Shown: in pieces, positions 1-64,000 of the stretch
Layout of the letters: each line of letters begins with the position of its first letter
How positions within the stretch are numbered: position 1 is the stretch's first letter
Position numbers and translations under genes: made by a program
NCBI GenBank assembly: GCA_023473665.1
Contig: JAMCYM010000002.1
Span: forward strand, 248,001 to 312,000
DNA length: 64,000 nucleotides
Direction of reading: 5' to 3'
Origin: Candidatus Marsarchaeota archaeon
GTDB taxonomy: Archaea; Micrarchaeota; Micrarchaeia; Micrarchaeales; Micrarchaeaceae
The notes under the pieces: generated by a model
Database searches by the model: none
What the model was told of the DNA's origin: nothing
The model's input: the letters and a program-made list of their open reading frames with translations, nothing else

Positions 1-437
1 ATCAAATGCCCCGGCAGGCTGTCAACTATGGAAAGGTTGTACACATCACTGTGTGAAGGGTCCCTTGACAGGGTCTCTATGACAATGCGGTCGGGCATGT
101 TGAGCACCACCGAAACGCCATCAATGACGTACGCCTCGTCGACTGACCAATCTATTATCTTGTAGGTAGGCTTGCTGCCGCTCGCCGGATTTATATGGAG
201 CGGGTTTGGCGGATGAGCGAGCAGGCGCGCAGATTCGGGCCACAGCCGGACCGCATCGCTGCACGAATGGCCGGGAATAAGCAGATCTGGCATGAGCCCG
301 TCTTCCGTGCCCAGTTTCATGATATCGCTGGCAAGGAGCACGGCCTCTCGCGCGCGCTTCTCTGGCTCAGGCACGACATAGACTACCCTGCGACTCCACG
401 TTCTGAACGGCATGTAATCGCTCAGTGCTGGCCGCAC
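1..437 (-). CDS. Partial hypothetical protein (C-terminus beyond window edge)
   Basis: A minus-strand frame is open from GTG at 437 (alternative ATG at 413) to the window edge, about 145 residues, with a TGA stop just upstream of the GTG. A TATA-like CAATAAATAC lies about 28 nt before the GTG, which suits leaderless initiation there. The visible part begins with a short hydrophobic strand (VVYVVPEPEKRAREAV) followed by a mixed alpha/beta-looking stretch; there is no signal peptide or membrane segment. I do not recognise the family. It is divergent from the alkaline-phosphatase-superfamily gene at 591, so it may belong to the same surface-glycan neighbourhood, but that is only positional. Confidence 0.55.
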   Translation of the reverse strand, partial: MRPALSDYMPFRTWSRRVVYVVPEPEKRAREAVLLASDIMKLGTEDGLMPDLLIPGHSCSDAVRLWPESARLLAHPPNPLHINPASGSKPTYKIIDWSVDEAYVIDGVSVVLNMPDRIVIETLSRDPSHSDVYNLSIVDSLPGHL

Positions 438-460
438 CTGCCGGAGATGGGCGCTTCAAG

Positions 461-470
461 GTATTTATTG
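461..470 (-). promoter_or_regulatory. TATA-like box of the partial left-edge gene
   Basis: On the minus strand this reads CAATAAATAC, about 28 nt upstream of the GTG at 437, the usual archaeal TATA-to-start distance for a leaderless transcript. Confidence 0.4.
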
Positions 471-590
471 GTTCCGTGCAAAAGAATGCTGTGGAGTGCC
501 AGATGCGCATGTATGTGCATCGGCATCCCAATATGGCAACCTATCCCTTTGGCAGGAGAGGGCGCCAAGCATCGTGCTAATAGCGATACT

Positions 591-2129
591 ATGACAAACA
601 AGCTGTACCTGATCGGGATAGACTCCGCGCCGCTCTGGATGGTACGGAACAATATAAGGGAGCGCAGGCTCAGGGGCTTCGAGAGCCTCTTAGGCAATGG
701 CGTGCTCATGGACCTGGAGTCGACCATGCCGCCCATGACCGGCCCGTCATGGCCGAGCATATACACAGGCTTCAAGCCGGGCGAGCACGGCGTGCCCGAA
801 TTCCAGCGAATGGAGCGCAACTACAGCAAGAGCGTGGTCTTCTACGATCCGTCGATAAGGCCGCCGTTCTGGGACATGATGGCAGAGCACGGCCTGCGCA
901 GCCTCGTGGTCACGCCGGCCATGCTGGTCAAGCCTTCGGCCGAGAAGAATGTCGACATGATAACCGGATTTCCGTTGCCGGCGAAGTTCAGCTCCCCATG
1001 GGTGAGGGGCATCGCCATGCGGCACTCCTACAAAGGCGAGCCCGACGAGATAGAGATGAAGATGAAGCGCGGCGAGTATACGCTCGCCCAGGGCGCACAC
1101 GATTACCTTAAGGGCATAGAGAAGAGGGTAGCGGTCAGCAAGGAGCTCATGGCCAAGAAAGATTACGATATGTCGTTTATCTGCTTCACGGAACAGGACA
1201 GGATGCAGCATTTCGCCCTCGGCAGGCCCGAATGGAAGGAATACGTGATGCCGCTATACGAAGCAATATCGGATTTCATGCTGTGGGTGGAGGCGCGAGC
1301 AGAGCGGGAGCGCGCTACTGTCATGGTGGTGTCGGATCACGGCGGCCAGCCCATAAGAGAGAAGCTGCTCATGAACGGCTGGCTCATAGGCAAAGGCTAC
1401 GCGCACCTCCAGGGCGCCATTGAGAAAGAGCTCGAGAGCGCGAGCGCGGCCGGCAGCCTAAGGTACAACATACGCGAGAGAGTGCTCAAGAGCGTGCAGC
1501 GCGGCGGCTCCAGGAAGGTGCTGTACGACAGGCTGCCACCTGCGCTGAAGGGCGTGGCAAAGTCGACGATATCAAGGCTTCTGCCTGGGGTAGGGCAGGG
1601 GGACTACGTACGCATACACGACTTCGACCTGGACATGGGCAGGACCAGGGCGTTCGCGAGCATAGCGAACTGCCCAGTAGCTACCATCTACATAAACGAC
1701 GGCAGGTTCGACCACGGCATAGTGAGTGCCAAGGAGAAGCCCGCGCTGAAAAGGAGGATAATGCGGGAGCTCCTCGGAATCAAGGGCAAGGACGGCAAGC
1801 CGATCATAATAAAAACGTACGACGCTGACAGGTACTACGAGGGCACAAAGCTCTTCATAGCCCCTGACATATTCGCAGAGGCGAGGGAAGGCTACCTGCT
1901 GGACTCGTTCGGCTACCTGAAGAGCGGAGGGCTATTCATGGCGCCAGAGGCCGCCAAGAGCGGCGACCACCTCAGGAACGGCATATTCGGGGTCCTGAGC
2001 TACGGCGAGAGGCTGGATTACCGCGCCATAGCCAAGAGGAAGCTCTACGTGTACAACATCGAGCCCACAATAATGAAATACTTCGGCCTGGAGCCGCGAA
2101 ACGACAAAAGGTACGGGCCGATATTCTAG
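591..2129 (+). CDS. Alkaline-phosphatase-superfamily phosphodiesterase/phosphatase
   Basis: A 512-residue protein with the metal-site layout of the type I phosphodiesterase/nucleotide pyrophosphatase group of the alkaline phosphatase superfamily. Asp11 lies in GIDSAP, the probable Ser/Thr nucleophile region is PPMTGPSWPSIYTG near residues 47-60, Asp and His follow in TEQDRMQHF near 200, and SDHGG is near 248. No signal peptide or membrane segment is visible, so it is probably cytosolic. The frame is open back to 195, but homology-like sequence begins only at the ATG at 591. The GT4 glycosyltransferase follows 13 nt downstream. Its substrate (phosphodiester, sugar nucleotide or sulfate ester) cannot be told from the sequence. 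Confidence 0.8.
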   Translation: MTNKLYLIGIDSAPLWMVRNNIRERRLRGFESLLGNGVLMDLESTMPPMTGPSWPSIYTGFKPGEHGVPEFQRMERNYSKSVVFYDPSIRPPFWDMMAEHGLRSLVVTPAMLVKPSAEKNVDMITGFPLPAKFSSPWVRGIAMRHSYKGEPDEIEMKMKRGEYTLAQGAHDYLKGIEKRVAVSKELMAKKDYDMSFICFTEQDRMQHFALGRPEWKEYVMPLYEAISDFMLWVEARAERERATVMVVSDHGGQPIREKLLMNGWLIGKGYAHLQGAIEKELESASAAGSLRYNIRERVLKSVQRGGSRKVLYDRLPPALKGVAKSTISRLLPGVGQGDYVRIHDFDLDMGRTRAFASIANCPVATIYINDGRFDHGIVSAKEKPALKRRIMRELLGIKGKDGKPIIIKTYDADRYYEGTKLFIAPDIFAEAREGYLLDSFGYLKSGGLFMAPEAAKSGDHLRNGIFGVLSYGERLDYRAIAKRKLYVYNIEPTIMKYFGLEPRNDKRYGPIF

Positions 2130-2142
2130 CCATGGCGATCCT

Positions 2143-3375
2143 ATGAAAGTGCTGCTGGTTGATGTCAGTTCCAGGCTCGGCGGCGTGGGCGGCGCGCAGC
2201 GCGTAGCCGCGAATCTCTTCCGCGAGCTGCCCAAGCGCGGCATCGAGACCTTCTACATGGGCTACCGGACAGAGTACCTGAAGAATGCCAGGAACGCCCT
2301 TTTCCTGAGGGAGTCGAGGCAGAAGGGCCTGAAGTCCGGCATAGAGGGGCATGGCCTGAACCGACTCGTGGACAGCAGGCTCATGCGCGTAGCCTACTAC
2401 AGCTCCTACTCTGCTATAGGCATAAACACCGCGGAGATGAGGGAATACGTGGAAAGGGTCAGGCCCGACATAGTGCTCGCGAGCTCGATACAGGACTACA
2501 TAGTGCTCAAGGCGCTGAGGCGCCATCTTGGCTCAGCCAAGCTTCTTTACATAGAGCACGCCAACGCCTCTGGCGCATACAAGGGCTCGCTCGACTACAA
2601 CATAATACAGCTGACGTTCGGCACCGGTGTGTTCACGCCAATAAGGCGGGCGCAGAGGCGCTTCTTCCGCTTCTTCGACGGCGTGATAGCGCTGAATGCC
2701 CAGCAGTACAGGTCCGTCAGGGCGTTCAACCGGAACGTCACTGTTATACACAGCAGCTCGCTGATGGATAGCACAACGGTAAACGCGCGAAGGCTTGAGG
2801 CCCTGAGGAGCAAGCTGGGCATAAGGAAAAGCGACAATGTCGTCCTGTACCTCGGGAGGCTGGTAGAGGCGCAGAAGAACGTCGGCACGCTGATAAGGGC
2901 GTTCACCGGCATGAAGGGCGATAAGCTTCGCCTCCTGATAGTCGGCGACGGCAGGTCGCGCCCCGAATACGAGGCCATGGCCGCGCATGACAGCAGGATA
3001 AGGCTGACCGGCAGGGTGCCCGAGCGCACGCTCGCATACTACTACAGCCTTGCAGACCTCTATGTCCTGCCGTCGGTGTGGGAATCGTTCAATGCGACGT
3101 TCATCGAAGCCGCAACAATGGGCCTGCCGTTGCTGCTCTCGAGGAAGGCGATAAACGAGGACATAGAGCGCCTTTTCGGGAAGCGCCTCTATACATTCGA
3201 GCCGTCTGATGTGGCGGACCTGAAGGCGAAGATCGAGAGGTTCTTCAGTAATTGGGAGCTGCGGCGCAGGCTCATCGCGCTTTCAGGCAGGATAGCCGAC
3301 GAGTACAGCAGGGAGAAGCAGATGGACGCGTACGCAGCTGCGCTGAAGAAGTTCAACAGCACAGGCTCATTCTGA
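2143..3375 (+). CDS. GT4-family glycosyltransferase (GT-B fold)
   Basis: 410 residues. The N-terminal domain opens with a glycine-rich sugar-acceptor loop (SSRLGGVGGAQRVA). The C-terminal Rossmann domain begins at VVLYLGRLVEAQKN near residue 230, and the donor-binding E-x7-E motif is ESFNATFIEA near 314-323. These are hallmarks of retaining GT4 enzymes that use nucleotide-activated sugars at the cytoplasmic face of the membrane. It is probably co-transcribed with the phosphatase-like gene 13 nt upstream. Its last 9 nt overlap the 3' end of the convergent cysN-like gene. A role in surface polysaccharide or glycolipid assembly fits the nearby flippase; donor and acceptor are unknown. Confidence 0.85.
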   Translation: MKVLLVDVSSRLGGVGGAQRVAANLFRELPKRGIETFYMGYRTEYLKNARNALFLRESRQKGLKSGIEGHGLNRLVDSRLMRVAYYSSYSAIGINTAEMREYVERVRPDIVLASSIQDYIVLKALRRHLGSAKLLYIEHANASGAYKGSLDYNIIQLTFGTGVFTPIRRAQRRFFRFFDGVIALNAQQYRSVRAFNRNVTVIHSSSLMDSTTVNARRLEALRSKLGIRKSDNVVLYLGRLVEAQKNVGTLIRAFTGMKGDKLRLLIVGDGRSRPEYEAMAAHDSRIRLTGRVPERTLAYYYSLADLYVLPSVWESFNATFIEAATMGLPLLLSRKAINEDIERLFGKRLYTFEPSDVADLKAKIERFFSNWELRRRLIALSGRIADEYSREKQMDAYAAALKKFNSTGSF

Positions 3376-4578
3376 GATGCCTATGCCGACGAACCTGTCG
3401 TCGTTGTACAGCACGAACCTGCCGAGCTCGCGTGTAACGCCATAGCTCTCTACAGGCACTTTTCTTGCAAGAGTGACGTCAGCCTCAACAGCCTCCAGCA
3501 GCTTAGGCTTCGTAGAGGCAACAATTTCGCCGGTCGTCGTGTCTATTGTGCGCAGCACCCTTATCGTTTTGCATGGTATGTCTACACCGTTGAACTTCAC
3601 CCTCATCGACTTTCCGAAAGCGCCGGTCACGAACACTTTGAGCCTTATCCTGTCGGTGACCTTAGGTATGTCAGCCGTGGCCGATATCAGCGCACCGCGC
3701 ATTTCCCTTGGCAGCGCGCCTTCCAGCGAAAGCGCGACATTCTCTCCTGCGGTCCCGACCCTTGCCTTTGCGCCCCTGACCACTATGCTGCCTATCGTGG
3801 CTGGGATGCCCTCTGGCAGCACCACAACCTTCTCGCCGAGCTTTACGCTACCGCTTACTATCTTCCCGGCCACCATGCCGTTTGGCAGCGTGCCTTGGAC
3901 AACTATCCTCAGTTCATTGCCTCCTTCGGCTGTGGGCTGCCTTGAGTTGTCGTACAGCAGGTCTATCAGCGGCTTGCCCTTGTACCACTTCATCATCATG
4001 CTTTTCTTTGTCAGGTTTTCTCCGGCATAGGCTGATATAGGTATGTACGCGACGTTGCGCGCCTCAAAACCTATCGATAGTATGAATTCGTTGAGGCTTT
4101 TGGCAATGGCATTGAACCTGTCTGAGTTGTAGCCTATTGTATCCATCTTGTTTACAGCGACTATCAGCCTGTTTATGCCCAGCATGCGGGCTATGAACAG
4201 GTGGCGCTTCGTCTGGTCGCGTATGCCCTCGTCAGGTTTCGCCGAAACGAGCAGCACGCCGCCCTCGCCGTAGCTCGCTCCGCTTATCATGTTCTTTATG
4301 AGCTCCTCGTGTCCCGGCACGTCTATGAGCGCGAACGCCAGATCCTTGTGCTTTATCTCGGCCCTCGTGGTGTCATATGTCATCTCGTTGAGCCTTTCCT
4401 CGGCGAAGCTGTCTAGGATGAATGCTGGCTCGAAGGCCCTGCCGAGTCTTTTGCTGTAAGTTTCCGCTTCCTTAATGCGCACCTTTGTCGCAGCTCCGGT
4501 CTGTATCAGCAACTGGCCTATCAAAGTGGACTTGCCATGGTCTTTGTGGCCCAGCAAAGCAATGTTCTTGACTATCAT
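3367..4578 (-). CDS. cysN: CysN-like / EF-1A-like GTPase, ATP sulfurylase large subunit
   Basis: 403 residues with translation-factor-type GTPase motifs: GHKDHGKST at residues 10-18 (P loop), DVPGHE (G3), NKMD (G4) and ISAYAGEN (G5 region), followed by two beta-barrel domains. It lies 8 nt downstream of a convincing CysD, in the same order as bacterial cysDN. In that complex the GTPase drives formation of adenosine 5'-phosphosulfate (APS) from ATP and sulfate. The P loop is more EF-1A-like than in bacterial CysN, and the protein is shorter than the roughly 475-residue bacterial subunit. A specialised EF-1A paralogue is the alternative, but the operon context favours CysN. Confidence 0.75.
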   Translation of the reverse strand: MIVKNIALLGHKDHGKSTLIGQLLIQTGAATKVRIKEAETYSKRLGRAFEPAFILDSFAEERLNEMTYDTTRAEIKHKDLAFALIDVPGHEELIKNMISGASYGEGGVLLVSAKPDEGIRDQTKRHLFIARMLGINRLIVAVNKMDTIGYNSDRFNAIAKSLNEFILSIGFEARNVAYIPISAYAGENLTKKSMMMKWYKGKPLIDLLYDNSRQPTAEGGNELRIVVQGTLPNGMVAGKIVSGSVKLGEKVVVLPEGIPATIGSIVVRGAKARVGTAGENVALSLEGALPREMRGALISATADIPKVTDRIRLKVFVTGAFGKSMRVKFNGVDIPCKTIRVLRTIDTTTGEIVASTKPKLLEAVEADVTLARKVPVESYGVTRELGRFVLYNDDRFVGIGISE

Positions 4579-4586
4579 AGCAGCGC

Positions 4587-5375
4587 CTACATGTATCCGA
4601 GAGCCCTGAGCCTCTGCATTGCGGCCTCATGCTCTTTGTCCATGCTCCTGCCCGAACGCTCCTCCTGCTTTGTTATCTCGAGTTCCTTTATTATGTCGTC
4701 TACGTTTTTGGCATTTGACTTCAGGGCTATAGTACAGTGCGTGCAGCCAAGGCTCCTGTACCTAAAACCGTTCCTCGAAAAATAAAGAGGATTGACCGGT
4801 ATACGCTCCTGCTTTATGTACCGCCACACATCGATCTCGTTCCAGTCAAGGAGAGGATGCACCCTCATGTGCTCCTTGTCGCTAAGCTTGCTTGCGTAGT
4901 CATCCCACAGCTCCGCCGGCTGGTTTTTGTAATCCCAATGGAAACTCTTGTCCCTTGGGCTCATGTATCTCTCTTTTGCTCTCACACCATGCTCATCGCG
5001 CCTTATCGAAACGATGAGGGCATCAAATCCATACTCTGCCATTATCTTCTTCAGCGCCTCGGGCTTGTTCTTGCCGCAGCACGCCGAGCCTATCAGATCA
5101 GGCTTGATCTCGCTGTGCCCGACTATGACCTTGAAGTTCCATTTCTTCGCGAGCCACTCCCTGAAGGCGTACGTCTCGGGGAAGTCTATTCCATTGTCGA
5201 TATGAATTACTGGAAACGGTATCTTGCCCATGAACGCCTTCCTAGTCAGAGCGAGCATTGTTGTGCTGTCCTTGCCCATGCTCCACAGTGCTGCTACGTT
5301 CTTGAACTTGAGGTTCGCCTCTCGTATTATGTATATGCTCTTCTCCTCCAGCGTCTTGAGGTCCTGCTCTATCAT
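4587..5375 (-). CDS. cysD: Sulfate adenylyltransferase small subunit CysD (PAPS-reductase fold)
   Basis: 262 residues. It has the PP-loop SMGKDSTT at residues 32-39, the region ESIHIIRE-like KSIYIIREA just before it, the block RRDEHGVRAKER, and RVHPLLDWNEIDVWRYI, a very typical CysD stretch, then a C-terminal segment with SLGCTHC. CysD adenylylates sulfate to APS. The ATG at 5375 overlaps the TGA of the upstream 101-residue gene (ATGA), which decides the start over the ATG at 5384. The extreme C-terminus LRALGYM matches the tail of the RHH protein of the same operon. No APS kinase or APS/PAPS reductase gene is visible in the window. Confidence 0.88.
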   Translation of the reverse strand: MIEQDLKTLEEKSIYIIREANLKFKNVAALWSMGKDSTTMLALTRKAFMGKIPFPVIHIDNGIDFPETYAFREWLAKKWNFKVIVGHSEIKPDLIGSACCGKNKPEALKKIMAEYGFDALIVSIRRDEHGVRAKERYMSPRDKSFHWDYKNQPAELWDDYASKLSDKEHMRVHPLLDWNEIDVWRYIKQERIPVNPLYFSRNGFRYRSLGCTHCTIALKSNAKNVDDIIKELEITKQEERSGRSMDKEHEAAMQRLRALGYM

Positions 5376-5677
5376 TTTATCCACTCGTCAGGCTTGTTCA
5401 CGGCCAGCAGCCCCTTAATATAATACGTTGCGCCTGTCACTTTTCCATTCCTCTTCTCGAAGATCGGGACTCGGAGCACAGGCCTCTGCTTTGAGTCGTA
5501 GAGCTGAGCATACGACTTGGTGAGGTCCTGCGCCCTCTGCAGCTTGCCTTTCTGGTATACGACCTTGTAGTATTTCAGGCCGCTCATCGGCAGTGTCTTC
5601 GCAAACTTCTTCCAGTTCTCCTCGCTTGGCTTCTCCCAAAGGGCGTCTACTGCGGCCTGCAGGTTTGCTTTTGCCAT
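5372..5677 (-). CDS. Small conserved-looking hypothetical protein in the sulfate-activation operon
   Basis: 101 residues, soluble and lysine-rich, with no recognised domain. A helical N-terminus (ANLQAAVDALWEKPSEENW) precedes a beta-rich C-terminal half (RPVLRVPIFEKRNG, TGATYYIKG). It starts 7 nt after the RHH gene and overlaps the cysD start by ATGA, so it is almost certainly translated as part of this operon. Accessory subunit or regulator are both possible; the sequence does not say which. Confidence 0.7.
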   Translation of the reverse strand: MAKANLQAAVDALWEKPSEENWKKFAKTLPMSGLKYYKVVYQKGKLQRAQDLTKSYAQLYDSKQRPVLRVPIFEKRNGKVTGATYYIKGLLAVNKPDEWIK

Positions 5678-5684
5678 TCTATCA

Positions 5685-5909
5685 CTATGCGTATCCGAGA
5701 GCCTGCAGCTTCTCCATAACGCTTGATTTGGCTGCCTTTCCTGCCTTCTTCATTTCCATCTCCGAGACCGTTTCGCGCATGACGTACGTCACGTAGTCTG
5801 AAACTGATGAAAAGCCAGTACTCCTTATGTTCGCCCTTATGCGCTCGAATAGCGGCGCTGGTATTGTTATCGTGGTGTACTTTCTCTTATTCTGCAATCG
5901 CGTTTTCAT
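5685..5909 (-). CDS. Ribbon-helix-helix (CopG/Arc-type) DNA-binding regulator
   Basis: 74 residues with a classic RHH pattern: a short beta-strand (KYTTITIPAPLF, residues 10-21), helix A (ERIRANIRSTG) and helix B after the FSSVSDYVTYVMRE turn, then a basic linker. It is the first gene of an operon with the 101-residue protein, cysD and cysN, and is probably its repressor. A perfect 11-bp palindrome lies between its TATA box and ATG. The last residues, LQALGYA, resemble the CysD tail; the two share a 13-nt identical DNA stretch just before the stop codons. Confidence 0.85.
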   Translation of the reverse strand: MKTRLQNKRKYTTITIPAPLFERIRANIRSTGFSSVSDYVTYVMRETVSEMEMKKAGKAAKSSVMEKLQALGYA

Positions 5910-5931
5910 GGTCTTACCATATAGAATAATG

Positions 5932-5955
5932 TAATGACATTAATCTATATAAATG
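5932..5955 (-). promoter_or_regulatory. Promoter and putative RHH operator of the sulfate-activation operon
   Basis: The TATA-like element (minus strand CATTTATATAGAT, 5943-5955) is followed immediately by the palindrome TAATG-A-CATTA (5932-5942) and a further TAATG half-site (5928-5932). The ATG of the RHH gene is at 5909. Its position between TATA box and start codon is typical for an autorepressor operator. Confidence 0.5.
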
Positions 5956-5987
5956 TTTCCCTTTGCGCGGCATCGCCGCCCGGCAAA

Positions 5988-5996
5988 CATTAAAAG
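5988..5996 (+). promoter_or_regulatory. TATA-like box of the polytopic membrane protein gene
   Basis: ACATTAAAAG-type element about 25 nt upstream of the ATG at 6017. It supports that start over the longer frame beginning at 5963. Confidence 0.4.
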
Positions 5997-6016
5997 CCTT
6001 TGGCACGCAAACCGTG

Positions 6017-6679
6017 ATGGTGGATGCGATGGACGGATTCCAGCTCGTCGTTGTTTTATCTACCACGGCAATATTGGTGCTGAGCGTTGTCCTGGCCGGC
6101 TTGCTTACCCTCGATTACATGAGGGGCCGCCGCAGGAGCCATATCTTCTGGAGCGCAGGGATGTGGCTCTTCTCGTTCGGAGTGCTGCTCGAAACGCTCT
6201 TCGCCCTCGGCATCTACAGCAACGCGCTTATCGGCCTGTATCTGTTCGTGGTCGCACTGCTCGTCGAGATGCTGGCCATGGGCTCTATGCAGCTGATTGC
6301 GTCTAGGCTGCTGAAGCGGCTCTATGCTGTGTTCGTAGTCGTAATCAGCGCATTCGTCGCGTATTCCGTCGCAGTATCGCATTTCCCGAACATAATCCAG
6401 ACGTACGTGGTGTTCGGGCCGCTGCCGCTTCTCGTGGTTGTTTTCTCATCGCTTGCTACATTCCCAGCGGCTGCGATACTGATAATAATAGCGCTGCTCA
6501 GCTACTCTAGGCGCCACAGCTACAGGATGGCGAGCATAATAATCGGAGTGATAGTGGTATCTGTTGCCGGCACGCTGTACATTGCCGCTATGCCAGAGTT
6601 CCTGTACATATCGGAGTTCATAGGCATACTGCTGCTGTGGCTAGGCTTTGTTGACTTCAAGGTGCTGCGCGGGCGCTGA
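6017..6679 (+). CDS. Polytopic membrane protein, about seven transmembrane segments
   Basis: 220 residues, almost entirely hydrophobic, with about seven predicted membrane helices separated by short basic loops (DYMRGRRRSH, SRLLKRLY, SYSRRHSYR). The positive loops suggest cytoplasmic positions. No catalytic motif is visible and I do not recognise the family. The gene is convergent with the flippase, with only 1 nt between the two stop codons, and divergent from the sulfate-activation operon. The ATG at 6017 fits the TATA-like box at 5988. Confidence 0.75.
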   Translation: MVDAMDGFQLVVVLSTTAILVLSVVLAGLLTLDYMRGRRRSHIFWSAGMWLFSFGVLLETLFALGIYSNALIGLYLFVVALLVEMLAMGSMQLIASRLLKRLYAVFVVVISAFVAYSVAVSHFPNIIQTYVVFGPLPLLVVVFSSLATFPAAAILIIIALLSYSRRHSYRMASIIIGVIVVSVAGTLYIAAMPEFLYISEFIGILLLWLGFVDFKVLRGR

Positions 6680-6680
6680 C

Positions 6681-8234
6681 TCATCCAGGCACAAATAACG
6701 ACGCATAATCCAATAGCTTTTCCAGCGGCGCTGCGAGCCTGCCTCCTCCAAGCGCATGCCTAAGAAAATATATGTCGGAGCTTGATACGCCGCCGGTGAA
6801 TGCAAGAAGCGGCGGATATACTAGTAAAGCAAGCGCGACATTCGCCAACAACGAGGCATAGCCAAACGAGAGCGCATACGACACGGCATACAGGAGCACG
6901 AAGAGGACCGCAGCAGCAATGGCAACCCTGGCGGGTTTGCCGAATTCGGGCCTGTAGCCTACGCTTCTCCTGAACTCCAAGATATAGATTATGTCCATCG
7001 CAATCTGGAATATTATGAATATGCCGACTATCATGCCTACAACCTTGAATATGGGAGTAAGCGCAAAGAGGAGTGCCAGCTCTATGGCTGCAGCTAGCAG
7101 CTGGTATCGCAGGAACTTCTTTACCGAACCCATGCCTAGCAGCATCGTGCTTGCGTAATTCCATATGACGCCTATGGCAAAACCCACTGCCACAAGCGAC
7201 AGGTAGAAAGGTGCATACGTGTACTTGTGCGAGAAAAGTATGAAAGTCAACGGCATAGAGACAGATACGATGTACGCTACGACAGGCGCAAGGAAGATCA
7301 GCGTATAGTGTATGCTCCTGTTGAGCGAATGCCCTATGCGCTCATTTGCCGCAGAATGGGCTGCGACCTTTGAGAAAGCAGGCAGGAGCACGAATGCAGC
7401 GGTCGATATTATTATGCCGACTCCCCCGCCCATCTCATAGCCTATGTTATAGTTCCCGACTATTGCTGCGGAGACGAACCCTGCTACGAAGAGCAGCGCG
7501 AAGCTGTAGACGCCTTGGGCTACAAGGTTCGAGAGATAGACAGGAGTTGCGAAAGACAGTATGTTCCTCATTTGCGTGCCGTCGAAATGCACGCCTATCC
7601 AGCCGACTGCGCGCGTCACGAAGACAAGGCCCACTATCGTGGCCGCCACGATGCCTATTGCCAATCCTGTGACCGCGCCGATTATGCCATAACCCAGAAT
7701 GACCAGCGTAGGTGCGACTGCGAGCTGCACGTACGAGTATACTATGTCTATTATTGCGCCCTCCTTCGCCTTGTCAAGGGCGACGAGCGAGGCCATAGTC
7801 AGGTTGAAGAGCGCCCAAAGCCATACGAGCAGCGACACAAGCATGAAGGCGTGCGCCAGCCCTGGCTGGTGGTAGACCGCATTTGCGACATAACCGCTCG
7901 CCGCGATTCCTGCTATTGCCAACACTGTCGCGATGGCCATCGTCGCGATGTATGCATTGGAGAGCATCTTCCTCTTCGCTTCTACACCTTTCTGCTCGAC
8001 GAGCTTCTTCCTCATTGCGGTGCCTATGGTGAAGTTGCCGAGCGTGCCGAATAGGGTGTAGAACGCTATCACTATTGAGTAAAGCCCCCAGTTCGTCACG
8101 CTGAAGAGCCGGGCAAGCACTGCAAAGAGTGCGAGTATTGCGATCGAGCCGAGCACCTGCCCTGTGACGTATACCGCACCGCTCCTGGCGGTCCGCGCAC
8201 CCAGGCCGGCATCATTGTTCGTGTCTTCTGCCAT
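6681..8234 (-). CDS. MOP-superfamily polysaccharide flippase (Wzx/RfbX-like)
   Basis: 517 residues with about 14 transmembrane helices and the N-terminal signature of the polysaccharide transporter family (TGQVLGSIAILALFAVLARL, then WGLYSIVIAFYTLFG). Such proteins move lipid-linked oligosaccharides across the cytoplasmic membrane. The frame can begin at a TTG (8249), but a TATA-like box (minus strand CATTTATAG, 8257-8265) is about 27 nt before the ATG at 8234, which I prefer. With the GT4 enzyme, the AP-superfamily enzyme and sulfate activation nearby, it suggests export of a possibly sulfated surface glycan. Confidence 0.85.
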   Translation of the reverse strand: MAEDTNNDAGLGARTARSGAVYVTGQVLGSIAILALFAVLARLFSVTNWGLYSIVIAFYTLFGTLGNFTIGTAMRKKLVEQKGVEAKRKMLSNAYIATMAIATVLAIAGIAASGYVANAVYHQPGLAHAFMLVSLLVWLWALFNLTMASLVALDKAKEGAIIDIVYSYVQLAVAPTLVILGYGIIGAVTGLAIGIVAATIVGLVFVTRAVGWIGVHFDGTQMRNILSFATPVYLSNLVAQGVYSFALLFVAGFVSAAIVGNYNIGYEMGGGVGIIISTAAFVLLPAFSKVAAHSAANERIGHSLNRSIHYTLIFLAPVVAYIVSVSMPLTFILFSHKYTYAPFYLSLVAVGFAIGVIWNYASTMLLGMGSVKKFLRYQLLAAAIELALLFALTPIFKVVGMIVGIFIIFQIAMDIIYILEFRRSVGYRPEFGKPARVAIAAAVLFVLLYAVSYALSFGYASLLANVALALLVYPPLLAFTGGVSSSDIYFLRHALGGGRLAAPLEKLLDYASLFVPG

Positions 8235-8250
8235 CAACATCAATCTCAAC

Positions 8251-8266
8251 CAAGGTCTATAAATGT
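8251..8266. promoter_or_regulatory. Compact divergent promoter between flippase and EamA genes
   Basis: A single CTATAAATG-like element can serve as TATA box for the minus-strand ATG at 8234 and the plus-strand ATG at 8291, both about 27-30 nt away. A second weak plus-strand candidate (GGTTATATC) is too close to 8291. Confidence 0.35.
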
Positions 8267-8290
8267 GATATTGGTTATATCAACGACAGT

Positions 8291-9136
8291 ATGATAGAGC
8301 CCATTGCGATTGCCATCTTTGCTGCGCTTTCGTGGTCCATATCGGGCACACTCATCAAGAGCTTCGCGTCCAGGTACGGCAGCATGCTCACCTCTTTTGT
8401 GATAGCTGCCGGCAACCTCCTTCTCATAGGCATGGTGCTGCTGTTCCTAGGCCATTTCAGCATAAGCACGTACTCGATAGCGCTCTCGATCCTTGGCGGC
8501 GTATTCACAGCCATAGGCTACCTGTTCTTCTACGTGTCGTTGAAGAGAGAGCAGGCATCGAACGCCTTCGCCACCATCGAGATACAGGTCGTGCTTATCG
8601 CGTTGTACGGCATACTCGCATTACACGAAAGCGTAGCCTTGGCGCAGGGCTTTGGCATGGTTCTCGTGGTGCTGGGCATACTTATGGTCTCGTTCGAGAA
8701 GGGCCACAAGTTCAACAAGGGCCTCTTGCCCGCAATGCTGGCTAATGTATTTTGGGCCTTTGGCTGGATTGCGCTTGTGTATCCGATCGCGCACTCGAGC
8801 ACAAGCCTTCTCCCGGTATGGATAAGCTTCGTGGCGGACATCGTGCTGGTATCAGCCGTAATGCTTGCCAATACAAGGCGTATGGGAAACATGGCCAAGA
8901 TTAATGCGCGCGGAGCGGCAATCGGCCTTTCGGCAGGGCTGGCATCCGGCATCGGCAACTCGCTGTACAGCTTCCTCGTCTCCATGAGACAGCTGGTGAT
9001 CGGCACGGTGCTGTCGAATACGTCGCCAGCTATCGTAGGGGTGTTTGCGCATTTCGCATATCACGACAGGCTGACCAAGCTCCAAATTGCGGGCCTTGCG
9101 GTCGTAGTGACTGGAGGTATGATACTGGGCGCGTGA
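8291..9136 (+). CDS. EamA/DMT-superfamily transporter
   Basis: 281 residues with about ten transmembrane helices arranged as two EamA repeats. The first is residues 1-135 (SWSISGTLIKSFASR near the start, ALYGILALHESVALAQGFG at its end). The second is residues 145-281, ending KLQIAGLAVVVTGGMILG. DMT transporters export or import small metabolites or nucleotide sugars; the substrate cannot be read here. It is divergent from the flippase gene and followed by a 145-nt intergenic region. Confidence 0.85.
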   Translation: MIEPIAIAIFAALSWSISGTLIKSFASRYGSMLTSFVIAAGNLLLIGMVLLFLGHFSISTYSIALSILGGVFTAIGYLFFYVSLKREQASNAFATIEIQVVLIALYGILALHESVALAQGFGMVLVVLGILMVSFEKGHKFNKGLLPAMLANVFWAFGWIALVYPIAHSSTSLLPVWISFVADIVLVSAVMLANTRRMGNMAKINARGAAIGLSAGLASGIGNSLYSFLVSMRQLVIGTVLSNTSPAIVGVFAHFAYHDRLTKLQIAGLAVVVTGGMILGA

Positions 9137-9230
9137 TGGCTGAAGCCGGCAGACCCCAAAGCAACGATGCAATTCTAATCAGAATCTAACAGCACCTATA
9201 GGCTGTGCACCACGAAGGCATCTGAGCGTA

Positions 9231-9247
9231 GGTATATAACTTTATAG
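9231..9247 (+). promoter_or_regulatory. TATA-like region of the sequon-rich protein gene
   Basis: GGTATATAACTTTATAG, 35-51 nt upstream of the ATG at 9282. The leader then carries ACACAT and GGATTGCCGTGA, also found just before the gene at 23708. Confidence 0.4.
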
Positions 9248-9281
9248 ATGTTGGCTGGCGAGACACATAGGGATTGCCGTG

Positions 9282-9929
9282 ATGGGTCGTTCCGCGAAAC
9301 GCATGCTTGCGCTCTATTTTGTGGTAGCGCTGCTCGTGATAAGCACGGGCGTCTTTGCGTACCTCTACCTTACTGCGCATCAATCATATTCAACGGCACT
9401 GTCATCAACAAAGGCCAAACTCGCCACACTCCAAAGCCAGCTGGATAACAACTCAGCCCTCCTTGCCTCGACGGCAGGCAAGTTGCTCAACATCACTGCA
9501 ATGTACACCGGTGCCGAATACAATCTTACCCATCAATACTACAAAGTGCTATTCGCTTCCTATAGAGTGAACCTGCCGCCCCTTAATGTCACTACCACCT
9601 ACAATCATACTACCGGCAACTTCACGATTCACTGGGTGTCTTCGAACTACACGTACGTGTTCAATGCCGTCTATCCTGGCTACCTCATCTTCAGCGTGAA
9701 CAGTACAGGCAGCGCCTTTGATATAGGCGTCACCGATTCCGCCCTCAAGCCGTACGAGCTGCACAACCTGCTCTATGAGAATGCATCTTATACGATATTT
9801 CCGGAGCAGGGCAAGGCATACCGCATACCAATCATGAACGGCACCAATTACTTCATAATGCAGAACTATGCGCCATCTAACGTATCAGTGACGTTCTCAT
9901 TGGAATACTTCGGCTTCCACACATCTTGA
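9282..9929 (+). CDS. Membrane-anchored extracellular protein rich in N-glycosylation sequons
   Basis: 215 residues. A basic N-terminus (GRSAKR) and one hydrophobic helix (residues 9-30) form an uncleaved signal anchor. A short coiled-coil-like stretch (STKAKLATLQSQLDNNSALL) follows, then a beta-rich domain. There are 11 Asn-X-Ser/Thr sequons, including NIT, NLT, NVT, NHT, NFT, NYT, NST, NAS, NGT and NVS, as expected for a heavily N-glycosylated archaeal surface protein. No enzymatic motif is visible. GTG at 9279 is an alternative start. Its position close to glycan genes is consistent with it being a glycosylation target, but this is inference. Confidence 0.75.
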   Translation: MGRSAKRMLALYFVVALLVISTGVFAYLYLTAHQSYSTALSSTKAKLATLQSQLDNNSALLASTAGKLLNITAMYTGAEYNLTHQYYKVLFASYRVNLPPLNVTTTYNHTTGNFTIHWVSSNYTYVFNAVYPGYLIFSVNSTGSAFDIGVTDSALKPYELHNLLYENASYTIFPEQGKAYRIPIMNGTNYFIMQNYAPSNVSVTFSLEYFGFHTS

Positions 9930-9961
9930 CTGCTAGAGTGCGCGCATATGGGGGAAACTCG

Positions 9962-9994
9962 ACAGACAGCATCAAGCAAAATGATGCGATCTGT
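9962..9994. repeat. Imperfect inverted repeat downstream of the sequon-rich gene
   Basis: ACAGACAGCATCA (9962-9974) and TGATGCGATCTGT (9982-9994) pair except for two internal positions and enclose AGCAAAA. It lies 33 nt past the stop codon at 9929 and could shape the 3' end of the transcript. Confidence 0.4.
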
Positions 9995-10069
9995 CCCGTC
10001 AAGAAAAACGAAAATTTGCGCAGGTAATAATAACATGCACATACACAGATAGAGGTGCATGATGGGAGC

Positions 10070-10279
10070 ATGGTCCAGAACGAACAAACTGACCAGCCGC
10101 AGCAGCAAAAGAGAAGGAACAGGAAACTCGTATACGTGATAGCGGGCGTGGCCATAGCTATAGTGATAGTCACCTATCTGCTCACTTACACGCCGCCGCT
10201 CCCCGTCATAAAACAGACACGGTCGTTGAATCAAACCCGGCCCATAGAGGTAATATCAAATGATACTACATATAGCTGA
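10070..10279 (+). CDS. Small single-pass membrane protein
   Basis: 69 residues. A glutamine-rich polar N-terminus (NEQTDQPQQQKRRNRK) is followed by one transmembrane helix (about residues 20-38) and a 30-residue extracytoplasmic tail with two sequons (NQT, NDT). The positive residues before the helix predict N-in, C-out topology. GTG at 10055 is an alternative start. No known family. It sits between the sequon-rich anchored protein and proS. Confidence 0.6.
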   Translation: MVQNEQTDQPQQQKRRNRKLVYVIAGVAIAIVIVTYLLTYTPPLPVIKQTRSLNQTRPIEVISNDTTYS

Positions 10280-10389
10280 CTGCCATTTCTTACGGTTACT
10301 AGCGCTATAAGCTACACGATAGGCTTTTATGTGCTTATGCTGAAATCCCTTCGTCAGAAGCCTTTTGTAATTGATGGCAGTGTTTAGAC

Positions 10390-11883
10390 ATGAAACACGA
10401 GGATACACCTTCAGAAGATATAGGAAAGGATAAAACGCAGGCCGGCACCAAGATAACATTCTCTATAAACAAGGTGAAAGACTTTCCGGACTGGTATGAC
10501 AGGGCGCTCGAGGTGAGCGACTTCGTAGACACGCGCTATCCTGTCAAAGGTATGTACATATGGAAGCCCTACGGCTACAGGACGCTGAAGCTGATGCTCG
10601 GGATAATGCAGGAGCTGCTTGACAAGACGGGCCACGAAGAAGTGTACTTCCCGATGCTTGTGCCCGAATCGGTGTTTGGCAAGGAGCACGACTTCCTGAA
10701 GGGCTTCACTGGCGAAGCTTATGTAGTCACAAAGGCGGGAAATGACGACCTTACTGAGAGGCTTTATATCAGGCCTACGTCCGAGACTGGCATGTACGAG
10801 AGCGTGAAGCTCTGGATAAGGTCGGTGAACGACCTGCCCCTAAAGCTCTACCAGATAGTAAACGTATTCAGGCATGAGACCAAGCAGACGAGACCAATGC
10901 TTAGGCTCAGGGAGATAGCGAAATTCAAGGAGGCACATACATTCCATGCCACTGCCGAGGAAGCCGATGCGCAGATACGCGAAGGCGTTACTGTGTATAG
11001 CGAGTTCTTTGACCGGTTGCTCGTACCATATATCGTAGTCAAGACCCCAAGCTGGGACACATTCGCGGGTGCGATGTACAACTACGACCTAATGTCAGTC
11101 ATGCCAGATGGCAAGGCGATAGAGCTCGGTTCCGTAATCAATCTGGGCACCAAGTTTGCGAAAGCCTATGGGCTTACCTACAGGACGAGCGACAACAAGG
11201 AGGAATACGTGCATCAGACGTGCTACGGCATATCAGAGCGCGAGTTGGGGGTCGTGATAGCAATACACGGCGACGACAATGGCCTAATAATGCCGCCTGT
11301 TATAGCGCCGGTGCAGGTTGTCGTGGTGCCCATAATGAAGAAAGGCATGACGGACGAGCTGAAGAAAAGAGCCCTCGAAATACGGGATATACTGACTTCA
11401 AAGGGATTTAGGGCAATTGCTGATTTGCGCGACCGCGGCGTAGGCGACAAGTACTACGAGTGGGAGGCGAAGGGCGTGCCTATCAGGATCGAGATGGGGC
11501 CCAAAGAGGTAGAGGCGAGCAAGCTGGTGCTCTTCAGGCGCGACACGCGCAAGAAGGAAACGGTCGATGCGAGCGGTGCCGCTAAGCGCATCACTGAACT
11601 GATGGGTGAAATCTCCGAAAACATGAAAGCAAGGGCGCGCGATTACCTTAAAGGAAGGATCTTACACTTCGATACCGTTGAAGAGCTGAAGTCGAAGTAC
11701 ACCGAGCGGCAAGGGATGGTCGGCCTGCCGTGGTGCGGCGACGAGAAATGCGGCAGGAAGCTCGAGGAAGAGATAGGCATACCGACAATAGGCTTCGTTC
11801 CTGACAAAGAGGTGCACGGTGCGTGCGCCGCCTGTGGGAAGAGTGGTCATTCAGTTGAGATGTTCTTCGGTAGGACTTATTGA
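10390..11883 (+). CDS. proS: Prolyl-tRNA synthetase, archaeal/eukaryotic type
   Basis: 497 residues. It charges tRNA-Pro. Class II signatures are present: the region RPTSETGMYESVKLWIRS, the motif 2 stretch NVFRHETKQTRPMLRLREI, and an anticodon-binding domain (residues about 290-390). The C-terminal zinc-binding extension found in archaeal-type ProRS carries CGDEKCGRK and CAACGKSGHS and ends with the usual aromatic C-terminus (FGRTY). Length matches the archaeal family. The ATG follows a roughly 60-nt leader after a TATA-like GGCTTTTATG. It marks the left border of the AT-rich island. Confidence 0.96.
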   Translation: MKHEDTPSEDIGKDKTQAGTKITFSINKVKDFPDWYDRALEVSDFVDTRYPVKGMYIWKPYGYRTLKLMLGIMQELLDKTGHEEVYFPMLVPESVFGKEHDFLKGFTGEAYVVTKAGNDDLTERLYIRPTSETGMYESVKLWIRSVNDLPLKLYQIVNVFRHETKQTRPMLRLREIAKFKEAHTFHATAEEADAQIREGVTVYSEFFDRLLVPYIVVKTPSWDTFAGAMYNYDLMSVMPDGKAIELGSVINLGTKFAKAYGLTYRTSDNKEEYVHQTCYGISERELGVVIAIHGDDNGLIMPPVIAPVQVVVVPIMKKGMTDELKKRALEIRDILTSKGFRAIADLRDRGVGDKYYEWEAKGVPIRIEMGPKEVEASKLVLFRRDTRKKETVDASGAAKRITELMGEISENMKARARDYLKGRILHFDTVEELKSKYTERQGMVGLPWCGDEKCGRKLEEEIGIPTIGFVPDKEVHGACAACGKSGHSVEMFFGRTY

Positions 11884-11911
11884 ATATTTCTACCACTATC
11901 AGTTAATTTCA

Positions 11912-11941
11912 GTATCTTTTTCATTAAGTATCTGTTTTTAG
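11912..11941 (+). terminator. T-rich transcription end after proS
   Basis: Two T-runs (ATCTTTTTCATT and CTGTTTTTAG) follow the proS stop by 30-55 nt with no strong hairpin, the usual U-rich archaeal terminator form. They separate proS from the convergent HAM1-like gene. Confidence 0.4.
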
Positions 11942-11948
11942 ATCAAAA

Positions 11949-12533
11949 TCACTTAGTAAGAATATACTCTTTGAATTTAGACGCCGCTTTCATTCTGTGG
12001 CTGAACTTGATTCTCTCACCTACTGGAATTTCACATACAAATCTAGAATCACCATCCGGTATAAAGAGTTGGTTGAATGGAAAACCTGTCTCTCCCCCTC
12101 CATTATATTTTAATGAGAGTCTGCCATACGCCTCTCCAGTAAATGTTACCGGTACATCGGACGACTCGTCCATATACGAAAGGATCGTGAAGAAATGGGC
12201 TCTATCCCCCTCGTCTATAAGCCTCTTGATACCCTCGATACCAAGACCTTCAATTATCTGTTTGGTGTTTGTGCCGGGAAAATTGTTGTACCTGTCTATA
12301 TATATACCGGAATCATCAACAAGTATCGGTTTTTTTATCTGCCCAAATGCGTCCAACGCCTTCTGTTGTGAAACTTTCTGCAAATCATCTTGCTGTAATT
12401 CGTTAAATTTTATTGACAAAGGTTCTATTTCTATGCCGCTGCCTCCAAATGCTTCTCTGAACTCCTTCAGTTTGCCTTCGTTTGTTGTTGCAACAAATAT
12501 TTTTCTATTCACACTCTCACTCCTTTCTTGCAC
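11949..12533 (-). CDS. Divergent HAM1/RdgB-type nucleoside triphosphate pyrophosphatase
   Basis: 194 residues. The family frame is clear: N-terminal ATTNEGKLKEF, catalytic LVDDSGIY, a GGETGF glycine loop and the C-terminal FSHR. HAM1 proteins hydrolyse non-canonical (d)NTPs such as ITP/XTP to monophosphates. Here the usual base-pocket segment GFGYDPIF reads GFPFNQLF, so Asp is replaced by Asn and Pro by Gln, and the FPG segment continues TNTKQI instead of the usual VYSAR type. Altered base specificity is therefore plausible. It is third in an operon with the ThyA-like protein and the methyltransferase, overlapping the latter by 17 nt. A GTG at 12512 is an alternative start. Confidence 0.8.
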   Translation of the reverse strand: MQERSESVNRKIFVATTNEGKLKEFREAFGGSGIEIEPLSIKFNELQQDDLQKVSQQKALDAFGQIKKPILVDDSGIYIDRYNNFPGTNTKQIIEGLGIEGIKRLIDEGDRAHFFTILSYMDESSDVPVTFTGEAYGRLSLKYNGGGETGFPFNQLFIPDGDSRFVCEIPVGERIKFSHRMKAASKFKEYILTK

Positions 12534-13158
12534 ATACTCTTATAACCCGCGATCCTACCTTACCGTCAAAATTAATTCTATTAAACTTCTTCTCTTTCAA
12601 TAAGCAAGTTATCTCGCGTTTTGTAAATGCTTTCTTGTATGATTCTTGTGCTTTGAACTTCGCGGTCTTGGTGTTCGACAAAAAGTCGAATAGTATCGCG
12701 CCGCCAGGCTTTAACACCCTATTGATCTCGTTAAGCATCTGATTTATTTTGGCCTTTCGTGCTAACAATGATATAAGGATGCCTCTGCTTATGGCAATGT
12801 CAACACATTCACTCTCTATATGCATATCTGTAACTGAAGCGTACAATATTCTTGCCTTGGGATATTTCTTCTTTGCTATTTCTAGCATCTTATAAGAAAT
12901 ATCCAACAACATAAGATTTTTTACATGCTTTGCTAGTACTGCGCTCGCCTTGCCCGTTCCACATCCTATATCTATCCCAGAATCAACCTTTCCCATTTTG
13001 GAGATAATACCTGATGCAAACCTGTCAAATTTCTTATATCCATCCTCAAAATTAACATAATGGCCCGGATTTTCTATGTCGGAATCCCATCTATGCGCCA
13101 CACCGTTCCAGCCAATGGCTTTCTTTTTCCACTTAGACAGATTGCCAGAAAATTTCAT
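12517..13158 (-). CDS. Class I SAM-dependent methyltransferase
   Basis: 213 residues. Motif I is IDIGCGTGKASAVLAKH near residues 62-78, then an acidic motif II (LLDISYKMLEIAKK) and LNEINRVLKPGGAILFDF as the post-motif III block. This is a UbiE/COQ5-like small-molecule type of methyltransferase. It begins directly after the stop of the ThyA-like gene (TGA followed by ATG), so the two are translationally coupled. The substrate is unknown; given the operon, a nucleotide, nucleoside or sugar acceptor is possible. AT-rich codon use like its island neighbours. Confidence 0.85.
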   Translation of the reverse strand: MKFSGNLSKWKKKAIGWNGVAHRWDSDIENPGHYVNFEDGYKKFDRFASGIISKMGKVDSGIDIGCGTGKASAVLAKHVKNLMLLDISYKMLEIAKKKYPKARILYASVTDMHIESECVDIAISRGILISLLARKAKINQMLNEINRVLKPGGAILFDFLSNTKTAKFKAQESYKKAFTKREITCLLKEKKFNRINFDGKVGSRVIRVCARKE

Positions 13159-13788
13159 TCATCCATCCTCTGTGAATTCCATGAGTGGCCGTACTATGCT
13201 ATCAATATCTTTCTCGTATATATGTAGAGATGCAATAAAAATAGTCAGGGCACCAGCCTTGGAACCTGTTTCATTTGCAACTTTCTTGGTTAGTTCACCT
13301 AACGAGATCATATCTGCATATATCTTCTTGCCGGCATCCTGAGACCTGAAAAACGCAGCACATTGTACTCTTCCATCCCGTATCTTGAAGTCAAGTGTAC
13401 AGATGCATGGGACATGCTTCCCGTCCTTAGAAGGATCCATGAGGTTTATGGTCGCTGATTTCGACTCTCTGTTCCGTTTTAGCTTATCTATGATGTTCTT
13501 AAGCTGATTAGTCCCGTTATAATCAAGGATCCTTGCTCCGTATGAGTAACCCCAGTCAAGCACTGGCTCTTTTTCAAGGAAATTTCCTAACATGAAGTCC
13601 AGCATCTTTTTGTCAGCAAATTTATCAAGCACACGGTCGCTCTCTAAAGGATTTTCGCACACGAGCACTACATTTGTCAGCTCCTTCAAGCGATCCTGCC
13701 CATCCATTACGGCTGCACCATTTTTGTATACCACTGTCGCTGCTTCTTGCCATAGCTTACCTGGCGAATGTGCTTCTATAATTTTCAT
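13159..13788 (-). CDS. Thymidylate-synthase-family protein with Asp at the Asn177 position (possible dCMP/CMP (hydroxy)methylase)
   Basis: 209 residues. From the catalytic Cys onward it aligns without gaps to E. coli ThyA with a constant offset of 18: Cys128 (PC motif; Cys146), Arg148-Ser149 (166-167), Asp151 (169), His189 (207) and Tyr191 (209). The residue matching Asn177, which selects dUMP, is Asp159. T4 dCMP hydroxymethylase has Asp there, and Asn-to-Asp mutants of thymidylate synthase act on dCMP. The family transfers a one-carbon unit from methylene-folate to C5 of a pyrimidine nucleotide. The frame is open to 13824, but that segment contains the TATA box, so the ATG at 13788 is the start. 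First gene of a three-gene operon. Confidence 0.8.
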   Translation of the reverse strand: MKIIEAHSPGKLWQEAATVVYKNGAAVMDGQDRLKELTNVVLVCENPLESDRVLDKFADKKMLDFMLGNFLEKEPVLDWGYSYGARILDYNGTNQLKNIIDKLKRNRESKSATINLMDPSKDGKHVPCICTLDFKIRDGRVQCAAFFRSQDAGKKIYADMISLGELTKKVANETGSKAGALTIFIASLHIYEKDIDSIVRPLMEFTEDG

Positions 13789-13810
13789 ATTTCTCACCTT
13801 ACACGTCACT

Positions 13811-13820
13811 AAATATATAA
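13811..13820 (-). promoter_or_regulatory. TATA box of the ThyA-like operon
   Basis: Minus strand TTATATATTT, about 27 nt upstream of the ATG at 13788. It lies inside the longest possible frame and rules out the ATG at 13824. Confidence 0.55.
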
Positions 13821-14059
13821 ACATTATGTATTATAGACCTCGTTCAGCAAATGTGCGAAGAATGAATCAACTTTAGCCTGGCCTGTTTATAGTCGTCTTG
13901 TTGTCTATTCTCAACCTGCAAACAGCCATCATTTGAATCGTCAAAATTGTGATAGACAATTGCAGTTCAATACTGCAGGTAAAAGATAGAATAAATGAAT
14001 TAATGAACAAAGTCGATGGAACATAATAATTAAATATTAAAATGTGGCTATAGGAAAGC

Positions 14060-15031
14060 ATGCCAACATCCAAACCTTTGATGACTAAGACTGCAGAAAA
14101 AGTGAGGTTTAAGCCGTTCGGAATCGAGCTTAGGGTTAATGCGCCAGAGGATCTGCACAGTGAGCTGCTAGATAAAAGCGCAATATACCTCCCACTTGGT
14201 GTATCATATAATATTGCTACCACACAACAAATTGAGATTAATGTAGAGAGAGGCGCACCCAGGCTGGAAATTGAAAATTTTAAGGCTAATTTAACTTCAG
14301 ATTCAAAGAATAACTCTATTGTATCTGACACGCTGCTTATAGCATCAAGGCTGCTTGAAAAGGCACTAAACCAAAACGGCATATTCTCAATGCATGCTAG
14401 CGGAGTATCATACAACGGTAAAGCAGTCCTAATTCTGGGCCCGTATGGCTCAGGCAAGACTACAACAGCATTCAATGCGTGCATGAAAAATTATACGATT
14501 AGGTACGTAACTGGCAATCGGCCGTTTTTGAAAAACAGCACTAACGAGATTCTCTATGGTATGAATTCTCATGCATCATTGCAAAGAAGCTCTCTCGTAT
14601 CGGAACTGGGAATTCGTAGCGATGCTCTAGCAAGCATGCACATAAACAAAGGCGATGACCCCTCAGTGACTATACAATCGTCAAGAGTTGTAATCGACCC
14701 GTCAGCATTCGGCGTACAGATATCTAGCTTCCCGTTAGATCTGGAGGCGCTTGTCATGGTGAGGAAATCGCACAGGGACTTAGTTTCATATGAACCCGGC
14801 ACTATAAGCGAACGGGAAATAATGGCGATATACTATGCGCTGTGTGAGTATAGTGAGAGCATATATGTGATGTTTGGACCCCGGCTAATCTTCCCAAACA
14901 TACTAAGCGAAGAGGAGAAGCAGAAGCGGTTCGAGTACGCGGAACGCCTATCAAAGAGCACCCGAATCATTTACGCTGAAGGAAAGCTCAATGACTTGTC
15001 TGCATATATAACCAAGCTTCTGCGTAAATAA
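14060..15031 (+). CDS. HPr-kinase/PEPCK-like P-loop protein
   Basis: 323 residues. After a divergent N-terminal domain, HASGVSYNGKAVLILGPYGSGKTT (about residues 113-135, given here in two parts: HASGVSYNGKA and GPYGSGKTT) matches the HPr kinase family pattern of a conserved His, a beta-hairpin and a Walker A. Related HprK-like kinases occur in polysaccharide and peptide-modification clusters and in small-molecule phosphorylation. The classic HPr substrate is not evident here. An AT-rich TATA region (AATTAAATATTAAAATG, 14029-14045) precedes the ATG. Divergent from the ThyA-like operon and convergent with the HAD gene, with no spacing between the two stop codons. Confidence 0.7.
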   Translation: MPTSKPLMTKTAEKVRFKPFGIELRVNAPEDLHSELLDKSAIYLPLGVSYNIATTQQIEINVERGAPRLEIENFKANLTSDSKNNSIVSDTLLIASRLLEKALNQNGIFSMHASGVSYNGKAVLILGPYGSGKTTTAFNACMKNYTIRYVTGNRPFLKNSTNEILYGMNSHASLQRSSLVSELGIRSDALASMHINKGDDPSVTIQSSRVVIDPSAFGVQISSFPLDLEALVMVRKSHRDLVSYEPGTISEREIMAIYYALCEYSESIYVMFGPRLIFPNILSEEEKQKRFEYAERLSKSTRIIYAEGKLNDLSAYITKLLRK

Positions 15032-15724
15032 CTACAGATTCTTAAAGAATTTAGGCACTGCCAATGGGGCCAAATTAAGTATTCTTGATGGCACGTCTCT
15101 ATGTTCATTTGCCCGGTCGACTAGCACTGCCTTCATACCGCTGGCTATCGGCCCGCTGTAGTCATTCGTTGGATTGTCACCCACGAAAAGAATCTCATTC
15201 GGCTTGCAGCTGGCTTCATCTATGACACGTTTGTATGCGCGCAAATCTGGCTTTGGAGCATTCACAGTATCTTCGCCAAGCACAAATGAGAAGTATGTTT
15301 CTAAGCCAAGCTTCCTGAGCGTCTTTCTATAGCTTATGGCTGCACCTGCTGTTAACAGCCCAAGCTTATACTTGCGTCTTTTCAATGATTCAAGCACAAT
15401 TCTTGTCTCTGGGTAAGGTGTCCTATTTCCAGCATCTGTCCATTGAGAGTTTACTATTCTTGCGAGCATGGCTACCTCGTGGTCATCGAAATCCAAAAGT
15501 ATAAGCCTAATCTCGTTCTCCAGCAGATATCCTGCACTGTCAAGCTTTGTCAACCCCTTTGACTTAAGTAAGTTTGCGATCCTTTTTGCCTTCAAGAAAG
15601 CCCTATCTATCTCTGCGAGCCTCCTGCGATAGCCTTTCTCTTTGAGTATGTTCTGTATTTTCTTATTTTTTGGCAAACTGCTGAAAAGCGTGCCTTCCCC
15701 ATCAAACACTATAACTTTTATCAT
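15032..15724 (-). CDS. HAD-superfamily hydrolase (phosphatase)
   Basis: 230 residues. HAD motif I reads VIVFDGEGTLF (canonical DxDGT/L; here D-G-E-G, so the second Asp is replaced by Glu). Motif II is LGLLTAGAA, the motif III Lys is in NAPKPDLRAYK, and motif IV is FVGDNPTNDYSG. A helical cap lies between motifs I and II, as in phosphoglycolate phosphatase-like and 5'-nucleotidase-like members. The Glu at the general acid/base position is unusual and may alter activity. Downstream of the nucleotide-kinase-like gene in the same direction. Confidence 0.8.
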   Translation of the reverse strand: MIKVIVFDGEGTLFSSLPKNKKIQNILKEKGYRRRLAEIDRAFLKAKRIANLLKSKGLTKLDSAGYLLENEIRLILLDFDDHEVAMLARIVNSQWTDAGNRTPYPETRIVLESLKRRKYKLGLLTAGAAISYRKTLRKLGLETYFSFVLGEDTVNAPKPDLRAYKRVIDEASCKPNEILFVGDNPTNDYSGPIASGMKAVLVDRANEHRDVPSRILNLAPLAVPKFFKNL

Positions 15725-15756
15725 TGCAAATCATACTCTAAAACAATATAAAAATC

Positions 15757-16329
15757 TCACTCTTCTTTATTTAAACTTTTAAGGAATCTGGATATGAGTC
15801 TGCGCTGCACTGCAATAGAATTGCGCCCGTCTATAGTGAGTATATTCCTCTCTACTACACTGAAATAGAATCCATAGAACAGTTCCATAAGCCTCAGCTT
15901 CTTCTTGCTTGACCATACCTTATGGAATTGCTTCCTGCGCTTTCTGCTGATGCTAACAGAAACCGGTGTCTTTATGTAAACATAGCAGTCCGGCTTCCAA
16001 ATCTCTCCGCTGGCCATGCTTTTAAAGTACCAACTGACCACGCTGAAGAAGGTTGGATCAAGGCCCGCCAGTTTAGAGAAATTAAACGCCAAACTAGATA
16101 CATAATTCCTATCCATAATAGTTATTCCAGGTTTTGTTGCTAGGCTATATTTCTTAATTTCGTTCCTTAGGAAAAACATCTCGTTCGGTTTATTCGGTAC
16201 TTTTGATAAAATTTCCTTTACAGTGTTGTAGTGTTTTGAAAAATACATCAAATGCCCCGTCTTGCCGCTTCCAGGCAGACCTTCAAGTACTATCAACCAT
16301 CGCTTATTTGAAGAACCTGATCCTGCCAT
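15757..16329 (-). CDS. Thymidylate/deoxynucleoside-kinase-like P-loop kinase
   Basis: 190 residues. Walker A is EGLPGSGKT (residues 16-24), and the family DR motif is MDRNYVSSLAFN (Asp73-Arg74), as in dTMP kinases and deoxynucleoside kinases. A basic lid-like segment (SRKRRKQFHKVW) follows. It probably phosphorylates a nucleotide or nucleoside (dTMP, a modified dNMP) or, as in related kinases of glycan loci, another small molecule. A 46-residue ORF overlaps its start by 26 nt, suggesting coupling; the HAD gene follows after 32 nt. Together with the ThyA-like gene it suggests nucleotide supply for the island. Confidence 0.75.
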   Translation of the reverse strand: MAGSGSSNKRWLIVLEGLPGSGKTGHLMYFSKHYNTVKEILSKVPNKPNEMFFLRNEIKKYSLATKPGITIMDRNYVSSLAFNFSKLAGLDPTFFSVVSWYFKSMASGEIWKPDCYVYIKTPVSVSISRKRRKQFHKVWSSKKKLRLMELFYGFYFSVVERNILTIDGRNSIAVQRRLISRFLKSLNKEE

Positions 16330-16444
16330 TTTTCACTACCGCATATCTATACCTTTCCGGTATCTTATACTTGATGGTAAACCTTTTTTTTACAACCATC
16401 TCCCTAAGCCAAGTTGGTATTACGTACGCCTTTCTTTTTCTCAT
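16304..16444 (-). CDS. Small basic protein, 46 residues
   Basis: A frame with 16 Lys/Arg and only 2 Glu in 46 residues, starting MRKRKAYVIPTWLREM and ending GRIRFFK. It has a TATA box (16460-16474) at leaderless distance and overlaps the kinase start by 26 nt, so it looks like the first gene of the kinase-HAD operon. Its charge suggests nucleic acid or phospholipid-head-group binding. No family recognised. Confidence 0.55.
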   Translation of the reverse strand: MRKRKAYVIPTWLREMVVKKRFTIKYKIPERYRYAVVKNGRIRFFK

Positions 16445-16459
16445 GTTTGTTTATTTTTA

Positions 16460-16474
16460 CTTAATATTAAAATA
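16460..16474 (-). promoter_or_regulatory. TATA box of the 46-residue/kinase/HAD operon
   Basis: Minus strand TATTTTAATATTAAG, centred about 24 nt from the ATG at 16444, leaving no room for a long leader. Confidence 0.5.
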
Positions 16475-16508
16475 CTTGCCTGCACAATAAGGATTCGGTC
16501 TATATTGC

Positions 16509-17612
16509 ATGCACGTTGCTATATTTCGAGACGGGCCGTGGCTTCCGGCAAAGGAAGGGGGTTCGTTTGGCATAAATCAGATGATTCAGGCGTTGATGAA
16601 AAAACATATACGCGTAACTCTTGTGAGATGCTATCGTGGCTGGGATAACATCACACTATATAAAAAGGAGAAGTACACAAGCATACTGCTTCGCGAAGCC
16701 GATTTCTATGGACGATCTGAATTTATAACAGGGCTGCTTGCTAAGGCTCATGTAGATGCTGCTCACTTCGACTCACCAGAGATTCTCAATGTATATGCAG
16801 AAGCCCTCCATAATAGCCACATACCGATAGTTTGGGAGGTTCACAACATACATAGTGATCTTTTGCAACAACTGGGATATAACAGAAAGCGAATCTTGGC
16901 AATTGCTAATAGAGAACGGACAGCTGCCAATGCTTGCGATGCAGTACTGTGTAGGTCTAGTAGTGATGCAAATAAGCTTATCAATATATCTGGAATTTCC
17001 CGACATAAGGTGTTCATATACAATGGCTGCATTGATACGAAGCCATTGGAGAAACTGCGGCCTGCCCCTAGCAGCATGCGCATAGTAACGTTTGGGAACT
17101 TCTACTACGAGCCAAATAAAAGGATGTTGGTTAACTTGGTAAGCATAATGAGGGAAATGGAAAAAGTTGAGAAAGACATAATGCTAGATGTTATCGGTGA
17201 CATCCCTCCAGCGTTGCGTAGAAAAGTGGAATCGACTAATATAAAAGTTCATGGCTTTATTCCAGATCTTGCAAATGCAATCAGGCGCAATTCAATTCTT
17301 GTTGCCCCGATAGATAGCGGTTCAGGGACAAGAGTGAAACTGCTTGTTGCTATGGCATCTGGAATGCCGGTCATTACTACGACAAAAGGTGCTGAAGGTC
17401 TAGACCTTAGAGGTTCAGTGATAATATCTGACGATTTAACAGAATACCCTAAGCTTATCATGTATCTGTTGCACAATAAAAGACTTTATGCCTGCCTCAG
17501 TGCAAAAGGCAGGAAGCTCGTTCAGAAAGAATATGATTGGTTTGGTCAGATAGATCAGGTCATATCTGCTTATAGGTTTGTTGCGACTCCAAAACCTACA
17601 TCTGGTGCATAG
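16509..17612 (+). CDS. GT4-type glycosyltransferase (GT-B fold)
   Basis: 367 residues. The N-terminal domain has the glycine-rich loop KEGGSFGINQMIQAL. The C-terminal domain begins at MRIVTFGNFYYEPNKR near residue 195. The donor site carries APIDSGSGTRVKLLVAMASG, typical of GT4 enzymes in which the usual E-x7-E has diverged. Its role in the island could be glycosylation of a modified nucleotide or DNA base (T4 base glucosyltransferases are also GT-B) or of a surface glycan. Its 3' end overlaps that of the convergent phosphoribosyltransferase-like gene by 43 nt. Confidence 0.85.
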   Translation: MHVAIFRDGPWLPAKEGGSFGINQMIQALMKKHIRVTLVRCYRGWDNITLYKKEKYTSILLREADFYGRSEFITGLLAKAHVDAAHFDSPEILNVYAEALHNSHIPIVWEVHNIHSDLLQQLGYNRKRILAIANRERTAANACDAVLCRSSSDANKLINISGISRHKVFIYNGCIDTKPLEKLRPAPSSMRIVTFGNFYYEPNKRMLVNLVSIMREMEKVEKDIMLDVIGDIPPALRRKVESTNIKVHGFIPDLANAIRRNSILVAPIDSGSGTRVKLLVAMASGMPVITTTKGAEGLDLRGSVIISDDLTEYPKLIMYLLHNKRLYACLSAKGRKLVQKEYDWFGQIDQVISAYRFVATPKPTSGA

Positions 17613-18928
17613 TTAGCATCTATACCTCTTCTTCTGCTACCCAATACTCCTATTCCGCCCCTAGCATAAACCAATGATCCTATGTATGGTTCTGTCATGG
17701 CCCGCCTGAGATACAGCGCATCAGGCTCTTCCCATACAGCTTTCTTACTGCATGGTATTCCTGTTTCTTTATTTGTCTTGTACCATCCCGTTTCTGCCGG
17801 CCAATCAATAATTTTTACGATTCCTCCACGCACTACACCAGTGTGCTCATCAATAAAAGTCGTGTTGGCGTTCAGGACTATAGCAGTGTCATGCATGCCT
17901 TGAAGTTTGACAGGCACATTGAATGTAAGCCCTTTGAACGTCACGCGCTTATCAAATGGTTTGCCTGCGGCTTCTACTATAATGAATTCATTGACCCTGA
18001 AGCCAACGTGATCGTATGGTTCGTTAACGCCTAATGTCTTACGCATCGTATTTAAACCTGTAATTTTCCCCCTGAATCTGTTTATTGCTGCAAACAAATT
18101 CCAAGGCCCTGGTCTCAGTGCTAATTCTTTATTAGAACGGAAATTTGGCATAGGTTCAGCAATTCCTTTATCCACTCTTGTGATCTGCCTTTTCACTTTC
18201 TTTGCATTTGCACTCCATTTGTATAAGACCATTCCAGAGTTTAAATCATATGCTACCTCCTCAAAGTACTCAGCACCATTCGAATTTGCTGCTTCGGGTA
18301 GGCGCATACCGAACAAGAAGAATATGTCTCTTTTTCCGCTATCAGAAAACCTTGTTGCAATTTCTTTTGAAAAACTAAAAAATTCACAGGTGTCATCAAC
18401 AACAAGTAATGCTTTTCTGCTGTTATTCACTAGCTCGGTGTCTGCTTTGTCAGCGTAGAGGGTATGGGTTGGAAAAAGTACTTTACCATCTCGTGATTTA
18501 ACTGCTGCTTTATGAATCCCAAAAAGCACTAGGTCGAATGTCTTGCGCCTCGTCGTAAGTGCATAACCTACAAGCCTTCCCAATTCATAGCCCTTTATCA
18601 TTATTGGCATGAGCACTACATTGTCTGGTAGAATGTCAAGCATCTTTGGCCATGATTTTACTGCGCTTTCCACGAATATCACTGATGGATTTCTGACTCC
18701 ATAAAAAAAGTAATTCCTGAGAAGATCCCTCAGGAAGCCCTTGGCAGAATCATCCGCTTCAGGCTCAAACTGGTCGGTCCACGTTTTGGTACTGAATGTC
18801 GTAATTTTAGGAAAGGCAGAATTCCAATTTCCAAAAAAATGTGAGTATGCAGCAAGCTGCATAACATCCTTAGCTACGGCTTCACGCACAGAAACGCTTA
18901 CATTCTTCGCTGTGCCTTTCGGTACCAT
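17570..18928 (-). CDS. Large protein with a phosphoribosyltransferase-like segment
   Basis: 452 residues, unusual. Residues about 95-200 look like a type I phosphoribosyltransferase core: VVLMPIMIKGYELGRLVGYAL, then the acidic loop LLVVDDTCEFFS near 174-185 at the place of the PRPP-binding VVDD-TG-T loop. The Thr-Gly-Thr part is not conserved. The C-terminal 200 residues are of unknown fold and contain KIIDWPAETGWYK and a Gly/Arg-rich end (GVLGSRRRG). It may use PRPP or a phosphosugar, or bind such ligands without catalysis. The ATG follows the TATA element shared with the divergent guanylate-kinase-like gene. Confidence 0.55.
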   Translation of the reverse strand: MVPKGTAKNVSVSVREAVAKDVMQLAAYSHFFGNWNSAFPKITTFSTKTWTDQFEPEADDSAKGFLRDLLRNYFFYGVRNPSVIFVESAVKSWPKMLDILPDNVVLMPIMIKGYELGRLVGYALTTRRKTFDLVLFGIHKAAVKSRDGKVLFPTHTLYADKADTELVNNSRKALLVVDDTCEFFSFSKEIATRFSDSGKRDIFFLFGMRLPEAANSNGAEYFEEVAYDLNSGMVLYKWSANAKKVKRQITRVDKGIAEPMPNFRSNKELALRPGPWNLFAAINRFRGKITGLNTMRKTLGVNEPYDHVGFRVNEFIIVEAAGKPFDKRVTFKGLTFNVPVKLQGMHDTAIVLNANTTFIDEHTGVVRGGIVKIIDWPAETGWYKTNKETGIPCSKKAVWEEPDALYLRRAMTEPYIGSLVYARGGIGVLGSRRRGIDANYAPDVGFGVATNL

Positions 18929-18955
18929 TCAAGCACATTAAATCTGCCTTCCTCA

Positions 18956-18970
18956 AAATATATATAATTT
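18956..18970. promoter_or_regulatory. Shared bidirectional TATA element
   Basis: AAAATATATATAATT is nearly symmetrical. It lies about 27 nt from the plus-strand ATG at 18990 and about 35 nt from the minus-strand ATG at 18928, so one element may drive both leaderless genes. Confidence 0.45.
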
Positions 18971-18989
18971 CTTAATGCAATGCGTACAT

Positions 18990-19565
18990 ATGGTAAGCGT
19001 TAACCGTTTGATTATACTATTAACTGGTCCATCAGGCGTTGGGAAATCCACCGTGATTGAGCATCTACTCGGTATAGACTCTAGGCTTAGACGAATGACG
19101 GTATATACTACGAGGCAGAAACGAGATAACGATGATAAAAATCATATTTCGCTCATCCACCTAATGGTGCTCCAGCAAGCTGGGCAGGTGAAGATATTTC
19201 GACACTACGGCTCTGTTTATGGAGAACCAATAATGGAAGTGCTGAAAACTCAGCAAGCTGGGAAGGTACCAATAATGGATATAAGTGTCGAATTTGTCGA
19301 TGAGTGGCTTAGGTACGTGGGAGGGAAATCATTTGTTGTATACCTTTTTCCAGAAAGCATCCCAGAGTTAAAGAGGAGGCTGCAGGCGACTGGCAGGGAC
19401 ATCACTGGAAAACGTCTCGAATATACACGCCAAGAACTAAAGGCGGTCAGATCTGGAAAGTACAATTCATCAATAAACCGTTTCGTTACTAATAGATCAT
19501 CAATCTCCACCGCCAGAAGTCTTTTGCCTGAATTGCGTAAAGTAATTGATGGAAGCCTAAAATAG
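18990..19565 (+). CDS. Guanylate-kinase-like P-loop kinase
   Basis: 191 residues. Walker A is GPSGVGKST (residues 13-21), followed by the guanylate-kinase YTTR motif (39-42) with RQKRD after it. The usual GMP-binding glutamate/tyrosine stretch after the YTTR block is degenerate, and the C-terminal half is divergent. It may phosphorylate a nucleotide other than GMP, for example a modified or ribose-phosphorylated substrate. The ATG at 18990 is chosen over 18975 because of the TATA element at 18956. Its stop overlaps the possible GTG start of the LMW-PTP gene. Confidence 0.7.
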   Translation: MVSVNRLIILLTGPSGVGKSTVIEHLLGIDSRLRRMTVYTTRQKRDNDDKNHISLIHLMVLQQAGQVKIFRHYGSVYGEPIMEVLKTQQAGKVPIMDISVEFVDEWLRYVGGKSFVVYLFPESIPELKRRLQATGRDITGKRLEYTRQELKAVRSGKYNSSINRFVTNRSSISTARSLLPELRKVIDGSLK

Positions 19566-19573
19566 TGTGGCAA

Positions 19574-19987
19574 ATGAAAATTCTTTTCGTATGCAGAGCA
19601 AACATGGAAAGGAGCGTGGTAGCTGCAGTTATATTCAGCAAACTTTCCACCAAGAATACAGCAACAAGTTCAGGTTTTCATGTGAAAGCGGAAAACGGCG
19701 TAGGGAAAGGACCGAGCGAGATAACCTCTCCACTACTAAACAAAGCAGGCTACGATGCTTCTAACCATCATCGAATACAGTTGACAAAACGAATGTTTGA
19801 TGATGCCGACATTGTAATATTTATTGTAAATCGCATGGAGAAACGTATGCTTCCAAGTTACTGCAAATCCTCAAAAAAGACTATATTTTGGGATATTAAT
19901 GCAAGTATACACACCGCAGAGCACCATGCTGCTAGACTACGTATAATCGAGCATCTCGTTATGGAGCTAGTAATCGAAACGGGCTAA
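19574..19987 (+). CDS. Low-molecular-weight protein-tyrosine-phosphatase family protein
   Basis: 137 residues. The N-terminal P loop ILFVCRANMERS contains the C-x5-R signature (Cys7, Arg13), and the next strand carries a SGFHV segment as in the family's conserved SAG/SSG region. The general-acid loop near residue 109 reads FWDINAS, a divergent form of the usual DP loop. LMW-PTP members dephosphorylate phosphotyrosine or small phospho-compounds or reduce arsenate. It overlaps or directly follows the guanylate-kinase-like gene, pairing a kinase with a phosphatase. The ATG at 19574 is preferred to the GTG at 19565. Confidence 0.8.
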   Translation: MKILFVCRANMERSVVAAVIFSKLSTKNTATSSGFHVKAENGVGKGPSEITSPLLNKAGYDASNHHRIQLTKRMFDDADIVIFIVNRMEKRMLPSYCKSSKKTIFWDINASIHTAEHHAARLRIIEHLVMELVIETG

Positions 19988-20034
19988 ATTTATGTAAGTC
20001 TACATTAAAGTATTAAATGTTTAACTAAGAGAAA

Positions 20035-20910
20035 ATGTTTATGGAGATAAAGGAGATAACTGCGAAGTCTTTGCTTACCCTATCCAGGCTTCCAGATTCT
20101 GACTATGCAGTAAATCCCTATGTGGGATGCGAGTTCGGATGCGCCTACTGCTACGCAAGCTTCATGGGCAGGTTCGTCAAGGAGCCGATAGACAACTGGG
20201 GCAACTATGTCTACGCGAAGACCAATGCTGTTGGGGTGTTCGAGCATGACCTCATGGCGCTTCCCAGAAGGAAATGGAACTCTTCTATATTCCTGAGCTC
20301 CGTTACAGACCCATATCAGGGCGCAGAGGCAAAATACAAGCTAACGCGCGGCATACTGGAAGTGCTGGCCAAGCACCAGTATCCTGGTGAGGTAAGCATA
20401 CAGACGAAGTCGGTAATGGTGCTGCGCGATGTGGACGTGTTCCGAAGACTGCGCAACTTCGATGTTGGCATGACAGTCACAACAACCGATGACGCGCTGA
20501 GCCGATTTCTCGAGGTCAGGGCCTCGGCTGCCAGCGCAAGAATAGACGCACTAAGAAAACTCACGGAAATGGGATTTCGTACATATGCGTTCGTGGGGCC
20601 CTTGCTACCTCATTTCAGGTACACTCCTGAGCTACTTGATGAGCTCTTCTCCGCAATAGCGAACGCAGGCGTAAGGGACGTGTACGTCGAGCACATCAAT
20701 CTCAAGCCCTACATAAGGGAGAGGTTGTGGAAGGTATTGGAGAACGCGCCAGAAAACATCAGGAAGGTCTACGAGAGCGCAGATACTGAGCCCCACAGGC
20801 AGGCCCTAGACAGGATAGTATACAAGCTGCTGGAGAAGCACGGTCTCAGGATAAGGCTGAATGGCGTCATCTACCACAAGAAATGGATCGATTCCGGCAA
20901 GGTGGAATAA
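20035..20910 (+). CDS. Radical SAM protein, spore-photoproduct-lyase-like (SplB/Rv2578c type)
   Basis: 291 residues. Cys32, Cys36 and Cys39 in CEFGCAYC form the CxxxCxxC iron-sulfur motif that activates S-adenosylmethionine. NPYVGCEFGCAYCYA and SSVTDPYQGAEAKYKLTRG are typical of the SplB-like COG1533 subgroup. The reaction is unknown; members of this group have been linked to DNA repair and unknown modifications. It stands alone at the right edge of the AT-rich island, with ATT- and TAA-rich promoter sequence upstream. Confidence 0.85.
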   Translation: MFMEIKEITAKSLLTLSRLPDSDYAVNPYVGCEFGCAYCYASFMGRFVKEPIDNWGNYVYAKTNAVGVFEHDLMALPRRKWNSSIFLSSVTDPYQGAEAKYKLTRGILEVLAKHQYPGEVSIQTKSVMVLRDVDVFRRLRNFDVGMTVTTTDDALSRFLEVRASAASARIDALRKLTEMGFRTYAFVGPLLPHFRYTPELLDELFSAIANAGVRDVYVEHINLKPYIRERLWKVLENAPENIRKVYESADTEPHRQALDRIVYKLLEKHGLRIRLNGVIYHKKWIDSGKVE

Positions 20911-21316
20911 TATGGCAATATACTGCAGACATTTATAGATACCGAGATATTTGAGCTGGAGATAATATTCACTAGGTAAACCGTTTCCTCAGTTCTTTCT
21001 GCAAAATCACCGAAGTATGTATAAACGTCTTGGGTTAGCAATCGATCATAAGCAGACCTGGGCGTAAGTTGGTTTGCTCTAGCATATTGGCTAAACCGAG
21101 TTATCTGCAAGAAAGACATATACATATCTAATTGGGGCAACGGAATTTGATGGTACTCCATGCCTGATATAAAAATGAAATCAGCAGCCAAAGAGCGCTT
21201 GGATACTCTAAAGCAGATCATGTTGCAGTTGATTCTCGGCAGAAAATATGGGGCTATCGGATAGCACCAGTGTTATGCAATCTACCGAGCTTTGCCAGGA
21301 GCATGCTATAAATCTA
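20911..21316. other. Intergenic region with two mutually exclusive weak coding candidates
   Basis: No convincing gene. A plus-strand frame of 34 codons (21160-21264, beginning MPDIKMKSAAKERLD) has a TATA-like CATATACATATC at 21118-21129. A minus-strand frame (20871-21221, 116 codons) has a TATA-like CATATTTTCT at leaderless distance, but it overlaps the radical SAM gene by 40 nt and reads poorly at its end. At most one is likely real. Confidence 0.3.
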
Positions 21317-21592
21317 TCACAACCATTTCTTCTTTATTTCAAAACGGCTGTCAGCCTCCAGCAGCTCTTTGACGTACTCGAACATATCGCTGACTGGGGC
21401 GCTGCTTCTAAATACTATCTGTCTTATACGGCCATCGATATTGTTCATTTGAGATTGATTGTATTCTAACAGTTTCTGCAGGTAATCAACCGTACCAGCA
21501 TAATTACCAGGCATGTTGAGGATTAACTTAAGGTCGCTTTCCACTTTATTAATGTCAACCTCCTTTTTGCCTTTTACTATGCTTACCGGCAT
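21317..21592 (-). CDS. Hypothetical small helical protein
   Basis: 91 residues from ATG at 21592 (GTG at 21601 also possible), soluble and charged, mostly helical: KKEVDINKVESDLKLIL, then YLQKLLEYNQSQMNNIDG, then a C-terminal lysine-rich end. No family recognised. A minus-strand TATA element (TTTATATATC, 21632-21641) gives a 20-45 nt leader. It is divergent from the GT-C enzyme across a region with a perfect inverted repeat. Confidence 0.6.
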   Translation of the reverse strand: MPVSIVKGKKEVDINKVESDLKLILNMPGNYAGTVDYLQKLLEYNQSQMNNIDGRIRQIVFRSSAPVSDMFEYVKELLEADSRFEIKKKWL

Positions 21593-21641
21593 GTACGACA
21601 CCCGCTTTGCTTATAATAATTCAGCAGCTCAGATATATAAA

Positions 21642-21666
21642 CATGGCTTGTTCCCGCTAAGCCATG
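21642..21666. repeat. Perfect inverted repeat in a divergent promoter
   Basis: CATGGCTT (21642-21649) and AAGCCATG (21659-21666) are perfect 8-nt arms around a 9-nt spacer. They lie between the TATA boxes of the minus gene (start 21592) and the plus gene (start 21709), a good position for an operator. Confidence 0.5.
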
Positions 21667-21708
21667 AATCGTATCCCAATTTATAGTTAATGATGCTATG
21701 GCTCACGT

Positions 21709-23127
21709 ATGAATGCAAAATTTATTGCCATGTGCATTCTCTTCCTGCTACTGGGAGCTGCGGTAATGGAAGCATACCATTTATACGGCGTCGGTTGGGA
21801 CTTCGTGGCGCACTACATGGCTGGAAAGGCTATGCTGGCTCCAGGCTTCTTTAGCTCTGTGAAGAATGCAGTGGCAACCGGCGGCACATATTTGGATTTT
21901 GGCATAGTCCAAACAAAAAACATCTATTTCGAATCCTACAGGGCGCCGTTGAGCATTATCACCCTAGCAGGACTTTATCTGCTGGCTGGGCGCCTAGCAA
22001 TACCTGCCTATCTAGCCATCATGGTGGTCTTCCTCTTCTTCGCAACCGTCTATTTCTCCAAGGGCTTCAAGATTAATTACCTCCTGGTCGGTTCGCTTCT
22101 TGTGCTTCCCTACCTGGTGGTATTCCCATTTATGATCAACAGCGAAGAGATGCTATCGCTCATCATGATGATTGCCGCGCTCCCCCTGCTTTACAGGGGC
22201 AAATGGCAGGCCGGCATATTCATCGGCTTGGCCGGCCTCTCGAAATACACGGCACTGATATTCCTGCCACTACTGCTACTCGTTGGCGGCAAGAAGAAGA
22301 TATTGTACAGTTTCATCGCCTTCGTTGTAATCACGCTTCCATGGCTGGCATTCAACTACGCAGCGTTCGGAAACCCCCTATACAGCTATCTATCATCTGT
22401 GGTGGTCAACGAGGAGAGCTCAATGCCAAGCGCAATCTCGCTTGTCGCTCTCGAAGGAATAGTTGCAGGCTTCATCCCTGCCATAATGCTGCTGCTCATC
22501 ATGTACTACCGGCATCCGCGCGGCTCTATTGCCAAAATTCACAGGACCTTTAAGGCAGTCACCGGTGCAGGGCACAGGATGCCTCTAATTCTGGCATCGT
22601 TCTTTCTTCTGGCTCTCCTCGAGTTCGTGGTGCTAGGCACCCATGAGAGCGTATTTGACCAGGCAAGGTACGGCTACTTCCTGTTCGCATCCATAGCATT
22701 CCTGCTGTCATGGCTCATAGAAAGGAAGCTTAGGCAAAGAAGCCTGTCCAGGTACAGGACAGCCGCTATCGCCACACTTTCTGCGTTCTCGGCCGCATCG
22801 ATGATAGCGGTTATTGCACTGATGGGCTCAAGCCTGATTGCGTTCTCTCCTGGCAGCAATAATTCGGTTTTCCCGAGTGCGGTCAATGCTGTAAAGGGCC
22901 TCAATCTAAGTAACTGCAGTTTCGTCTCGAACGATTGGGTCTATCTAAGATATTATGGAGTCACCGCCTTCTCGCCTTATGGCTACAATGCGACAACTAG
23001 CGGCTATCCGGCTATCGTGTTCTACGGCATAGGCACGAACCCTGGCGCTGTGAAGACATACAGCACGAATATCGTGCATCAGTACAGCGATTTCAGCATT
23101 TACGCATCAAGAAACTACAGCTGTTGA
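21709..23127 (+). CDS. GT-C-fold membrane glycosyltransferase (ArnT/PMT-like)
   Basis: 472 residues with about 11-12 transmembrane helices and a small C-terminal extracytoplasmic domain with sequons. The first loop carries the acidic motif GVGWDFVAHYMAGKAM, as in GT39/GT83-type enzymes that use lipid-linked sugar donors, and LAGLSKYTALIFLP is the typical helix-loop after it. It probably transfers a sugar from a polyprenyl-phosphate carrier on the outside of the cell. TATA (CAATTTATAG, 21678-21687) gives a leaderless start at 21709. Confidence 0.75.
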   Translation: MNAKFIAMCILFLLLGAAVMEAYHLYGVGWDFVAHYMAGKAMLAPGFFSSVKNAVATGGTYLDFGIVQTKNIYFESYRAPLSIITLAGLYLLAGRLAIPAYLAIMVVFLFFATVYFSKGFKINYLLVGSLLVLPYLVVFPFMINSEEMLSLIMMIAALPLLYRGKWQAGIFIGLAGLSKYTALIFLPLLLLVGGKKKILYSFIAFVVITLPWLAFNYAAFGNPLYSYLSSVVVNEESSMPSAISLVALEGIVAGFIPAIMLLLIMYYRHPRGSIAKIHRTFKAVTGAGHRMPLILASFFLLALLEFVVLGTHESVFDQARYGYFLFASIAFLLSWLIERKLRQRSLSRYRTAAIATLSAFSAASMIAVIALMGSSLIAFSPGSNNSVFPSAVNAVKGLNLSNCSFVSNDWVYLRYYGVTAFSPYGYNATTSGYPAIVFYGIGTNPGAVKTYSTNIVHQYSDFSIYASRNYSC

Positions 23128-23226
23128 CAAGTCTAGTAAAATATATCAATACCAGAATCAGTTTTCAATCCGAGTGCCGAGTAAGGCATAAATATCTTCA
23201 AAGCAGATAAAATTTAAGATGATACC

Positions 23227-23583
23227 ATGCCAGTAAGCAAGTCAATAGAACGGGAAAACACTGGAATTAGCTATAGTCTTATGGCAGCTGTGGAAGGGAG
23301 GATAACCGTGAAATTGGAGAAGATTGATAATGAGAATCTGGTGTATGCTAAGGTTTTCGATGTAAGGATTAATTCCGCAAACTATTGGGATAGGGATCGT
23401 GCTCGGAAGGAGGCCGCAAGGAACCATGCCGAGAAGGAGATTGTCGAGAACTTGGATCAATCTGACATAGCGAAAATCTATGAGCAAATGAAGAAAGAAG
23501 GGAAAACATCTTCGGATATGAATAGAGATATCGACCATATAATAGATGTCATTGTTAATTCCTCAAAAGCGCTGCATAAATAA
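23227..23583 (+). CDS. Hypothetical protein
   Basis: 118 residues, soluble. The N-terminal half is beta-rich (EGRITVKLEKIDNENLVYAK), the C-terminal half strongly helical and charged (RDRARKEAARNHAEKEIVEN, KIYEQMKKEGKTSS). No recognisable motif. It begins the run of unrecognised genes to 32.7 kb and shares their MP- N-terminus and short-leader promoter style. Confidence 0.6.
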   Translation: MPVSKSIERENTGISYSLMAAVEGRITVKLEKIDNENLVYAKVFDVRINSANYWDRDRARKEAARNHAEKEIVENLDQSDIAKIYEQMKKEGKTSSDMNRDIDHIIDVIVNSSKALHK

Positions 23584-23707
23584 CTGCTTTTTGACGCATG
23601 GGATAGGTTTCTTAAGGCATTTTTCAGGACAGTACAGGAAGAGAGCTTCCAGCCAGCTATAAATATCTTCGAAGCCGCAATACACATGTAAGGATTGCCG
23701 TGAGCCA

Positions 23708-24844
23708 ATGCCCGATACCCCGATCAACAAGATGAGGCAGGAAAGGAGCGACATAGTCCAGCGCATATCCAAGGGCAACGCCAAAATAGCAGAAGTATGC
23801 AGAGAGCTGGACGAATACTATAAAAGCATCAATCCTGAGGTAAACGCTATCGGAAGAAACCTGTTCGAGAAGTTTGAGGATGGCCACGACGCGCAGTACT
23901 GGTATATGCGCAAGGATCCTCTGGACCTGCTCCTGTTGCTCAGGGATAAGATATGGGGGCTCACTATAACCAGGGCGTACAATGACATCTACGAGTCGGG
24001 GGCCGGAAGTATGTACACGGCCCTTGCTACTGGAAGGATAATATCCGACATAGAGGATTTCAACGCGGAAGAGGCTTCCAAGGAAATAGGCTTCACGCTC
24101 GAGCAGTTCTTCTTCGGTGGCGTCCGCGATGATGAGGCGAAGGCGTTCAGGGCGAAGAACCTGACAGAATACTCAAACCGGCTTGGCAGCATAGTGACGC
24201 TCCAAGCGATGCGCGCGCTCGTGGAAGCTCAAGAGTCTGGAAAGTTTGTCGAGCGCGTCAGGACCGCTGCAGAGAAGGCCCGTAACACGCCGCTCATGGG
24301 GCCAAAGGGGGAGCTTATCAGAGACTGGACCCATGGCTACATCGCCCTCGTCATTGATACGACGGGCAGCGTTGTGGCCTTTGCAGACTACCCTGAAGGC
24401 AGGGCGAAATTCCTGAACTATCAGGTACCTAAAGCGCTACGAGCAGCAGTGCTCAGGGACCATGCGAGCGAGGGAATGAGAAGCCCAACTGATGAAGGCA
24501 ACATAAAGTACCTGGAGAGCTTAGGTATAGCTCGCAAATACCAGTACCCAGGGGCGCAGGATGCCGCTCCTATACCGATAGATTCAATGGTAAGGCAGGT
24601 GTTCATGGTGGGTGGGGCCACAATCCTCGACCCCCAGTATGTCAACGATGTCTATGGCACCGAACATCCGGCAGAGTACAGCGAGCTTGATGGCGTAAAT
24701 CCGCTTGAGCCAGAGATGGATATGTTGTTCGGCAAGCTGCTGCTCTACTATATGCAGAATCCAGACGTGCCGGTGAATCCTGTGCCAGAGCCTTCGGATA
24801 TAAGCGGCATAAGGGGTCGTAAGCTGCTCCGGAATGGAGTCTGA
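23708..24844 (+). CDS. Hypothetical protein, 378 residues
   Basis: Soluble, no signal peptide or membrane helix. The N-terminus is coiled-coil-like (MRQERSDIVQRISKGNAKIA), followed by helical segments and a central domain with LVIDTTGSVVAFADYPEG, where the beta-strand pattern DTTGSV superficially recalls a nucleotide- or metal-binding loop. I recognise no family. TATA (CTATAAATATC) is at 23659-23669; the leader contains GGATTGCCGTGA, as before the gene at 9282. Part of the accessory block. Confidence 0.7.
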   Translation: MPDTPINKMRQERSDIVQRISKGNAKIAEVCRELDEYYKSINPEVNAIGRNLFEKFEDGHDAQYWYMRKDPLDLLLLLRDKIWGLTITRAYNDIYESGAGSMYTALATGRIISDIEDFNAEEASKEIGFTLEQFFFGGVRDDEAKAFRAKNLTEYSNRLGSIVTLQAMRALVEAQESGKFVERVRTAAEKARNTPLMGPKGELIRDWTHGYIALVIDTTGSVVAFADYPEGRAKFLNYQVPKALRAAVLRDHASEGMRSPTDEGNIKYLESLGIARKYQYPGAQDAAPIPIDSMVRQVFMVGGATILDPQYVNDVYGTEHPAEYSELDGVNPLEPEMDMLFGKLLLYYMQNPDVPVNPVPEPSDISGIRGRKLLRNGV

Positions 24845-24997
24845 TGAAATCGGGATCTGCCAGATCGAGGACGGATTGATGGCCCAATAGTTTAATGCTT
24901 TTGAACCATATCATAGATCTCAGAATTTATTGGACAAGGTCAGGCATTAAATAAGTATAAATATTTGAACGAACTGACGTTTTGAATAGGGGATTGT

Positions 24998-25123
24998 ATG
25001 ACAACCGGGCAAGAAACCACAAAGAGAGGTCTGTTATGGACCGAAGACAAGGTGCAATCCGTGCGCAAAGTGTACGATTTCTTGGTAAAGAACAAAGAAT
25101 ACAGTTTCATGGTGCATGGGTGA
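24998..25123 (+). CDS. Small ORF, 41 residues, upstream of the 140-residue gene
   Basis: MTTGQETTKRGLLWTEDK at the N-terminus, then an amphipathic helix (SVRKVYDFLVKNKEY). TATA-like AAATAAGTATAAATATTTG (24953-24971) precedes it. Its TGA is 4 nt before the ATG of the next gene in another frame (TGAATGAATG), as in translational coupling. No family recognised; it could be a leader peptide or a small protein. Confidence 0.45.
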   Translation: MTTGQETTKRGLLWTEDKVQSVRKVYDFLVKNKEYSFMVHG

Positions 25124-25127
25124 ATGA

Positions 25128-25550
25128 ATGTCGAAACCTATTAATATGGATCAAAAAGGTAGGCAGCAGATCAGCGATTTTAGGAGCATGCGAGGCATTG
25201 ACGCTCTGAAGCCAGAGACCGCTCCAGAAAGGAACAAACTGATTGTAGAAAGGGACGAATCGCTGGTAGCCGCATTTGCTAAATACTCAGTCTACAAGAA
25301 GAAGGGCCTAGATGCTGAAGCTGAAAAGCTTAGGGAAAGGTACCAGCTAAACGACTTCATACTATACCAGCTGACCGGAACTGGCAGGAGCAGCATATAT
25401 GACAAGAATGTCCCGATAGCGGATCTTGCAGGTGAGGTCAAGCGCCTGGAAGTGATGCTGAGGGAGGACGACATACTCCACGTGAAGGTATTCCTCGATG
25501 AAGCCATAGACCAGTTCTGGCGCTACCTGGCAATTGAGCGCAAAGGCTGA
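25128..25550 (+). CDS. Hypothetical protein, 140 residues
   Basis: Soluble and charged. It has a helical central part (SLVAAFAKYSVYKKKGLDAEAEKLRER, within residues 45-75) and a C-terminal helix pair ending FWRYLAIERKG. The first helical pair has TPR-like spacing, but no full repeat is present. Probably translated from the same transcript as the 41-residue ORF. A short GACCG-AAA-CGGTC stem follows the stop codon. Confidence 0.6.
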   Translation: MSKPINMDQKGRQQISDFRSMRGIDALKPETAPERNKLIVERDESLVAAFAKYSVYKKKGLDAEAEKLRERYQLNDFILYQLTGTGRSSIYDKNVPIADLAGEVKRLEVMLREDDILHVKVFLDEAIDQFWRYLAIERKG

Positions 25551-25586
25551 AGACCGAAACGGTCCTTATGGCAGGAGTCTATGACA

Positions 25587-25617
25587 GCCTATCGTAGATT
25601 ACGGCCTGTCGATAGGC
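25587..25617. repeat. Perfect 8-nt inverted repeat
   Basis: GCCTATCG (25587-25594) and CGATAGGC (25610-25617) with a 15-nt loop, in the intergenic region between two hypothetical genes. It could be an operator for the gene at 25689 or a 3'-end structure. Confidence 0.4.
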
Positions 25618-25688
25618 ATCCCGAAGGAGCAGCTCGATTTTCCGATAGAATAGGAAACATTTTAGAATTTCTATGAAGGTGTTGGAAC

Positions 25689-26336
25689 ATGCACCTAGAA
25701 TTTATTATTGATAAAGAGTATGACGCCAAGATATCTCTTATGCGCCGCACAGCAAAAAGTAGAGAACAAGTAGAAGAACGATATAAATCCGATATGGGTC
25801 TGATGCTCGTCAAAAAAGACGAATATCAGAAATCATGGGATCAAATCAATGACGACTTTTCGGACTACGTAGAACGCATGACAGGGTACAAATGGCTTCA
25901 TCCTGAGTATGAATGCGTACTATCCTGCTTTAATAGAGGAATATCTAATTGGGGGATGGATAATAGGATAGTCAGGAGCTGGACTGAGGATCAATTTAAG
26001 ATGCGTAGGATAACCGCGCACGAGCTAATACTTATGCATTACTTTGAAATTTACAAGGAAAATTATGTGCACGAGGGACTGACAGAAGGGCAGGTTTGGG
26101 CGCTTGCAGAAATTGCCGCATTCGCTCTCACCTCACTAACGAAAGAGGCTGAATTATTCTGGCCAGGTGATACAGAATACCATACGGACCACAATTATCC
26201 GCATATTGTGGAGCTGCAGAACGAATTGAAACAGGTTTTCTTGGACAGCATCAAGAAAAGCGATTTTGACCATTATATGAAAGTTGGGATTAATCTGGTG
26301 AAGAAATACCCAAACATGAATCCAAAGGGCAAATGA
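25689..26336 (+). CDS. Hypothetical protein with an HE-x5-H-like motif
   Basis: 215 residues, soluble. The centre reads ITAHELILMHYFEIY (near residues 117-131), an HE-x4-H arrangement that is not the zincin HExxH, followed by a helical segment WALAEIAAFALTSLTKEAEL and HTDHNYPH near 175. Clustered His/Glu/Asp suggest metal binding. No family recognised. AT-richer than its neighbours. A strong 11-bp hairpin follows 14 nt after the stop. Confidence 0.6.
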   Translation: MHLEFIIDKEYDAKISLMRRTAKSREQVEERYKSDMGLMLVKKDEYQKSWDQINDDFSDYVERMTGYKWLHPEYECVLSCFNRGISNWGMDNRIVRSWTEDQFKMRRITAHELILMHYFEIYKENYVHEGLTEGQVWALAEIAAFALTSLTKEAELFWPGDTEYHTDHNYPHIVELQNELKQVFLDSIKKSDFDHYMKVGINLVKKYPNMNPKGK

Positions 26337-26350
26337 CAGCTTTAGAAGGG

Positions 26351-26376
26351 TACAATTTCATAGAAATGAAATTGTA
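26351..26376. repeat. Perfect 11-bp hairpin after the hypothetical gene
   Basis: TACAATTTCAT (26351-26361), loop AGAA, ATGAAATTGTA (26366-26376). It follows the stop codon at 26336. Archaeal termination does not normally use hairpins, so this may be an RNA processing or stability element or the edge of an inserted segment. Confidence 0.6.
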
Positions 26377-26847
26377 AACGCCATCTGTGCTGTCTGATTA
26401 TTTTTCATATTTCCGAAACGAAAACACGTTTTGTTTTAAGCATCTCTTTTGAATTTTTGGAAAACAGGGCCTGTTGGTTAAGCAAGCGGTATTGAGCGCG
26501 AAGTCGGCCTGTTTTTCATGCCTTTCCGAGAGAGGGCGTTTTTTGGCTCGCAATTATGAAACTTAATAGGCATAAATCCATATTCTTGAAAATCAATTTC
26601 TGAAGGGCTGAAAACCCTCGAAAACAAATTTTCGAGAGAAAAATTTACACGCATTTGCGTTCTGCTGCACGAAAAATTTTCTTTCGGGATTTTATTCACG
26701 CCATAGCGCAATGCAATAGGCAGCAAATAAAGAAGAAATCGAGTTTTGCTAAAAGAATCAAAGAAAAACTAAGTATATTCTATATTGTTCTAAAATAACG
26801 CATGCCATCAGTTATGCAGCTGAGCTCAGAAACCTTTTCTTTGAATT
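26377..26847. other. AT-rich non-coding region with several inverted repeats
   Basis: I see no credible gene. Structured elements are: AAAACAGGGCC with GGCCTGTTTT, around 26462-26517; CTCGAAAA with TTTTCGAG, around 26618-26637; ACGCA-TT-TGCGT near 26650; and CGAAA with TTTCG near 26670-26686. A minus-strand 82-codon frame here reads as low-complexity shadow. Candidate structured RNA, or a regulatory/replication region; no ORB-type repeats or cdc6 gene seen. Confidence 0.4.
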
Positions 26848-27588
26848 TCATTGACCATTAGGCTCTTGCTCTGCTGCAGCTTGCGCGACGCCTTCCGCAG
26901 CCCTCTTGTTCTGATTTGCATCATGAATATGTGATGCTATAATACCCCCTATAAACCCGCCGGTCAGTAGAATGTTTAATGCCAGCGAAGCATAGGGCAT
27001 GGCGTGTGGCGACATAGTGTAATCATAGGCACTTTCTATAACAATTATTGTGCTGGTGCTAAGAGCGAGCATGTATGCGGCTATCGTGTCCTTTCTTGCC
27101 TCCTTGTTTAGGATTAATATCTTAGTATCTAGAGATATCTCATTAGCTGCCTCAATTGTGCTGGATGGCACATAGCGCATAAACGCCCTATATGCAGCTT
27201 GCCCGGCATCGCTAAGATGATAATATTCGTGTCCGCCAAGCTGCAGAACAGTGAGAAGGCCATCAGCCTTGAGCGTTTCTATCCTCCTGTTTGCCGTACC
27301 TGTAGTGAGGGTCTCGTATTGATTGCTCTTGCTTGTCCACGCATCATTGATCCTAGCCAATTCCAAGAGCGTACCAGGATCAGACTTATGCGTTCCCTTA
27401 ACATACTTCTTGGCAGCCCTCAGCTCAGTATAGCTCTCTTTTCTCAGAAACCTTACGAATTGCCTAGTATTGCCATGCTTGATGGCTTCTTGTTCTTGCA
27501 GCTTATAAATATTTGCCTTCTTCATGGCGATGATAAAGGCCCTCCCATAATCTGATGCTTGGTTATTCGTGTGCAAGCTCGTATTCAT
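26848..27588 (-). CDS. Winged-helix protein with C-terminal membrane hairpin
   Basis: 246 residues. The N-terminal half is helical with a wHTH-like segment (TLTTGTANRRIETLKADGLL, then a beta-wing LQLGGHEYYHLSDAGQAAYR), typical of MarR/PadR-like regulators. Two hydrophobic helices follow (about residues 168-184 and 200-222), then a polar alanine/glutamate-rich tail. It may be a membrane-tethered DNA-binding regulator. The TATA element (GGTATAAATATC, 27618-27629) suits a leaderless start at 27588. Confidence 0.65.
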   Translation of the reverse strand: MNTSLHTNNQASDYGRAFIIAMKKANIYKLQEQEAIKHGNTRQFVRFLRKESYTELRAAKKYVKGTHKSDPGTLLELARINDAWTSKSNQYETLTTGTANRRIETLKADGLLTVLQLGGHEYYHLSDAGQAAYRAFMRYVPSSTIEAANEISLDTKILILNKEARKDTIAAYMLALSTSTIIVIESAYDYTMSPHAMPYASLALNILLTGGFIGGIIASHIHDANQNKRAAEGVAQAAAEQEPNGQ

Positions 27589-27718
27589 GTCACCACATTA
27601 AGGTTTTCTCGTTCGAGATATTTATACCTGCCTAAAGAGGTTTCACCTAAAAGAAATTAGAAATACTAAATTACTGTTAGTATCACTAAAGCCGTATGTG
27701 GGCGGGTCAGAATCGCCA

Positions 27719-28126
27719 TCAGTCTTTCCGGCCAGTCAAGCCTTCCCTGATCTTTTTCTTAGTATCATTATTCTGGTCCCTTGCTTCCTTAGCATTTTCA
27801 GGTTCTCCGGCAACGTCATAGAGCTTTGCAGCCGCTTCATAAAGATAAAGGCTTCTTACCTTTTCTCCGTATTTGTACTCCAAGACTGCGGCCTCCTTCA
27901 CGTTCGCCGCGGCTTCGTGGCATGCCCGCCTATAATCCGACGTAGATTGGTCCAGCACCACTGATGCCAATGTCGGTATTATCTTATCCACCGCGCTTCC
28001 AAGCCACCCATCTGCCTCTCTGCTGTATCTGTGCTGGGCAACAACCTTGAATGCCTCCACAAGGTTATTCTTCTCGTCCCTCGTCAAAAGCTTGCCGCTC
28101 TTGGCAGACTGCAACATATCTACCAT
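27719..28126 (-). CDS. Hypothetical helical protein (TPR-like C-terminus)
   Basis: 135 residues, all-helical in appearance. SLYLYEAAAKLYDVAGEPENA near residues 95-115 has TPR-type helix packing (A-x-x-Y, small residue, turn with GEPENA). TATA (TGTAAATATC, 28152-28161) places the start at the ATG at 28126 rather than 28141. Function unknown. The helical-repeat character is shared with the 781-residue protein nearby. Confidence 0.6.
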   Translation of the reverse strand: MVDMLQSAKSGKLLTRDEKNNLVEAFKVVAQHRYSREADGWLGSAVDKIIPTLASVVLDQSTSDYRRACHEAAANVKEAAVLEYKYGEKVRSLYLYEAAAKLYDVAGEPENAKEARDQNNDTKKKIREGLTGRKD

Positions 28127-28196
28127 GCAACCACACCACATACGTGTGCATTAAGATATTTACAGCTTTCATTAGGGCAAAAAGAGAAAGTCGGAT

Positions 28197-29300
28197 TTAC
28201 TCAAAAGGAATCTGCCTGGGCCCAGCCGTGCGCCACACTGCACCTAGCTTTTCCGGCCTTCCGTCTTGATTAAGCTTGGATACCTTCATCGCATTATTGA
28301 ATCTATCGTGGAATACTGCATTGAATACCCTGTCGAAATCTCGCTTGGGGAGAATCTCTTCCAAGTAGCAGATTGCGCCGCTGAGCAGCTTTTTCTTCGT
28401 CAATTCCGCGTACTCTTCGCTGGTAAGCTCGACCAAGGTCGAATACCTGATGCTGGGCCAACCGCTTATCCTTACATTGAATTTTGTTTTCGCGGCCTCT
28501 TCATGTTCTTCATCGTCGATAGGTCTATGCGCAATTCGTTCAGGACTCAGGCCGTTCTTTGGCCATGCCATACCATTTTCTTCCGGTGTCCAGTCTGGCT
28601 TGAGCCTGAACACCGCCATTGCGGTGTTTGGTGACCCGTCAAAGACTGCATTTCTGACTTTATTGATATTAGCAGGGGGTGCCGCATCTGCAAGGTAAAA
28701 AATTACACTATTTATTGAATCTTTTGTCATTAATTGTCTGTATTGGTCTTCGGTAAGCTCAAATAATACTACGCGCGTAACGTTAGGCCAGCCGCTTACC
28801 ATTATGTTGACGTTCTTTTCGGTTGTCTTCTCGGTCGGTTTTGGACTTTTTGCAGGCACACTTACGCGAGATATTGTTTTTATTTCAGGAGCTTCTGGAT
28901 GCATCGGCATATTATTAGACCCGGGCTCTTTTGTCTGATTGATAAGATCAAGGTAATGCTCCTCTGTCTGCTCTACCTTATTGCCAAGTCTTAGCAGGCG
29001 TGCATGCCTTTCCTCTGGGGTCTCACGCGGACGCTTGATATCGCGAACTACGTCTGGAACGTCTCCATAAGAGGTTGTGCGATTTGTATGTTTCTGCGGC
29101 AATTTCCACACCATCAATCATTGGCGCCAGTATTCATGGCTCCAGAGAGACCCAAACCATTCAGGCAACATTGACCTCCTTCAATTGTCTACATCTTCTT
29201 GTGGATTTGCCGTTACGCTAGTAGAGACAGTAGGTATGTGCATACCAGCAGTAAAATCAGTTATCGGCTGTTTTTTAACAGCTTTAGTTGTACTTGGCAC
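28197..29300 (-). pseudogene. Two-repeat protein gene interrupted by two in-frame TGA codons
   Basis: One minus-strand frame runs from GTG at 29300 to the stop at 28197 (367 sense or TGA codons) and contains TGA at 29183-29181 and at 29120-29118. The intact 3' portion (from ATG 29114, 305 residues) has two copies of an approximately 80-residue domain: SGWPNVTRVVLFELTEDQY and SGWPSIRYSTLVELTSEEY head the copies, and NAVFDGSPNTAMAV and NAVFHDRFNNAMKV end them. A paralogous promoter supports GTG 29300. AGGAGGTCA precedes an ATG at 29171, so a shorter product is possible. It may be decayed, recoded by readthrough, or mis-sequenced. No known family. Confidence 0.5.
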
Positions 29301-29328
29301 GGTATCACGAAAACGCTCAGTCCATCTA

Positions 29329-29338
29329 GATATTTATG
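29329..29338 (-). promoter_or_regulatory. TATA element of the TGA-interrupted gene
   Basis: Minus strand CATAAATATC, within AAAAGGCATAAATATCT. The same 17 nt occur upstream of the gene starting at 32662. The distance to GTG 29300 is about 33 nt. Confidence 0.5.
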
Positions 29339-29447
29339 CCTTTTGGGATCTGATCCTGACTTCAAGATTGACGATAAATAGACGCTGCAGAATGTCTAAA
29401 TATCTGACCGAACTTCATAGAAATGCCGATTTTGGCCAGGGACGTCA

Positions 29448-31793
29448 ATGCCACAGACTACGATCGACAGAGACGAGAGCGTCAGAAAATTAGAGCGACG
29501 CTTCTGTTCCGAGGCTGCGGCAAAAGGTCACTATGTGGCTGCGTTCTGCTGGGCTATGCGCGCCAGAGACAGAGAGACGGCCGAACATTACATAGGCAAA
29601 GAGTGCGAGAAGTTCACCGAGGCTGGATTCCCGGATGCGGCACAGCAGCTCAAGGAGCGAGCCATGGAACTTGCATCGGCCAACGCTGAGATAAGCTGGC
29701 GCGACGTGTACATTGTAGAGTTCGAGATACTAGGCAAACTGTCAGAAACGCTAGCGGCCAAGACCGGACTCCCAAACTATGCGCCTCTCGATATGGATGA
29801 TTTCTACAGGTTCGGCATGTGGGATAGAGTGCAGAAGATAGGTGGCTCGCTCGATGCCCTTGCAGCTCAGACCGCGTTCACCGAAGGGCTTCTCGCGCGC
29901 GTATGGGACGGCGGCGCAGAGGAAGCCAGCATCAGCGGTTATAAACCAACTATAAATAGGCTGTTCACGAAAAATCCAGGCTATGAGCCTATCTACAACA
30001 GCATATACGACACGCAGTTCGATATAGACTACAACGAAGGAGAGATGCACAACTTCGCTCTCAAGGGCTATGTACAGCTGCGCTTGGTCGAGGGCAGCGC
30101 GCTTCGCTGCATGGCAGTGGCTGAGGGCGGCGAGCTGGCGAGACACATAGCTGGCTTGGGCCTCTTCGGTGCTTACGCTGCGTCGAAGCAGGCATTGCTG
30201 GCAAGGCAGATAGGCATAGTAGCGGAATACGCCGCAGCAGCCGACTCGCAAGTCATCGGAAAGCTTGACCCGGACAGCGGCATAACGCTATCAGGCATAG
30301 GTAGCACTCATGAATACAAGCCGCATATGGAGGGGCTGAACGCGCTTAAGGCGGGCTATGCTGGCATAGCGTACACAAACTCGACAATAGGCGCGTTCTA
30401 CGACGCGATCCGTGATATTAGCAGGCACGTTGGCATGGAAACGGCACGTATTCATGCACGCATCGCAATGATATCCGATTTCGCATCGGCAACAAGAGAT
30501 GGTAATGATAAATTGGATCCAGAAGCGGTGCGCTCGTTCGTGCGCGGATTCCGTGCAGTGAGCGAGACATACAGGCCTGACACAACCCAGCTCTCTCTCG
30601 AAGGCAGGACTGCGGATTCCAGGCCTATTGCACTCTACGACCAAGACTCTTACACGAAATTGGCGAGCACAGCATACGTCAGACTCGCGACAGAGGCGAT
30701 AATCGCAATGTACGGGTGGGGGCACGGCCAGCGCTTCAGGCTGCCGGTACTGCTGCATTCGAGCGATCCAGAGCTCTCGCATAGGCTGGGGCACGAGGAG
30801 CATGGATGGAACTTCTATGTCTCATGCGGAGCTGCGGGCTGGGAAATGCCAGAGACCATAGCCTCAGATACCGATGAATCGATAATCTATCTGCTCGGCG
30901 TCGCGGCGAACACTGGACGTGCTGCCGATGTGGCATCCATCGAAAGACTCGTCGCCTACGAGCTGGGCCGCCACATGCTGGCACAGCAGGCCCCACGCAA
31001 GGACTGGGAAGAGTTCTACTCGCATGCGGGGGAGAAGCCGGCCGCGATGCTGATCAATGGGCTGGCTGAGATACTTGGATGCTACCTTATGCAGCGCGCC
31101 ACCCACGCAAACAGCAGAAACGAGGCCGTGGCACGTGCTGTAGCAGGGCGCATAGAGGAACGCGCTACAGCGATGGCCGAGCGCGCCTCTGCAGCGCTGC
31201 TATCTGATATTCTCAATGCAGCCAGCGACCCAAGCACGCCAAATTCGGAGATACTCAAGGCCAGCGAAGCGCTCGTTGACGAGGCCGAACGGTACACTAG
31301 GATGCACATGTACAGCGCATTGCACCTTGCAGCGGGGCTCTACATCCATCACACTACTATCATTATGGGTTTCGTGCAGGAGTCGTGCTGGCGTACCATC
31401 TGGAACTGGAAAGAGAACAGGGAGATAGACACCTACCCGATGCTTGATGAGTTCGGGGCCCGCCTCAGGGCGCTCGATGCTGGCGTGAAGGATGAGCATG
31501 GAGGCAGCTACTTGGAACTGTACATGAGCTCATACAAGCACGAGGCCTCTGACATAAAGCGCCTCCGCGAGCTAAGGAGCGAGATGGACGTCGACCTGAA
31601 AGGCATCGGATCGGGAAATGCTGAAGAGACGCGCGAATCAATCAAAAGCCTAGAGCGCCACATACGCGCCCTCTATGCCACCGAGGCGGACAGGGCCCGC
31701 AAGCTCATTGATTGGTTCGACAGGTTTGAAAAGGCGAGCCAGGAAGAGAAGTGGGCATATATAGAGGAGATGCGCGAAGCCTTGGGTATGTAA
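29448..31793 (+). CDS. Large helical hypothetical protein, 781 residues
   Basis: Soluble, nearly all helical. The N-terminus has TPR-like hairpins (KGHYVAAFCWAMRARDRETA, residues about 26-45, and FPDAAQQLKERAMELA). The middle contains RLGHEEHGWNF near residue 445 and the C-terminus is coiled-coil-like (SIKSLERHIRALYATEADRA). No catalytic motif or membrane helix is evident, and I recognise no family. It could be a scaffold or lineage-specific cytoplasmic protein. The TATA-like CTAAATATC (29396-29404) gives a leader of about 20 nt. The largest gene of the accessory block. Confidence 0.7.
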   Translation: MPQTTIDRDESVRKLERRFCSEAAAKGHYVAAFCWAMRARDRETAEHYIGKECEKFTEAGFPDAAQQLKERAMELASANAEISWRDVYIVEFEILGKLSETLAAKTGLPNYAPLDMDDFYRFGMWDRVQKIGGSLDALAAQTAFTEGLLARVWDGGAEEASISGYKPTINRLFTKNPGYEPIYNSIYDTQFDIDYNEGEMHNFALKGYVQLRLVEGSALRCMAVAEGGELARHIAGLGLFGAYAASKQALLARQIGIVAEYAAAADSQVIGKLDPDSGITLSGIGSTHEYKPHMEGLNALKAGYAGIAYTNSTIGAFYDAIRDISRHVGMETARIHARIAMISDFASATRDGNDKLDPEAVRSFVRGFRAVSETYRPDTTQLSLEGRTADSRPIALYDQDSYTKLASTAYVRLATEAIIAMYGWGHGQRFRLPVLLHSSDPELSHRLGHEEHGWNFYVSCGAAGWEMPETIASDTDESIIYLLGVAANTGRAADVASIERLVAYELGRHMLAQQAPRKDWEEFYSHAGEKPAAMLINGLAEILGCYLMQRATHANSRNEAVARAVAGRIEERATAMAERASAALLSDILNAASDPSTPNSEILKASEALVDEAERYTRMHMYSALHLAAGLYIHHTTIIMGFVQESCWRTIWNWKENREIDTYPMLDEFGARLRALDAGVKDEHGGSYLELYMSSYKHEASDIKRLRELRSEMDVDLKGIGSGNAEETRESIKSLERHIRALYATEADRARKLIDWFDRFEKASQEEKWAYIEEMREALGM

Positions 31794-31812
31794 GGTTCAA
31801 TAGGTGTCTAAC

Positions 31813-32100
31813 ATGATGAGCAATTCTAAAAGCGTGCAAGTCGACAACTCTTGCATGCAACGCAACGCTATAAGCAAGGAAGAGTTTGTCGATAAAGTAT
31901 TGTACCTGAAAGATACCCTCGAATCGGTGATATACCATCGGCATAGCCCCGCGGAAATATGTAGTGAGATATGCAAAACCTTGAGGAATGTTCCAGAAAC
32001 CGCCCACTATCTCGAATCAAACAGTATACCAGAATATGGATGCCCAGAATTCATAGGGACGATACTGAGAGAGACCGAGAAGGAGAATGATAAGTTGTAA
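31813..32100 (+). CDS. Hypothetical small protein
   Basis: 95 residues from ATG 31813 (GTG 31804 also possible), soluble and helical, with several cysteines (NSCMQRN, EICSEICKT, EYGCPEF) whose spacing is not a standard zinc motif. It starts 19 nt after the 781-residue gene, so they are probably co-transcribed. Function unknown. Confidence 0.55.
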   Translation: MMSNSKSVQVDNSCMQRNAISKEEFVDKVLYLKDTLESVIYHRHSPAEICSEICKTLRNVPETAHYLESNSIPEYGCPEFIGTILRETEKENDKL

Positions 32101-32149
32101 TCAAGGCGACACAGACGGATATTTCAGCATCACGGCGCGGGGTCAGCAA

Positions 32150-32662
32150 TCATACCGTATTTGGATAGCCCGGATCAGGGCCTGGATCAAACATTCTTCT
32201 GAGCTCCATGCCTCTCAGCTCCAAGTACTGTGTTTTGTTATCTGGCAAGTTGAAGTTCTCCTTTATTCCAGCTGCCACTTCGGGATTAAAAGCAACGGTT
32301 TCGCTGAACGCTTTGAGCGCTAGCTCATGCATACCCTCAAGCTCCTCTTGAGTGAGCTTAAACTCCTTTATAAGTACATCCACATTGCCCTTGTTGTATC
32401 TAGTAGTATAGTCGGACAGGAGGTTATTGAGCACGTCTAGTGCGCCAGCATGTTTTTGGGCCTCTGAAAGCTCGGTGCCTTCTCTATTTGCAGCTCTGTT
32501 TGCATACTCTAGATAACCATCTTCTCCCTGCGCATACACTTTCAAGTATGCAATAAAGTCTTTGTACGCTTCCGCCCTTCCCAATTCTAATCTAAGTTTT
32601 ATGTCGTAAGGAGGGTTTTGCTTTTGACTTGCCTTTTTACTTACATCGTCAGTAGCTGGCAT
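32150..32662 (-). CDS. Hypothetical helical protein, paralogous leader to the TGA-interrupted gene
   Basis: 170 residues, helical and charged: LGRAEAYKDFIAYLKVYA, then ALDVLNNLLSDYTTRYNKGN, and a final GMELRRMFDPGPDPGYP. The promoter and first codons match those of the gene at 29300: identical AAAAGGCATAAATATCT box and N-termini MPATDDVSKK versus VPSTTKAVKK, so the two genes share a duplicated 5' end. The ATG at 32662 is chosen on this basis. Function unknown. Confidence 0.65.
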   Translation of the reverse strand: MPATDDVSKKASQKQNPPYDIKLRLELGRAEAYKDFIAYLKVYAQGEDGYLEYANRAANREGTELSEAQKHAGALDVLNNLLSDYTTRYNKGNVDVLIKEFKLTQEELEGMHELALKAFSETVAFNPEVAAGIKENFNLPDNKTQYLELRGMELRRMFDPGPDPGYPNTV

Positions 32663-32693
32663 TATAAACACCAAAAAACGTTCGGCCCAACCA

Positions 32694-32703
32694 GATATTT
32701 ATG
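32694..32703 (-). promoter_or_regulatory. TATA element, duplicate of the one at 29329
   Basis: Minus strand CATAAATATC with the flanking bases AAAAGG upstream, about 36 nt from ATG 32662. Confidence 0.5.
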
Positions 32704-32782
32704 CCTTTTCGTAATGTATGGTGGCGATGTCAGCGCCCAGTCATTACCGTTTCAGCAACTCAGCTGGTGCTACTTTCTTGGA

Positions 32783-34834
32783 TTACCACACGCCCAAGCG
32801 TTTCGATCGTGCGCTTCCGGCCCGTCGAGCTGTAGGTGGAAATGCTTTGTAGAACTCTAGATGGTTCGTTGCAGGTATCTCAACCCTGTACCTTTCAGGG
32901 GCATGCGGATCCATCATGAGCCTGCGCCTGAGCTCCTGCTCGGTTATGCTGCTCCTCCATATCTGCGCGTACGATACGAAGAAGCGCTGCTCCTGCGTTA
33001 ACCCATCTATGATTCTTCTCTTTTCCGAGTGCCTTGCAAGCGCCTTCTGGAGCGCATCGTATGCTATTGCTACGCCGCCCAGGTCGGCTATGTTCTCGCC
33101 TAGCGTAAGCTTACCGTTTATCTGGACGCCAGGCAGCACCTCTATTGAGCCGTATTCAATTTCAACCTCTCTGGCCTTTTCATTGAACTTCTTGGCGTCG
33201 TTTTTGGTCCACCAGTCCCTCATGTTGCCGTTTGGGTCATAGTGCCTGCCGTGGTCGTCAAATCCGTGTGTCATTTCATGCCCTATAAGCGTGCCTATGG
33301 CCCCGTAGTTCACGGCATCATCAATATCTGCATCGAAGTACGGTGGCTGGAGTATGCCGGCAGGCAACACGATCTCGTTCCTTTCAGCGTAGTGGAACGC
33401 GTTGACTGTTTGTGGAGGCACGGTCCATTCATCAATATCAATACGGTGCCCCGCTCTTGAGGTTTGCCGCCTAATCTCAAATTCCGATGAGCGGCGCACA
33501 TTGCCGGCATAGTCGTCTCTTTTTATCTCTATGCCGGAATAATCCCTAAACTTGGCGGGATGACCTATCTTGACTTTCATCTTGCTCAGCTTTTCCAGCG
33601 CCAGGCGTCGGGTGCCCTCAGACATCCACTTGGCCCCTTCGAGCCTCTCCCTGAACGACTCCATCAAATCATTTACCAGTTCCGACACTCTGATACGGAT
33701 GGCCTCGTTGAACTGTTTCTCCACGTAAAGCTTCCCAAGCGCCTCGCCTATCTGTACATCCATGCGGTATATGGCGCGCTTCCACATCGGCGCTTGCTGC
33801 TTCTGCCCCATGAGTTTCCTACCAAAGAAGCCAAAACTCTCGTTGCTCACTTCATCATGAAGCAGCGGAGCGTATGCACGCAGTATGTTCCAATAGAGAT
33901 ACGCCCTAAGTTTTTCTATGTCGGCCGTGCTTAGCTGCTCATCCAGATAGTCAAAGAACTCTGGCTGCCCTATAACGACATATGATATGCCTGTTGCACC
34001 CACGCCCTGCAGATAGCCAACGAGGTCCAGATTCGGATATCTGGATTCAAGTGTCTCTAAATCAACCCTGTTGTAGTTCTTCTCGGCGTCGCGCAAGTCG
34101 GCCGAGCTCCTGCTCGCCCTGGCGAGCCCTGTTTCGAAATCGAGAACCATGTCAGACCAGTTTCCCGCAGTTTCTTTCCCAACACCTTTGAGCATGAACA
34201 TTTTCTTTATGTGTTTGCGGAATTCTTTTCGTGTTTCTGCAAATGCATCTAGGAGGTAGTAGTCCCTGTTCGGCAGAGACAGGCCGCCCTGCCTTAGATG
34301 CATCGCATATACAGAGTTGTTCTTTGCGTCCGCATTAGAATACGAATCAAAGAACGCCAGAATACCTGCCCGTTGCGTCGGCGTTGCAAGATGAAGCCTT
34401 GGTAGGTGGGCTGCGACTTCGCCAGCGCTCTTTATACCTGAAATAAGGTCCCATAAATCGTTTATCGGTGAAAAGCGTCTTTCCTCTACGCGCTTCCTGT
34501 TCATGGCCGCAGCGTAGAAATCTCCTACTATTCTTTTGTATGAGCCCTGCGCGGCTAAAGAATCGGCCATGCAAGCATCGGCAATCGCATGGATGATCTC
34601 AAGGTTATGGTCATCGAGTGCATAGTAGGAGCTCCAGCACGTCTTATCTGGGGGAACGGGGTTGTTGTCAATCCACTTCCCGACCGCATATCTATAGAAA
34701 TCCTTGCCTTGGTCGGCTGACGTGTCCATATAGCTGACTGAAAAGCGCAACGCATCGCGCATGCGTACGTCTGCACTTGTAGCTTCTTTGCTTTCGTTAG
34801 AGAGGTCTTCAGAAGAGGGCAAGTGACCCACCAT
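32783..34834 (-). CDS. M13-family metallopeptidase (neprilysin/PepO-like)
   Basis: 683 residues. The zinc site GHEMTHGFDDHGRHYDPNG contains HExxH, and the downstream GENIADLGGVAIAYDAL supplies the third zinc ligand Glu and the family's ENxADxGG signature. The N-terminal NFY-type region reads DQGKDFYRYAVGKWIDNNPVP, as in M13 proteins. The protein ends in GVW; many M13 members end in C-x-VW. No signal peptide or membrane anchor is seen, so it probably degrades peptides in the cytosol. M13 is mostly bacterial and animal, so horizontal acquisition is possible. A TATA-like CATAAATAAAC is at 34851-34861. Confidence 0.93.
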   Translation of the reverse strand: MVGHLPSSEDLSNESKEATSADVRMRDALRFSVSYMDTSADQGKDFYRYAVGKWIDNNPVPPDKTCWSSYYALDDHNLEIIHAIADACMADSLAAQGSYKRIVGDFYAAAMNRKRVEERRFSPINDLWDLISGIKSAGEVAAHLPRLHLATPTQRAGILAFFDSYSNADAKNNSVYAMHLRQGGLSLPNRDYYLLDAFAETRKEFRKHIKKMFMLKGVGKETAGNWSDMVLDFETGLARASRSSADLRDAEKNYNRVDLETLESRYPNLDLVGYLQGVGATGISYVVIGQPEFFDYLDEQLSTADIEKLRAYLYWNILRAYAPLLHDEVSNESFGFFGRKLMGQKQQAPMWKRAIYRMDVQIGEALGKLYVEKQFNEAIRIRVSELVNDLMESFRERLEGAKWMSEGTRRLALEKLSKMKVKIGHPAKFRDYSGIEIKRDDYAGNVRRSSEFEIRRQTSRAGHRIDIDEWTVPPQTVNAFHYAERNEIVLPAGILQPPYFDADIDDAVNYGAIGTLIGHEMTHGFDDHGRHYDPNGNMRDWWTKNDAKKFNEKAREVEIEYGSIEVLPGVQINGKLTLGENIADLGGVAIAYDALQKALARHSEKRRIIDGLTQEQRFFVSYAQIWRSSITEQELRRRLMMDPHAPERYRVEIPATNHLEFYKAFPPTARRAGSARSKRLGVW

Positions 34835-34956
34835 TAGAATATGTTGCTCCGTTTATTTATGCATTTTGCCTGCTTTCCCTACTGCGTTTGTTTACATGCC
34901 TGCATGCTCCCAACGGCAAGATTTTAAAACCTTAATTGAAGAGTAGAAGTGATTGC

Positions 34957-35136
34957 ATGGCAGGCAAAGCACTTAGTTGGATCGGAATAGCGATGGGAGT
35001 GATAATCTTCATTCTCGACGTGTATTGGACATATGTAGCGCGCGTTGTGCCAATGTTTTTTGCGATAGGCGCGATCATAGCGATTGCAGACCTCGTATGG
35101 ATAGGCACTGACGCAGTGCTGATGAAGAGAGGCTGA
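34957..35136 (+). CDS. Small two-helix membrane protein
   Basis: 59 residues with two transmembrane helices (about 6-24 and 28-50) and a basic end (MKRG). The frame is open to 34936, but the TATA-like TTTTAAAAC (34922-34930) indicates leaderless initiation at the ATG at 34957. Convergent with the cytochrome b gene; a pyrimidine-rich tract follows the stop. No family recognised. Confidence 0.6.
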   Translation: MAGKALSWIGIAMGVIIFILDVYWTYVARVVPMFFAIGAIIAIADLVWIGTDAVLMKRG

Positions 35137-35154
35137 AGGAACTTTCCTCTCTTT

Positions 35155-36624
35155 CTATTTCTTTCTTTTCTTTAACTCCGGCACTGTGAACCTGTTCCAG
35201 AAGATTTTGTAGAGTTTCAGCTTGTCAGGCACGCTCCTCAGTCCAGGTATGTAAGGCAACAACAGGAGCACCAAAAACGCGAGGAACGCCAGCGTGCCGT
35301 TTTCTATGTCGTTCCACCATGGTATGCCGCTCGTCATAATCTCGAGCAGGTTGTACGGAGCGAGCCAGTACTGTATGGGCAGCGAGCCTGCAGCGACCTT
35401 CAGCATGCCCCACTGCCCGGTTGTGAGCCCATATTCCTGGCCGGCAGCCCCGAGCTCGCCTGTATCATTGATGAACAGGAGCACGTATGTAGTGTCAAGC
35501 CCGCTCGCTTCCTCGTTCTGCACGGCAGGCTGGTAAAGCCCTTCCTGGGCCATCAATGTAAGCTCAGACGCCAGCGCTATCATGGGGTCCGACGAGTTGC
35601 GGCCTTGCGCTATCGACCCGTTGGCATCGAAGTAAGAGTGGGCCTGAGCAAGCGATGCCCTTTGCGCGCTGACATTTTCCGCAAGGAGCGCCTCCTCGGC
35701 ATTAGGCGCACTGGTAATGTTTAGGTAATATGTGTACGGAGCTGTGACATAGACATTCCTTGTGCTGAACGTATACGGGTCTATGGTGTCTATGTATGTG
35801 GCTGTGTTCGAAGAGAAATTAAACTCCTCCAGCAGTGTGAGCGCGACCGCGTCAGGGTGCGCGTTCGCTATTCCGGCTATCGTCAACGGGGCAGTATACG
35901 GCACCCTGAGGAAGATTGCGAACAGCAATACGATCACTGCTATATAACCCATACGTTTGTACATCGTCCTGTGGTCTGCGGCGACGATGGAATACGGTAT
36001 GTCCTTACGGTACGGCGTGTTCAGGCCCCTGCTCTTGACAAGCATATAGTGCGTGAACATAAGGATGGCAAGCAGTATAGGCACTATGGCGACATGCCAG
36101 CCGAGCACCGCGCCCATGTTGAGGGGATTTAGCCAGTAGCCAAGGCCCATTCCGTTCCAGAGGTCAGCTCCAGCCTTGGCGTTCCACTGCGAGATGAGCC
36201 CGCCGGCTATGCCTACGCCAAATGCGAATTCGAGGAGCACCAGGAGCAGCATCACGGCTCCAAGCATCCAGACGAGCCTCTTCTTTCTGTAAGCTGATGT
36301 CGTGAGCTGCACGAAGAGGTGCACGAACATGAGCGTAACGAAGGCCTCAGCCGCCCATAAGTGCACGCTCCTGACGAATGTCCCAGCCACGCTGAGGTCC
36401 CACCAGTATGGGCCGAAAATCAGCATTATCATGCCGCTTATCGCAAGTATCGCGAACAGCTCAAGCAGGTAAATTCCAATGGTAAAAAAGAAGTTGTTGC
36501 CGTAAGACGGCACGTTGGTTATGTAAAATGATTGGACGAAAGCCTTGATGTCTGCACGTATCGAGCTAGGCTTCGTTTCATCTTCATCCGGCCCCGTGTC
36601 TTCAGGAGGCCTTTGAACATCCAT
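35155..36624 (-). CDS. Cytochrome b6-type diheme cytochrome b
   Basis: 489 residues, about eight or nine membrane helices. Four haem-ligand histidines are at 88 and 102 (HLWAAEAFVTLMFVH) and at 177 and 192 (HVAIVPILLAILMFTH). The 14-residue gap between the last pair is the spacing of cytochrome b6 rather than mitochondrial cytochrome b. Residues about 245-415 form a large outside insert with sequons (NFS, NIT, NVS, NGS, NSS) before the last two helices. It would pass electrons from quinol across the membrane in a bc-type complex. No Rieske protein or cytochrome c gene is visible nearby. The C-terminus KKRKK lies in the cytoplasm. Confidence 0.88.
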   Translation of the reverse strand: MDVQRPPEDTGPDEDETKPSSIRADIKAFVQSFYITNVPSYGNNFFFTIGIYLLELFAILAISGMIMLIFGPYWWDLSVAGTFVRSVHLWAAEAFVTLMFVHLFVQLTTSAYRKKRLVWMLGAVMLLLVLLEFAFGVGIAGGLISQWNAKAGADLWNGMGLGYWLNPLNMGAVLGWHVAIVPILLAILMFTHYMLVKSRGLNTPYRKDIPYSIVAADHRTMYKRMGYIAVIVLLFAIFLRVPYTAPLTIAGIANAHPDAVALTLLEEFNFSSNTATYIDTIDPYTFSTRNVYVTAPYTYYLNITSAPNAEEALLAENVSAQRASLAQAHSYFDANGSIAQGRNSSDPMIALASELTLMAQEGLYQPAVQNEEASGLDTTYVLLFINDTGELGAAGQEYGLTTGQWGMLKVAAGSLPIQYWLAPYNLLEIMTSGIPWWNDIENGTLAFLAFLVLLLLPYIPGLRSVPDKLKLYKIFWNRFTVPELKKRKK

Positions 36625-36711
36625 CCGGCACTACTTGAAGGCCAGATTTTTTATTTGTTTCGGGGTGGCTGCACATCTGCTCTTTAAAATGTTGCTTTGC
36701 ATATTTGGCTG

Positions 36712-37881
36712 ATGAGCATGCCGGACTGGCTAAGCCGTGATGTCCTGCTAATATCCCTTTCGGCATTCTTCGCAGATGCCGGCTACCAGGCGCTTGTTGT
36801 GGGCCTGCCCCTGTTTTTGGTGATATACCTCAAGGCTCCTGTCTATCTATTTGGTATAGTCATGGCGCTGGCATACGGCGGCGGATCGCTTTTTGCCTAT
36901 CTGGGAGGGAAGGCTTCCGAAAAGTATGGCAAGAAAAGGATTGCACTCATCGGTAACCTGCTTATACCAATACTTTCATTGACCGGGCTAGCCTCTACTG
37001 CGGCAGAAGCAGGTGCGCTTTACTCCGGGGGCTGGTGGGCCAGGAACTTCAGGACTCCCGCAAGACGCGCAATGCTCGGCGACATAACTAAGAAAGAGTA
37101 CAAGGGCAGAGTTTACGGGTTTCTCAATGCCCTTGACATAGGCGGAGGGCTCGTAGCCGTAACGTACCTTTCGTTCGCCATATTGGCAGGGATGAGGATA
37201 AGCACCGTATTCATCTACACTGCAGTGCCTATACTGATGTCTTCTCTTTGCCTCGCTCTTGTGAAGTACAAAGGCGTAGGCAGAATAAGGCATGCTGTCG
37301 CGAGCATAAGGCAGGGCATCGGAAAGGCCGCAGCAAGGGCAAAGACCTACAAGGCAGTCATAGCCGCAACAGGCATATATGGGCTCAGCTTCTACAGCAT
37401 AAGCTTCCCGATACTCACCGTAGCGCAACGCTCCGGCAGCCTGGCAGGCGTGGCCTCGTATGCCATATTCCTGATAAGTTCTGCAGTTTTCGGATACATT
37501 GTAGGCGTTAGGGTCAGGAAGCTCGTGCATGGTCTCGCGTTTCTTGGCTACTTCCTCGCGGGCGTCGGCTCCCTGGTGATAGGCCTGGCGTATGCATTCT
37601 CTTTGGGCATCGTTGTATCATACGTAGGCATGCTGCTCATCGGCATGGCTGCAGGTGCCATCGAAACATTTGAACCTACCATCATCTCGATCGTCAAGCA
37701 GCGCAGGGGCTCAGGTTCTGGCATGGGCGCCTTGACGGCATCGAGAAGTATTGGGCTGTTCGCCGCCAATCTAATAGTTGGATTCCTGTATGCGATTGGG
37801 CCCATATACTCGTATTCAATAACAGGCATGCTTGCCTTTGCAGCCGGTGCCGTGCTAATCTTATTTGGCAGGGAACTGTGA
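36712..37881 (+). CDS. Major facilitator superfamily transporter
   Basis: 389 residues, about 12 helices. The loop 2-3 signature is GGKASEKYGKKRIALIGN, matching the MFS motif G-x-x-x-D/E-R/K-x-G-R/K-R/K. A second copy-like loop appears in the C-terminal half. The substrate is not predictable. The TATA-like TCTTTAAAATG is at 36680-36690, giving a leaderless ATG at 36712; the TTG at 36697 is less likely. Divergent from the cytochrome b gene. Confidence 0.85.
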   Translation: MSMPDWLSRDVLLISLSAFFADAGYQALVVGLPLFLVIYLKAPVYLFGIVMALAYGGGSLFAYLGGKASEKYGKKRIALIGNLLIPILSLTGLASTAAEAGALYSGGWWARNFRTPARRAMLGDITKKEYKGRVYGFLNALDIGGGLVAVTYLSFAILAGMRISTVFIYTAVPILMSSLCLALVKYKGVGRIRHAVASIRQGIGKAAARAKTYKAVIAATGIYGLSFYSISFPILTVAQRSGSLAGVASYAIFLISSAVFGYIVGVRVRKLVHGLAFLGYFLAGVGSLVIGLAYAFSLGIVVSYVGMLLIGMAAGAIETFEPTIISIVKQRRGSGSGMGALTASRSIGLFAANLIVGFLYAIGPIYSYSITGMLAFAAGAVLILFGREL

Positions 37882-37912
37882 CACGCAGACTTCTGGAAGG
37901 CTGCACATGATG

Positions 37913-39223
37913 CTATTTTCTTCTGCTTATCCCGAACTCCCTGACGAGGCTGTGCACCGGTGAGAAGGTCGGCATACTGCCCCTGCCGGATCTCCTCAGT
38001 GCAGCCATCCCGACATAGTAAAAGATGGAAGCCAGCAGTATGCCCGCTGCGATTAACAGGCTCTCTGGGCTTAGATATGCCATCACCATCACGATTGCAA
38101 ACATGCCTATTACTGGAACGGCGACGAAATGCCGCTTGTATATCAGCCTGCCCTTCAGTTGCAGGCGCCTGGTTTTCATGTAGAGGGCCAGTGCAGCCAT
38201 GTTGACTATGAAGTACGAAACCAGTATAGTAGCGTTCGCGCCCTCTACTATGGTATCGAATGATACGAGAAGCACGAAGGCGATGCTTGCGATTGCGGAT
38301 ACGATTATCGCATTTATCGGAGTGGAGAAGCGATCTATGGCGCTGAGCTGCCGCGGCAGCTCCCTGTCACGGCCCATCGCAAAGAAGAGCCTTGATGTTC
38401 CTAGTATGCCGGTTAGGACTACGCCTGCCGTTGCGGTTATCCCTCCGAGCGCTATTATCAGGTCGAGCGCCTTGCTGTGCACGGCCGACATCGCTAGCGA
38501 GAGCGGCGCCGATGAGTGCGCGAGCATGCCGTATGGGACAAGCCCAAGCGCCACCACTGCCACGGCGACATAAATTGCCGTCGAGATGGCGATCGACAGT
38601 ATTATGGCACGCGGCATCGTCCTTCTTGGATTCTTAACCTCGTCGCCCACCGTCGTCACCCTCGAGAAGCCGGTGAATGCGAAGAATATGATGGCTGCGC
38701 CTGCGAGCAGGCCGCTAATGCCCGATTGCACATGCGTCGTTAGGTAAACGCTGTTGAACTTCGTGAGGCCCGCAATTGCAAAGATTAGAAGCACGGCCAC
38801 GTTTATTCCGACCAAAACCGCGATGGTACGGGCAGAGTTCTTGATGCCAAGGATATTAACCGTCATAAACGTCAGTATCGCTGCGATGGCTATGTAGGCA
38901 AGCGGCACCGAAGTTCCCAAAAGGGCGTTTATGTAGCTGCCGGTGCTCACAGCTACAGCCGCTATCGCTATTATGTTGCCGAATGTCCACATGATGCCTG
39001 CGATGAAGCCCATGAATGGCGACAGTTCCTCCCTTGCGTATTCGTATGCGCCGCCCTCTTTGGCAACATGGCTCGCTATTTCAGAGAAACTCAGCCCTGT
39101 CAGCACGGCAATGACCGCCGCAACCAGTATGGAATATGGCAGCAGCGGCCCTGCCATCCCTGCCGCTATCCCTACTATGACGAATATGCCGGCGCCTATT
39201 ATCGCGCCAAGGTTTATCATCAA
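37913..39223 (-). CDS. APC-superfamily amino acid permease
   Basis: 436 residues from TTG 39223, about 12 helices. GAIIGAGIFVIVGIAAGMAG is the family's TM1 signature, and SEIASHVAKEGGAYEYAREE the TM2-3 segment. It imports or exchanges amino acids or related cations. Upstream of the TTG, a frame without ATG/GTG/TTG continues 13 codons with typical APC N-terminal sequence (RLKRTLSLFDAL), so the true start may be an ATT codon at 39262, preceded by GAGGAG. The C-terminus is basic (REFGISRRK). Confidence 0.87.
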   Translation of the reverse strand: MMINLGAIIGAGIFVIVGIAAGMAGPLLPYSILVAAVIAVLTGLSFSEIASHVAKEGGAYEYAREELSPFMGFIAGIMWTFGNIIAIAAVAVSTGSYINALLGTSVPLAYIAIAAILTFMTVNILGIKNSARTIAVLVGINVAVLLIFAIAGLTKFNSVYLTTHVQSGISGLLAGAAIIFFAFTGFSRVTTVGDEVKNPRRTMPRAIILSIAISTAIYVAVAVVALGLVPYGMLAHSSAPLSLAMSAVHSKALDLIIALGGITATAGVVLTGILGTSRLFFAMGRDRELPRQLSAIDRFSTPINAIIVSAIASIAFVLLVSFDTIVEGANATILVSYFIVNMAALALYMKTRRLQLKGRLIYKRHFVAVPVIGMFAIVMVMAYLSPESLLIAAGILLASIFYYVGMAALRRSGRGSMPTFSPVHSLVREFGISRRK

Positions 39224-39301
39224 CGCATCGAACAGTGATAGCGTTCGTTTAAGCCTGTAAATGGAAACTCCTCTCTATCAATTGCATGCATAAGCTAAAA
39301 T

Positions 39302-39430
39302 ATGGATGTTGCGCAGCAATGCCCGATCTGCCATCATCTAGAAGACCTGATATGCCTATCTCAACTGTTAGCATGTGGAACGCAACGCAGGGCTTATGAC
39401 TGTCACGCCATTATTTCAGATGGTATTTAG
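39302..39430 (+). CDS. Possible small zinc-binding protein
   Basis: A 42-codon frame (MDVAQQCPICHHLEDLICL at the start) with five Cys and three His, beginning CPICHH. It overlaps the convergent GT2 gene by 20 nt. No well-placed TATA box is seen, so coding status is uncertain. If real, it would resemble the many small CxxC proteins of archaea. Confidence 0.3.
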   Translation: MDVAQQCPICHHLEDLICLSQLLACGTQRRAYDCHAIISDGI

Positions 39431-40484
39431 CTCCCCTCCATGTTATGTATTTCATGCGATTGGCGACAATGAGATTGGCCAGGTATATGAAATTTACCAT
39501 CAGATATGCGACAAATAGCTCCGGGTCTGCCACCCCCGCGCGCATGTACATCCTGACTGCACCGATTACGAACGGAAGCAGCAGAACGGCAAACAATGGG
39601 CTTATTATAATTGCCATAAGTATCGACGACAAAAGCAGCAGTATGTTAGCCGAATATAGCACCACCCCGTACCTGAAGTTTTTCCTGTTTCCAAGTATAG
39701 TAAGCGCCGACTGGCGATTCGACCACTCCTTGAACTCGGCGAAACTGTCATTGCTTTTGACCTCAACAATGCGCTCCGGCACGTATTTTATTTCAAGGCC
39801 CTTCCTCTTCGCGATGCGCGTTATAGGTATGTCGTCGGATACAGAAGCAGCGAACTCACGAAACGAAATTTCGTCAAGAAGGCCTTTCCTGAACGCCATC
39901 GAACCTCCCCACGCGAACCTTGTTATCTTCGACTCCATCATCCCATTGCCGACAAAGCCCCAGACAAGCTTGACCTTCGACCAGAACCCTCCGACGGGCC
40001 TGAAGTAAGGGAATGCCGTGGAAACGCCCACACTGCCGTCGGCAAGCGGCCCGACAAGCTTGGCCAGCCAATCCCTGCTAACGGTCACATCAGAATCAGC
40101 AACCACATATACCTCGTAATCCTTGAACTTCGTAAATGCGGTTGCGATGGCCCGCACCTTCCCGCTTGCATATCCGCTCCAATGCGATGATCTTATCAGG
40201 CGTATTCCCGCATCCCTTATAGCCCCAACTGCAGGGTCAGAAAGGTCATCGACGATCGCCACCACATCGTAATTCCTGTATGACTGGTTAGCAAGCGAAG
40301 CGAGGTTGCCGCTCAGCGTTATGTCGATGCCCTTGCACGGTACCATAACCAGTGTTTTTGGCATGTATTTTCTGCGGCTTGGCGCATTGCGCTCATTGCC
40401 GGCCATGCTTATTGTTGCGAGGGCCATGAGGCCGAGCCATGTCAGGGTCAGAAGAGCAATGTATGCCGCAAGGAACGCATTCAT
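39411..40484 (-). CDS. GT2-family membrane glycosyltransferase (ceramide-glucosyltransferase-like)
   Basis: 357 residues. An N-terminal helix is followed by a GT-A domain: VMVPCKGID, VVAIVDDLSDP, the metal-binding VVADSDVTVSRDWL (DSD) and SVSDDIPITR (DD), then EWSNRQSAL at the place of the Q/RxxRW motif (W is missing; RQ remains). Three C-terminal helices follow. This arrangement is seen in GT21 and hyaluronan-synthase-like enzymes acting at the membrane. The acceptor could be a lipid or growing glycan. A GTG at 40499 is an alternative start. Confidence 0.85.
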   Translation of the reverse strand: MNAFLAAYIALLTLTWLGLMALATISMAGNERNAPSRRKYMPKTLVMVPCKGIDITLSGNLASLANQSYRNYDVVAIVDDLSDPAVGAIRDAGIRLIRSSHWSGYASGKVRAIATAFTKFKDYEVYVVADSDVTVSRDWLAKLVGPLADGSVGVSTAFPYFRPVGGFWSKVKLVWGFVGNGMMESKITRFAWGGSMAFRKGLLDEISFREFAASVSDDIPITRIAKRKGLEIKYVPERIVEVKSNDSFAEFKEWSNRQSALTILGNRKNFRYGVVLYSANILLLLSSILMAIIISPLFAVLLLPFVIGAVRMYMRAGVADPELFVAYLMVNFIYLANLIVANRMKYITWRGAKYHLK

Positions 40485-40522
40485 CGACACGAATTGCACA
40501 AAAACAGCTAAAAGGCGTGCCG

Positions 40523-43054
40523 TTACTTTATTCCATTACGTTCCATGACCCGTATGTTGGCCTCTATGCGCTCCACTGTTTCTCTGTAGGACTTCTTCAC
40601 GTCGCCGCGCATGTTGCCCCTCTTGGCGAAGAAGGCCTCGATTGCGGCCAACTCCTTTCGCGACGAAACCATTGACATGTATTCTACGTATCTGTCGAGC
40701 ATGTGCGCACCCGGCGTGTAGAGCTTCTGCAGTTCTTTCCAGTTCTTCATGATCCATGAGGCAAGCATATGGACGTGCATCGGATTTGAAGAGAGCACCG
40801 CAGGTATGTGTATCGAGTCCTGCAGCCTCACGTCCTTCGACCTCGAGAACCCTAGGGCCCGCTTGGCCATGGGTGCGCTCTTGAACATCGCAAGCGACGA
40901 AAGCAGGCGTATCTTCTCGTCCGGCATTTCTGCTTTCTTGTACATTCCGGCCAGTTTCTTGAACATGCCTGCATCGCCGTTCCATGCCATGATCGAATAC
41001 GCTGCGCCCCTGAGGTTCGGGTCTATCTGCTTGCCCTCCTTCGTGTGCGCATCGAATTCCCGGCGAGCCCATGCAGTGGCCTTTTCGTCGCCGAGTATAC
41101 CAAGGCCGTGTATGGCGGCGCTCCTGAGCATGGTATCGGTGTTAGGCTCTCCATTCCTGGTCTTCCAGCCAAGCCGCCTTATAATCCCGTCGAAGTACTT
41201 GCGCTGCACCTGCGACACCAATTTGAATGCGTCCTTCGTGTAGAGCAGCGACGTGAGCCAGCCGAAATGCGCTGCAAGATTGTCGCTCAACGGATAGCCT
41301 GCATTAAGGCAGTGCCTGCCTACGAAGCCTATGTAATCGGAAAGCGGGATCTCTCCGGCGCGCATCATGGCGAAGAGATCATTCTCGACGCCCCATGCAT
41401 CTATTGCAGACAGCTTGCCTCCGTTTATCATGCCGCCTATCCTATCAAGAACCCATGCATCGTAGGCGCTCCTGTAAAGGAAATGCTGGCCATAGTTAAG
41501 CTTCACCCAGTTGTCCGCAGCATCTATAGCGATGCGCCTGCCTGCCATGAACGCATGCGCAGGCTTCGCCTTTCCGCTGAGATAATAGATCGGTACAGGC
41601 CAGACCTGCTTCGAGGCCCTGTCTATGCCTCTGAGCGTGAACCGGTGCTGTTCAATCATGAACTTGCTGCCGCTGCGCTCCACGCTTAGCATTGGATAGC
41701 CCGGCTGGTCTATCCAAGAGCTGGCGAACTTCGGCACGCTGCCAATGCCGCTGCTCCCCGATGCCTTGCCTATCGCGTCCCAGAGGTCGCGCTTCACCGC
41801 ATTGCCATAGCTGTGCGCGCGAAGATAGTCGTGGAGGCCTGCCCTGAAGGCGTCGGCGCCCGCATATTCCTCTATCATGTGGAGCACAGTGCCGCCCTTC
41901 TCGTAGCTTATCTCGTCGAATATGCCGTTTATCTCTTCCGGCGTGTTGACATCCACGCTTATGGGGTGCGTGCTCCTGAGCTGGTCGGCCGCGAACGCGA
42001 TCGCCATGACGTCGTTGGTATACTGCTCCTTCATGTTCCACTCGGGGTAGACGGCCTGCATCGCCTTGTAGCTCATGAACGTCGCAAAGCTCTCGTTCAG
42101 CCAGAGGTCGTTCCACCACTTCATGGTGACAAGGTCGCCGAACCACTGGTGCGCCAGCTCGTGAGCCACTGTCTCGGCTATGCGCTGCTTGACAGCTATA
42201 GGGGTTCCTCGCTCGTCGCCGAGCAGTGCAGTTTCCCTGAACGTTATGGCCCCCCAGTTCTCCATCGCCCCTGCACTGAAGTCTGGTATGGCTATCAGGT
42301 CGACCTTCGGCAATGGGTACCTTATTCTGAAATAGCGCTCGTAGAAGGCTATGAAGCCCCTTGCATACTTCAGTGCCATGCCGCACAAGGCCTTCTTGCC
42401 CGGCACGGAAAGCACGCTTATGCTGAGCCTGCCCAGCTTCGTGCTTATCCTGTCGAACCTGCCTACGTCAAGATATACAAGGTACGTCGACATCCTCGGC
42501 GTAGCCATAAACGTTGTTATGGTGCGGCCATTGCTTGAGGTCTTCGACCTGACAGGCATGTTCGAGAGCGCCTCGTATCCCTTGTCTGCCACTATGGTTA
42601 TGTAGAACCTCGCCTTGAATTCCGGTTCATCGAAGCACGGAAACGCGGCCCTGGCGTCGGCTGGCTCAAACTGGGTGCTCAGCATGTATTCCTTGCGTTT
42701 CCCGGCATCATAGGCGCTCCTGTAGAAGCCGTACATGCCATCGTTGTTCCTGCCTGAAAACTCAATCTCTATGACTGCCTTTCCATGGATGCTTTCCGCA
42801 AGCCCCAGCGTCAGGGTTTCGTCGCTTTTCGATAGTCTTACTGATGCGCCTTGCGTCCTTCCGGAGCACCTTACCTTTGCGCTCTTTATGCCTAGCTCCT
42901 TTGCGTTAAGCACGATTTTACGGGTCGGCTTTCTGACAGATACGGTTATGGCTGCCTTGCCGATGTATGTGAAGCGCTTCATGTCTGTGTCGAACGTCAG
43001 CCTATAGCTTTCGGGTATCGTATTGCTCCCTATGGTCTTGTGCCTCTCATCCAT
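40523..43054 (-). CDS. M1-family aminopeptidase (tricorn-interacting-factor F2/F3 type)
   Basis: 843 residues from ATG 43054; the longer frame to 43123 is unlikely because a TATA box lies within it. The GAMEN exopeptidase motif (SAGAMENWGAITFRE) and the zinc site HELAHQWFGDLVTMKWW, followed by LNESFATF (HExxH-x18-E), are intact. The C-terminal helical domain is present. It trims N-terminal residues from peptides made by proteasome or tricorn-type proteases. No signal peptide, so cytosolic. Archaeal homologues are called tricorn protease interacting factors. Confidence 0.95.
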   Translation of the reverse strand: MDERHKTIGSNTIPESYRLTFDTDMKRFTYIGKAAITVSVRKPTRKIVLNAKELGIKSAKVRCSGRTQGASVRLSKSDETLTLGLAESIHGKAVIEIEFSGRNNDGMYGFYRSAYDAGKRKEYMLSTQFEPADARAAFPCFDEPEFKARFYITIVADKGYEALSNMPVRSKTSSNGRTITTFMATPRMSTYLVYLDVGRFDRISTKLGRLSISVLSVPGKKALCGMALKYARGFIAFYERYFRIRYPLPKVDLIAIPDFSAGAMENWGAITFRETALLGDERGTPIAVKQRIAETVAHELAHQWFGDLVTMKWWNDLWLNESFATFMSYKAMQAVYPEWNMKEQYTNDVMAIAFAADQLRSTHPISVDVNTPEEINGIFDEISYEKGGTVLHMIEEYAGADAFRAGLHDYLRAHSYGNAVKRDLWDAIGKASGSSGIGSVPKFASSWIDQPGYPMLSVERSGSKFMIEQHRFTLRGIDRASKQVWPVPIYYLSGKAKPAHAFMAGRRIAIDAADNWVKLNYGQHFLYRSAYDAWVLDRIGGMINGGKLSAIDAWGVENDLFAMMRAGEIPLSDYIGFVGRHCLNAGYPLSDNLAAHFGWLTSLLYTKDAFKLVSQVQRKYFDGIIRRLGWKTRNGEPNTDTMLRSAAIHGLGILGDEKATAWARREFDAHTKEGKQIDPNLRGAAYSIMAWNGDAGMFKKLAGMYKKAEMPDEKIRLLSSLAMFKSAPMAKRALGFSRSKDVRLQDSIHIPAVLSSNPMHVHMLASWIMKNWKELQKLYTPGAHMLDRYVEYMSMVSSRKELAAIEAFFAKRGNMRGDVKKSYRETVERIEANIRVMERNGIK

Positions 43055-43080
43055 GGAATCGATAGCGCATTCACAACAAA

Positions 43081-43090
43081 GAAATAAATG
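43081..43090 (-). promoter_or_regulatory. TATA box of the M1 aminopeptidase gene
   Basis: Minus strand CATTTATTTC, about 32 nt upstream of ATG 43054. It fixes the start and excludes the ATG at 43123. Confidence 0.5.
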
Positions 43091-43325
43091 TGTTACCGAT
43101 GCAAAGCTGACACGCCGATGCATTCGGCAACGACTGTGATTCTAAATACGGCATTATCGCGCGCATTTGGCCGCCGTCGTGGCCTGGCGCAATCTATATT
43201 AAGCGGAAAAGAAATTTTCTGGTAATGGAAGTAACATTTAATCCAGTTCTACATTGAAAATCCTATGCAGGTTTTTAAAGCTTGTTTCTCAATACCTACT
43301 CGCTGCTTGTTGCAGGGGTGCGGGT

Positions 43326-45605
43326 ATGGCGACCAATGTCATAAAGAGAAACGGGGAGAAAGTTGCCTTTGACAAGGCAAAAATTGTGAGGGCGGTATTC
43401 AAGGCTTTTTCTGATGTTTATTTCAACAGGTCCGACGAGGAGAACAATGCGGAGGCCGAGAAGGTGGCATCCGCTGTCACAGAGGCCATAGACAAGCTCG
43501 GCAAGGAGGAAATAGGCGTAGAGGAGATACAGGACACGGTAGAGAAGACGCTCATGGACATGAACCCAGGCGTGGCCAAGTCATACATACTATTCAGGCA
43601 GAAGCGCGCAGAGATACGCACTTACAAGGCCTCGCTCGGCATACAGGACGACGACCTGAAGCTGCCAATCAACACGGTCATAGTGCTCGCTGCACGCTAC
43701 CTGCTCAAGGATACTACTGGCAAGATAGTGGAGACCCCGAAGCAATTGTTCCATAGGGTGGCCGCTGCCATAGCCAGCGTTGAGAAGAGCTACGGCAAGA
43801 GCGAGGAGCAGGTTATTGAGATAGAACAAAGCTTCTATGACGCCATGACGAACTTCAGGTTCATGCCTAACACGCCTACGCTTATGAACGCGGGCACGAA
43901 CCTCGGCCAGCTCAGCGCATGCTTCGTGCTGCCTGTCGGCGACTCTCTGATGGAAATATTCGATGCAGTGAAGTACGCGGCCCTGATACACCAGAGCGGC
44001 GGAGGAACCGGCTTCGCCTTCTCGAGGCTGAGGCCGAAGAACGACGTGGTGAAGAGCACCAGCGGCGTGGCGTCCGGGCCTATCTCGTTCATGAAGATCT
44101 TCGATGCTGCAACAGAGGAGATAAAGCAGGGCGGCAAGCGGCGCGGCGCCAACATGGGCATACTGCGCGTCGACCACCCCGACATACTCGAGTTCATAAT
44201 GGCAAAGGAGCACGAGGGCGTGCTGCGCAACTTTAACATCTCTGTCGCTGCAACCGAAAAGTTCATGAAGGCGGTAGAGAAGGGCACAGACTACGACCTG
44301 GTAAACCCGCACACCAACAAGGTGACCGGCAGGCTCAATGCGACTGCTGTCTGGAACTTAATAGTCACAATGGCCTGGAAGACCGGCGACCCCGGTCTCG
44401 TGTTCCTGGACAGGATGAACTCCACATACTCCAATCCAGTTCCATCGTACGGTCCGATAGAGTCGACTAATCCATGTGGTGAACAGCCGCTCTATCCATA
44501 CGACTCGTGCAACCTCGGCTCGATAAATCTCGCGAAGATGGTCAAGCAGACTGACCACCACTACGAAGTAGACTGGGATCTGCTTAAGGAAACTGTGCGC
44601 CTAGGCACGCGCTTCCTCGACAACGTCATCGACGCCAACCACTATACATTGCCGCAGATAGACCAAACAAGCAAGGCGATAAGGCGCATAGGCCTCGGGG
44701 TCATGGGCTGGGCCGACATGCTGATAAAGCTCGGCATAAGGTACGACAGCAACGAGGCGCTCATGCTGGCGGAGCGCGTCATGTCATTCATAACCAGAAA
44801 CTCAAGGGAAATGAGCGAAGAGCTGGCTGTCGAGCGCGGACCGTTCCCAGAATTCAAGAACAGCATATGGTACAAGCTGGGGTACAAGCCACTCAGGAAC
44901 TCTACTGTTACAACTATAGCCCCGACCGGCACGATAAGCATAATATCAGGAGGGGCCTCGCAGGGCATAGAGCCTATCTTTTCAGTTGTCTACATGCGCA
45001 ACGTGCACGAGAGCCTGGGCTCAAATCTCATAGAGGTCAATAACGAATTCGAGCGCTATGCACTGGAGTACAACTTCTACTCCGAGGAGCTGATGAAAGA
45101 TCTGGCAGGTCGCGTGTCTGTGCAGGACGTCGAGGCCATACCCGAAAACGTCAGGAAACTGTTCGTAACCGCTTATGACATAGAGCCGGAATGGCACGTC
45201 CGCATGCAGGCAGCCTTCCAGAAATATACAGACAATGCAGTCTCAAAGACAATAAACTTCCCGGCATGGGCCACGCCTCAGGACATAGAGAAGGCGTACA
45301 AGCTCGCGTACCAGCTCGGGTGCAAGGGCATAACGGTCTACAGGGACAGCAGCAAGTCCGTGCAGGTGCTGCAACCAGTAGACCGCAAGCAGAAGACGTT
45401 CACCGGGCTGAAGGAGAAGCACACAAAAGACCCAGAGGCCATGGAATCCGAGCAGCGCATAACAATGGCCGCGCTCAAGAGCGGCGCAGCCAACTACACC
45501 ATATCGATAGACGAGGAGGTGAAGTGCCCGGACTGCGGCAGCGCGATGGTCGCTGCGGAAGGCTGCTACACCTGCCCCAAGTGCGGGCACAGCGAGTGCG
45601 GCTGA
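43326..45605 (+). CDS. nrdJ: Adenosylcobalamin-dependent (class II) ribonucleotide reductase
   Basis: 759 residues from ATG 43326. An ATP-cone is N-terminal (TNVIKRNGEKVAFDKAKIV, residues 3-21). The catalytic core carries FMPNTPTLMNAGT, LSACFVLPV (substrate-site Cys), NPCGEQPLYPYDSCNLGSINL (active-site Cys/Glu region, split here as NPCGEQPLYPYDSC and NLGSINL), and PTGTISIISGG. The C-terminal CPDCGSAM and CPKCGHSECG form a zinc-ribbon and thiol tail. It reduces ribonucleotides to deoxyribonucleotides and requires vitamin B12, whichever way the cell obtains it. No cobalamin riboswitch is seen in the leader. TATA-like GGTTTTTAAAGC is at 43270-43281. Confidence 0.95.
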   Translation: MATNVIKRNGEKVAFDKAKIVRAVFKAFSDVYFNRSDEENNAEAEKVASAVTEAIDKLGKEEIGVEEIQDTVEKTLMDMNPGVAKSYILFRQKRAEIRTYKASLGIQDDDLKLPINTVIVLAARYLLKDTTGKIVETPKQLFHRVAAAIASVEKSYGKSEEQVIEIEQSFYDAMTNFRFMPNTPTLMNAGTNLGQLSACFVLPVGDSLMEIFDAVKYAALIHQSGGGTGFAFSRLRPKNDVVKSTSGVASGPISFMKIFDAATEEIKQGGKRRGANMGILRVDHPDILEFIMAKEHEGVLRNFNISVAATEKFMKAVEKGTDYDLVNPHTNKVTGRLNATAVWNLIVTMAWKTGDPGLVFLDRMNSTYSNPVPSYGPIESTNPCGEQPLYPYDSCNLGSINLAKMVKQTDHHYEVDWDLLKETVRLGTRFLDNVIDANHYTLPQIDQTSKAIRRIGLGVMGWADMLIKLGIRYDSNEALMLAERVMSFITRNSREMSEELAVERGPFPEFKNSIWYKLGYKPLRNSTVTTIAPTGTISIISGGASQGIEPIFSVVYMRNVHESLGSNLIEVNNEFERYALEYNFYSEELMKDLAGRVSVQDVEAIPENVRKLFVTAYDIEPEWHVRMQAAFQKYTDNAVSKTINFPAWATPQDIEKAYKLAYQLGCKGITVYRDSSKSVQVLQPVDRKQKTFTGLKEKHTKDPEAMESEQRITMAALKSGAANYTISIDEEVKCPDCGSAMVAAEGCYTCPKCGHSECG

Positions 45606-45615
45606 CTTCCGCACT

Positions 45616-45631
45616 TCTTTTATTTTTTCCT
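45616..45631 (+). terminator. T-rich terminator after nrdJ
   Basis: CTTCTTTTATTTTTTCC directly after the TGA at 45603-45605, a typical archaeal oligo-U signal. The next gene begins 20 nt later. Confidence 0.5.
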
Positions 45632-45651
45632 TACTAAGCACTGTTGTTGCC

Positions 45652-46545
45652 ATGTTCGCTAAAAGGCTGAGCATAGAGAAGTTCAGCGCCACGGACGGCA
45701 CGCTTCTCTACGGGTTGCTTGCGCTGCCAAGGAAAGGAAGACCCAAGGCAGCCGTGCTTCATGTCCATGGATTCACAGGCAGCTTCTACGGCAGCACTGC
45801 AGTTGAGGAGCTGTCTGCGGCAATGACAAAACGCGGAATCGTCTTTTTCTCCATCCAGACCCGCGGCAGCTATTCCATAGAGGAATTCACCAAGCGCAGG
45901 GGCGCCAAGGAGACCGATTACATAGCAGGCGGGGCCCTGGAGAAGTTCGAGGACTGCGTATACGACATTGAGGGCGCTGTAAGATTCCTGAAAGGAAAAG
46001 GGATGAAAAAGATAATTCTTGAAGGCCACAGCACCGGCTGCCAGAAGATAGTGTATTACTCTGCAATGCGCATGGACCGCGCGGTCAAGGCGCTAATCCT
46101 GCTTACGCCCGTTGACGACACCAACTTCGACAGGGCGAACTTCGGCAAGAGATACAATGCAATCATCAGACTGGCGCGCTCCACGGCAAGGCGCGGCAGG
46201 TACGCGCTCATGCCATTGGGCAAGGATCCATACACGGTTGTTGGGGCTGCGCGCCTGCTCAGCACTGCAGATCCGAAGAACAGAGAGGCGAAGACGCTGA
46301 ACTACCTCAGGCCGCGCATGGATTACATAGAAAAGATCAGGGTGCCTATCTTAGCGGTTTTCGGAACGGATGATCGCTATATGAATGTGGCAGGAATAGA
46401 GCCATCGTACGCCATAGCAAAGCTGAGAAAGAGCTGCTCCAAGCCCGTCGACTCGCTGATAATAAAAGGCGAGGGCCACGGTTTTGCGGGCAAGCGCAAG
46501 TTTTTGGCAAGGAAAGCGGCAGAGTGGGCCTCTAAGCATGCATGA
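45652..46545 (+). CDS. Alpha/beta-hydrolase (DUF1749-like)
   Basis: 297 residues. The nucleophile elbow is EGHSTGCQ (Ser near residue 126), the oxyanion region is HVHGFTGSF, the acid GTDDRYMN, and the catalytic His GEGHGFAGK. Serine esterase or peptidase activity on a small substrate is likely. No signal peptide or transmembrane helix, so cytosolic. It follows nrdJ closely but has a T-rich spacer between. Convergent with map. Confidence 0.88.
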   Translation: MFAKRLSIEKFSATDGTLLYGLLALPRKGRPKAAVLHVHGFTGSFYGSTAVEELSAAMTKRGIVFFSIQTRGSYSIEEFTKRRGAKETDYIAGGALEKFEDCVYDIEGAVRFLKGKGMKKIILEGHSTGCQKIVYYSAMRMDRAVKALILLTPVDDTNFDRANFGKRYNAIIRLARSTARRGRYALMPLGKDPYTVVGAARLLSTADPKNREAKTLNYLRPRMDYIEKIRVPILAVFGTDDRYMNVAGIEPSYAIAKLRKSCSKPVDSLIIKGEGHGFAGKRKFLARKAAEWASKHA

Positions 46546-46549
46546 AGTG

Positions 46550-47470
46550 TCATGTAAGCACTTCGCACGAATCCTTAGTGACGAGAAGCGTGGCCTCTTT
46601 CTGGCTTACCGTTGCGCCGTTCATTTCTGCAAGCGTTGGATGCGGCTCCAGCGCGCCTGCCGAGACCAGCGCCTTAAGCGCCGAATACAACGAGAACCGC
46701 GACCCTACGACTCCGGCCAGCCATCTGGCGGCGAATGGCTCGCTTGGATACTTGGCAAGCACCTCCTTAAGCACAGCCCGGGCATCAGGCTGCCTGACTG
46801 AAGCCTCGCCCGCCAGGCTGTATATCTCCCATATGTCGGTGTTAGCGACCGATCCCCTGCCCTCGCTCGTGGTTGCAAATGGCTCTATCGCAATTATTTC
46901 GCCTTCTTCCAGCACAGTATCATCGCCGTTGTCATAATTGGGTATGAATGGCGATGCGTGCAGGTCATGGAAGCGCACTCCGTGACCGCCGAGATTCATG
47001 ATGGGCTTGAAGCCGTGCTTTGAGATCGCGGTCTCTATCTCTTTGCCTATGGCAGATACGCTGACGCCGGCCTTAACCGTGCTTATAGCGGCCGCCAGCG
47101 CATCGTCTGTAGACGTGACAAGCTCCTGCATGCTGCCCGACAAATCAATTGTGATCGCGCAGTCGCTGAGTATGCCGCCCTTTGCTGCGCCCAAATCCAC
47201 CTTCACGAGGCCTGAATCAGGGAACACGAGAGCGTCGTCCAGCGACGGGGTGTAGTGCGCAGCTTGCGCATTGAGCGACAGGTTTACAGGAAATGCGGGT
47301 TCCATACCCTTCTCCCTGATCAGCGATTCCAGCGCGTTCGCGACGTCGAGGTATTTCGCTCCGGGCTTCACAAGCCCGTGCGCCATCTCCAGCGCGGCGC
47401 GCGCCACCGCGCCCGCTTCCCTCGCGCCCTTCTCCATCTCTTCCCTGCTCGGCTCTTCTTTTTCGTCCAT
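46550..47470 (-). CDS. map: Methionine aminopeptidase, archaeal type II
   Basis: 306 residues. Metal ligands are visible in VKVDLGAAK, SDCAITIDLSG, NLGGHGVRFH, IIAIEPFA and VSQKEATLLV. It removes initiator Met. The type II helical insert is present near residues 195-255. Start: the ATG at 47470 lies 11 nt after the polB stop; a TTG at 47485 overlapping that stop is possible. It is the last gene of a minus-strand cluster that includes polB. Confidence 0.95.
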   Translation of the reverse strand: MDEKEEPSREEMEKGAREAGAVARAALEMAHGLVKPGAKYLDVANALESLIREKGMEPAFPVNLSLNAQAAHYTPSLDDALVFPDSGLVKVDLGAAKGGILSDCAITIDLSGSMQELVTSTDDALAAAISTVKAGVSVSAIGKEIETAISKHGFKPIMNLGGHGVRFHDLHASPFIPNYDNGDDTVLEEGEIIAIEPFATTSEGRGSVANTDIWEIYSLAGEASVRQPDARAVLKEVLAKYPSEPFAARWLAGVVGSRFSLYSALKALVSAGALEPHPTLAEMNGATVSQKEATLLVTKDSCEVLT

Positions 47471-47481
47471 AAGCTCGCCAT

Positions 47482-49953
47482 TCAAAGCTTTTTCTGCTTG
47501 CCCATGCCCTTGACTTCATCTTCGCTCAGGCCCAGCTCCTTCAATATGCGCATTGTAGCGGGTATGACCTGATGGTTTATGTAATAATCGGAATCATAGT
47601 CCTGCGCGTACTCCTCGAGCTCCGCCCTGTCTGATATCGAATTGCCGTGCCTGGTTATCACGTAGCTTATCACCGCATGCTCCACGTCCTCCCTGCTCTT
47701 CAGGCCCTTCTCTATTGCTTTCTTCGCGGCTGCAAGCTCCGGGCTCTTCGAGTCGTAGCCGTCTATCCCCTTCCTGAGCTGCGTGCTTATGGCGAGCTCG
47801 CCGAGGGGCACATTGCCTGCCTGGAGCCTGCCGACTACTTCCTTTACTATCGCTACCGCGTTCTCTGCGCTGCCCTCCTTGAGTATGGCCTCGAGCACCT
47901 TGCGCTGCGTCTCTCTTGCAATCTTCGACCAGTCCCTTCTTACGAGCTCGAAGCCACGTATCTTTATGTAGCCCGATTCAGATATGAGCGCGTACTTCTT
48001 TTTCGCGCCCGTATAGCCGGTCTCTGTCTTCCTGCCGACGAACACGCCACGCGAGTAGAAGTCCTCGAGCTCAAGGTCCATGTCGCTCGGAAGGCTTGAG
48101 TTGAATCCCTTGACGAACGCCAGGGCATCGTCCCTGCTCTTGTCCATGAGCAGCATGAGGAGCGAATCAGTGTCTGCGTACAGGACCCTGAAGCCGTGCG
48201 CCTCGGCTTCGTCTATCGCCTTGTGGATGAACTGCCTGCCCCATGCTGTTATGCTGCCTGCGCACTCCCGCGAGTACCACCGCGACCTCGCGTAGCCCAT
48301 GTAGCCGAAGAACGAGTTGGATGTTATCTTCAACGCCTGCGACCTCGAGCCGAGGTATATGTTTGACTTGTCCTTCTTGTAGAGCTGCTTGACCTTGGCC
48401 CTCTCGTCGACGAGCACCTTGAGCGCTGCGGGCGCTATGCCCTTCCTTGTCTTGGAGAAGCGCGTCCCGGTTGGCGACTCGTTGTATTCCTTGCAGTCCG
48501 CGCATATCGACGATGGGTCTATGTTCTGCGATATTATTATTGACGGGTACAGGCCCCGGAAGTCAAACATGACGAGATTCGTATATATGCCTGGCTCAGG
48601 GGTTTTGACGTATGCGCCCTCTATCGGATTGGCTTCGCGGGCGCGCATGTCGCGCTCCGACGGCTTGTTCGGTATGAGCTCACCAAACCCGTGCGCATAC
48701 TTCATCAGCATGAACTCGACCAGCTGGCCCGTTGTAGAGACGGATACGTCGCTCAGGGTGTTGCCCGTGACGCGCGTGAGCGCAGTCATTATCGGCGCGA
48801 ACGTGTCGTAGACCTTGTTCAACGCATGCGAATCGCTCAGGTTGTAGTCGGCGAGCTCCTCAAGTTCCTTGCCGTTGGAATCCCACATCTTGTATATGTC
48901 CTTCTTCTCCACGTTTGTCTTAGCGGTCTTAGTCACGGCCTCGTAGACGTTCTTCAGCGTATAGCTGTTCAGCTTCAGTATGTATTCAGCTGCGCCAACC
49001 GTGGATATGAACTTGACGACGTTGTACATGTCGACATGAACCCTGCCGGCTATCTTCACCTTGTCGAGGAGGCCGTGCCTCTCTATCTTCGTCTCGCCCT
49101 CAAACCTGCTGAGGTCGAACTTCACCTTCAGCGTCTTCGCCCTGTCGAGCATGTACTTGACGTCGTAGTTGGCTGAGTTGTAGCCAGTCACTATGTCAAT
49201 GTCAAGCTCGTCGACGAGATCCATAAAGGTCTTGAACAGCTCCTTCTCATCCTTCACAACTCTGACGAAAGGCCTGTCTATCTTCTTGTAGGTTATTACG
49301 CCCTCGCCGGTCTTGCCGTTCGAGGTGTAGGTATAGCTGAGCATTATCACCGGGTCGCGGTCTGGTATGGTGATTGTTTTAGGGTTGTAGACCTCTATGT
49401 CGAAACACATGACATTCAACGCCGAGTCGACAGGCTCTGCAGCCGGGACCGGCTCCGCGCTCTTGAGCACGAGAAGACCGTCACTGAGTCCAAGAGTGAA
49501 CTTGTAGTACGACAGCGGCGTCAGGCCTTTGTCTATCAGGTAGCGCTTGGCGAACGGTATGTCGTATTCGTATCGCTCCCCGTGCCCTGCAAAGGCCTCG
49601 CTGAGCTTTGGCACTTGCATAGGCAGCTTCGTGTATACTTTGTAGGAATTGACATCCTTCCCGAAGATGCTGCGCCTTTCCGTTACCGCATCAGCAGCCT
49701 TAATACGCTCGTTGCCGTCAAAGGCCTGGATTGCAAGCATCTCATCGGTGCCCATAGCGTTTCTGGGCACAAAGTAGAAGTAGGGTTTGAACGCCGGGTC
49801 GAAGACCTCGCGCGCATTGCCTGAGCTGTCCTTAACTGCTAGCCTTATCAGCGCATGCTCATCGCTGGTAAGGTAGTCGACTTCAAGAAGGAATCCCTCG
49901 AAAACAAGCGGCTCTTGCGCCTGCTTCTTCCCGGCTTGGCCCCGCATAGCCAT
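47482..49953 (-). CDS. polB: Family B DNA polymerase
   Basis: 823 residues from ATG 49953 (ATG 49947 also possible; the frame is open to 50154 but the extra part is not homologous-looking). Exonuclease motif I is MCFDIEVYNP and the Exo II region NSANYDVKYML. Polymerase motif A is FDFRGLYPSIII, motif B KITSNSFFGYMGYARS, and motif C YADTDSLLM. It synthesises DNA during replication or repair with 3'-5' proofreading. No intein. The C-terminus (GKQKKL) lacks an obvious PCNA-binding motif. TATA-like CATATAAGC is 13-21 nt before ATG 49953. Confidence 0.96.
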   Translation of the reverse strand: MAMRGQAGKKQAQEPLVFEGFLLEVDYLTSDEHALIRLAVKDSSGNAREVFDPAFKPYFYFVPRNAMGTDEMLAIQAFDGNERIKAADAVTERRSIFGKDVNSYKVYTKLPMQVPKLSEAFAGHGERYEYDIPFAKRYLIDKGLTPLSYYKFTLGLSDGLLVLKSAEPVPAAEPVDSALNVMCFDIEVYNPKTITIPDRDPVIMLSYTYTSNGKTGEGVITYKKIDRPFVRVVKDEKELFKTFMDLVDELDIDIVTGYNSANYDVKYMLDRAKTLKVKFDLSRFEGETKIERHGLLDKVKIAGRVHVDMYNVVKFISTVGAAEYILKLNSYTLKNVYEAVTKTAKTNVEKKDIYKMWDSNGKELEELADYNLSDSHALNKVYDTFAPIMTALTRVTGNTLSDVSVSTTGQLVEFMLMKYAHGFGELIPNKPSERDMRAREANPIEGAYVKTPEPGIYTNLVMFDFRGLYPSIIISQNIDPSSICADCKEYNESPTGTRFSKTRKGIAPAALKVLVDERAKVKQLYKKDKSNIYLGSRSQALKITSNSFFGYMGYARSRWYSRECAGSITAWGRQFIHKAIDEAEAHGFRVLYADTDSLLMLLMDKSRDDALAFVKGFNSSLPSDMDLELEDFYSRGVFVGRKTETGYTGAKKKYALISESGYIKIRGFELVRRDWSKIARETQRKVLEAILKEGSAENAVAIVKEVVGRLQAGNVPLGELAISTQLRKGIDGYDSKSPELAAAKKAIEKGLKSREDVEHAVISYVITRHGNSISDRAELEEYAQDYDSDYYINHQVIPATMRILKELGLSEDEVKGMGKQKKL

Positions 49954-49965
49954 CAGTGGCTTTTG

Positions 49966-49974
49966 AGGCTTATA
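49966..49974 (-). promoter_or_regulatory. Internal TATA element before polB
   Basis: Minus strand GCATATAAG between the SecB-like stop and the polB start. It suggests an additional promoter for polB-map within the cluster. Confidence 0.35.
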
Positions 49975-49994
49975 TGCTTTTCCCCGGAAAGCGC

Positions 49995-50423
49995 TCAGGC
50001 GCCCTCGTCCTGGATCTTGGTAGTGCTTATGACGAGAGGAGGTATGAGGCCCAGAGAGTACGCTACGAGCGTGCCTGTCGCGCTGCACCTGAAGTTCAGG
50101 CCATTCACGACCTCTTCGGCCATCTGCACAGGAAGCTTGTGCGATTCGTTCCACTTCTTCGTGACCGCGCTCACGACCTCCTTGCTCTCCTGTATCTCTA
50201 TGACGCCGCCGAGCTTGATCTGGCCCAGGTTCTTTGCGTCCTTGCCGTCGCCGTCGAAATAGTCTGCAAGGAACGTGTACGTTATGTTTATCTTGTCGCT
50301 CTTCACGTTCAGGTTGTCGAGGCTTATGTTGAGCCTCGGGAACCGCTGCTTCTGCAGCGCCGTGACGTCGCTTATCTTCCCTTCCACGTTGGATATTGTG
50401 AATCCGGTTATCATTGGTATCAC
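49995..50423 (-). CDS. SecB-like conserved archaeal protein
   Basis: 142 residues, beta-rich followed by a helix. It has the shape of the SecB fold, with a C-terminal segment of aliphatic residues and two prolines (YSLGLIPPLVISTTK) like that of archaeal SecB-like proteins (M. jannaschii MJ0357 type). Central strands are TYTFLADYFDGDG and KLGGVIEIQES. Such proteins may act as holdase chaperones or toxin-antitoxin chaperones. Its position upstream of polB is not informative. Assignment is moderate; no catalytic residues. Confidence 0.5.
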   Translation of the reverse strand: MIPMITGFTISNVEGKISDVTALQKQRFPRLNISLDNLNVKSDKINITYTFLADYFDGDGKDAKNLGQIKLGGVIEIQESKEVVSAVTKKWNESHKLPVQMAEEVVNGLNFRCSATGTLVAYSLGLIPPLVISTTKIQDEGA

Positions 50424-50503
50424 TGCATCGTTGCTTTATTCTTTTGAATTGGCAGGATATTTAGCTCTATCGGCGGAATTGGAAACTGGCGCTTTTTCTG
50501 ATC

Positions 50504-51169
50504 TTATAGTAGAGCGCGCCCGAACTCTTCCATGCTCGTGAACATGTAGTCGGGGCGCCATTTCGAGAGCATTGACGCGCTGTCGAACCCGTTCGTGACT
50601 GCCGCTGATGCTATTCCAGCATTCTCCGCAAGCTTTATGTCGTCGATCGAGTCGCCGACGTAGATCGTTGTGCGCCTGTTCGCGCGAAGCACCCTTAGCA
50701 GTATCTCTATCCCAAGAGGGTCGGGCTTGAGCCGCATTATTGACTGTGCGCTCAGTATGGCGTCGAAGTATCCAATGACATTGAGGCGATCGAGCTCCCT
50801 GTATACGCGCCATAGTGCGGCATCCGTGAACAGCGCCACTTCCTTGCCCTTTTCCTTGAGCGCTTCGAGCGTTTCCCTTGAGCCGTAGCTCAGCCTCGGC
50901 ACTATGAAAGCAAGCGAGAGGTCGCCGATGAAGGTCAGCAAAGCAGTCTCGGCCTCGTGGAGCTCGGCCAGCGTCCGGCCTGTGTGGACGTGGCGCATGT
51001 TTGCGGCTATCTCATCTTTAGTGTACTTCCTGACGCTGCCTCTTGAAAGTGATTTCTTAGTGCGCCAATGAGGATTCAGCGCCGCGTTGAGCTTGCGCGC
51101 AGTGCTCACGCCCCTGAGCGTGCCGTCCCAATCGAATATGAATGTCTTGTATGGCGAGAGCTGGCCCAT
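50504..51169 (-). CDS. HAD-superfamily phosphatase, phosphoglycolate phosphatase-like
   Basis: 221 residues. Motif I FIFDWDGTLRG, motif II ALFTDAAL, the motif III Lys in RLKPDPLGIEIL, and motif IV IYVGDSIDDIKLAENAG, with a helical cap between I and II. It dephosphorylates a small metabolite, probably phosphoglycolate or a nucleotide. Its ATG overlaps the leuS stop codon (TGATG), so it is translated with leuS. Confidence 0.85.
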   Translation of the reverse strand: MGQLSPYKTFIFDWDGTLRGVSTARKLNAALNPHWRTKKSLSRGSVRKYTKDEIAANMRHVHTGRTLAELHEAETALLTFIGDLSLAFIVPRLSYGSRETLEALKEKGKEVALFTDAALWRVYRELDRLNVIGYFDAILSAQSIMRLKPDPLGIEILLRVLRANRRTTIYVGDSIDDIKLAENAGIASAAVTNGFDSASMLSKWRPDYMFTSMEEFGRALL

Positions 51170-53988
51170 CACTCCCACCTTATGTCGAGGCTAGGCCTTT
51201 CAGGCAGCGACCTCTGCGCCCTGCTTGAGCCTGACGAGCCTTCGCGCTCTACCTTCACTTCGACGCCCAGCCTGCTGCTCATGTAAGGTGCTGCCTGCGA
51301 AAGCCCGTCAAATATGGCGGCGTCGTCGTATTCCCCGAGCTCGGCCAGCTCAGGTAACCTCTTTGCGAACTGCGTCAGGAACGCGGAGAGCTTTTGCCTG
51401 TCGATGTCCTTGAGCTTGCCGCTGGACATCGCCTTGCCGATGTCGCGCTCATTGCACAGCACGTTGTATGCCACGGCCTTCCAGTCCTCCGAGACTATCA
51501 CTGTGACCGACTTCGGCTTCTTGCCCTTGTTGGCATCGATCTTGGCGGTGAGTGCGAGCGTAGACTCTGCGTCCTCTATGGTGCGCTGCACCATCTCCTC
51601 TGCGCGCTCCACTGCCATGTTTATCATGCTCTCATCGCATTCCGGCCAGCGCTCCTTCTCTATGAAATTGCTCTTGCCCAGCATGTGCCAAAGCTCTTCG
51701 GCGAGGAAGGGCATGGCCGGAGCGAGCATGAGCACAACCTTCTCTATGAAATCGCGCACCACGAGCGCGTTCGCTCCGCCCCGCGCAGCGTACCACTTCA
51801 GCTCATTGACCGAATTGTAGTAGATGTCTATGTATGCCTCGCGCAGCGATAGCCTGTCCATTGCCTGGCTGGCCCTCTTTATCTTGGAGTTGAGCTTCGA
51901 GTACAGCCAGTAGTCTATGTGGCCGAGTGCCCCGCTGTCCTCGCCGTCAAGCGCGCCCACCATGTCATACAGGAACTGGTTCTTCGTCATGACGCCAATT
52001 GCGCTGTCAGGCATGAAGTTCATGTCAGATTCTAGATCGCCGCCTACTATCAATATGAAGCGCACCGTGTCTGCGCCGAATTTCAAGAGCGCGTCTCCAA
52101 GCGGCATCACGTTGCCTGTGCTCTTGTGCATCTCCTGCCCCTTGAGGTTTATCATGCCGCTCGTGACTATCTGTTTCGGCCAGAAGGGCTCCGGAAATAC
52201 TGCAAGATGGTTGAATATGTAGAAAGTGAGATGGCTGGGTATGAGCTCGTGTGCGGAATGCCTTGACGTGTACTTGTACCAGTACGCGAAAGAGTCACGG
52301 CATTTCTTCGTAGCCTCTGGATCGATGCCTGTATTTCTCGCGACCGCGTCGACATTGCCCTCGCCCAGCAGCACGTAATCGAAGAACTCCGGCTTGAGCT
52401 GCTCGGGCTTCACGCCATAGCTATGCAATACGTGCACGAACGTGTAGAACGCCATGTATATGGTTGAGTCTGAGAGCGGCTCTATTATGTGTGATGGGTT
52501 CAACGGGAACTTCGTGCCCAGGCCTTGGGCGCGTTCGACGGGCTTCATTTCGAGCCATTCAACTGTGGCATTGTATGCGGCCCGCATCTTCTCGGGATAG
52601 AGCTTCATCTTGGGCATGTAGCTTCTGACCTGCTCCTTCCATGCGGGATTGCCGTAATCTATGAACCACTGGTCCTCTATGACCTTCACCACTGCCTTGT
52701 AGCCGCACCTGCAATAGACAGGCTGCTCGTTTGCCAGGACGTACATGCCTGTGGCGTCGCCCTTTCCTCGCAATTCCCTTGCCACCAGCTCTCGCGCCTC
52801 GGCAACCGGCTTGCCCTTGTACTCTCCTACAGCCATAATCCCGTTGCGTTGCTCTGTCTTGTAAAGCAGTTTCGTCGCCTCCTCGACCTTCTCGTCCGGC
52901 GCATGCGCATCCGCACCCACAGCCTTTAGGTACTTCGCTGCTGGCAGCTCGTTTGCTGGTTCGCCTGCCATAGTAATTATTACCTTGGCCGGCAGCGCAC
53001 TGCCGCTTCCTAGCCTCTCGAGCGCCGCATAGTCGAACGGTGCATGCGCAGGCACCGACATGACAATGCCGGTGGCGAAATTGGGCTTGACGAAGTAGCC
53101 CGGAAGCACCGCTATGCCTTCACCTGTAACGGGGTTTATGGCTCTCTTTGACAAAAGCTCCGCCGCGCTTATCTCCTCTTCTACCGTTAGCTTCGCCTGA
53201 TATGAGAGCAGCGCTGCTGCGTCCTTGCTGATGTAGAGCTTTGAGCCCTCAACTTTGGCAATTACGTATTCCGCCTTGTCATTAATGAACAGGTTGGTCA
53301 CGCCGTATATAGTCTCAGGCCTGTATGTCGCGCAGGCGAAGAACGCGTCGCTGGCCGAGTCCCTGAACTTTATCACGGTCATTTCCTCTATCTTCGGATC
53401 TACGTCATGGAGCGTATCGTGCATGCCTATGGCGTTGCCCTCATTCGGGCACCATCCTACTGGATGCCTGCCCTTGACAAGGAAGCCCTTCGCGTTCAGC
53501 TTGGAGAACTGCCATTCCACCATCTTGCTGTATATTGCGTCGGTCGAAGTGAAGCTTCGACGCCAGTCTATGCTGAGGCCGGCATGCCTCATCTCTTCTT
53601 TGTACACGCCTGAGAAGTACTCTGACAGCAAGGCGGGATCTGCAAGGCTCTTGACCTTGTCCCAGCCGATGTGGTATAGCTCATATTCCTTCTTTAGGTC
53701 CTCGTCGCCGGCAAGTATGCGCTTCACTACCGCAAGTATCGGCGTGCCCGTCTTGTGAAAGCCCATCGGGAAAAGCACGTTGAAGCCCTTCATGCGCATG
53801 TACCTTGCGTAGAAGTCTGCCGTGCCGTATGTGCGCATGTGGCCTATATGCTGGGGAATGTATGTATAGGGCCAGGCGGCCGTTACCAGTATGCTGGGCC
53901 TATCGGTAGGTTCGGCCTCGAAAAGCTTGGTTTCGTCCCATGCCCTTAGCCATTTATCCTCGATGGCTTTGTAATCTATCACTTGCAT
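51169..53988 (-). CDS. leuS: Leucyl-tRNA synthetase, archaeal type
   Basis: 939 residues from ATG 53988. Class I signature HIGH is in PQHIGHMRTYG near residue 45. The C-terminal part of the catalytic domain holds GQEMHKSTGNVMP at the KMSKS position, with Met-Ser replaced by Met-His. The editing domain (about 200-440) and the archaeal C-terminal extension are present. It charges tRNA-Leu. The frame is open to 54048, but the TATA-like CAATTAAAAAG (54022-54032) suits the downstream ATG. First gene of the leuS-HAD-SecB-like-polB-map cluster. Confidence 0.94.
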   Translation of the reverse strand: MQVIDYKAIEDKWLRAWDETKLFEAEPTDRPSILVTAAWPYTYIPQHIGHMRTYGTADFYARYMRMKGFNVLFPMGFHKTGTPILAVVKRILAGDEDLKKEYELYHIGWDKVKSLADPALLSEYFSGVYKEEMRHAGLSIDWRRSFTSTDAIYSKMVEWQFSKLNAKGFLVKGRHPVGWCPNEGNAIGMHDTLHDVDPKIEEMTVIKFRDSASDAFFACATYRPETIYGVTNLFINDKAEYVIAKVEGSKLYISKDAAALLSYQAKLTVEEEISAAELLSKRAINPVTGEGIAVLPGYFVKPNFATGIVMSVPAHAPFDYAALERLGSGSALPAKVIITMAGEPANELPAAKYLKAVGADAHAPDEKVEEATKLLYKTEQRNGIMAVGEYKGKPVAEARELVARELRGKGDATGMYVLANEQPVYCRCGYKAVVKVIEDQWFIDYGNPAWKEQVRSYMPKMKLYPEKMRAAYNATVEWLEMKPVERAQGLGTKFPLNPSHIIEPLSDSTIYMAFYTFVHVLHSYGVKPEQLKPEFFDYVLLGEGNVDAVARNTGIDPEATKKCRDSFAYWYKYTSRHSAHELIPSHLTFYIFNHLAVFPEPFWPKQIVTSGMINLKGQEMHKSTGNVMPLGDALLKFGADTVRFILIVGGDLESDMNFMPDSAIGVMTKNQFLYDMVGALDGEDSGALGHIDYWLYSKLNSKIKRASQAMDRLSLREAYIDIYYNSVNELKWYAARGGANALVVRDFIEKVVLMLAPAMPFLAEELWHMLGKSNFIEKERWPECDESMINMAVERAEEMVQRTIEDAESTLALTAKIDANKGKKPKSVTVIVSEDWKAVAYNVLCNERDIGKAMSSGKLKDIDRQKLSAFLTQFAKRLPELAELGEYDDAAIFDGLSQAAPYMSSRLGVEVKVEREGSSGSSRAQRSLPERPSLDIRWE

Positions 53989-54059
53989 CGCCCAAGGTGC
54001 CGCATAGAGCTTGAAAGAAGAACTTTTTAATTGTGACGTACAATACATTACGTAGTACC

Positions 54060-54947
54060 ATGGCCGATTACCTGCTGGCGCTGAGGCTTGGGAGCGTAGT
54101 TGCGATAGCGCTCATCTATATGCTCTACGATCTGTTTAACAACCGCAACGTGCCGTCGATAGTCGTATACGCCACGCTCGCTTACGGCATTGCGCTTACT
54201 GTACTTTACATGAACACGATAATCATAGTAGCCAGCCTGCTCCTTGCAATAGCTGTGCTGGCCATAGGCTACATAATCTACAGGATAGGCCAGCTTGGCT
54301 TTGCTGACGTGGCGGAACTGGCTGCGCTCTCGATGATGCTGCCTCTTCAGAGCGCACCCTTTTTGGTAAGCGCGCTGCAGTTCAACCTTCCCTTCATCGC
54401 ATCCGTAGTGGTGAACTCCGGCATAGCAGTTCTGATAATGGTGCCTCTATACTACATACCATTAGCAATCAAGAGGTTCGGCAGCAAGAAGCTCGACTCC
54501 ATGCTCTCGCAGAACAACTGGGTCAAGGTTGGCATGGTGACAGTGGCATACGCCCTGTTCCTCGCTTTCCTCATATACGTGACAGGCACGGGCTGGCCGG
54601 GCATTGCACTCATAACCGTTATGATGGCGGGATCTGCGCTGCTGCTCTTCTTCGAGAAACCGATAACCGACGTGATGGTGCGCTACGTGACTCCAAAAAG
54701 TATGGAGGAAGGCGACATAATAGCCACTAACCTCATGAGCAAGCGCGAGCTGACAAGCGTGAAGAAGCGCGTGCCCGGCTTCGAGCGTCTCGCGACCCCC
54801 AAGCTGATGGCAACAATGAAAAGGAGGCGCTTCGCCTCGAAGCTCCCTGTATACAAGAACGCGATGCCGTTCGCGGCAGCCATATTTGTGGGCGTCGTGC
54901 TAACCCTGCTGTTCGGCAACCTGCTCCTCTACATCATACCGCTGTAA
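54060..54947 (+). CDS. A24-family prepilin/preflagellin peptidase
   Basis: 295 residues, about eight helices. The two catalytic Asp of the family can be placed: Asp24 (YMLYDLFNNRNVPS, the D-x..-R-x-I/VP pattern) and Asp83 (GQLGFADVAELAALSMMLP, a variant of GxGD with GFAD). It cleaves class III signal peptides of pilins or archaellins and may methylate the new N-terminus in some relatives. No pilin gene is recognised in the window. Divergent from leuS. Confidence 0.75.
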   Translation: MADYLLALRLGSVVAIALIYMLYDLFNNRNVPSIVVYATLAYGIALTVLYMNTIIIVASLLLAIAVLAIGYIIYRIGQLGFADVAELAALSMMLPLQSAPFLVSALQFNLPFIASVVVNSGIAVLIMVPLYYIPLAIKRFGSKKLDSMLSQNNWVKVGMVTVAYALFLAFLIYVTGTGWPGIALITVMMAGSALLLFFEKPITDVMVRYVTPKSMEEGDIIATNLMSKRELTSVKKRVPGFERLATPKLMATMKRRRFASKLPVYKNAMPFAAAIFVGVVLTLLFGNLLLYIIPL

Positions 54948-55005
54948 CAAACTTTCCATCGGAAAGATTTTTATTGTGATGCATACAAGGTAAAGCGGTG
55001 GCTGA

Positions 55006-55734
55006 GTGAAATACGCAAGAGAGCATGTAAAGAGGTACTGGATTTTTGCTTACAGACGCGCACTTGGAGTATCTATGGTGACGTTCGCCATAGCGCTCGC
55101 CATCGGGATAATGTTCACCGGCCTGCTCTCGCCTTCCTTCACCTCCCATCCGATGATCGAGTTTGCTTTCTGGGGCCTCCTTATAATAGTGGCGGCGCTG
55201 ATGCTGATCATGAGCTTCGCCAACGCGCATAGGTCGTCAGTAAGGCTCATGAACGAGCTTGAATCCAGGAAGCACTCCAAATACATGGCGGCCTGGGTAC
55301 TGGCCATCCTTGTGGGAATTGCGGTTTTCGTTATGCCAGTGGTGTTCATAAACAGCTTCATAGCCCCGCTGATGTTCCTGCTGAGCTTCGGCGGCATACT
55401 CTGGGTGCTTTACATATCTGTCACGTTGCTGTTCAGGCACAGCTACAAGGAGCTTGCGTACGGCGCGACAGCGCTGCTTGTCGTGTTCGTGGTGGTTCTT
55501 GGCGCCATAACCGCCACCATGTCGAACGCTGCGCTCTATGCAAGCGAGCAGGGCAACATGGCCGCCATGCTCTTCATAACTGTCGCGACCTTGGTGCTGG
55601 TGTTCGGCTTCACTGGCATGCTGATGATGTTCAACTCGTCAAAGGAGTTCGTCACCGAGTTCGAGAACGCCGTGCGCGAGCTCGAAGGCAGGCCGCAGCG
55701 CAGGACTGGAAGGAGGGCAAGAAGAGGCAGCTGA
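55006..55734 (+). CDS. Polytopic membrane protein with basic C-terminus
   Basis: 242 residues from GTG 55006, about six helices, ending in a strongly basic tail (RPQRRTGRRARRGS). No motif or family recognised. It begins 58 nt after the prepilin peptidase stop, with a TATA-like GATTTTTATTG at 54966-54976, so it may have its own promoter. Convergent with the helicase gene; the tail length is uncertain near 55734. Confidence 0.7.
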   Translation: MKYAREHVKRYWIFAYRRALGVSMVTFAIALAIGIMFTGLLSPSFTSHPMIEFAFWGLLIIVAALMLIMSFANAHRSSVRLMNELESRKHSKYMAAWVLAILVGIAVFVMPVVFINSFIAPLMFLLSFGGILWVLYISVTLLFRHSYKELAYGATALLVVFVVVLGAITATMSNAALYASEQGNMAAMLFITVATLVLVFGFTGMLMMFNSSKEFVTEFENAVRELEGRPQRRTGRRARRGS

Positions 55735-55773
55735 TGAAGCTGCAACGCCAAGAGAAGATGGGTGCAGAGTAGT

Positions 55774-57891
55774 TCAGGTATCGCCGAGCTGCGAGAATAC
55801 TTTCTCGGAAATTTCCTTGCCAAGAAGCCTCACTACCTTTTCCCTGTTGGCGCGTATGTCTGTGACGCGCTTGATGCCGTTGTCGAAGAGCCTGCGTGCC
55901 CTTACCCTTCCTATCTGTTCCAGCCTGACAAGGTCGAGGAGCTCGGCTTTTATCCCGTACCTTAGCCTCACCCTTGTGTCTATCAGCGCGTGTGCCGACC
56001 TCTTCGATATCTTGGCCAACTCTATTGCCGAGTAGGCCAGCCAGTCTGCGTTTGTCAGCTTCGTGAATAGCCCACCAGGTGTCGTGCCGTACTTCTTGAC
56101 CAGCTCATCTTCATGTAATTCTTCCATCCAGTCGTTGAGCATCATGGCGGTGCTGAATGCACCAATCGGATCATATGAGCCGTAGTCCATGCCTGCATAC
56201 TCATACAATGAGCCTGACTTCGCCATGCTCCTGTACATGACGAACTTTGCCTCTGCATCTTCGGTAGGCTTCACGTACGGCCTCATCTCTATGGTGTTTG
56301 ATATCATGTAGAGCGTGCCAAGCCCGTCGTCCGCTTTAGCTAGCGAGTCCATGATCCATTTGGCTGAGAGCGGGTCTATGTAGAGCTCGCTCACGCGCTT
56401 GCCTATCTTCGTCGCGATGTAGGCCCTTTTGCCTGCACGCTCTATGAACTTCCATGCCTCGAGGTCGTCAAGTACCTCACCGATCACGCGCCTTATGTGT
56501 GCATTGTTGCCGTACTGATGGCCGTAGAAGGTCTTCGCGATGAACACGTTGATCGCATCCAGGTCGTTCAGGAAGTCCTCGGCTATGAAGGCCAGCATGT
56601 GCATGCGCAATACGGGCGCCATGCCAAGATTCGAATCTATCGGCTCTGCTTCGGCATTGAGGTAGTTGTTGTACAGGTCCGCGATGGCGTACTTTGACGT
56701 TGCTATGAGGAGCGCCCTGCCCTCCTTGTCGTATTGGGGCCTGCCCGCCCTGCCGAAGAGCTGCATTACCTCGTTGATTCCCAGCCTGTCTGCACCTGAC
56801 TCGCTGTGCCTGTGCAGGTCGCGCACCAGCACAGTGTGCGCCGGTACATTTACGCCGAGGCTCAATGTAGGCGTAGCGCATATGGCCTTGATGAGGTTGC
56901 CCTTGAAGGCCTGCTCCACTGCCGCGCGCTGCGAATTGAGCAGCCCCGCATGGTGGAATGCAACGCCTTTCCTTACCTGCTCTGCAAGCTTGACGCACTG
57001 CGCCGTAGGCCTGTCGAGCGCGTTGAGGATTGCGTCGCCGACTTTCGCCAGCGCCTCGGATTCTGCAGGCTTGAGGAGCTTCTGCACATGGGGGGCAAGC
57101 CTTACTGCGCCGGCTTCCGCATTCCTCCTTGAAGAATAGAAGAGGAGCAGCTGCTTTGAGATGTCTAGCGTATCTTCGAGCACGCGCACCTCGGGCACGG
57201 CGCTTGCGCCTAGGAGCTCCTCGCCGTCACCATCGCCATAATACACCTTGCCATCGCTCACTATGCCCTTCTTTAGGGGCACTGGCCGGTAGTCGCTCGT
57301 GACGAGCTCGGCATTGAGCCACTCCGCCAGCTCGTCTGCGTTGCCTATCGTGGCGCTTAATGCGATGAGCTGCGCATGCGTTGCCGAGGCGAGCTTTGTC
57401 ATGACCAACTCGAGTGTTGGGCCCCTTCCTGGTTCGCCGAGCATGTGCACTTCGTCGAAGACCGCGCATCCTATCTCGGAAAGCCAGCCGATCCTATGGC
57501 GCATCAGGCTATCGAGCTTCTCGGTTGAGATGAATATCATCTCGTATTCCGACAGCCACTGGTCGCTCGCGTCGAGGTCGCCCATCGATATGGCTGTCTT
57601 TATGTAGGGGTAAGAGGCCCTGAACTCGTTGTATTTCTCGCTGACGAGCGCGCGCATCGGGGCTATGTAGAGCGCCTTCCTGCCCTTTGCCAGTATAGAG
57701 TTGACGCACGCGAGCTCGGCAATAAGGGTTTTGCCGCTGGCCGTCGGCGAGGCCACTAGCACGTTTTTGCCATCGAGAAGGCCCTTCAACAGCGCAAGCT
57801 CTTGCGGAGGCGTAAATCTGCGTATGCCCCTCGCCGCAAGGGATTCGAGTATCTCGTTCGGCGCTTTGCCCTTTATTGATGATACGTCCAT
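55774..57891 (-). CDS. hel308: Hel308-type superfamily 2 DNA helicase
   Basis: 705 residues. Walker A is ASPTASGKTLIAE, motif Ia APMRALVSEK, DEVH (motif II), SATIGNA (motif III), motif V LSLGVNVPAHTVLVRD and motif VI QLFGRAGRPQYD. A C-terminal helix-hairpin-helix-like segment (LVRLEQIGRVRARRLFDNG) follows the ratchet domain. It unwinds 3'-tailed DNA at stalled replication forks. The TATA-like CTAAATACTT at 57912-57921 suits ATG 57891; 57903 and 57897 are alternatives. Confidence 0.9.
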   Translation of the reverse strand: MDVSSIKGKAPNEILESLAARGIRRFTPPQELALLKGLLDGKNVLVASPTASGKTLIAELACVNSILAKGRKALYIAPMRALVSEKYNEFRASYPYIKTAISMGDLDASDQWLSEYEMIFISTEKLDSLMRHRIGWLSEIGCAVFDEVHMLGEPGRGPTLELVMTKLASATHAQLIALSATIGNADELAEWLNAELVTSDYRPVPLKKGIVSDGKVYYGDGDGEELLGASAVPEVRVLEDTLDISKQLLLFYSSRRNAEAGAVRLAPHVQKLLKPAESEALAKVGDAILNALDRPTAQCVKLAEQVRKGVAFHHAGLLNSQRAAVEQAFKGNLIKAICATPTLSLGVNVPAHTVLVRDLHRHSESGADRLGINEVMQLFGRAGRPQYDKEGRALLIATSKYAIADLYNNYLNAEAEPIDSNLGMAPVLRMHMLAFIAEDFLNDLDAINVFIAKTFYGHQYGNNAHIRRVIGEVLDDLEAWKFIERAGKRAYIATKIGKRVSELYIDPLSAKWIMDSLAKADDGLGTLYMISNTIEMRPYVKPTEDAEAKFVMYRSMAKSGSLYEYAGMDYGSYDPIGAFSTAMMLNDWMEELHEDELVKKYGTTPGGLFTKLTNADWLAYSAIELAKISKRSAHALIDTRVRLRYGIKAELLDLVRLEQIGRVRARRLFDNGIKRVTDIRANREKVVRLLGKEISEKVFSQLGDT

Positions 57892-57948
57892 CAGCATATG
57901 CATAGGCTTGAAAGTATTTAGCCACTAGCCCGCGCAATGCTGCACGGC

Positions 57949-58725
57949 TCAGCGCGCTGCGTCATCCCCGTGGACCTTTGCCCGCATATGGCGGAGCTCG
58001 AATATCTTGAACTGCTTGTCAGTTTCTGGATTGTACGTGAACCCCGATGTCTGCGTGCCTTGCGCTTCGGCCCCGGCAAGCAGTGTCCGCAGGCTCTCTG
58101 CGTGGGATCTGAAATCAAGAGCGGCCCCAATCCCGTCCATTAAAACATCTTTTGCGATGACAGCCATGTCGCCAGTCGGCCTGATCGTACTGCGTCTTCG
58201 CGTTGCAGGTTCATTAATCTGTCCAGCGGCATAAGGCGCATCATCGCTCCTATAGCGCTTATTGGCAACACGCACGGCTGTGACATTCTGTGGCGCGCCA
58301 GAGAAGCCATGGGCAACGTAAGTGTTCCTGAAGGCCCACGTATTGTCGGAATTCAAGTCCATGAAGCCGTCTACGTTGGCACTTGCGAGCGAATTCATCG
58401 GCCTGAAGTTTCTGTCGATTGCAATCTCGCGCTTCGCATGCTTCCCGGCCTCTGACGAATACTCTGCAACCTCGGTCTTACGTAGCTCCAATTCGTTAGG
58501 TTTGTAGGGCTTACGGCTGGTTTTTGGCATTCGTGTTATAATGCCCTCCTTGGCAAAGAACTGCACAGCGGAGCTGCCAGAGACGGCTTCGATGCCGTCT
58601 GAGCCGTTGCGCCTTATTAAGACTGCCAATTTGCCAGCATCTGGATCGATTTGCGTTCTGCTTTCAGGAGCTCTCTGCGTTGTCTTTGGCTCCATGTCAA
58701 GAAAGTCTAAGTCATCTGCTACCAT
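57949..58725 (-). CDS. Hypothetical protein, 258 residues
   Basis: Soluble, rich in Arg, Ala and Asp, with little secondary-structure pattern: MVADDLDFLDMEPK at the N-terminus, a central RNFRPMNSLASANVDGFMD, and a Thr/Arg-rich stretch (EPATRRRSTIRPTGD). No motif recognised. It lies alone, 58 nt upstream of hel308 in the same direction. A lineage-specific protein; composition suggests partial disorder. Confidence 0.6.
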   Translation of the reverse strand: MVADDLDFLDMEPKTTQRAPESRTQIDPDAGKLAVLIRRNGSDGIEAVSGSSAVQFFAKEGIITRMPKTSRKPYKPNELELRKTEVAEYSSEAGKHAKREIAIDRNFRPMNSLASANVDGFMDLNSDNTWAFRNTYVAHGFSGAPQNVTAVRVANKRYRSDDAPYAAGQINEPATRRRSTIRPTGDMAVIAKDVLMDGIGAALDFRSHAESLRTLLAGAEAQGTQTSGFTYNPETDKQFKIFELRHMRAKVHGDDAAR

Positions 58726-58834
58726 TTTACCCCCACTGAAAAATTAGAGTATTGTAATGCATCACATATAAAAAGATTTCGGTGCTCTTTGCGCACTCCA
58801 GCGAAGAGCGCACCGGCTACGTGTCAAGAACCAG

Positions 58835-58854
58835 GAAAAAGAAAAAGAAAAAGA
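58835..58854 (-). terminator. T-rich terminator of the first small membrane-protein copy
   Basis: On the minus strand three T-runs separated by C residues (CTTTTTCTTTTTCTTTTT), 17-36 nt after the stop of the gene at 58871. An oligo-U signal as expected in archaea. Confidence 0.5.
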
Positions 58855-58870
58855 AGGGAATGAGCAACGC

Positions 58871-59227
58871 TCACTCCTTCGCCAGGCCTGCTCCTATAAT
58901 GGCCAGTATGAAGCCCACTATGCTGACGAACAGCCAGAATGAGCTCACGTATGTCAGGGCCATCAGGGTGAAGCCGCCGATCAGCGCAGCACTGCCTGCA
59001 TACATGCCGAATTTGCCCGATGGCATTAGGTTTGTGAAGCTGACTATGAATAGTAATATCGAGCTTATCAGCGCGCCTGCATACAGCAATGGCAGCCATA
59101 TCGACGACACAGCCGACCCGAATGCTACTGTTCCAATTGATACCAGGTATACAACGACCAGGTATATGATGCTGCCGATGAACTGCAGCACGAATGCTGC
59201 CGGGTTCCTTCTGGTTAATTTCGCCAT
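58871..59227 (-). CDS. Four-helix membrane protein, paralogue 1
   Basis: 118 residues, four transmembrane helices. It is a clear paralogue of the gene at 61004: both contain NPAAFVLQFIGSIIYL, AVSSIWLPLLYAGA and GFILA-IIGAGL. The function is unknown; no charged residues in the helices suggest transport of ions. TATA-like CATTTAAAAACC is at 59260-59271. The copies have the same orientation and flank the arginase-family gene and its neighbour. Confidence 0.75.
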   Translation of the reverse strand: MAKLTRRNPAAFVLQFIGSIIYLVVVYLVSIGTVAFGSAVSSIWLPLLYAGALISSILLFIVSFTNLMPSGKFGMYAGSAALIGGFTLMALTYVSSFWLFVSIVGFILAIIGAGLAKE

Positions 59228-59324
59228 TTAACCACGTTTAGTGAGAGAGCTGGCAAGGTTTTTAAATGTTGGTAAGGCATACGTTTAGCGTCATATAAAG
59301 ATTCCTTTAGTCGTTCCATAGTGC

Positions 59325-60251
59325 ATGTTTAATGCTTTGCGGAAACATACTGCTACAGGCAAATGTGAGTCAATGAAACTGTTGCATGGCATGGCCCCGT
59401 ACAACCTCTTCGGGCTTGAGGATCAGAGCTACGACTCTGCAAAGGTCGTGGCAGTGCCAGTGCCCTACGACTCGACTACCAGCTACAAGGCAGGCGCCAG
59501 GAACGGGCCAATGGCTATAATAGAGGCCAGCAGGGCCGTCGAGCTCTACAGCGAGGAGCTCGGCCGGAAGCCGAGCGAGGCAAGTATATTCACAACAGAG
59601 GAACTCGAGCCTGATGTCGGCTCGCCAGAGCGCACAGTGCGGCGCATAGAGAGGGAGATTGAGCTCATTGTGGCAGACGGGAAGATGCCGTTGCTCATCG
59701 GCGGGGAGCACACGGTCGCGCTAGGCGCGATCGGGGCGCTGGCAAAGGCGGGCAAGGCCTTCAGCGTTGTGCACTTCGACGCCCATGCCGATTCTAGGCA
59801 GGAGTTCATGGGCTCGAAATACTCGCACGCGTGCGTGGCGGCAAGGGCCCGCGAGCTGGCGAGGGGCGTGTATAGCGTTGGAGTGCGCAGCACTGACGAA
59901 GAGAGCGCGAAGCTTCACTCCAAGGATACCTTATATATGAAGGACATGCGGGGCATGGACGCCAAGACCATAGCAGACAGGATAGCAGCCAGAACCGAGA
60001 AAAGCGTATATATGACGATAGACCTTGACGTGCTCGATCCCAGCGAGATGCCGAGCGTGGGCACACCCGAACCAGACGGCATGCGCTTCAGGCAACTTGT
60101 AGATGTGATAGCCATGCTTCTGAGGAAAAAGGAGCTCCTGGGCTTCGATGTGACTGAGCTGAGCCCCATACCTGGCCAGCATGCCCCGAATTACCTAGCC
60201 GCAAAGCTCATATATCTGATAATAGGTAATGCCTTTAGGGATAGGAAATGA
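59325..60251 (+). CDS. Arginase/agmatinase-family ureohydrolase
   Basis: 308 residues. Metal-binding motifs are GGEHTV, HFDAHADSR, SHACV and TIDLDVLDPS with PSVGTPEPDG, and ELSPIPG. The enzyme hydrolyses a guanidino compound such as agmatine to give putrescine and urea, or a related amidino substrate. The TATA-like TCATATAAAG (59291-59300) gives a leaderless start at 59325, although the family's conserved part begins near MAPYN at residue 23. The TGA overlaps the ATG of the next gene (ATGA), implying coupling. Confidence 0.9.
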   Translation: MFNALRKHTATGKCESMKLLHGMAPYNLFGLEDQSYDSAKVVAVPVPYDSTTSYKAGARNGPMAIIEASRAVELYSEELGRKPSEASIFTTEELEPDVGSPERTVRRIEREIELIVADGKMPLLIGGEHTVALGAIGALAKAGKAFSVVHFDAHADSRQEFMGSKYSHACVAARARELARGVYSVGVRSTDEESAKLHSKDTLYMKDMRGMDAKTIADRIAARTEKSVYMTIDLDVLDPSEMPSVGTPEPDGMRFRQLVDVIAMLLRKKELLGFDVTELSPIPGQHAPNYLAAKLIYLIIGNAFRDRK

Positions 60252-60892
60252 GGCTTTACGCTACGCCGAAGAAATACAGACCGAGCCAGCAAAATGCCGG
60301 CGCACCAACCAGCCTAGTTGACGAAAGATGGATAGGAGGGCAGCGGCATCTGGAAGAAGTCGTGCAAGGCCTGGCAAGGTTGGCCGAGGAAAAAACAAGG
60401 CACCAATCGAAGATAGGCGAATACACCAACAAGAACAGGGAAGACGGTATCATAATAATGAACTATGTCTTAGCCCATTTTGAAGAGCTTAAGATAATAG
60501 GTGCCATAGAAAACAATGTAACGAAGCCGTCTATCGATACGCTGAGACCTGATTCGCCGACGACCTTTGACACCATAACAGTGCATCTTGATAATAAGCA
60601 TGTAAAGGAAATTTATCATGGTATACTAGAGTCAGTAGAGGCAAAGCCTATCCGCCTTTCTATATTCCCTGGCTACAAGATAACAGACCCAGACCATCTA
60701 GGCACAATAGTGGAAGAGCTGGTTGGTATGGGGGTTGACAAAAGCGAGCTGCAGACGATTGAGCAAAGAACCGTCGAAAACTTTCTGCGCAGGTATAGCG
60801 ACGATCCAAAGCTAAATGAATGGCTTAGGAGAAATTTTGATAGAGCCGAAATAAAGAAGTTCCCTAGAATAAGCACTGAAAGCCATTACTAG
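60248..60892 (+). CDS. Hypothetical protein coupled to the arginase-family gene
   Basis: 214 residues, soluble and charged. An N-terminal basic stretch (RLYATPKKYRPSQQN), a helical region (HLEEVVQGLARLAEEKTRHQ), then a beta-containing part (FDTITVHLDNKHVKEIYHG) and a helical end. I recognise no family. It overlaps the upstream stop codon by four bases, so it may act in the same process, but its composition (more A+T) differs from the preceding gene. Confidence 0.65.
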   Translation: MRLYATPKKYRPSQQNAGAPTSLVDERWIGGQRHLEEVVQGLARLAEEKTRHQSKIGEYTNKNREDGIIIMNYVLAHFEELKIIGAIENNVTKPSIDTLRPDSPTTFDTITVHLDNKHVKEIYHGILESVEAKPIRLSIFPGYKITDPDHLGTIVEELVGMGVDKSELQTIEQRTVENFLRRYSDDPKLNEWLRRNFDRAEIKKFPRISTESHY

Positions 60893-60965
60893 TTGTACAA
60901 TTTACGTTAATCGCTGTTAACTACCCATTGCTTGGAATGGATAGTGCAGGGCTGCGCCTCGCGCC

Positions 60966-61000
60966 ATGAAAAATAAAAAAGAGGAAATAAAGAAAAATAA
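60966..61000 (-). terminator. T-rich terminator of the second small membrane-protein copy
   Basis: Minus strand TTATTTTTCTTTATTTCC followed by CTCTTTTTTATTTTTC, just after the stop of the gene at 61004. Confidence 0.5.
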
Positions 61001-61003
61001 CGC

Positions 61004-61363
61004 TTACTTGCTGCCCAGTCCTGCTCCGATCACGGCCAGTATGAAGCCGACTATCGCCGTAAGCAGGTACGTCGTGCTGCCCAGGCTCAGAGCCACTAGG
61101 GCAAAGCCTCCCGCTATAGCCGCGCACCCTGCAGTCATGCCAAACTTTTGGCCGACTCCCATTAGGTACGTGAAGCTGACTATGAACAGGATTATCGAGC
61201 TGACTACCGCGCCTGCATAGAGCAATGGCAGCCATATCGACGATACAGCCGCGCCGAAAGCCACCGATCCTGTCGAGATCAGGTAGACTAGGGCCAGATA
61301 GATGATGCTACCTATGAACTGCAGCACGAATGCTGCCGGGTTCGTTCCTCTTTCTTTAGCCAT
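61004..61363 (-). CDS. Four-helix membrane protein, paralogue 2
   Basis: 119 residues, paralogue of the gene at 58871 with over half of the positions identical, and conserved DNA stretches. The differences are concentrated in the loop before helix 3 (TYLMGVGQKFGMTAG versus TNLMPSGKFGMYAG). Function unknown. A minus-strand TATA-like GCCTTTTAAAGC is at 61395-61406. Together the copies form direct repeats about 2.1 kb apart around the arginase-family locus. Confidence 0.75.
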   Translation of the reverse strand: MAKERGTNPAAFVLQFIGSIIYLALVYLISTGSVAFGAAVSSIWLPLLYAGAVVSSIILFIVSFTYLMGVGQKFGMTAGCAAIAGGFALVALSLGSTTYLLTAIVGFILAVIGAGLGSK

Positions 61364-61471
61364 TTACATCACAGAGAGGAGTGCACTGGCAATGCTTTAA
61401 AAGGCTTGCTTCGCATTCGGCGAGCGGCGTATAAGGGACGTTAGTGCTTGGGCACAAGCTGCAGATGAAAA

Positions 61472-61543
61472 TGGGCCCGCGGCGAATCGAACGCCGTATC
61501 TTCACGTTGTCAACGTGACGTCTTACCAATCGACTACGAGCCC
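61472..61543 (-). tRNA. tRNA-Val (anticodon GAC)
   Basis: 72 nt, no intron, no encoded CCA. The acceptor stem GGGCTCG/CGGGCCC pairs over 7 bp (one G-U). The D arm GTC/GAC holds TTGGTAA. The anticodon stem TCACG/CGTGA encloses TTGACAA (anticodon GAC, valine). The T arm CGGCG/CGCCG encloses TTCGATT. The discriminator is A. The RNase Z gene on the same strand reads into it by 10 nt, so the two are probably co-transcribed. A GCTTG/CAAGC hairpin lies 13-26 nt downstream of the 3' end. Confidence 0.95.
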
Positions 61544-62445
61544 CTCTTCGCACGCTCAAGCGTTATGCTCAGCCCGTCATGTGCGGCCTCAACATTCTTG
61601 AATATTTCCTTTGCCTCGTTTTCCAGCACGCGCTGGTCCGTGTAGCGCGTGCTCATGTGGGTCAGCACCAGCCTCTTGACATGGGCCTTCTTCGCCACCC
61701 CTGCTGCCTCCTTTGCGGTTGAGTGCAGGCGCTCCTTGGCCAACCTTGCCAGCTCCTCGGCGTATGCAGATTCGTGGATCAGGAGGTCGGCGCCTTTGGC
61801 AGCTGCAACAGTTGATGCAGCAGGCCGCGTGTCAGTCGCGTACACCAGCTTCCTGCCCTGCTCCAGCGTGGTAACGGCGCTCAGCTTCACCGTCTTGTTC
61901 CCTATCTTTATTGAGCCGCGTTTTGCTAGAGCGGAGAACATCTCGCTCTTTATCCCGAGCAAGTCGCACTTGCGCTTCATGAAATGATGCTTGTCCTGCT
62001 CCTTGACGACATAGCCGTATGTCTTTACAGTATGGTTGAGCGCGAACGCCCTTATCTCGAGGTTCTTGTCGACACGCACAATGCCGGAACGCACCTCCTC
62101 GACTATTATTGGATAGCTTATCATGGCGTTGTCGAACTGCAGCAGCGCCAGCAGGCTCTTCGTGAAGCCCTGGGGCACGTATATGAAAAGCGGCGCTGAG
62201 CGCTTGTAGAGCGCGAGCGTGCGCACAATGCCCGCAACGCCTATTACATGGTCGCCGTGCATATGCGTTATGAATATGGCGTTCACCTTGTAGGGATTTA
62301 TGCCGAAGCGCATCATCTGCCTCTGCGTGCCCTCGCCGCAGTCGAGCAGGTAGAGCATGCCTTCATATTCAACCGCCACGCCTGCCAGCCCGCGCTCCTT
62401 CGTGGGCGCCGAGCCCGATGTGCCGAGTATTGTTGCCCTGAACAT
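61534..62445 (-). CDS. rnz: Ribonuclease Z
   Basis: 303 residues. The zinc and phosphodiesterase motif is THMHGDH (His61, His63, Asp65, His66), with later ligands in LTHMSTRYT and VYATDTRPAA, and a flexible-arm region in the middle. It removes 3' trailers from tRNA precursors, producing the end to which CCA is added. The stop codon TAG lies at positions 8-10 of the tRNA-Val gene: the last 10 nt of the CDS, including Gly-Ser-stop, are also the tRNA 5' acceptor strand. It starts 8 nt after the NFACT stop. Confidence 0.93.
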   Translation of the reverse strand: MFRATILGTSGSAPTKERGLAGVAVEYEGMLYLLDCGEGTQRQMMRFGINPYKVNAIFITHMHGDHVIGVAGIVRTLALYKRSAPLFIYVPQGFTKSLLALLQFDNAMISYPIIVEEVRSGIVRVDKNLEIRAFALNHTVKTYGYVVKEQDKHHFMKRKCDLLGIKSEMFSALAKRGSIKIGNKTVKLSAVTTLEQGRKLVYATDTRPAASTVAAAKGADLLIHESAYAEELARLAKERLHSTAKEAAGVAKKAHVKRLVLTHMSTRYTDQRVLENEAKEIFKNVEAAHDGLSITLERAKRGS

Positions 62446-62453
62446 GCATTCGC

Positions 62454-63566
62454 CTACAATTCCAGCTTGATTATCTTGTCCTTCAGGTCAAGGCCATTTA
62501 TCTTGAGCTCGGGGAAGCGCTCCCTGAGCTCCTCGACTGTGGCATGCCTGTGCTCCCTCGCGTACGATATCAGCATATTTATCTGGTTTAGCATTTCAAA
62601 TATCTTTCTGCCTGCCTCGCGGTTCAATGCCGTCGAGGCCTCCAGCTCCGCGATTGCGTGCTTCTGCTTCTCGATGCTCGCGGCGAGCTCCTTGGCAAGC
62701 GCGTTTTCCTCTATTGTTTCCTTTGGCATGACGGAATAATAAAATTCGTCAAGAAGCTCCTGCATGCTCGCAAAGGTGCGTTTTTCTAATGTGCTGTACT
62801 TGACGAGCGGAACCACAGAATAGTCGACCGCATTGCCGCCATCGAGGTACATGCAATACGATGGCGCCGCCGATTCTGCCACTTCATCAGCAAGCGCCTT
62901 CGCGATGTCTGGCAGCGACCCGAGCGATTGCGAGAGTCTTGCCTTAGGGTCGATGCGCAGGTGCAGCAGGGCGTTCTCTGCGTACTGCGCCCCGATGTTG
63001 ACGTTCCTGTTGAGGAACGACATGATTGAGACGTTCTGATCAGCTGCCTTCGCAAGCTCGGCCAGCCTTGCCTGCGCACCGCTGGTTCCTGCCATAGTAA
63101 TAGGAGCGTTATGGGGCGGCACGTATGTTGCGCCGGGCCGCACGCTCCTGTCCTTGAAGTCATGCACCCTGTAAGCGAGCATTATGCGCATGTCCTGCTC
63201 GGCTATTACCATATTGCCCTTGCCGAACATCTCGAGCACTATGTTCATGCTTGCATCGGCTTTCTCCAACCTGATGAGCAGCAGGCGGTCGTCGTTGTAC
63301 TGCTCGACCGATCCTATCACCGCGCCAGAGATGCGCTTCCGCACCGCGAGCGCGAATGGTGTAGGCTGCTCCGCGGCCTCTACGTAGCGTGTTGCACCAA
63401 CCGTGCGGCCGAGAAGGCACTGCAGATTGAGCTGCGTGCCCTGCCTGCTCAGCCTGAACCTGAAAGAGCCATTTCCCAACTCGTAGAACTTGTCGATATG
63501 GTAACCATTGAGCGACGCAAGTTCCCTCGATAGAACAGAGAGCTCTAGCGTGGATATCTCGCGCAT
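62454..63566 (-). CDS. NFACT-domain protein (RqcH/NEMF-like), lacking the NFACT-R domain
   Basis: 370 residues. The NFACT-N part begins ISTLELSVLSRELASLNGYH and includes the signature LNLQCLLGRTVGATRY and LLLIRLEKADASMNIV-like strands (LLLIRLEK, VLEMFGKGNMVIAE). A helical hairpin segment and a coiled coil (KELAASIEKQKHAIAELEA) follow, and the protein stops there. Typical archaeal and eukaryotic homologues are about 600-700 residues, with a C-terminal NFACT-R (DUF814) domain. RqcH/NEMF binds stalled large ribosomal subunits and recruits alanyl-tRNA. The start at 63566 lies 4 nt after the upstream stop. Confidence 0.8.
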   Translation of the reverse strand: MREISTLELSVLSRELASLNGYHIDKFYELGNGSFRFRLSRQGTQLNLQCLLGRTVGATRYVEAAEQPTPFALAVRKRISGAVIGSVEQYNDDRLLLIRLEKADASMNIVLEMFGKGNMVIAEQDMRIMLAYRVHDFKDRSVRPGATYVPPHNAPITMAGTSGAQARLAELAKAADQNVSIMSFLNRNVNIGAQYAENALLHLRIDPKARLSQSLGSLPDIAKALADEVAESAAPSYCMYLDGGNAVDYSVVPLVKYSTLEKRTFASMQELLDEFYYSVMPKETIEENALAKELAASIEKQKHAIAELEASTALNREAGRKIFEMLNQINMLISYAREHRHATVEELRERFPELKINGLDLKDKIIKLEL

Positions 63567-63570
63567 TGTG

Positions 63571-64000
63571 CTAGCGCCCTTTTCTCTTTCTTGCACCCTC
63601 TTCTTTTGCGATGCGGGAGAAGAGCAGCGCCTTCTTGTAAGCAGATGAGGTAGAACCGTTCTCGAAGGCGGTGCCTATCTGCACAGCGTCGGCTCCATTC
63701 TTGTACGCTGTTCTGAGCTCCTGCTCCGATACGATCCCGCCGCCGACAACGTACGGCACGTCTATCGCCTGGCGCACCGCCCTTATCATATCGGCAGGTA
63801 TGGGCCCGCCGCCTTGTAGCCTGGGATTCGAGCCCGTATCAGTCACTATGAGCCTGCTCCCGAAGTATTGGCCGGTAAGCGCAAGCGCAGCCGCTATCTT
63901 CGGCTTCTCCTTAGGTATTAAGTTGGCGTCGCCTACCCAGCCGGCCGTGCCGCCGGGCTCGACAAGTATGTAGCCGACCGGCAATGGCTCTATGCCGAGA
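63571..64000 (-). CDS. Geranylgeranylglyceryl phosphate synthase, partial
   Basis: The C-terminal 142 residues are visible; the N-terminus lies beyond the right edge. The family sequence YILVEPGGTAGWVGD is followed by ALTGQYFGSRLIVTDTGS, VVGGGIVSEQE and DAVQIGTAFENGS. It joins glycerol-1-phosphate to geranylgeranyl diphosphate, the first committed step of archaeal ether lipids, and is a strong archaeal marker. It is first in a row of genes with short spacing: GGGPS, NFACT, rnz, tRNA-Val. Confidence 0.92.
   Translation of the reverse strand, partial: LGIEPLPVGYILVEPGGTAGWVGDANLIPKEKPKIAAALALTGQYFGSRLIVTDTGSNPRLQGGGPIPADMIRAVRQAIDVPYVVGGGIVSEQELRTAYKNGADAVQIGTAFENGSTSSAYKKALLFSRIAKEEGARKRKGR

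Follow-up and report, generated by a model that had tools for sequence, protein, structure and literature searches.

A block of ten genes that looks to have been horizontally acquired by a small archaeal genome carries a tight operon-like trio, encoding in order a ThyA-like protein, a SAM methyltransferase and a HAM1-type pyrophosphatase, which on balance appears to specify a pathway that modifies (d)CMP at C5. The active site of the ThyA-like protein is of the cytosine type, the composition of the block is foreign, and a separate ThyX-like gene is paired with a thymidylate kinase in the same genome. In the pathway that we propose, the ThyA-like enzyme would attach a one-carbon group, either hydroxymethyl or methyl, at C5 of (d)CMP, with Ser161 favoring dCMP and Lys122 leaving CMP possible as a substrate. 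HAM1 may convert (d)CTP to the monophosphate, the methyltransferase may decorate the ThyA-like product, thymidylate kinase (TMPK)-like and guanylate-kinase-like enzymes may phosphorylate it, and a HAD phosphatase may dephosphorylate the nucleotide product, yielding presumably either a DNA base or a small molecule.

C5-modified cytosine nucleotides produced by ThyA-family enzymes are known in phages and in a few antibiotic producers. If our assignment is correct, a tiny archaeal genome already equipped with a ThyX-like gene also encodes a cytosine-type ThyA, which would extend these nucleotides to such archaea and suggest that the switch from Asn to Asp arose a second time. We suggest, more tentatively, that a very small-genome archaeon has its own modified-cytosine nucleotide pathway, in which an archaeal-type ThyA switched independently of phages and a dedicated SAM methyltransferase acts on the C5-modified product; this would be a new way of making either a DNA base or an antimetabolite. 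The ThyA-like gene encodes a directly testable enzyme.

Composition and content of the island

Coordinates refer to positions in the window, the 64,000-nt stretch of the forward strand that was analyzed, in which the island occupies 11949-19987. Ten ORFs were found there (Table 1), in agreement with the initial annotation, and the base composition that it had described as unlike that of the flanks was confirmed: G+C is ~0.49-0.53 in the left flank but 0.40-0.43 within the island, and GC3 is 0.38-0.47 in ten of ten island genes, whereas seven genes outside, among them the bracketing ProRS and radical-SAM genes, have values of 0.60-0.71. In a genome of the same genus (G001), the upstream genes and ProRS are present and the island is absent; together with the foreign composition, this absence supports the transfer that had been suggested. 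The same genome contains a homologue (39%) of the low-molecular-weight phosphotyrosine phosphatase (LMW-PTP).

Table 1. Genes of the island, and the housekeeping thymidylate kinase found elsewhere in the genome.
Feature	Position	Strand	Evidence
HAM1/RdgB-type nucleoside triphosphate pyrophosphatase, operon gene 3	11949..12533	-	PF01725 E 1.6e-30
Class I SAM methyltransferase, operon gene 2, overlaps HAM1 gene	12517..13158	-	Pfam Methyltransf_11 E 6e-19
Archaeal-type ThyA homologue, cytosine-type active site (Asp171)	13159..13824	-	Profiles, alignment, model, tree
P-loop protein, weakly HprK-like	14060..15031	+	NCBIfam TIGR04355 E 0.0017, far under cut-off
HAD-family phosphatase	15032..15724	-	PF13419 E 4.7e-22
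TMPK/deoxynucleoside-kinase-like P-loop kinase, second to housekeeping TMPK	15757..16329	-	PF02223 E 1.8e-8
GT4-type GT-B glycosyltransferase	16509..17612	+	PF13692 E 1e-15; TIGR03087 C-terminal match
452-aa protein, no family over cut-off	17570..18928	-	Profile searches
Guanylate-kinase-like P-loop kinase	18975..19565	+	PF00625 E 1.8e-9
LMW-PTP family, last island gene	19565..19987	+	PF01451 E 1.4e-9
Housekeeping TMPK	G000:C3:32079-32936		Beside ThyX-like ORF

Examination of the island ends revealed no tRNA at the borders and no convincing terminal repeats, and no hallmark PHROG was found among the ten island proteins. Profile searches of these proteins likewise gave no match to viral hallmarks, to polymerases or to DNA-base glucosyltransferase families, and the island contains no DNA-replication gene. 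A provirus reading was dropped on the lack of a hallmark PHROG, border tRNA and convincing terminal repeats, as was a defense-system reading, the PADLOC matches to the island being generic.

Profile searches bore out the initial calls of a SAM methyltransferase, a HAD phosphatase, thymidylate-kinase-like and guanylate-kinase-like enzymes, a GT-B glycosyltransferase and an LMW-PTP; the GMP base-recognition residues of the guanylate-kinase-like protein look changed, and no phage match to the TMPK-like protein was found. The HAM1 family assignment also held, and the altered base pocket claimed for this protein is real, reading GFPFNQLF as opposed to the mostly GFGYD-type pocket of relatives in an alignment with MJ0226, PH1917 and phylum members, but the change is modest and the catalytic VDDSG motif is intact. 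HAM1 is a house-cleaning enzyme common in the phylum (169 of 245 genomes). Its likeness to KomB (E 8e-20) did not lead to an identification, since the catalytic residues are retained and the island has no recognized Kom partner. The putative HPr kinase is a P-loop protein whose likeness to that family is weak, whereas a phosphoribosyltransferase-like function proposed for the 452-aa protein found no family match above cut-off to sustain it. Only the C-terminal 150 residues of the latter have relatives, which form a multi-copy family in the phylum, and its AlphaFold model is unusable (pLDDT 35). Methyltransferases of this kind are generic, and the GT-B, HprK-like, LMW-PTP and 452-aa proteins have no demonstrated link to a nucleotide pathway; these points, like the commonness of HAM1, weigh against one.

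The active site of the ThyA-like protein

The ThyA-like protein, whose true start is probably Met13 at 13788, is encoded by an intact, full-length reading frame and matches the ThyA profile with an E of 2.6e-16. The best NCBIfam profile is that of the archaeal thymidylate synthases, TIGR03283, which is matched over its full length (2-200 of 201) but at 117.7 bits, under the curated cut-off of 174.55. Where thymidylate synthases have an asparagine (Asn177 in E. coli), the protein has Asp171, which aligns without gaps with Asp186 of MilA and with the corresponding aspartate of known dCMP hydroxymethylases. Exchange of Asn for Asp at this base-reading position is the known switch from dUMP to dCMP (PMC8670742, PMC6400193, PMC5175136), and the dCMP-type active site initially attributed to the protein is upheld by this alignment.

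Inspection of the remaining site residues shows that Cys140, Glu61, Arg160, His201 and Tyr203 are kept. As in gp42, the dCMP hydroxymethylase of T4 type, and in related phage enzymes, a thymidylate synthase fold is combined with a cysteine nucleophile, a catalytic glutamate and a cytosine aspartate (Cys140, Glu61 and Asp171, equivalent to Cys148, Glu60 and Asp179), together with a Ser169-type serine for deoxyribose, Ser161. In contrast to these enzymes, with which identity is 22-33%, the two phosphate-site arginines (Arg123 and Arg124 in the T4 type) are replaced by Lys122 and Ser123, there is no R21 equivalent, and no phage genes lie around the gene; the loss of the two arginines makes another substrate possible. 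The CMP 5-hydroxymethylases of mildiomycin and bacimethrin biosynthesis, MilA and BcmA, share the base aspartate and a lysine at the position of Lys122 (Lys133 in MilA), and MilA is the best PDB sequence match. Their Asp186-Ala176-Lys133 triad is nonetheless incomplete in the island protein, which has Ser161 for Ala176 and lacks their large C-terminal region.

A predicted structure of the ThyA-like protein (pLDDT 83.9) has the family fold, in line with the assignment, and its best Foldseek matches are AfhB and MilA. AfhB, a phage dCMP 5-hydroxylase with a ThyA fold that its PDB entry describes as flavin-dependent, ranks first and is similar in size with an aspartate in the same place, although identity over the fold is 22%; MilA gives the best TM-score, 0.81. 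The closest matches by sequence and by fold are thus cytosine-type enzymes (MilA, AfhB and phage dCMP/dUMP hydroxymethylases). In the tree, however, the protein lies on a long branch on the archaeal synthase side, with Asn-type proteins, indicating that Asp171 looks to have been acquired independently of the phage enzymes. Judged by these residues and matches, specificity for cytosine nucleotides is fairly likely, and the product of an enzyme with a site so built is probably a modified cytosine building block.

Thymidylate supply and relatives in other genomes

Elsewhere in the genome, a tandem ThyX-like ORF is directly followed by a thymidylate kinase. A source of dTMP other than the ThyA-like protein is therefore likely, and the separate pair indicates that this protein probably does not belong to the dTMP pathway. 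The possibility that it is the only thymidylate synthase of the genome was rejected on this candidate and its kinase, and the modified-pyrimidine reading of the initial annotation survives this check.

Among ThyA relatives in the phylum with a readable site, all have Asn except two class-level ones, from genomes G103 and G085, which have Asp. The G103 gene is overlapped by a methyltransferase gene, in the same order as in the island, and a MilA-type ThyA in G085 lies beside a probable MilB-type glycosidase gene; the two proteins are not close to the island protein (22-28% identity). Their differing partners suggest that pathways of this sort are more common in the phylum than is apparent from genes annotated as 'thymidylate synthase'. 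The viral ThyA relatives found by motif all carry Asp, and five viral loci have TMPK-like genes that abut ThyA(Asp) or are fused with it. In Anaerolineales, ThyA(Asp) adjoins a type III restriction locus and an amino acid:DNA transferase/aGPT-Pplase3 gene. Single-protein scans of the genome and viral collections found no orthologue of the ThyA-like, TMPK-like or 452-aa proteins, one scan returning two distant viral relatives only. Because no orthologue of either the ThyA-like or the TMPK-like protein emerged in the phylum, conservation of the whole set cannot be shown, and no relative has an orthologous set; the neighborhood check proposed in the initial annotation thus gives a mixed picture, in which the partial pairings of G103, G085 and the five viral loci recur.

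Alternative uses of the product and origins of the site

We consider it unlikely that the island serves a T4-like DNA modification, in which 5-hydroxymethyl- or 5-methyl-dCTP would be polymerized into DNA, perhaps glycosylated by the GT-B enzyme, and would protect chromosomal or mobile DNA. Ser161 favors a deoxy substrate, several phages have kinases near a ThyA-type gene as the island does, TMPK-like kinases among them, and the Anaerolineales locus adds to the case; yet the GT-B enzyme matches ordinary GT4 glycan enzymes and HAM1 falls outside the T4 dCTPase family, the pyrophosphatase and glycosyltransferase of the island belonging to other families than the dedicated dCTPase and DNA-base glucosyltransferase of a T4-like cytosine-replacement system. 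The island has no viral or DNA-replication gene either, and the T4-style use suggested initially is hypothetical. A serious rival to DNA modification, if still a rather improbable one, is a route like those to bacimethrin or mildiomycin, in which methylation and dephosphorylation would turn hydroxymethyl-CMP into a pyrimidine antimetabolite or an unusual nucleotide. In Paenibacillus, the bacimethrin operon combines genes for a SAM methyltransferase, Nudix and HAD hydrolases and kinases with one for a homologue of thymidylate synthase (PMC5627462), a content much like the ThyA, methyltransferase, HAM1, HAD and kinase genes of the island, where the synthase homologue likewise adjoins the methyltransferase. 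Lys122 and the gene pairs in G103 and G085 point the same way. In opposition to this route, the island has HAM1 in place of Nudix and Ser161 in place of the MilA/BcmA alanine, the resemblance of its ThyA-like protein to those of G103 and G085 is distant, no CMP N-glycosidase (MilB/BcmB; phmmer and motif searches) or TPP riboswitch was found in the 64-kb window, and no thiaminase profile was found among the island proteins.

A plainer explanation, possible though doubtful, is that a thymidylate synthase, acquired and either spare or decayed, lies next to an unrelated cluster of glycan and house-cleaning genes, with no common pathway. Such an origin is consistent with the lost phosphate-site arginines and long branch, with a HAM1 that is common in the phylum, and with several unlinked island genes and no conserved cluster. 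The cytosine-nucleotide pathway accords better with the retained catalytic residues, the single, specific replacement of Asn by Asp at the position that sets specificity, the intact frame within a tight operon and the separate ThyX-like/TMPK pair.

Borders and gene content of the island

The ten open reading frames that fill window positions 11949-19987 all have GC3 values of 0.38-0.47, whereas flanking genes lie at 0.60-0.71 (ProRS on the left, 0.675; a radical-SAM gene on the right, 0.651; five further window genes outside the island also fall in this range), so that the borders are sharp and match the limits set in the initial annotation. The genome comprises 779 kb in three contigs and is 95.9% complete; both size and relatives point to a DPANN-type archaeon. 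A same-genus relative, G001, also has the upstream block (3.4-9.1 kb of the window), and its ProRS, which is inverted, shows 68% identity. Beyond ProRS, G001 carries different genes, and the sole island-type match found there is an LMW-PTP homologue (39%), ~12 kb off. Given this gene difference and the GC3 contrast, the island is specific to the genome under study and compositionally foreign, which bears out the transfer first proposed. A second AT-rich stretch (40-46% G+C) holds small ORFs, and for at least one of them G001 carries a homologue on the far side of ProRS.

Pfam and NCBIfam confirm the HAM1, SAM methyltransferase, ThyA, HAD, TMPK-like, GT-B, guanylate-kinase-like and LMW-PTP assignments; the HPr-kinase-like call is weak in these profile searches, and a PRTase-like reading of the 452-aa protein is without support, relatives existing for its last third alone. 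These relatives belong to a multi-copy phylum family with no assigned function: the last 150 residues match ~270-aa phylum proteins, several copies per genome, with many candidates in genome G113. The ThyA, methyltransferase and HAM1 genes share one strand, and because neighbouring pairs abut or overlap, they very likely constitute one operon. A demonstrated pathway role for the GT-B, HprK-like and LMW-PTP genes is not supported.

Coordinates of island genes, other window regions and compared loci
Feature	Position	Strand	Type
ThyA gene	13824 to 13159	minus	ORF
Methyltransferase gene	13158 to 12517	minus	ORF
HAM1 gene	12533 to 11949	minus	ORF
C-terminal part, 452-aa protein	window 18480-17570		
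Second AT-rich stretch	window 25000-28000		
Tandem ThyX-like locus, L121	G000:C3:30187-32936		
G103 ThyA locus, L152 (G103:C52)	833-3597		
G085 ThyA locus, L153 (G085:C8)	8914-10264		
IMG/VR contig, L107	3503-4819		
Anaerolineales UBA2395, L114	5571-12655		

Active site and ancestry of the ThyA-like protein

In alignments, the ThyA-like protein retains Cys140, Glu61, Arg160, His201 and Tyr203, and its Asp171 occupies the E. coli Asn177 position, in keeping with the dCMP-type site noticed initially. Asp at this position selects cytosine in T4 (Asp179; PMC6400193) and MilA (Asp186; PMC5175136), and among phage contigs the Asn177 versus Asp contrast tracks unmodified versus modified (PMC8670742). 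Annotated dCMP enzymes and MilA align with Asp, the SPO1 dUMP hydroxymethylase and ordinary synthases with Asn; viral relatives retrieved via the S[LM]H[IL]YE motif all carry Asp, and phylum relatives with a readable site carry Asn, except the class-level relatives G103 and G085. The island protein likely acts on (d)CMP. Ser161 is the deoxy-type sugar residue (Ala176 in MilA), and Lys122 matches MilA Lys133; since the MilA A176S single mutant, which has this Ser/Lys combination, prefers dCMP and still accepts CMP (PMC5175136), dCMP is by analogy the favoured substrate, with CMP also possible. As a caveat to this assignment, the second phosphate-site Arg is replaced by Ser123 and the R21 equivalent is absent, which may be a lineage trait, as archaeal-type relatives likewise vary there.

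PDB fold matches to an AlphaFold model built from an 11-sequence alignment (pLDDT 83.9, pTM 0.83) were led by E-value by AfhB, a dCMP hydroxylase from phage, followed by MilA (TM 0.81, rmsd 2.5), with thymidylate synthases behind. This ranking supports cytosine specificity, short of proof because the fold is common to the entire ThyA family. In a 19-protein tree the protein falls on the same side as archaeal proteins of the Asn type and a virus of Methanobacteriales (split support 98/93), apart from phage and bacterial Asp-types; grouping every Asp-type in a single clade is rejected, though weakly (p-AU 0.0375). The Asn-to-Asp switch likely arose independently, though not certainly, as a larger tree leaves the protein's place unsettled and its branch is long. 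Six relatives (loci L013-L018) carry Asn-type ThyA domains within 475-614 aa open frames, with long extra regions either side.

dTMP supply and conservation of neighbours

The search suggested initially found no second ThyA in the genome, but did find elsewhere an ORF of 638 aa that contains two ThyX-like domains and is directly followed by a separate thymidylate kinase. Its tandem domains are divergent; comparable tandem ORFs are common in relatives. Across 60 relatives, the genomes that encode a canonical ThyA of 300 aa have no ThyX match, and vice versa, a pattern consistent with either acting as synthase. The tandem ThyX is predicted to be active, and the island protein probably lies outside the dTMP pathway. 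What sequence analysis establishes is that a transferred island places a ThyA of the cytosine type beside methyltransferase and pyrophosphatase genes, and that the genome has a separate ThyX-like/TMPK pair.

The expected conservation of neighbours held in part: searches of the phylum gave no orthologue for either the ThyA-like or the TMPK-like protein, but a profile search recovered two distant Asp-type homologues. In G103 (Asp, Ser, Lys) a class I methyltransferase gene overlaps the downstream end of the ThyA gene, in the island's order; a 358-aa protein without known family follows. The homologue in G085 has the full MilA/BcmA signature (Asp, Ala, Lys; MilA E 6.6e-35) and adjoins a 152-aa protein whose best PDB matches, each individually weak, are BlsM, MilB and other CMP or hydroxymethyl-CMP N-glycosidases, possibly a MilA-MilB pair within the phylum.

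Proposed pathway and end uses

In the transferred (d)CMP pathway that we favour, HAM1 would release (d)CMP from the triphosphate and the ThyA-like protein, as its residues predict, would modify C5 with a methyl, hydroxymethyl or hydroxyl group, which sequence does not tell apart. Operon position and the G103 arrangement suggest that the methyltransferase acts on the ThyA product, which the kinases or HAD phosphatase could route into the triphosphate pool or convert to a nucleoside. T4-like DNA modification and a bacimethrin- or mildiomycin-like small molecule are both possible end uses of this pathway, so confidence in them overlaps with confidence in it. Among known gene sets, the one nearest to the trio, HAD and kinases is the operon for bacimethrin (PMC5627462), which encodes a glycosidase, a homologue of thymidylate synthase, a methyltransferase, a Nudix hydrolase, thiaminase I, a HAD hydrolase and a kinase; unlike it, the 64-kb window yielded no glycosidase or TPP riboswitch, and none of the ten island proteins matched a thiaminase profile. 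On the DNA side, viral loci extend the neighbour comparison: L052, L106, L109 and Gordonia phage Sixama each have a TMPK-like kinase gene abutting ThyA(Asp), and in L107 a thymidylate-kinase-like and a ThyA(Asp) domain are fused in one ORF. In L114, a type III restriction-modification locus is followed by ThyA(Asp), a 265-aa protein and, last, an amino acid:DNA transferase gene (aGPT-Pplase3/ADDT), an arrangement that resembles a chromosomal system for DNA hypermodification.

What the first reader, a model, noticed from the sequence alone, without database searches (positions are those of the whole stretch)
13159..13788. Thymidylate-synthase family protein with Asp at the dUMP/dCMP switch position
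From catalytic Cys128 to Tyr191 every key residue aligns to E. coli ThyA at a constant offset of 18 without gaps (Cys146, Arg166, Ser167, Asp169, His207, Tyr209). The residue at Asn177 is Asp159. T4 dCMP hydroxymethylase has Asp there, and Asn-to-Asp changes in thymidylate synthase shift specificity to dCMP. The flanking PFNIA-type motif is also replaced (IYADMIS).
Basis: partly seen in the sequence, partly recalled or inferred. Interest (0 to 1): 0.78.

Follow-up and report, generated by a model that had tools for sequence, protein, structure and literature searches.

The report
Archaeal thymidylate-synthase relative with cytosine switch
A small archaeon carries an enzyme related to the one that makes the DNA letter T, but with the amino acid that in studied relatives makes it act on cytosine instead of uracil, and it sits beside other nucleotide-handling genes, suggesting an undescribed route to a modified cytosine nucleotide in archaea.

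Summary
Minus-strand ORF 13159-13788 (209 aa) is a PF00303 protein. Cys128, Arg148, Ser149, Asp151, His189 and Tyr191 align to E. coli ThyA at offset 18 without gaps, and Asp159 sits at Asn177. The model (pLDDT 95.7) has the TS fold; the closest solved structures are the cytosine enzymes AfhB and MilA.

It is not an ordinary thymidylate synthase. It falls below the TIGR03283 cut-off. The phosphate-binding Arg126-Arg127 pair is Lys-Ser. By sequence alignment the Glu58 segment is missing. It belongs to a compact 'Lys-Ser' subfamily (tree support 96/92) found in Micrarchaeota, Nanoarchaeota, Thaumarchaeota, one 'Rickettsiales' bin and actinomycetes. Asp occurs in P0001 and its three closest homologues, Asn in two nested nanoarchaeal members and in the actinomycetes. 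So Asp arose apart from the phage/MilA clade.

New here: in five of the six archaeal-type loci it lies with a Ham1-type NTP pyrophosphatase. Those Ham1 copies group together (83/85), apart from other Ham1s of these genomes. The window and a Thaumarchaeota contig also share a Tmk-like kinase, a HAD phosphatase and a glycosyltransferase.

Best reading: a C5-modifying (d)CMP enzyme in an undescribed archaeal nucleotide cassette. Substrate, cofactor and product are unproven.

The parts
13159..13788 (-). TS-superfamily protein P0001 (209 aa), Asp159 at the Asn177 position
13312..13314 (-). codon of Asp159 (E. coli ThyA Asn177; T4 gp42 Asp179; MilA Asp186)
13405..13407 (-). codon of catalytic Cys128 (E. 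coli Cys146)
13456..13461 (-). Lys110-Ser111 in place of the phosphate-binding Arg126-Arg127 of E. coli ThyA; marks the subfamily
11949..12533 (-). Ham1/RdgB-type (d)NTP pyrophosphatase; groups with the Ham1 copies beside this TS in other archaea
12517..13158 (-). class I SAM methyltransferase, overlapping Ham1 by 17 bases and abutting the TS gene
14060..15031 (+). P-loop protein with weak HprK-related-kinase similarity
   Evidence: E 0.0017, far below cut-off; no counterpart seen in the other cassettes
15032..15724 (-). HAD-family phosphatase; 38% identical to the HAD next to the TS in L091
15757..16329 (-). thymidylate-kinase-like nucleotide kinase; 33% identical to L091's, 28% to L090's
16509..17612 (+). 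GT4-type glycosyltransferase; 32% identical over 358 aa to L091's

Best explanation
P0001 is a compact TS-superfamily enzyme that is not the cell's ordinary dTMP maker. It uses the TS chemistry (Cys128 adds to C6, C5 becomes nucleophilic) on a cytosine nucleotide, CMP or dCMP, whose N3/N4 edge is read by Asp159, and puts a one-carbon group (hydroxymethyl or methyl) on C5. The neighbouring Ham1-type pyrophosphatase would supply the monophosphate from the triphosphate. The Tmk-like kinase, HAD phosphatase, glycosyltransferase and methyltransferase would process the modified nucleotide further, into a nucleoside-type metabolite or a modified nucleotide precursor. Shown here: fold, residues, clade, and the genetic link to Ham1 (and, in two loci, to kinase, HAD and GT). 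Inferred: cytosine substrate, C1 chemistry, order of steps, end product.
For: Catalytic Cys, Arg, Ser, His and Tyr are kept, and Asp is invariant in P0001 and its three closest homologues. The best fold matches are cytosine-nucleotide enzymes: AfhB Z 23.6 and MilA Z 22.6, against about 21 for true TS; MilA also ranks first in Foldseek and first by profile. Published mutagenesis ties Asp at this position to cytosine (PMC6400193, PMC5175136, PMC8670742). A ThyX-family gene is present in the window genome and in the genomes of two of the three closest homologues, so another source of dTMP is plausible. None of those four genomes showed a second PF00303 gene. Ham1 is adjacent to, or one gene from, the TS in five of six archaeal-type loci, and those five Ham1s form one group (83/85) excluding 12 others. 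The window and L091 share five homologous genes within a few kb: Ham1, TS, HAD, Tmk-like, GT; L090 has Tmk-like, GT and HAD proteins beside the TS.
Against: The residue toggles: L153 and L154 share the Ham1-TS pairing but have Asn, so either the substrate varies or Asp is not the whole story. Arg127 is lost and Arg126 is Lys, so 5'-phosphate binding must differ. Glu58 lies in a segment that the archaeal half of the family lacks in the alignment, so one-carbon transfer by the textbook route is not assured. The tandem ThyX of this genome is divergent (22 bits against a cut-off of 87.9). Nothing was assayed.
Confidence: 0.5

Rival explanations
1. It is a diverged but ordinary thymidylate synthase that methylates dUMP (the archaeal TIGR03283 role), tolerating Asp at 177.
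For: Full-length TIGR03283 match at 118 bits; only PF00303 gene in the genome; the tandem ThyX is so divergent that its activity is unsure; two close relatives keep Asn.
Against: Below the TIGR03283 cut-off (174.55); Asp in all three closest homologues; Arg126-Arg127 pair lost; published N-to-D mutants lose dUMP preference (PMC8670742, citing Hardy and Nalivaika 1992 and Liu and Santi 1992); no hit in the two same-genus genomes held (84% and 59% complete); ThyX family present.
Confidence: 0.15
2. It hydroxylates C5 of (d)CMP with flavin and oxygen, like phage AfhB, instead of adding a one-carbon group.
For: AfhB (9iqu, 9iqc) is the top structural match, Z 23.6, covers the full length in the profile search, and shares an R-S-Q motif and an Asp in the switch column; the canonical Glu58 segment is missing in P0001.
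Against: Z is tied with MilA within the aligner's margin; the AfhB-like phage sequence Serr4S keeps the Arg-Arg pair and a Glu in the Glu58 column and falls in the phage clade. The flavin-binding residues of AfhB could not be compared.
Confidence: 0.12
3. It is part of a T4-like DNA hypermodification set: Ham1 as dCTPase, TS-like dCMP hydroxymethylase, Tmk-like dNMP kinase, glycosyltransferase acting on hydroxymethylated DNA.
For: The gene functions parallel T4 gp56, gp42, gp1 and bgt (own knowledge of T4; gp42 and bgt seen side by side); Ham1, Tmk-like and GT recur beside the TS.
Against: The recognised window genes around it are cellular (ProRS, flippase, transporter-like) and no viral gene was recognised among those scanned; GT4 proteins usually act on glycans or small molecules; no PADLOC hit in the window proteins tested.
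Confidence: 0.1
4. It is a non-catalytic or regulatory nucleotide-binding paralogue.
For: Nanoarchaeal relatives have replaced the catalytic Cys by Ser or Gly, so loss of catalysis does seem to happen in the wider family.
Against: P0001 and its subfamily keep Cys, Arg, Ser, His and Tyr without exception.
Confidence: 0.1

Closest known systems
Phage T4 dCMP hydroxymethylase (gp42)
   Same: TS fold; Cys, Arg166, Ser167, His207 and Tyr209 equivalents; Asp at position 177; Ser kept at 167; a glycosyltransferase gene in the same gene set
   Different: separate clade; Arg123-Arg124 pair is Lys-Ser; Glu60 segment missing by alignment; about 40 residues shorter; cellular archaeal setting
MilA / BcmA CMP hydroxymethylases
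   Same: Asp at 177, Lys at the Arg126 position, and the top match by sequence profile and Foldseek (MilA)
   Different: Ser149 where MilA has Ala176; second Arg of the pair lost; no C-terminal extra domain; no MilB-type N-glycosidase recognised nearby; the MilA-like Asp proteins fall in another clade
Phage HY126 dCMP hydroxylase AfhB (9iqu, 9iqc)
   Same: compact TS fold, best Z (23.6), Asp in the switch column, R-S-Q motif
   Different: its close phage relative Serr4S keeps the Arg-Arg pair and the Glu58-column Glu; flavin use not testable here
TIGR03283 archaeal thymidylate synthase and its fused archaeal relatives
   Same: compact N-terminal half without the Glu58 segment; full-length profile match; nearest large neighbour group in the tree
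   Different: Asn at 177, Arg-Arg pair kept in most; P0001 scores 118 against the cut-off of 174.55
Actinomycete compact TS-like proteins (Nonomuraea, Planobispora, Actinoallomurus)
   Same: same subfamily (Lys-Ser pair, F-R-S-Q motif, about 205 aa)
   Different: Asn at 177 with a one-residue shorter loop; paired with a small membrane-protein-like gene, not Ham1

Membership tests
Thymidylate synthase superfamily (PF00303) | Pfam gathering score | tested here: met
   60.2 bits against 24.3
Thymidylate synthase superfamily (PF00303) | TS fold | tested here: met
   model pLDDT 95.7, pTM 0.91; over 190 of 209 residues align to TS-family chains at Z 20-24
Thymidylate synthase superfamily (PF00303) | catalytic Cys146, Arg166, Ser167, His207, Tyr209 | tested here: met
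   C128, R148, S149, H189, Y191
dUMP-specific thymidylate synthase (ThyA) | Asn177 | tested here: not met
   Asp159
dUMP-specific thymidylate synthase (ThyA) | Arg126 and Arg127 phosphate ligands | tested here: not met
   Lys110-Ser111
dUMP-specific thymidylate synthase (ThyA) | Glu58 for folate activation | tested here: inconclusive
TIGR03283 archaeal thymidylate synthase | curated score 174.55 | tested here: not met
   117.9 bits
T4-type dCMP hydroxymethylase | Asp179 | tested here: met
   Asp159 in the same column
T4-type dCMP hydroxymethylase | Arg123/Arg124 phosphate pair | tested here: not met
   Lys-Ser; residues named in PMC6400193
T4-type dCMP hydroxymethylase | same clade as T4 gp42 | tested here: not met
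   P0001 in a separate supported clade 96/92; phage-side clade 100/97 (T4 is a long branch)
MilA/BcmA CMP hydroxymethylase | Asp186 and Lys133 | tested here: met
   Asp159 and Lys110; residues named in PMC5175136
MilA/BcmA CMP hydroxymethylase | Ala176 for ribose preference | tested here: not met
   Ser149
AfhB flavin-dependent dCMP hydroxylase | FAD-dependent C5 hydroxylation | not testable with these tools
   fold match only
All hydroxymethylase/methylase families above | activity on dCMP or CMP | not testable with these tools
   needs an enzyme assay

The most novel reading that the evidence does not exclude
Cellular archaea of several phyla exchange a small cassette (Ham1 pyrophosphatase plus a compact 'Lys-Ser' TS-family enzyme, with kinase, HAD, glycosyltransferase or QueC-like partners) that makes a C5-modified pyrimidine nucleotide. 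Its base specificity has switched between cytosine and uracil by Asp/Asn changes at one position within the subfamily. It would be a modified-pyrimidine pathway that I do not know to have been described in archaea.
Probability: 0.4. Interest if true: 0.78.

Novelty: new variant of a known kind. Interest (0 to 1): 0.6.

Why it matters
TS-family enzymes that act on cytosine are known from phages and from nucleoside-antibiotic producers. A cytosine-type member in cellular archaea, tied across phyla to its own NTP pyrophosphatase, would point to an unstudied modified nucleotide in archaea. The subfamily holds close Asp and Asn members in a similar gene setting, so it offers a natural test of how the dUMP/dCMP switch evolves, including with an altered phosphate site.

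Tried and rejected
Phage, plasmid and viral searches with P0001 found only remote TS relatives below 40% identity, none of them in the subfamily. Ordinary thymidylate synthase was considered and downgraded (Asp, lost Arg pair, ThyX). I tested whether Asp was inherited from the phage/MilA-like clade: the tree needs six changes of state and places the subfamily elsewhere. I tested whether the window's Ham1 is just the lineage's housekeeping copy: the two same-genus genomes gave no hit, and it groups with TS-adjacent copies of other phyla. Alternative dTMP route by dCMP methylation and deamination: the only PF00383 gene found in the genome is of cytidine-deaminase type, so this was not favoured. 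Known defence system: no PADLOC hit except weak QueC/QatC in one nanoarchaeal neighbour. The 452-aa protein at 17570-18928 had no useful match. Literature searches for a TS+Ham1+QueC system found nothing on point. The bioRxiv paper on 5-hydroxycytosine biosynthesis was not held.

Full report
Observation. The gene is on the minus strand, 13159-13788, 209 aa. It is a thymidylate-synthase-family protein by Pfam (E 2.3e-16), NCBIfam (TIGR03283 full length, 117.9 bits against a cut-off of 174.55) and PHROGs.

Published meaning of the residue. Changing Asn177 to Asp turns TS towards dCMP; Asp179 of the T4 enzyme recognises and protonates cytosine; MilA and BcmA have Asp too (PMC8670742, PMC6400193, PMC5175136). 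MilA's preference for ribose rests on Lys133 and Ala176. P0001 has the Lys (Lys110) but not the Ala (Ser149), so deoxyribo or ribo cannot be called. It also has Ser111 where Arg127 should be, and the sequence alignment shows no counterpart of the Glu58 helix, a lack shared with the TIGR03283-type archaeal proteins.

Fold. The AlphaFold2 model from a 31-sequence alignment has pLDDT 95.7 and pTM 0.91. The best solved structures are the phage dCMP hydroxylase AfhB (Z 23.6, rmsd 2.0, 196 aligned) and MilA (Z 22.6, rmsd 1.9, 200 aligned), with true TS near Z 21. The first two are tied within the method's margin. A shared fold does not show function.

Relatives. A scan of genome contigs found three close full-length homologues: a Nanoarchaeia MAG (49%), a bin labelled Rickettsiales (48%) and a Thaumarchaeota MAG (42%), then 23 actinomycete proteins at 27-32%. 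P0001 and the three close homologues all have Asp. A search of 371 genomes of the Nanoarchaeia member's phylum added L153 and L154 (228 and 211 bits), which have Asn. In a 59-row tree built without the switch column the subfamily is one clade (96/92). It lies apart from the phage/MilA-like/ThyA side and from the fused archaeal TS; the Asn-bearing L153/L154 pair nests among Asp members; Asp/Asn needs six changes over the tree. MilA itself was not in that tree, because only its partial sequence was at hand. Several branches are long, so deep positions are uncertain.

Genome context. The window genome (779 kb in 3 contigs, 95.9% complete, of a phylum with 301 genomes held) has no other PF00303 gene and one tandem Thy1-domain protein, which is divergent (22 bits against 87.9). 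Two of the three closest homologues' genomes also have ThyX. The two same-genus genomes held gave no hit for P0001, but they are 84% and 59% complete.

Gene cassette. In the window the order is Ham1, methyltransferase, TS (all minus, overlapping or abutting), HprK-like, HAD, Tmk-like kinase, GT4. The Thaumarchaeota contig L091 has GT, Tmk-like, an unassigned gene, Ham1, TS and HAD, homologous to the window's genes at 32-42% identity except for the unassigned one. The L090 contig has Tmk-like, HD, GT, HAD and TS. The nanoarchaeal loci have Ham1 overlapping the TS start, followed by a QueC-like gene. The five Ham1 proteins that accompany this TS group together (83/85), and 12 other Ham1s from the same genomes and relatives fall outside. 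This is moderate support, but it agrees with the repeated adjacency. I infer that Ham1 supplies the nucleoside monophosphate.

Conclusion. The reading best supported is an enzyme that modifies C5 of a cytosine nucleotide inside an exchanged archaeal nucleotide cassette. The fold, the residues, the clade and the Ham1 link are shown. Substrate, cofactor, product and the cassette's purpose are inferred.

Noticed in passing
L155-L157, L159-L165, L167-L171 (nanoarchaeal genomes): A group of standalone TS-like proteins of about 215-230 aa in which the catalytic Cys position reads Ser or Gly in most of those read (for example VPSLL, VPGLV), while Arg166 and Asn177 equivalents are kept; possibly non-catalytic TS paralogues.
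   Followed up: partly
L034-L041, L115-L120, L130, L133: Archaeal and CPR TS domains fused to an N-terminal domain that by eye resembles methyltetrahydromethanopterin methyltransferase subunit A, and to a C-terminal domain; most keep Asn177 and the Arg pair. The domain identity was not tested.
   Followed up: no
L092-L114: In 20 of 23 actinomycete loci a conserved ~223-aa membrane-protein-like gene lies next to the compact TS-like gene; a representative has no Pfam or PADLOC match and no NCBIfam match.
   Followed up: partly
L172:5850-16536 and L173:6586-14716: Ham1-TS-QueC-like genes stand in a longer conserved run with a vWA-like protein, a pyruvate-kinase-barrel protein, two unknowns, an AAA+ (MoxR-like by eye) protein and a large unknown protein.
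   Followed up: partly
L149:7791-8432 (IMGVR_UViG_3300013099_000018): A viral contig encodes a compact TS with Asp at the switch position; two oppositely oriented matches lie on the same contig.
   Followed up: partly
L086:7871-21536 (Streptococcus salivarius pSaLI10): An Asp-type TS gene lies in a plasmid cluster with an AAA ATPase, PqqD, CYTH, phosphotransferase, 8-oxo-dGTP diphosphatase, QueA-like and ABC transporter genes; might be a nucleoside natural-product cluster.
   Followed up: no
G000:C3:30505-31995 (L002, L003): A 638-aa open frame with two Thy1 domains, far below the ThyX equivalog cut-off; whether it makes dTMP is unclear.
   Followed up: partly
window 17570-18928: A 452-aa protein with no database match; the stretch KALLVVDDTCEFFSF looks like a phosphoribosyltransferase PRPP loop by eye.
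   Followed up: partly
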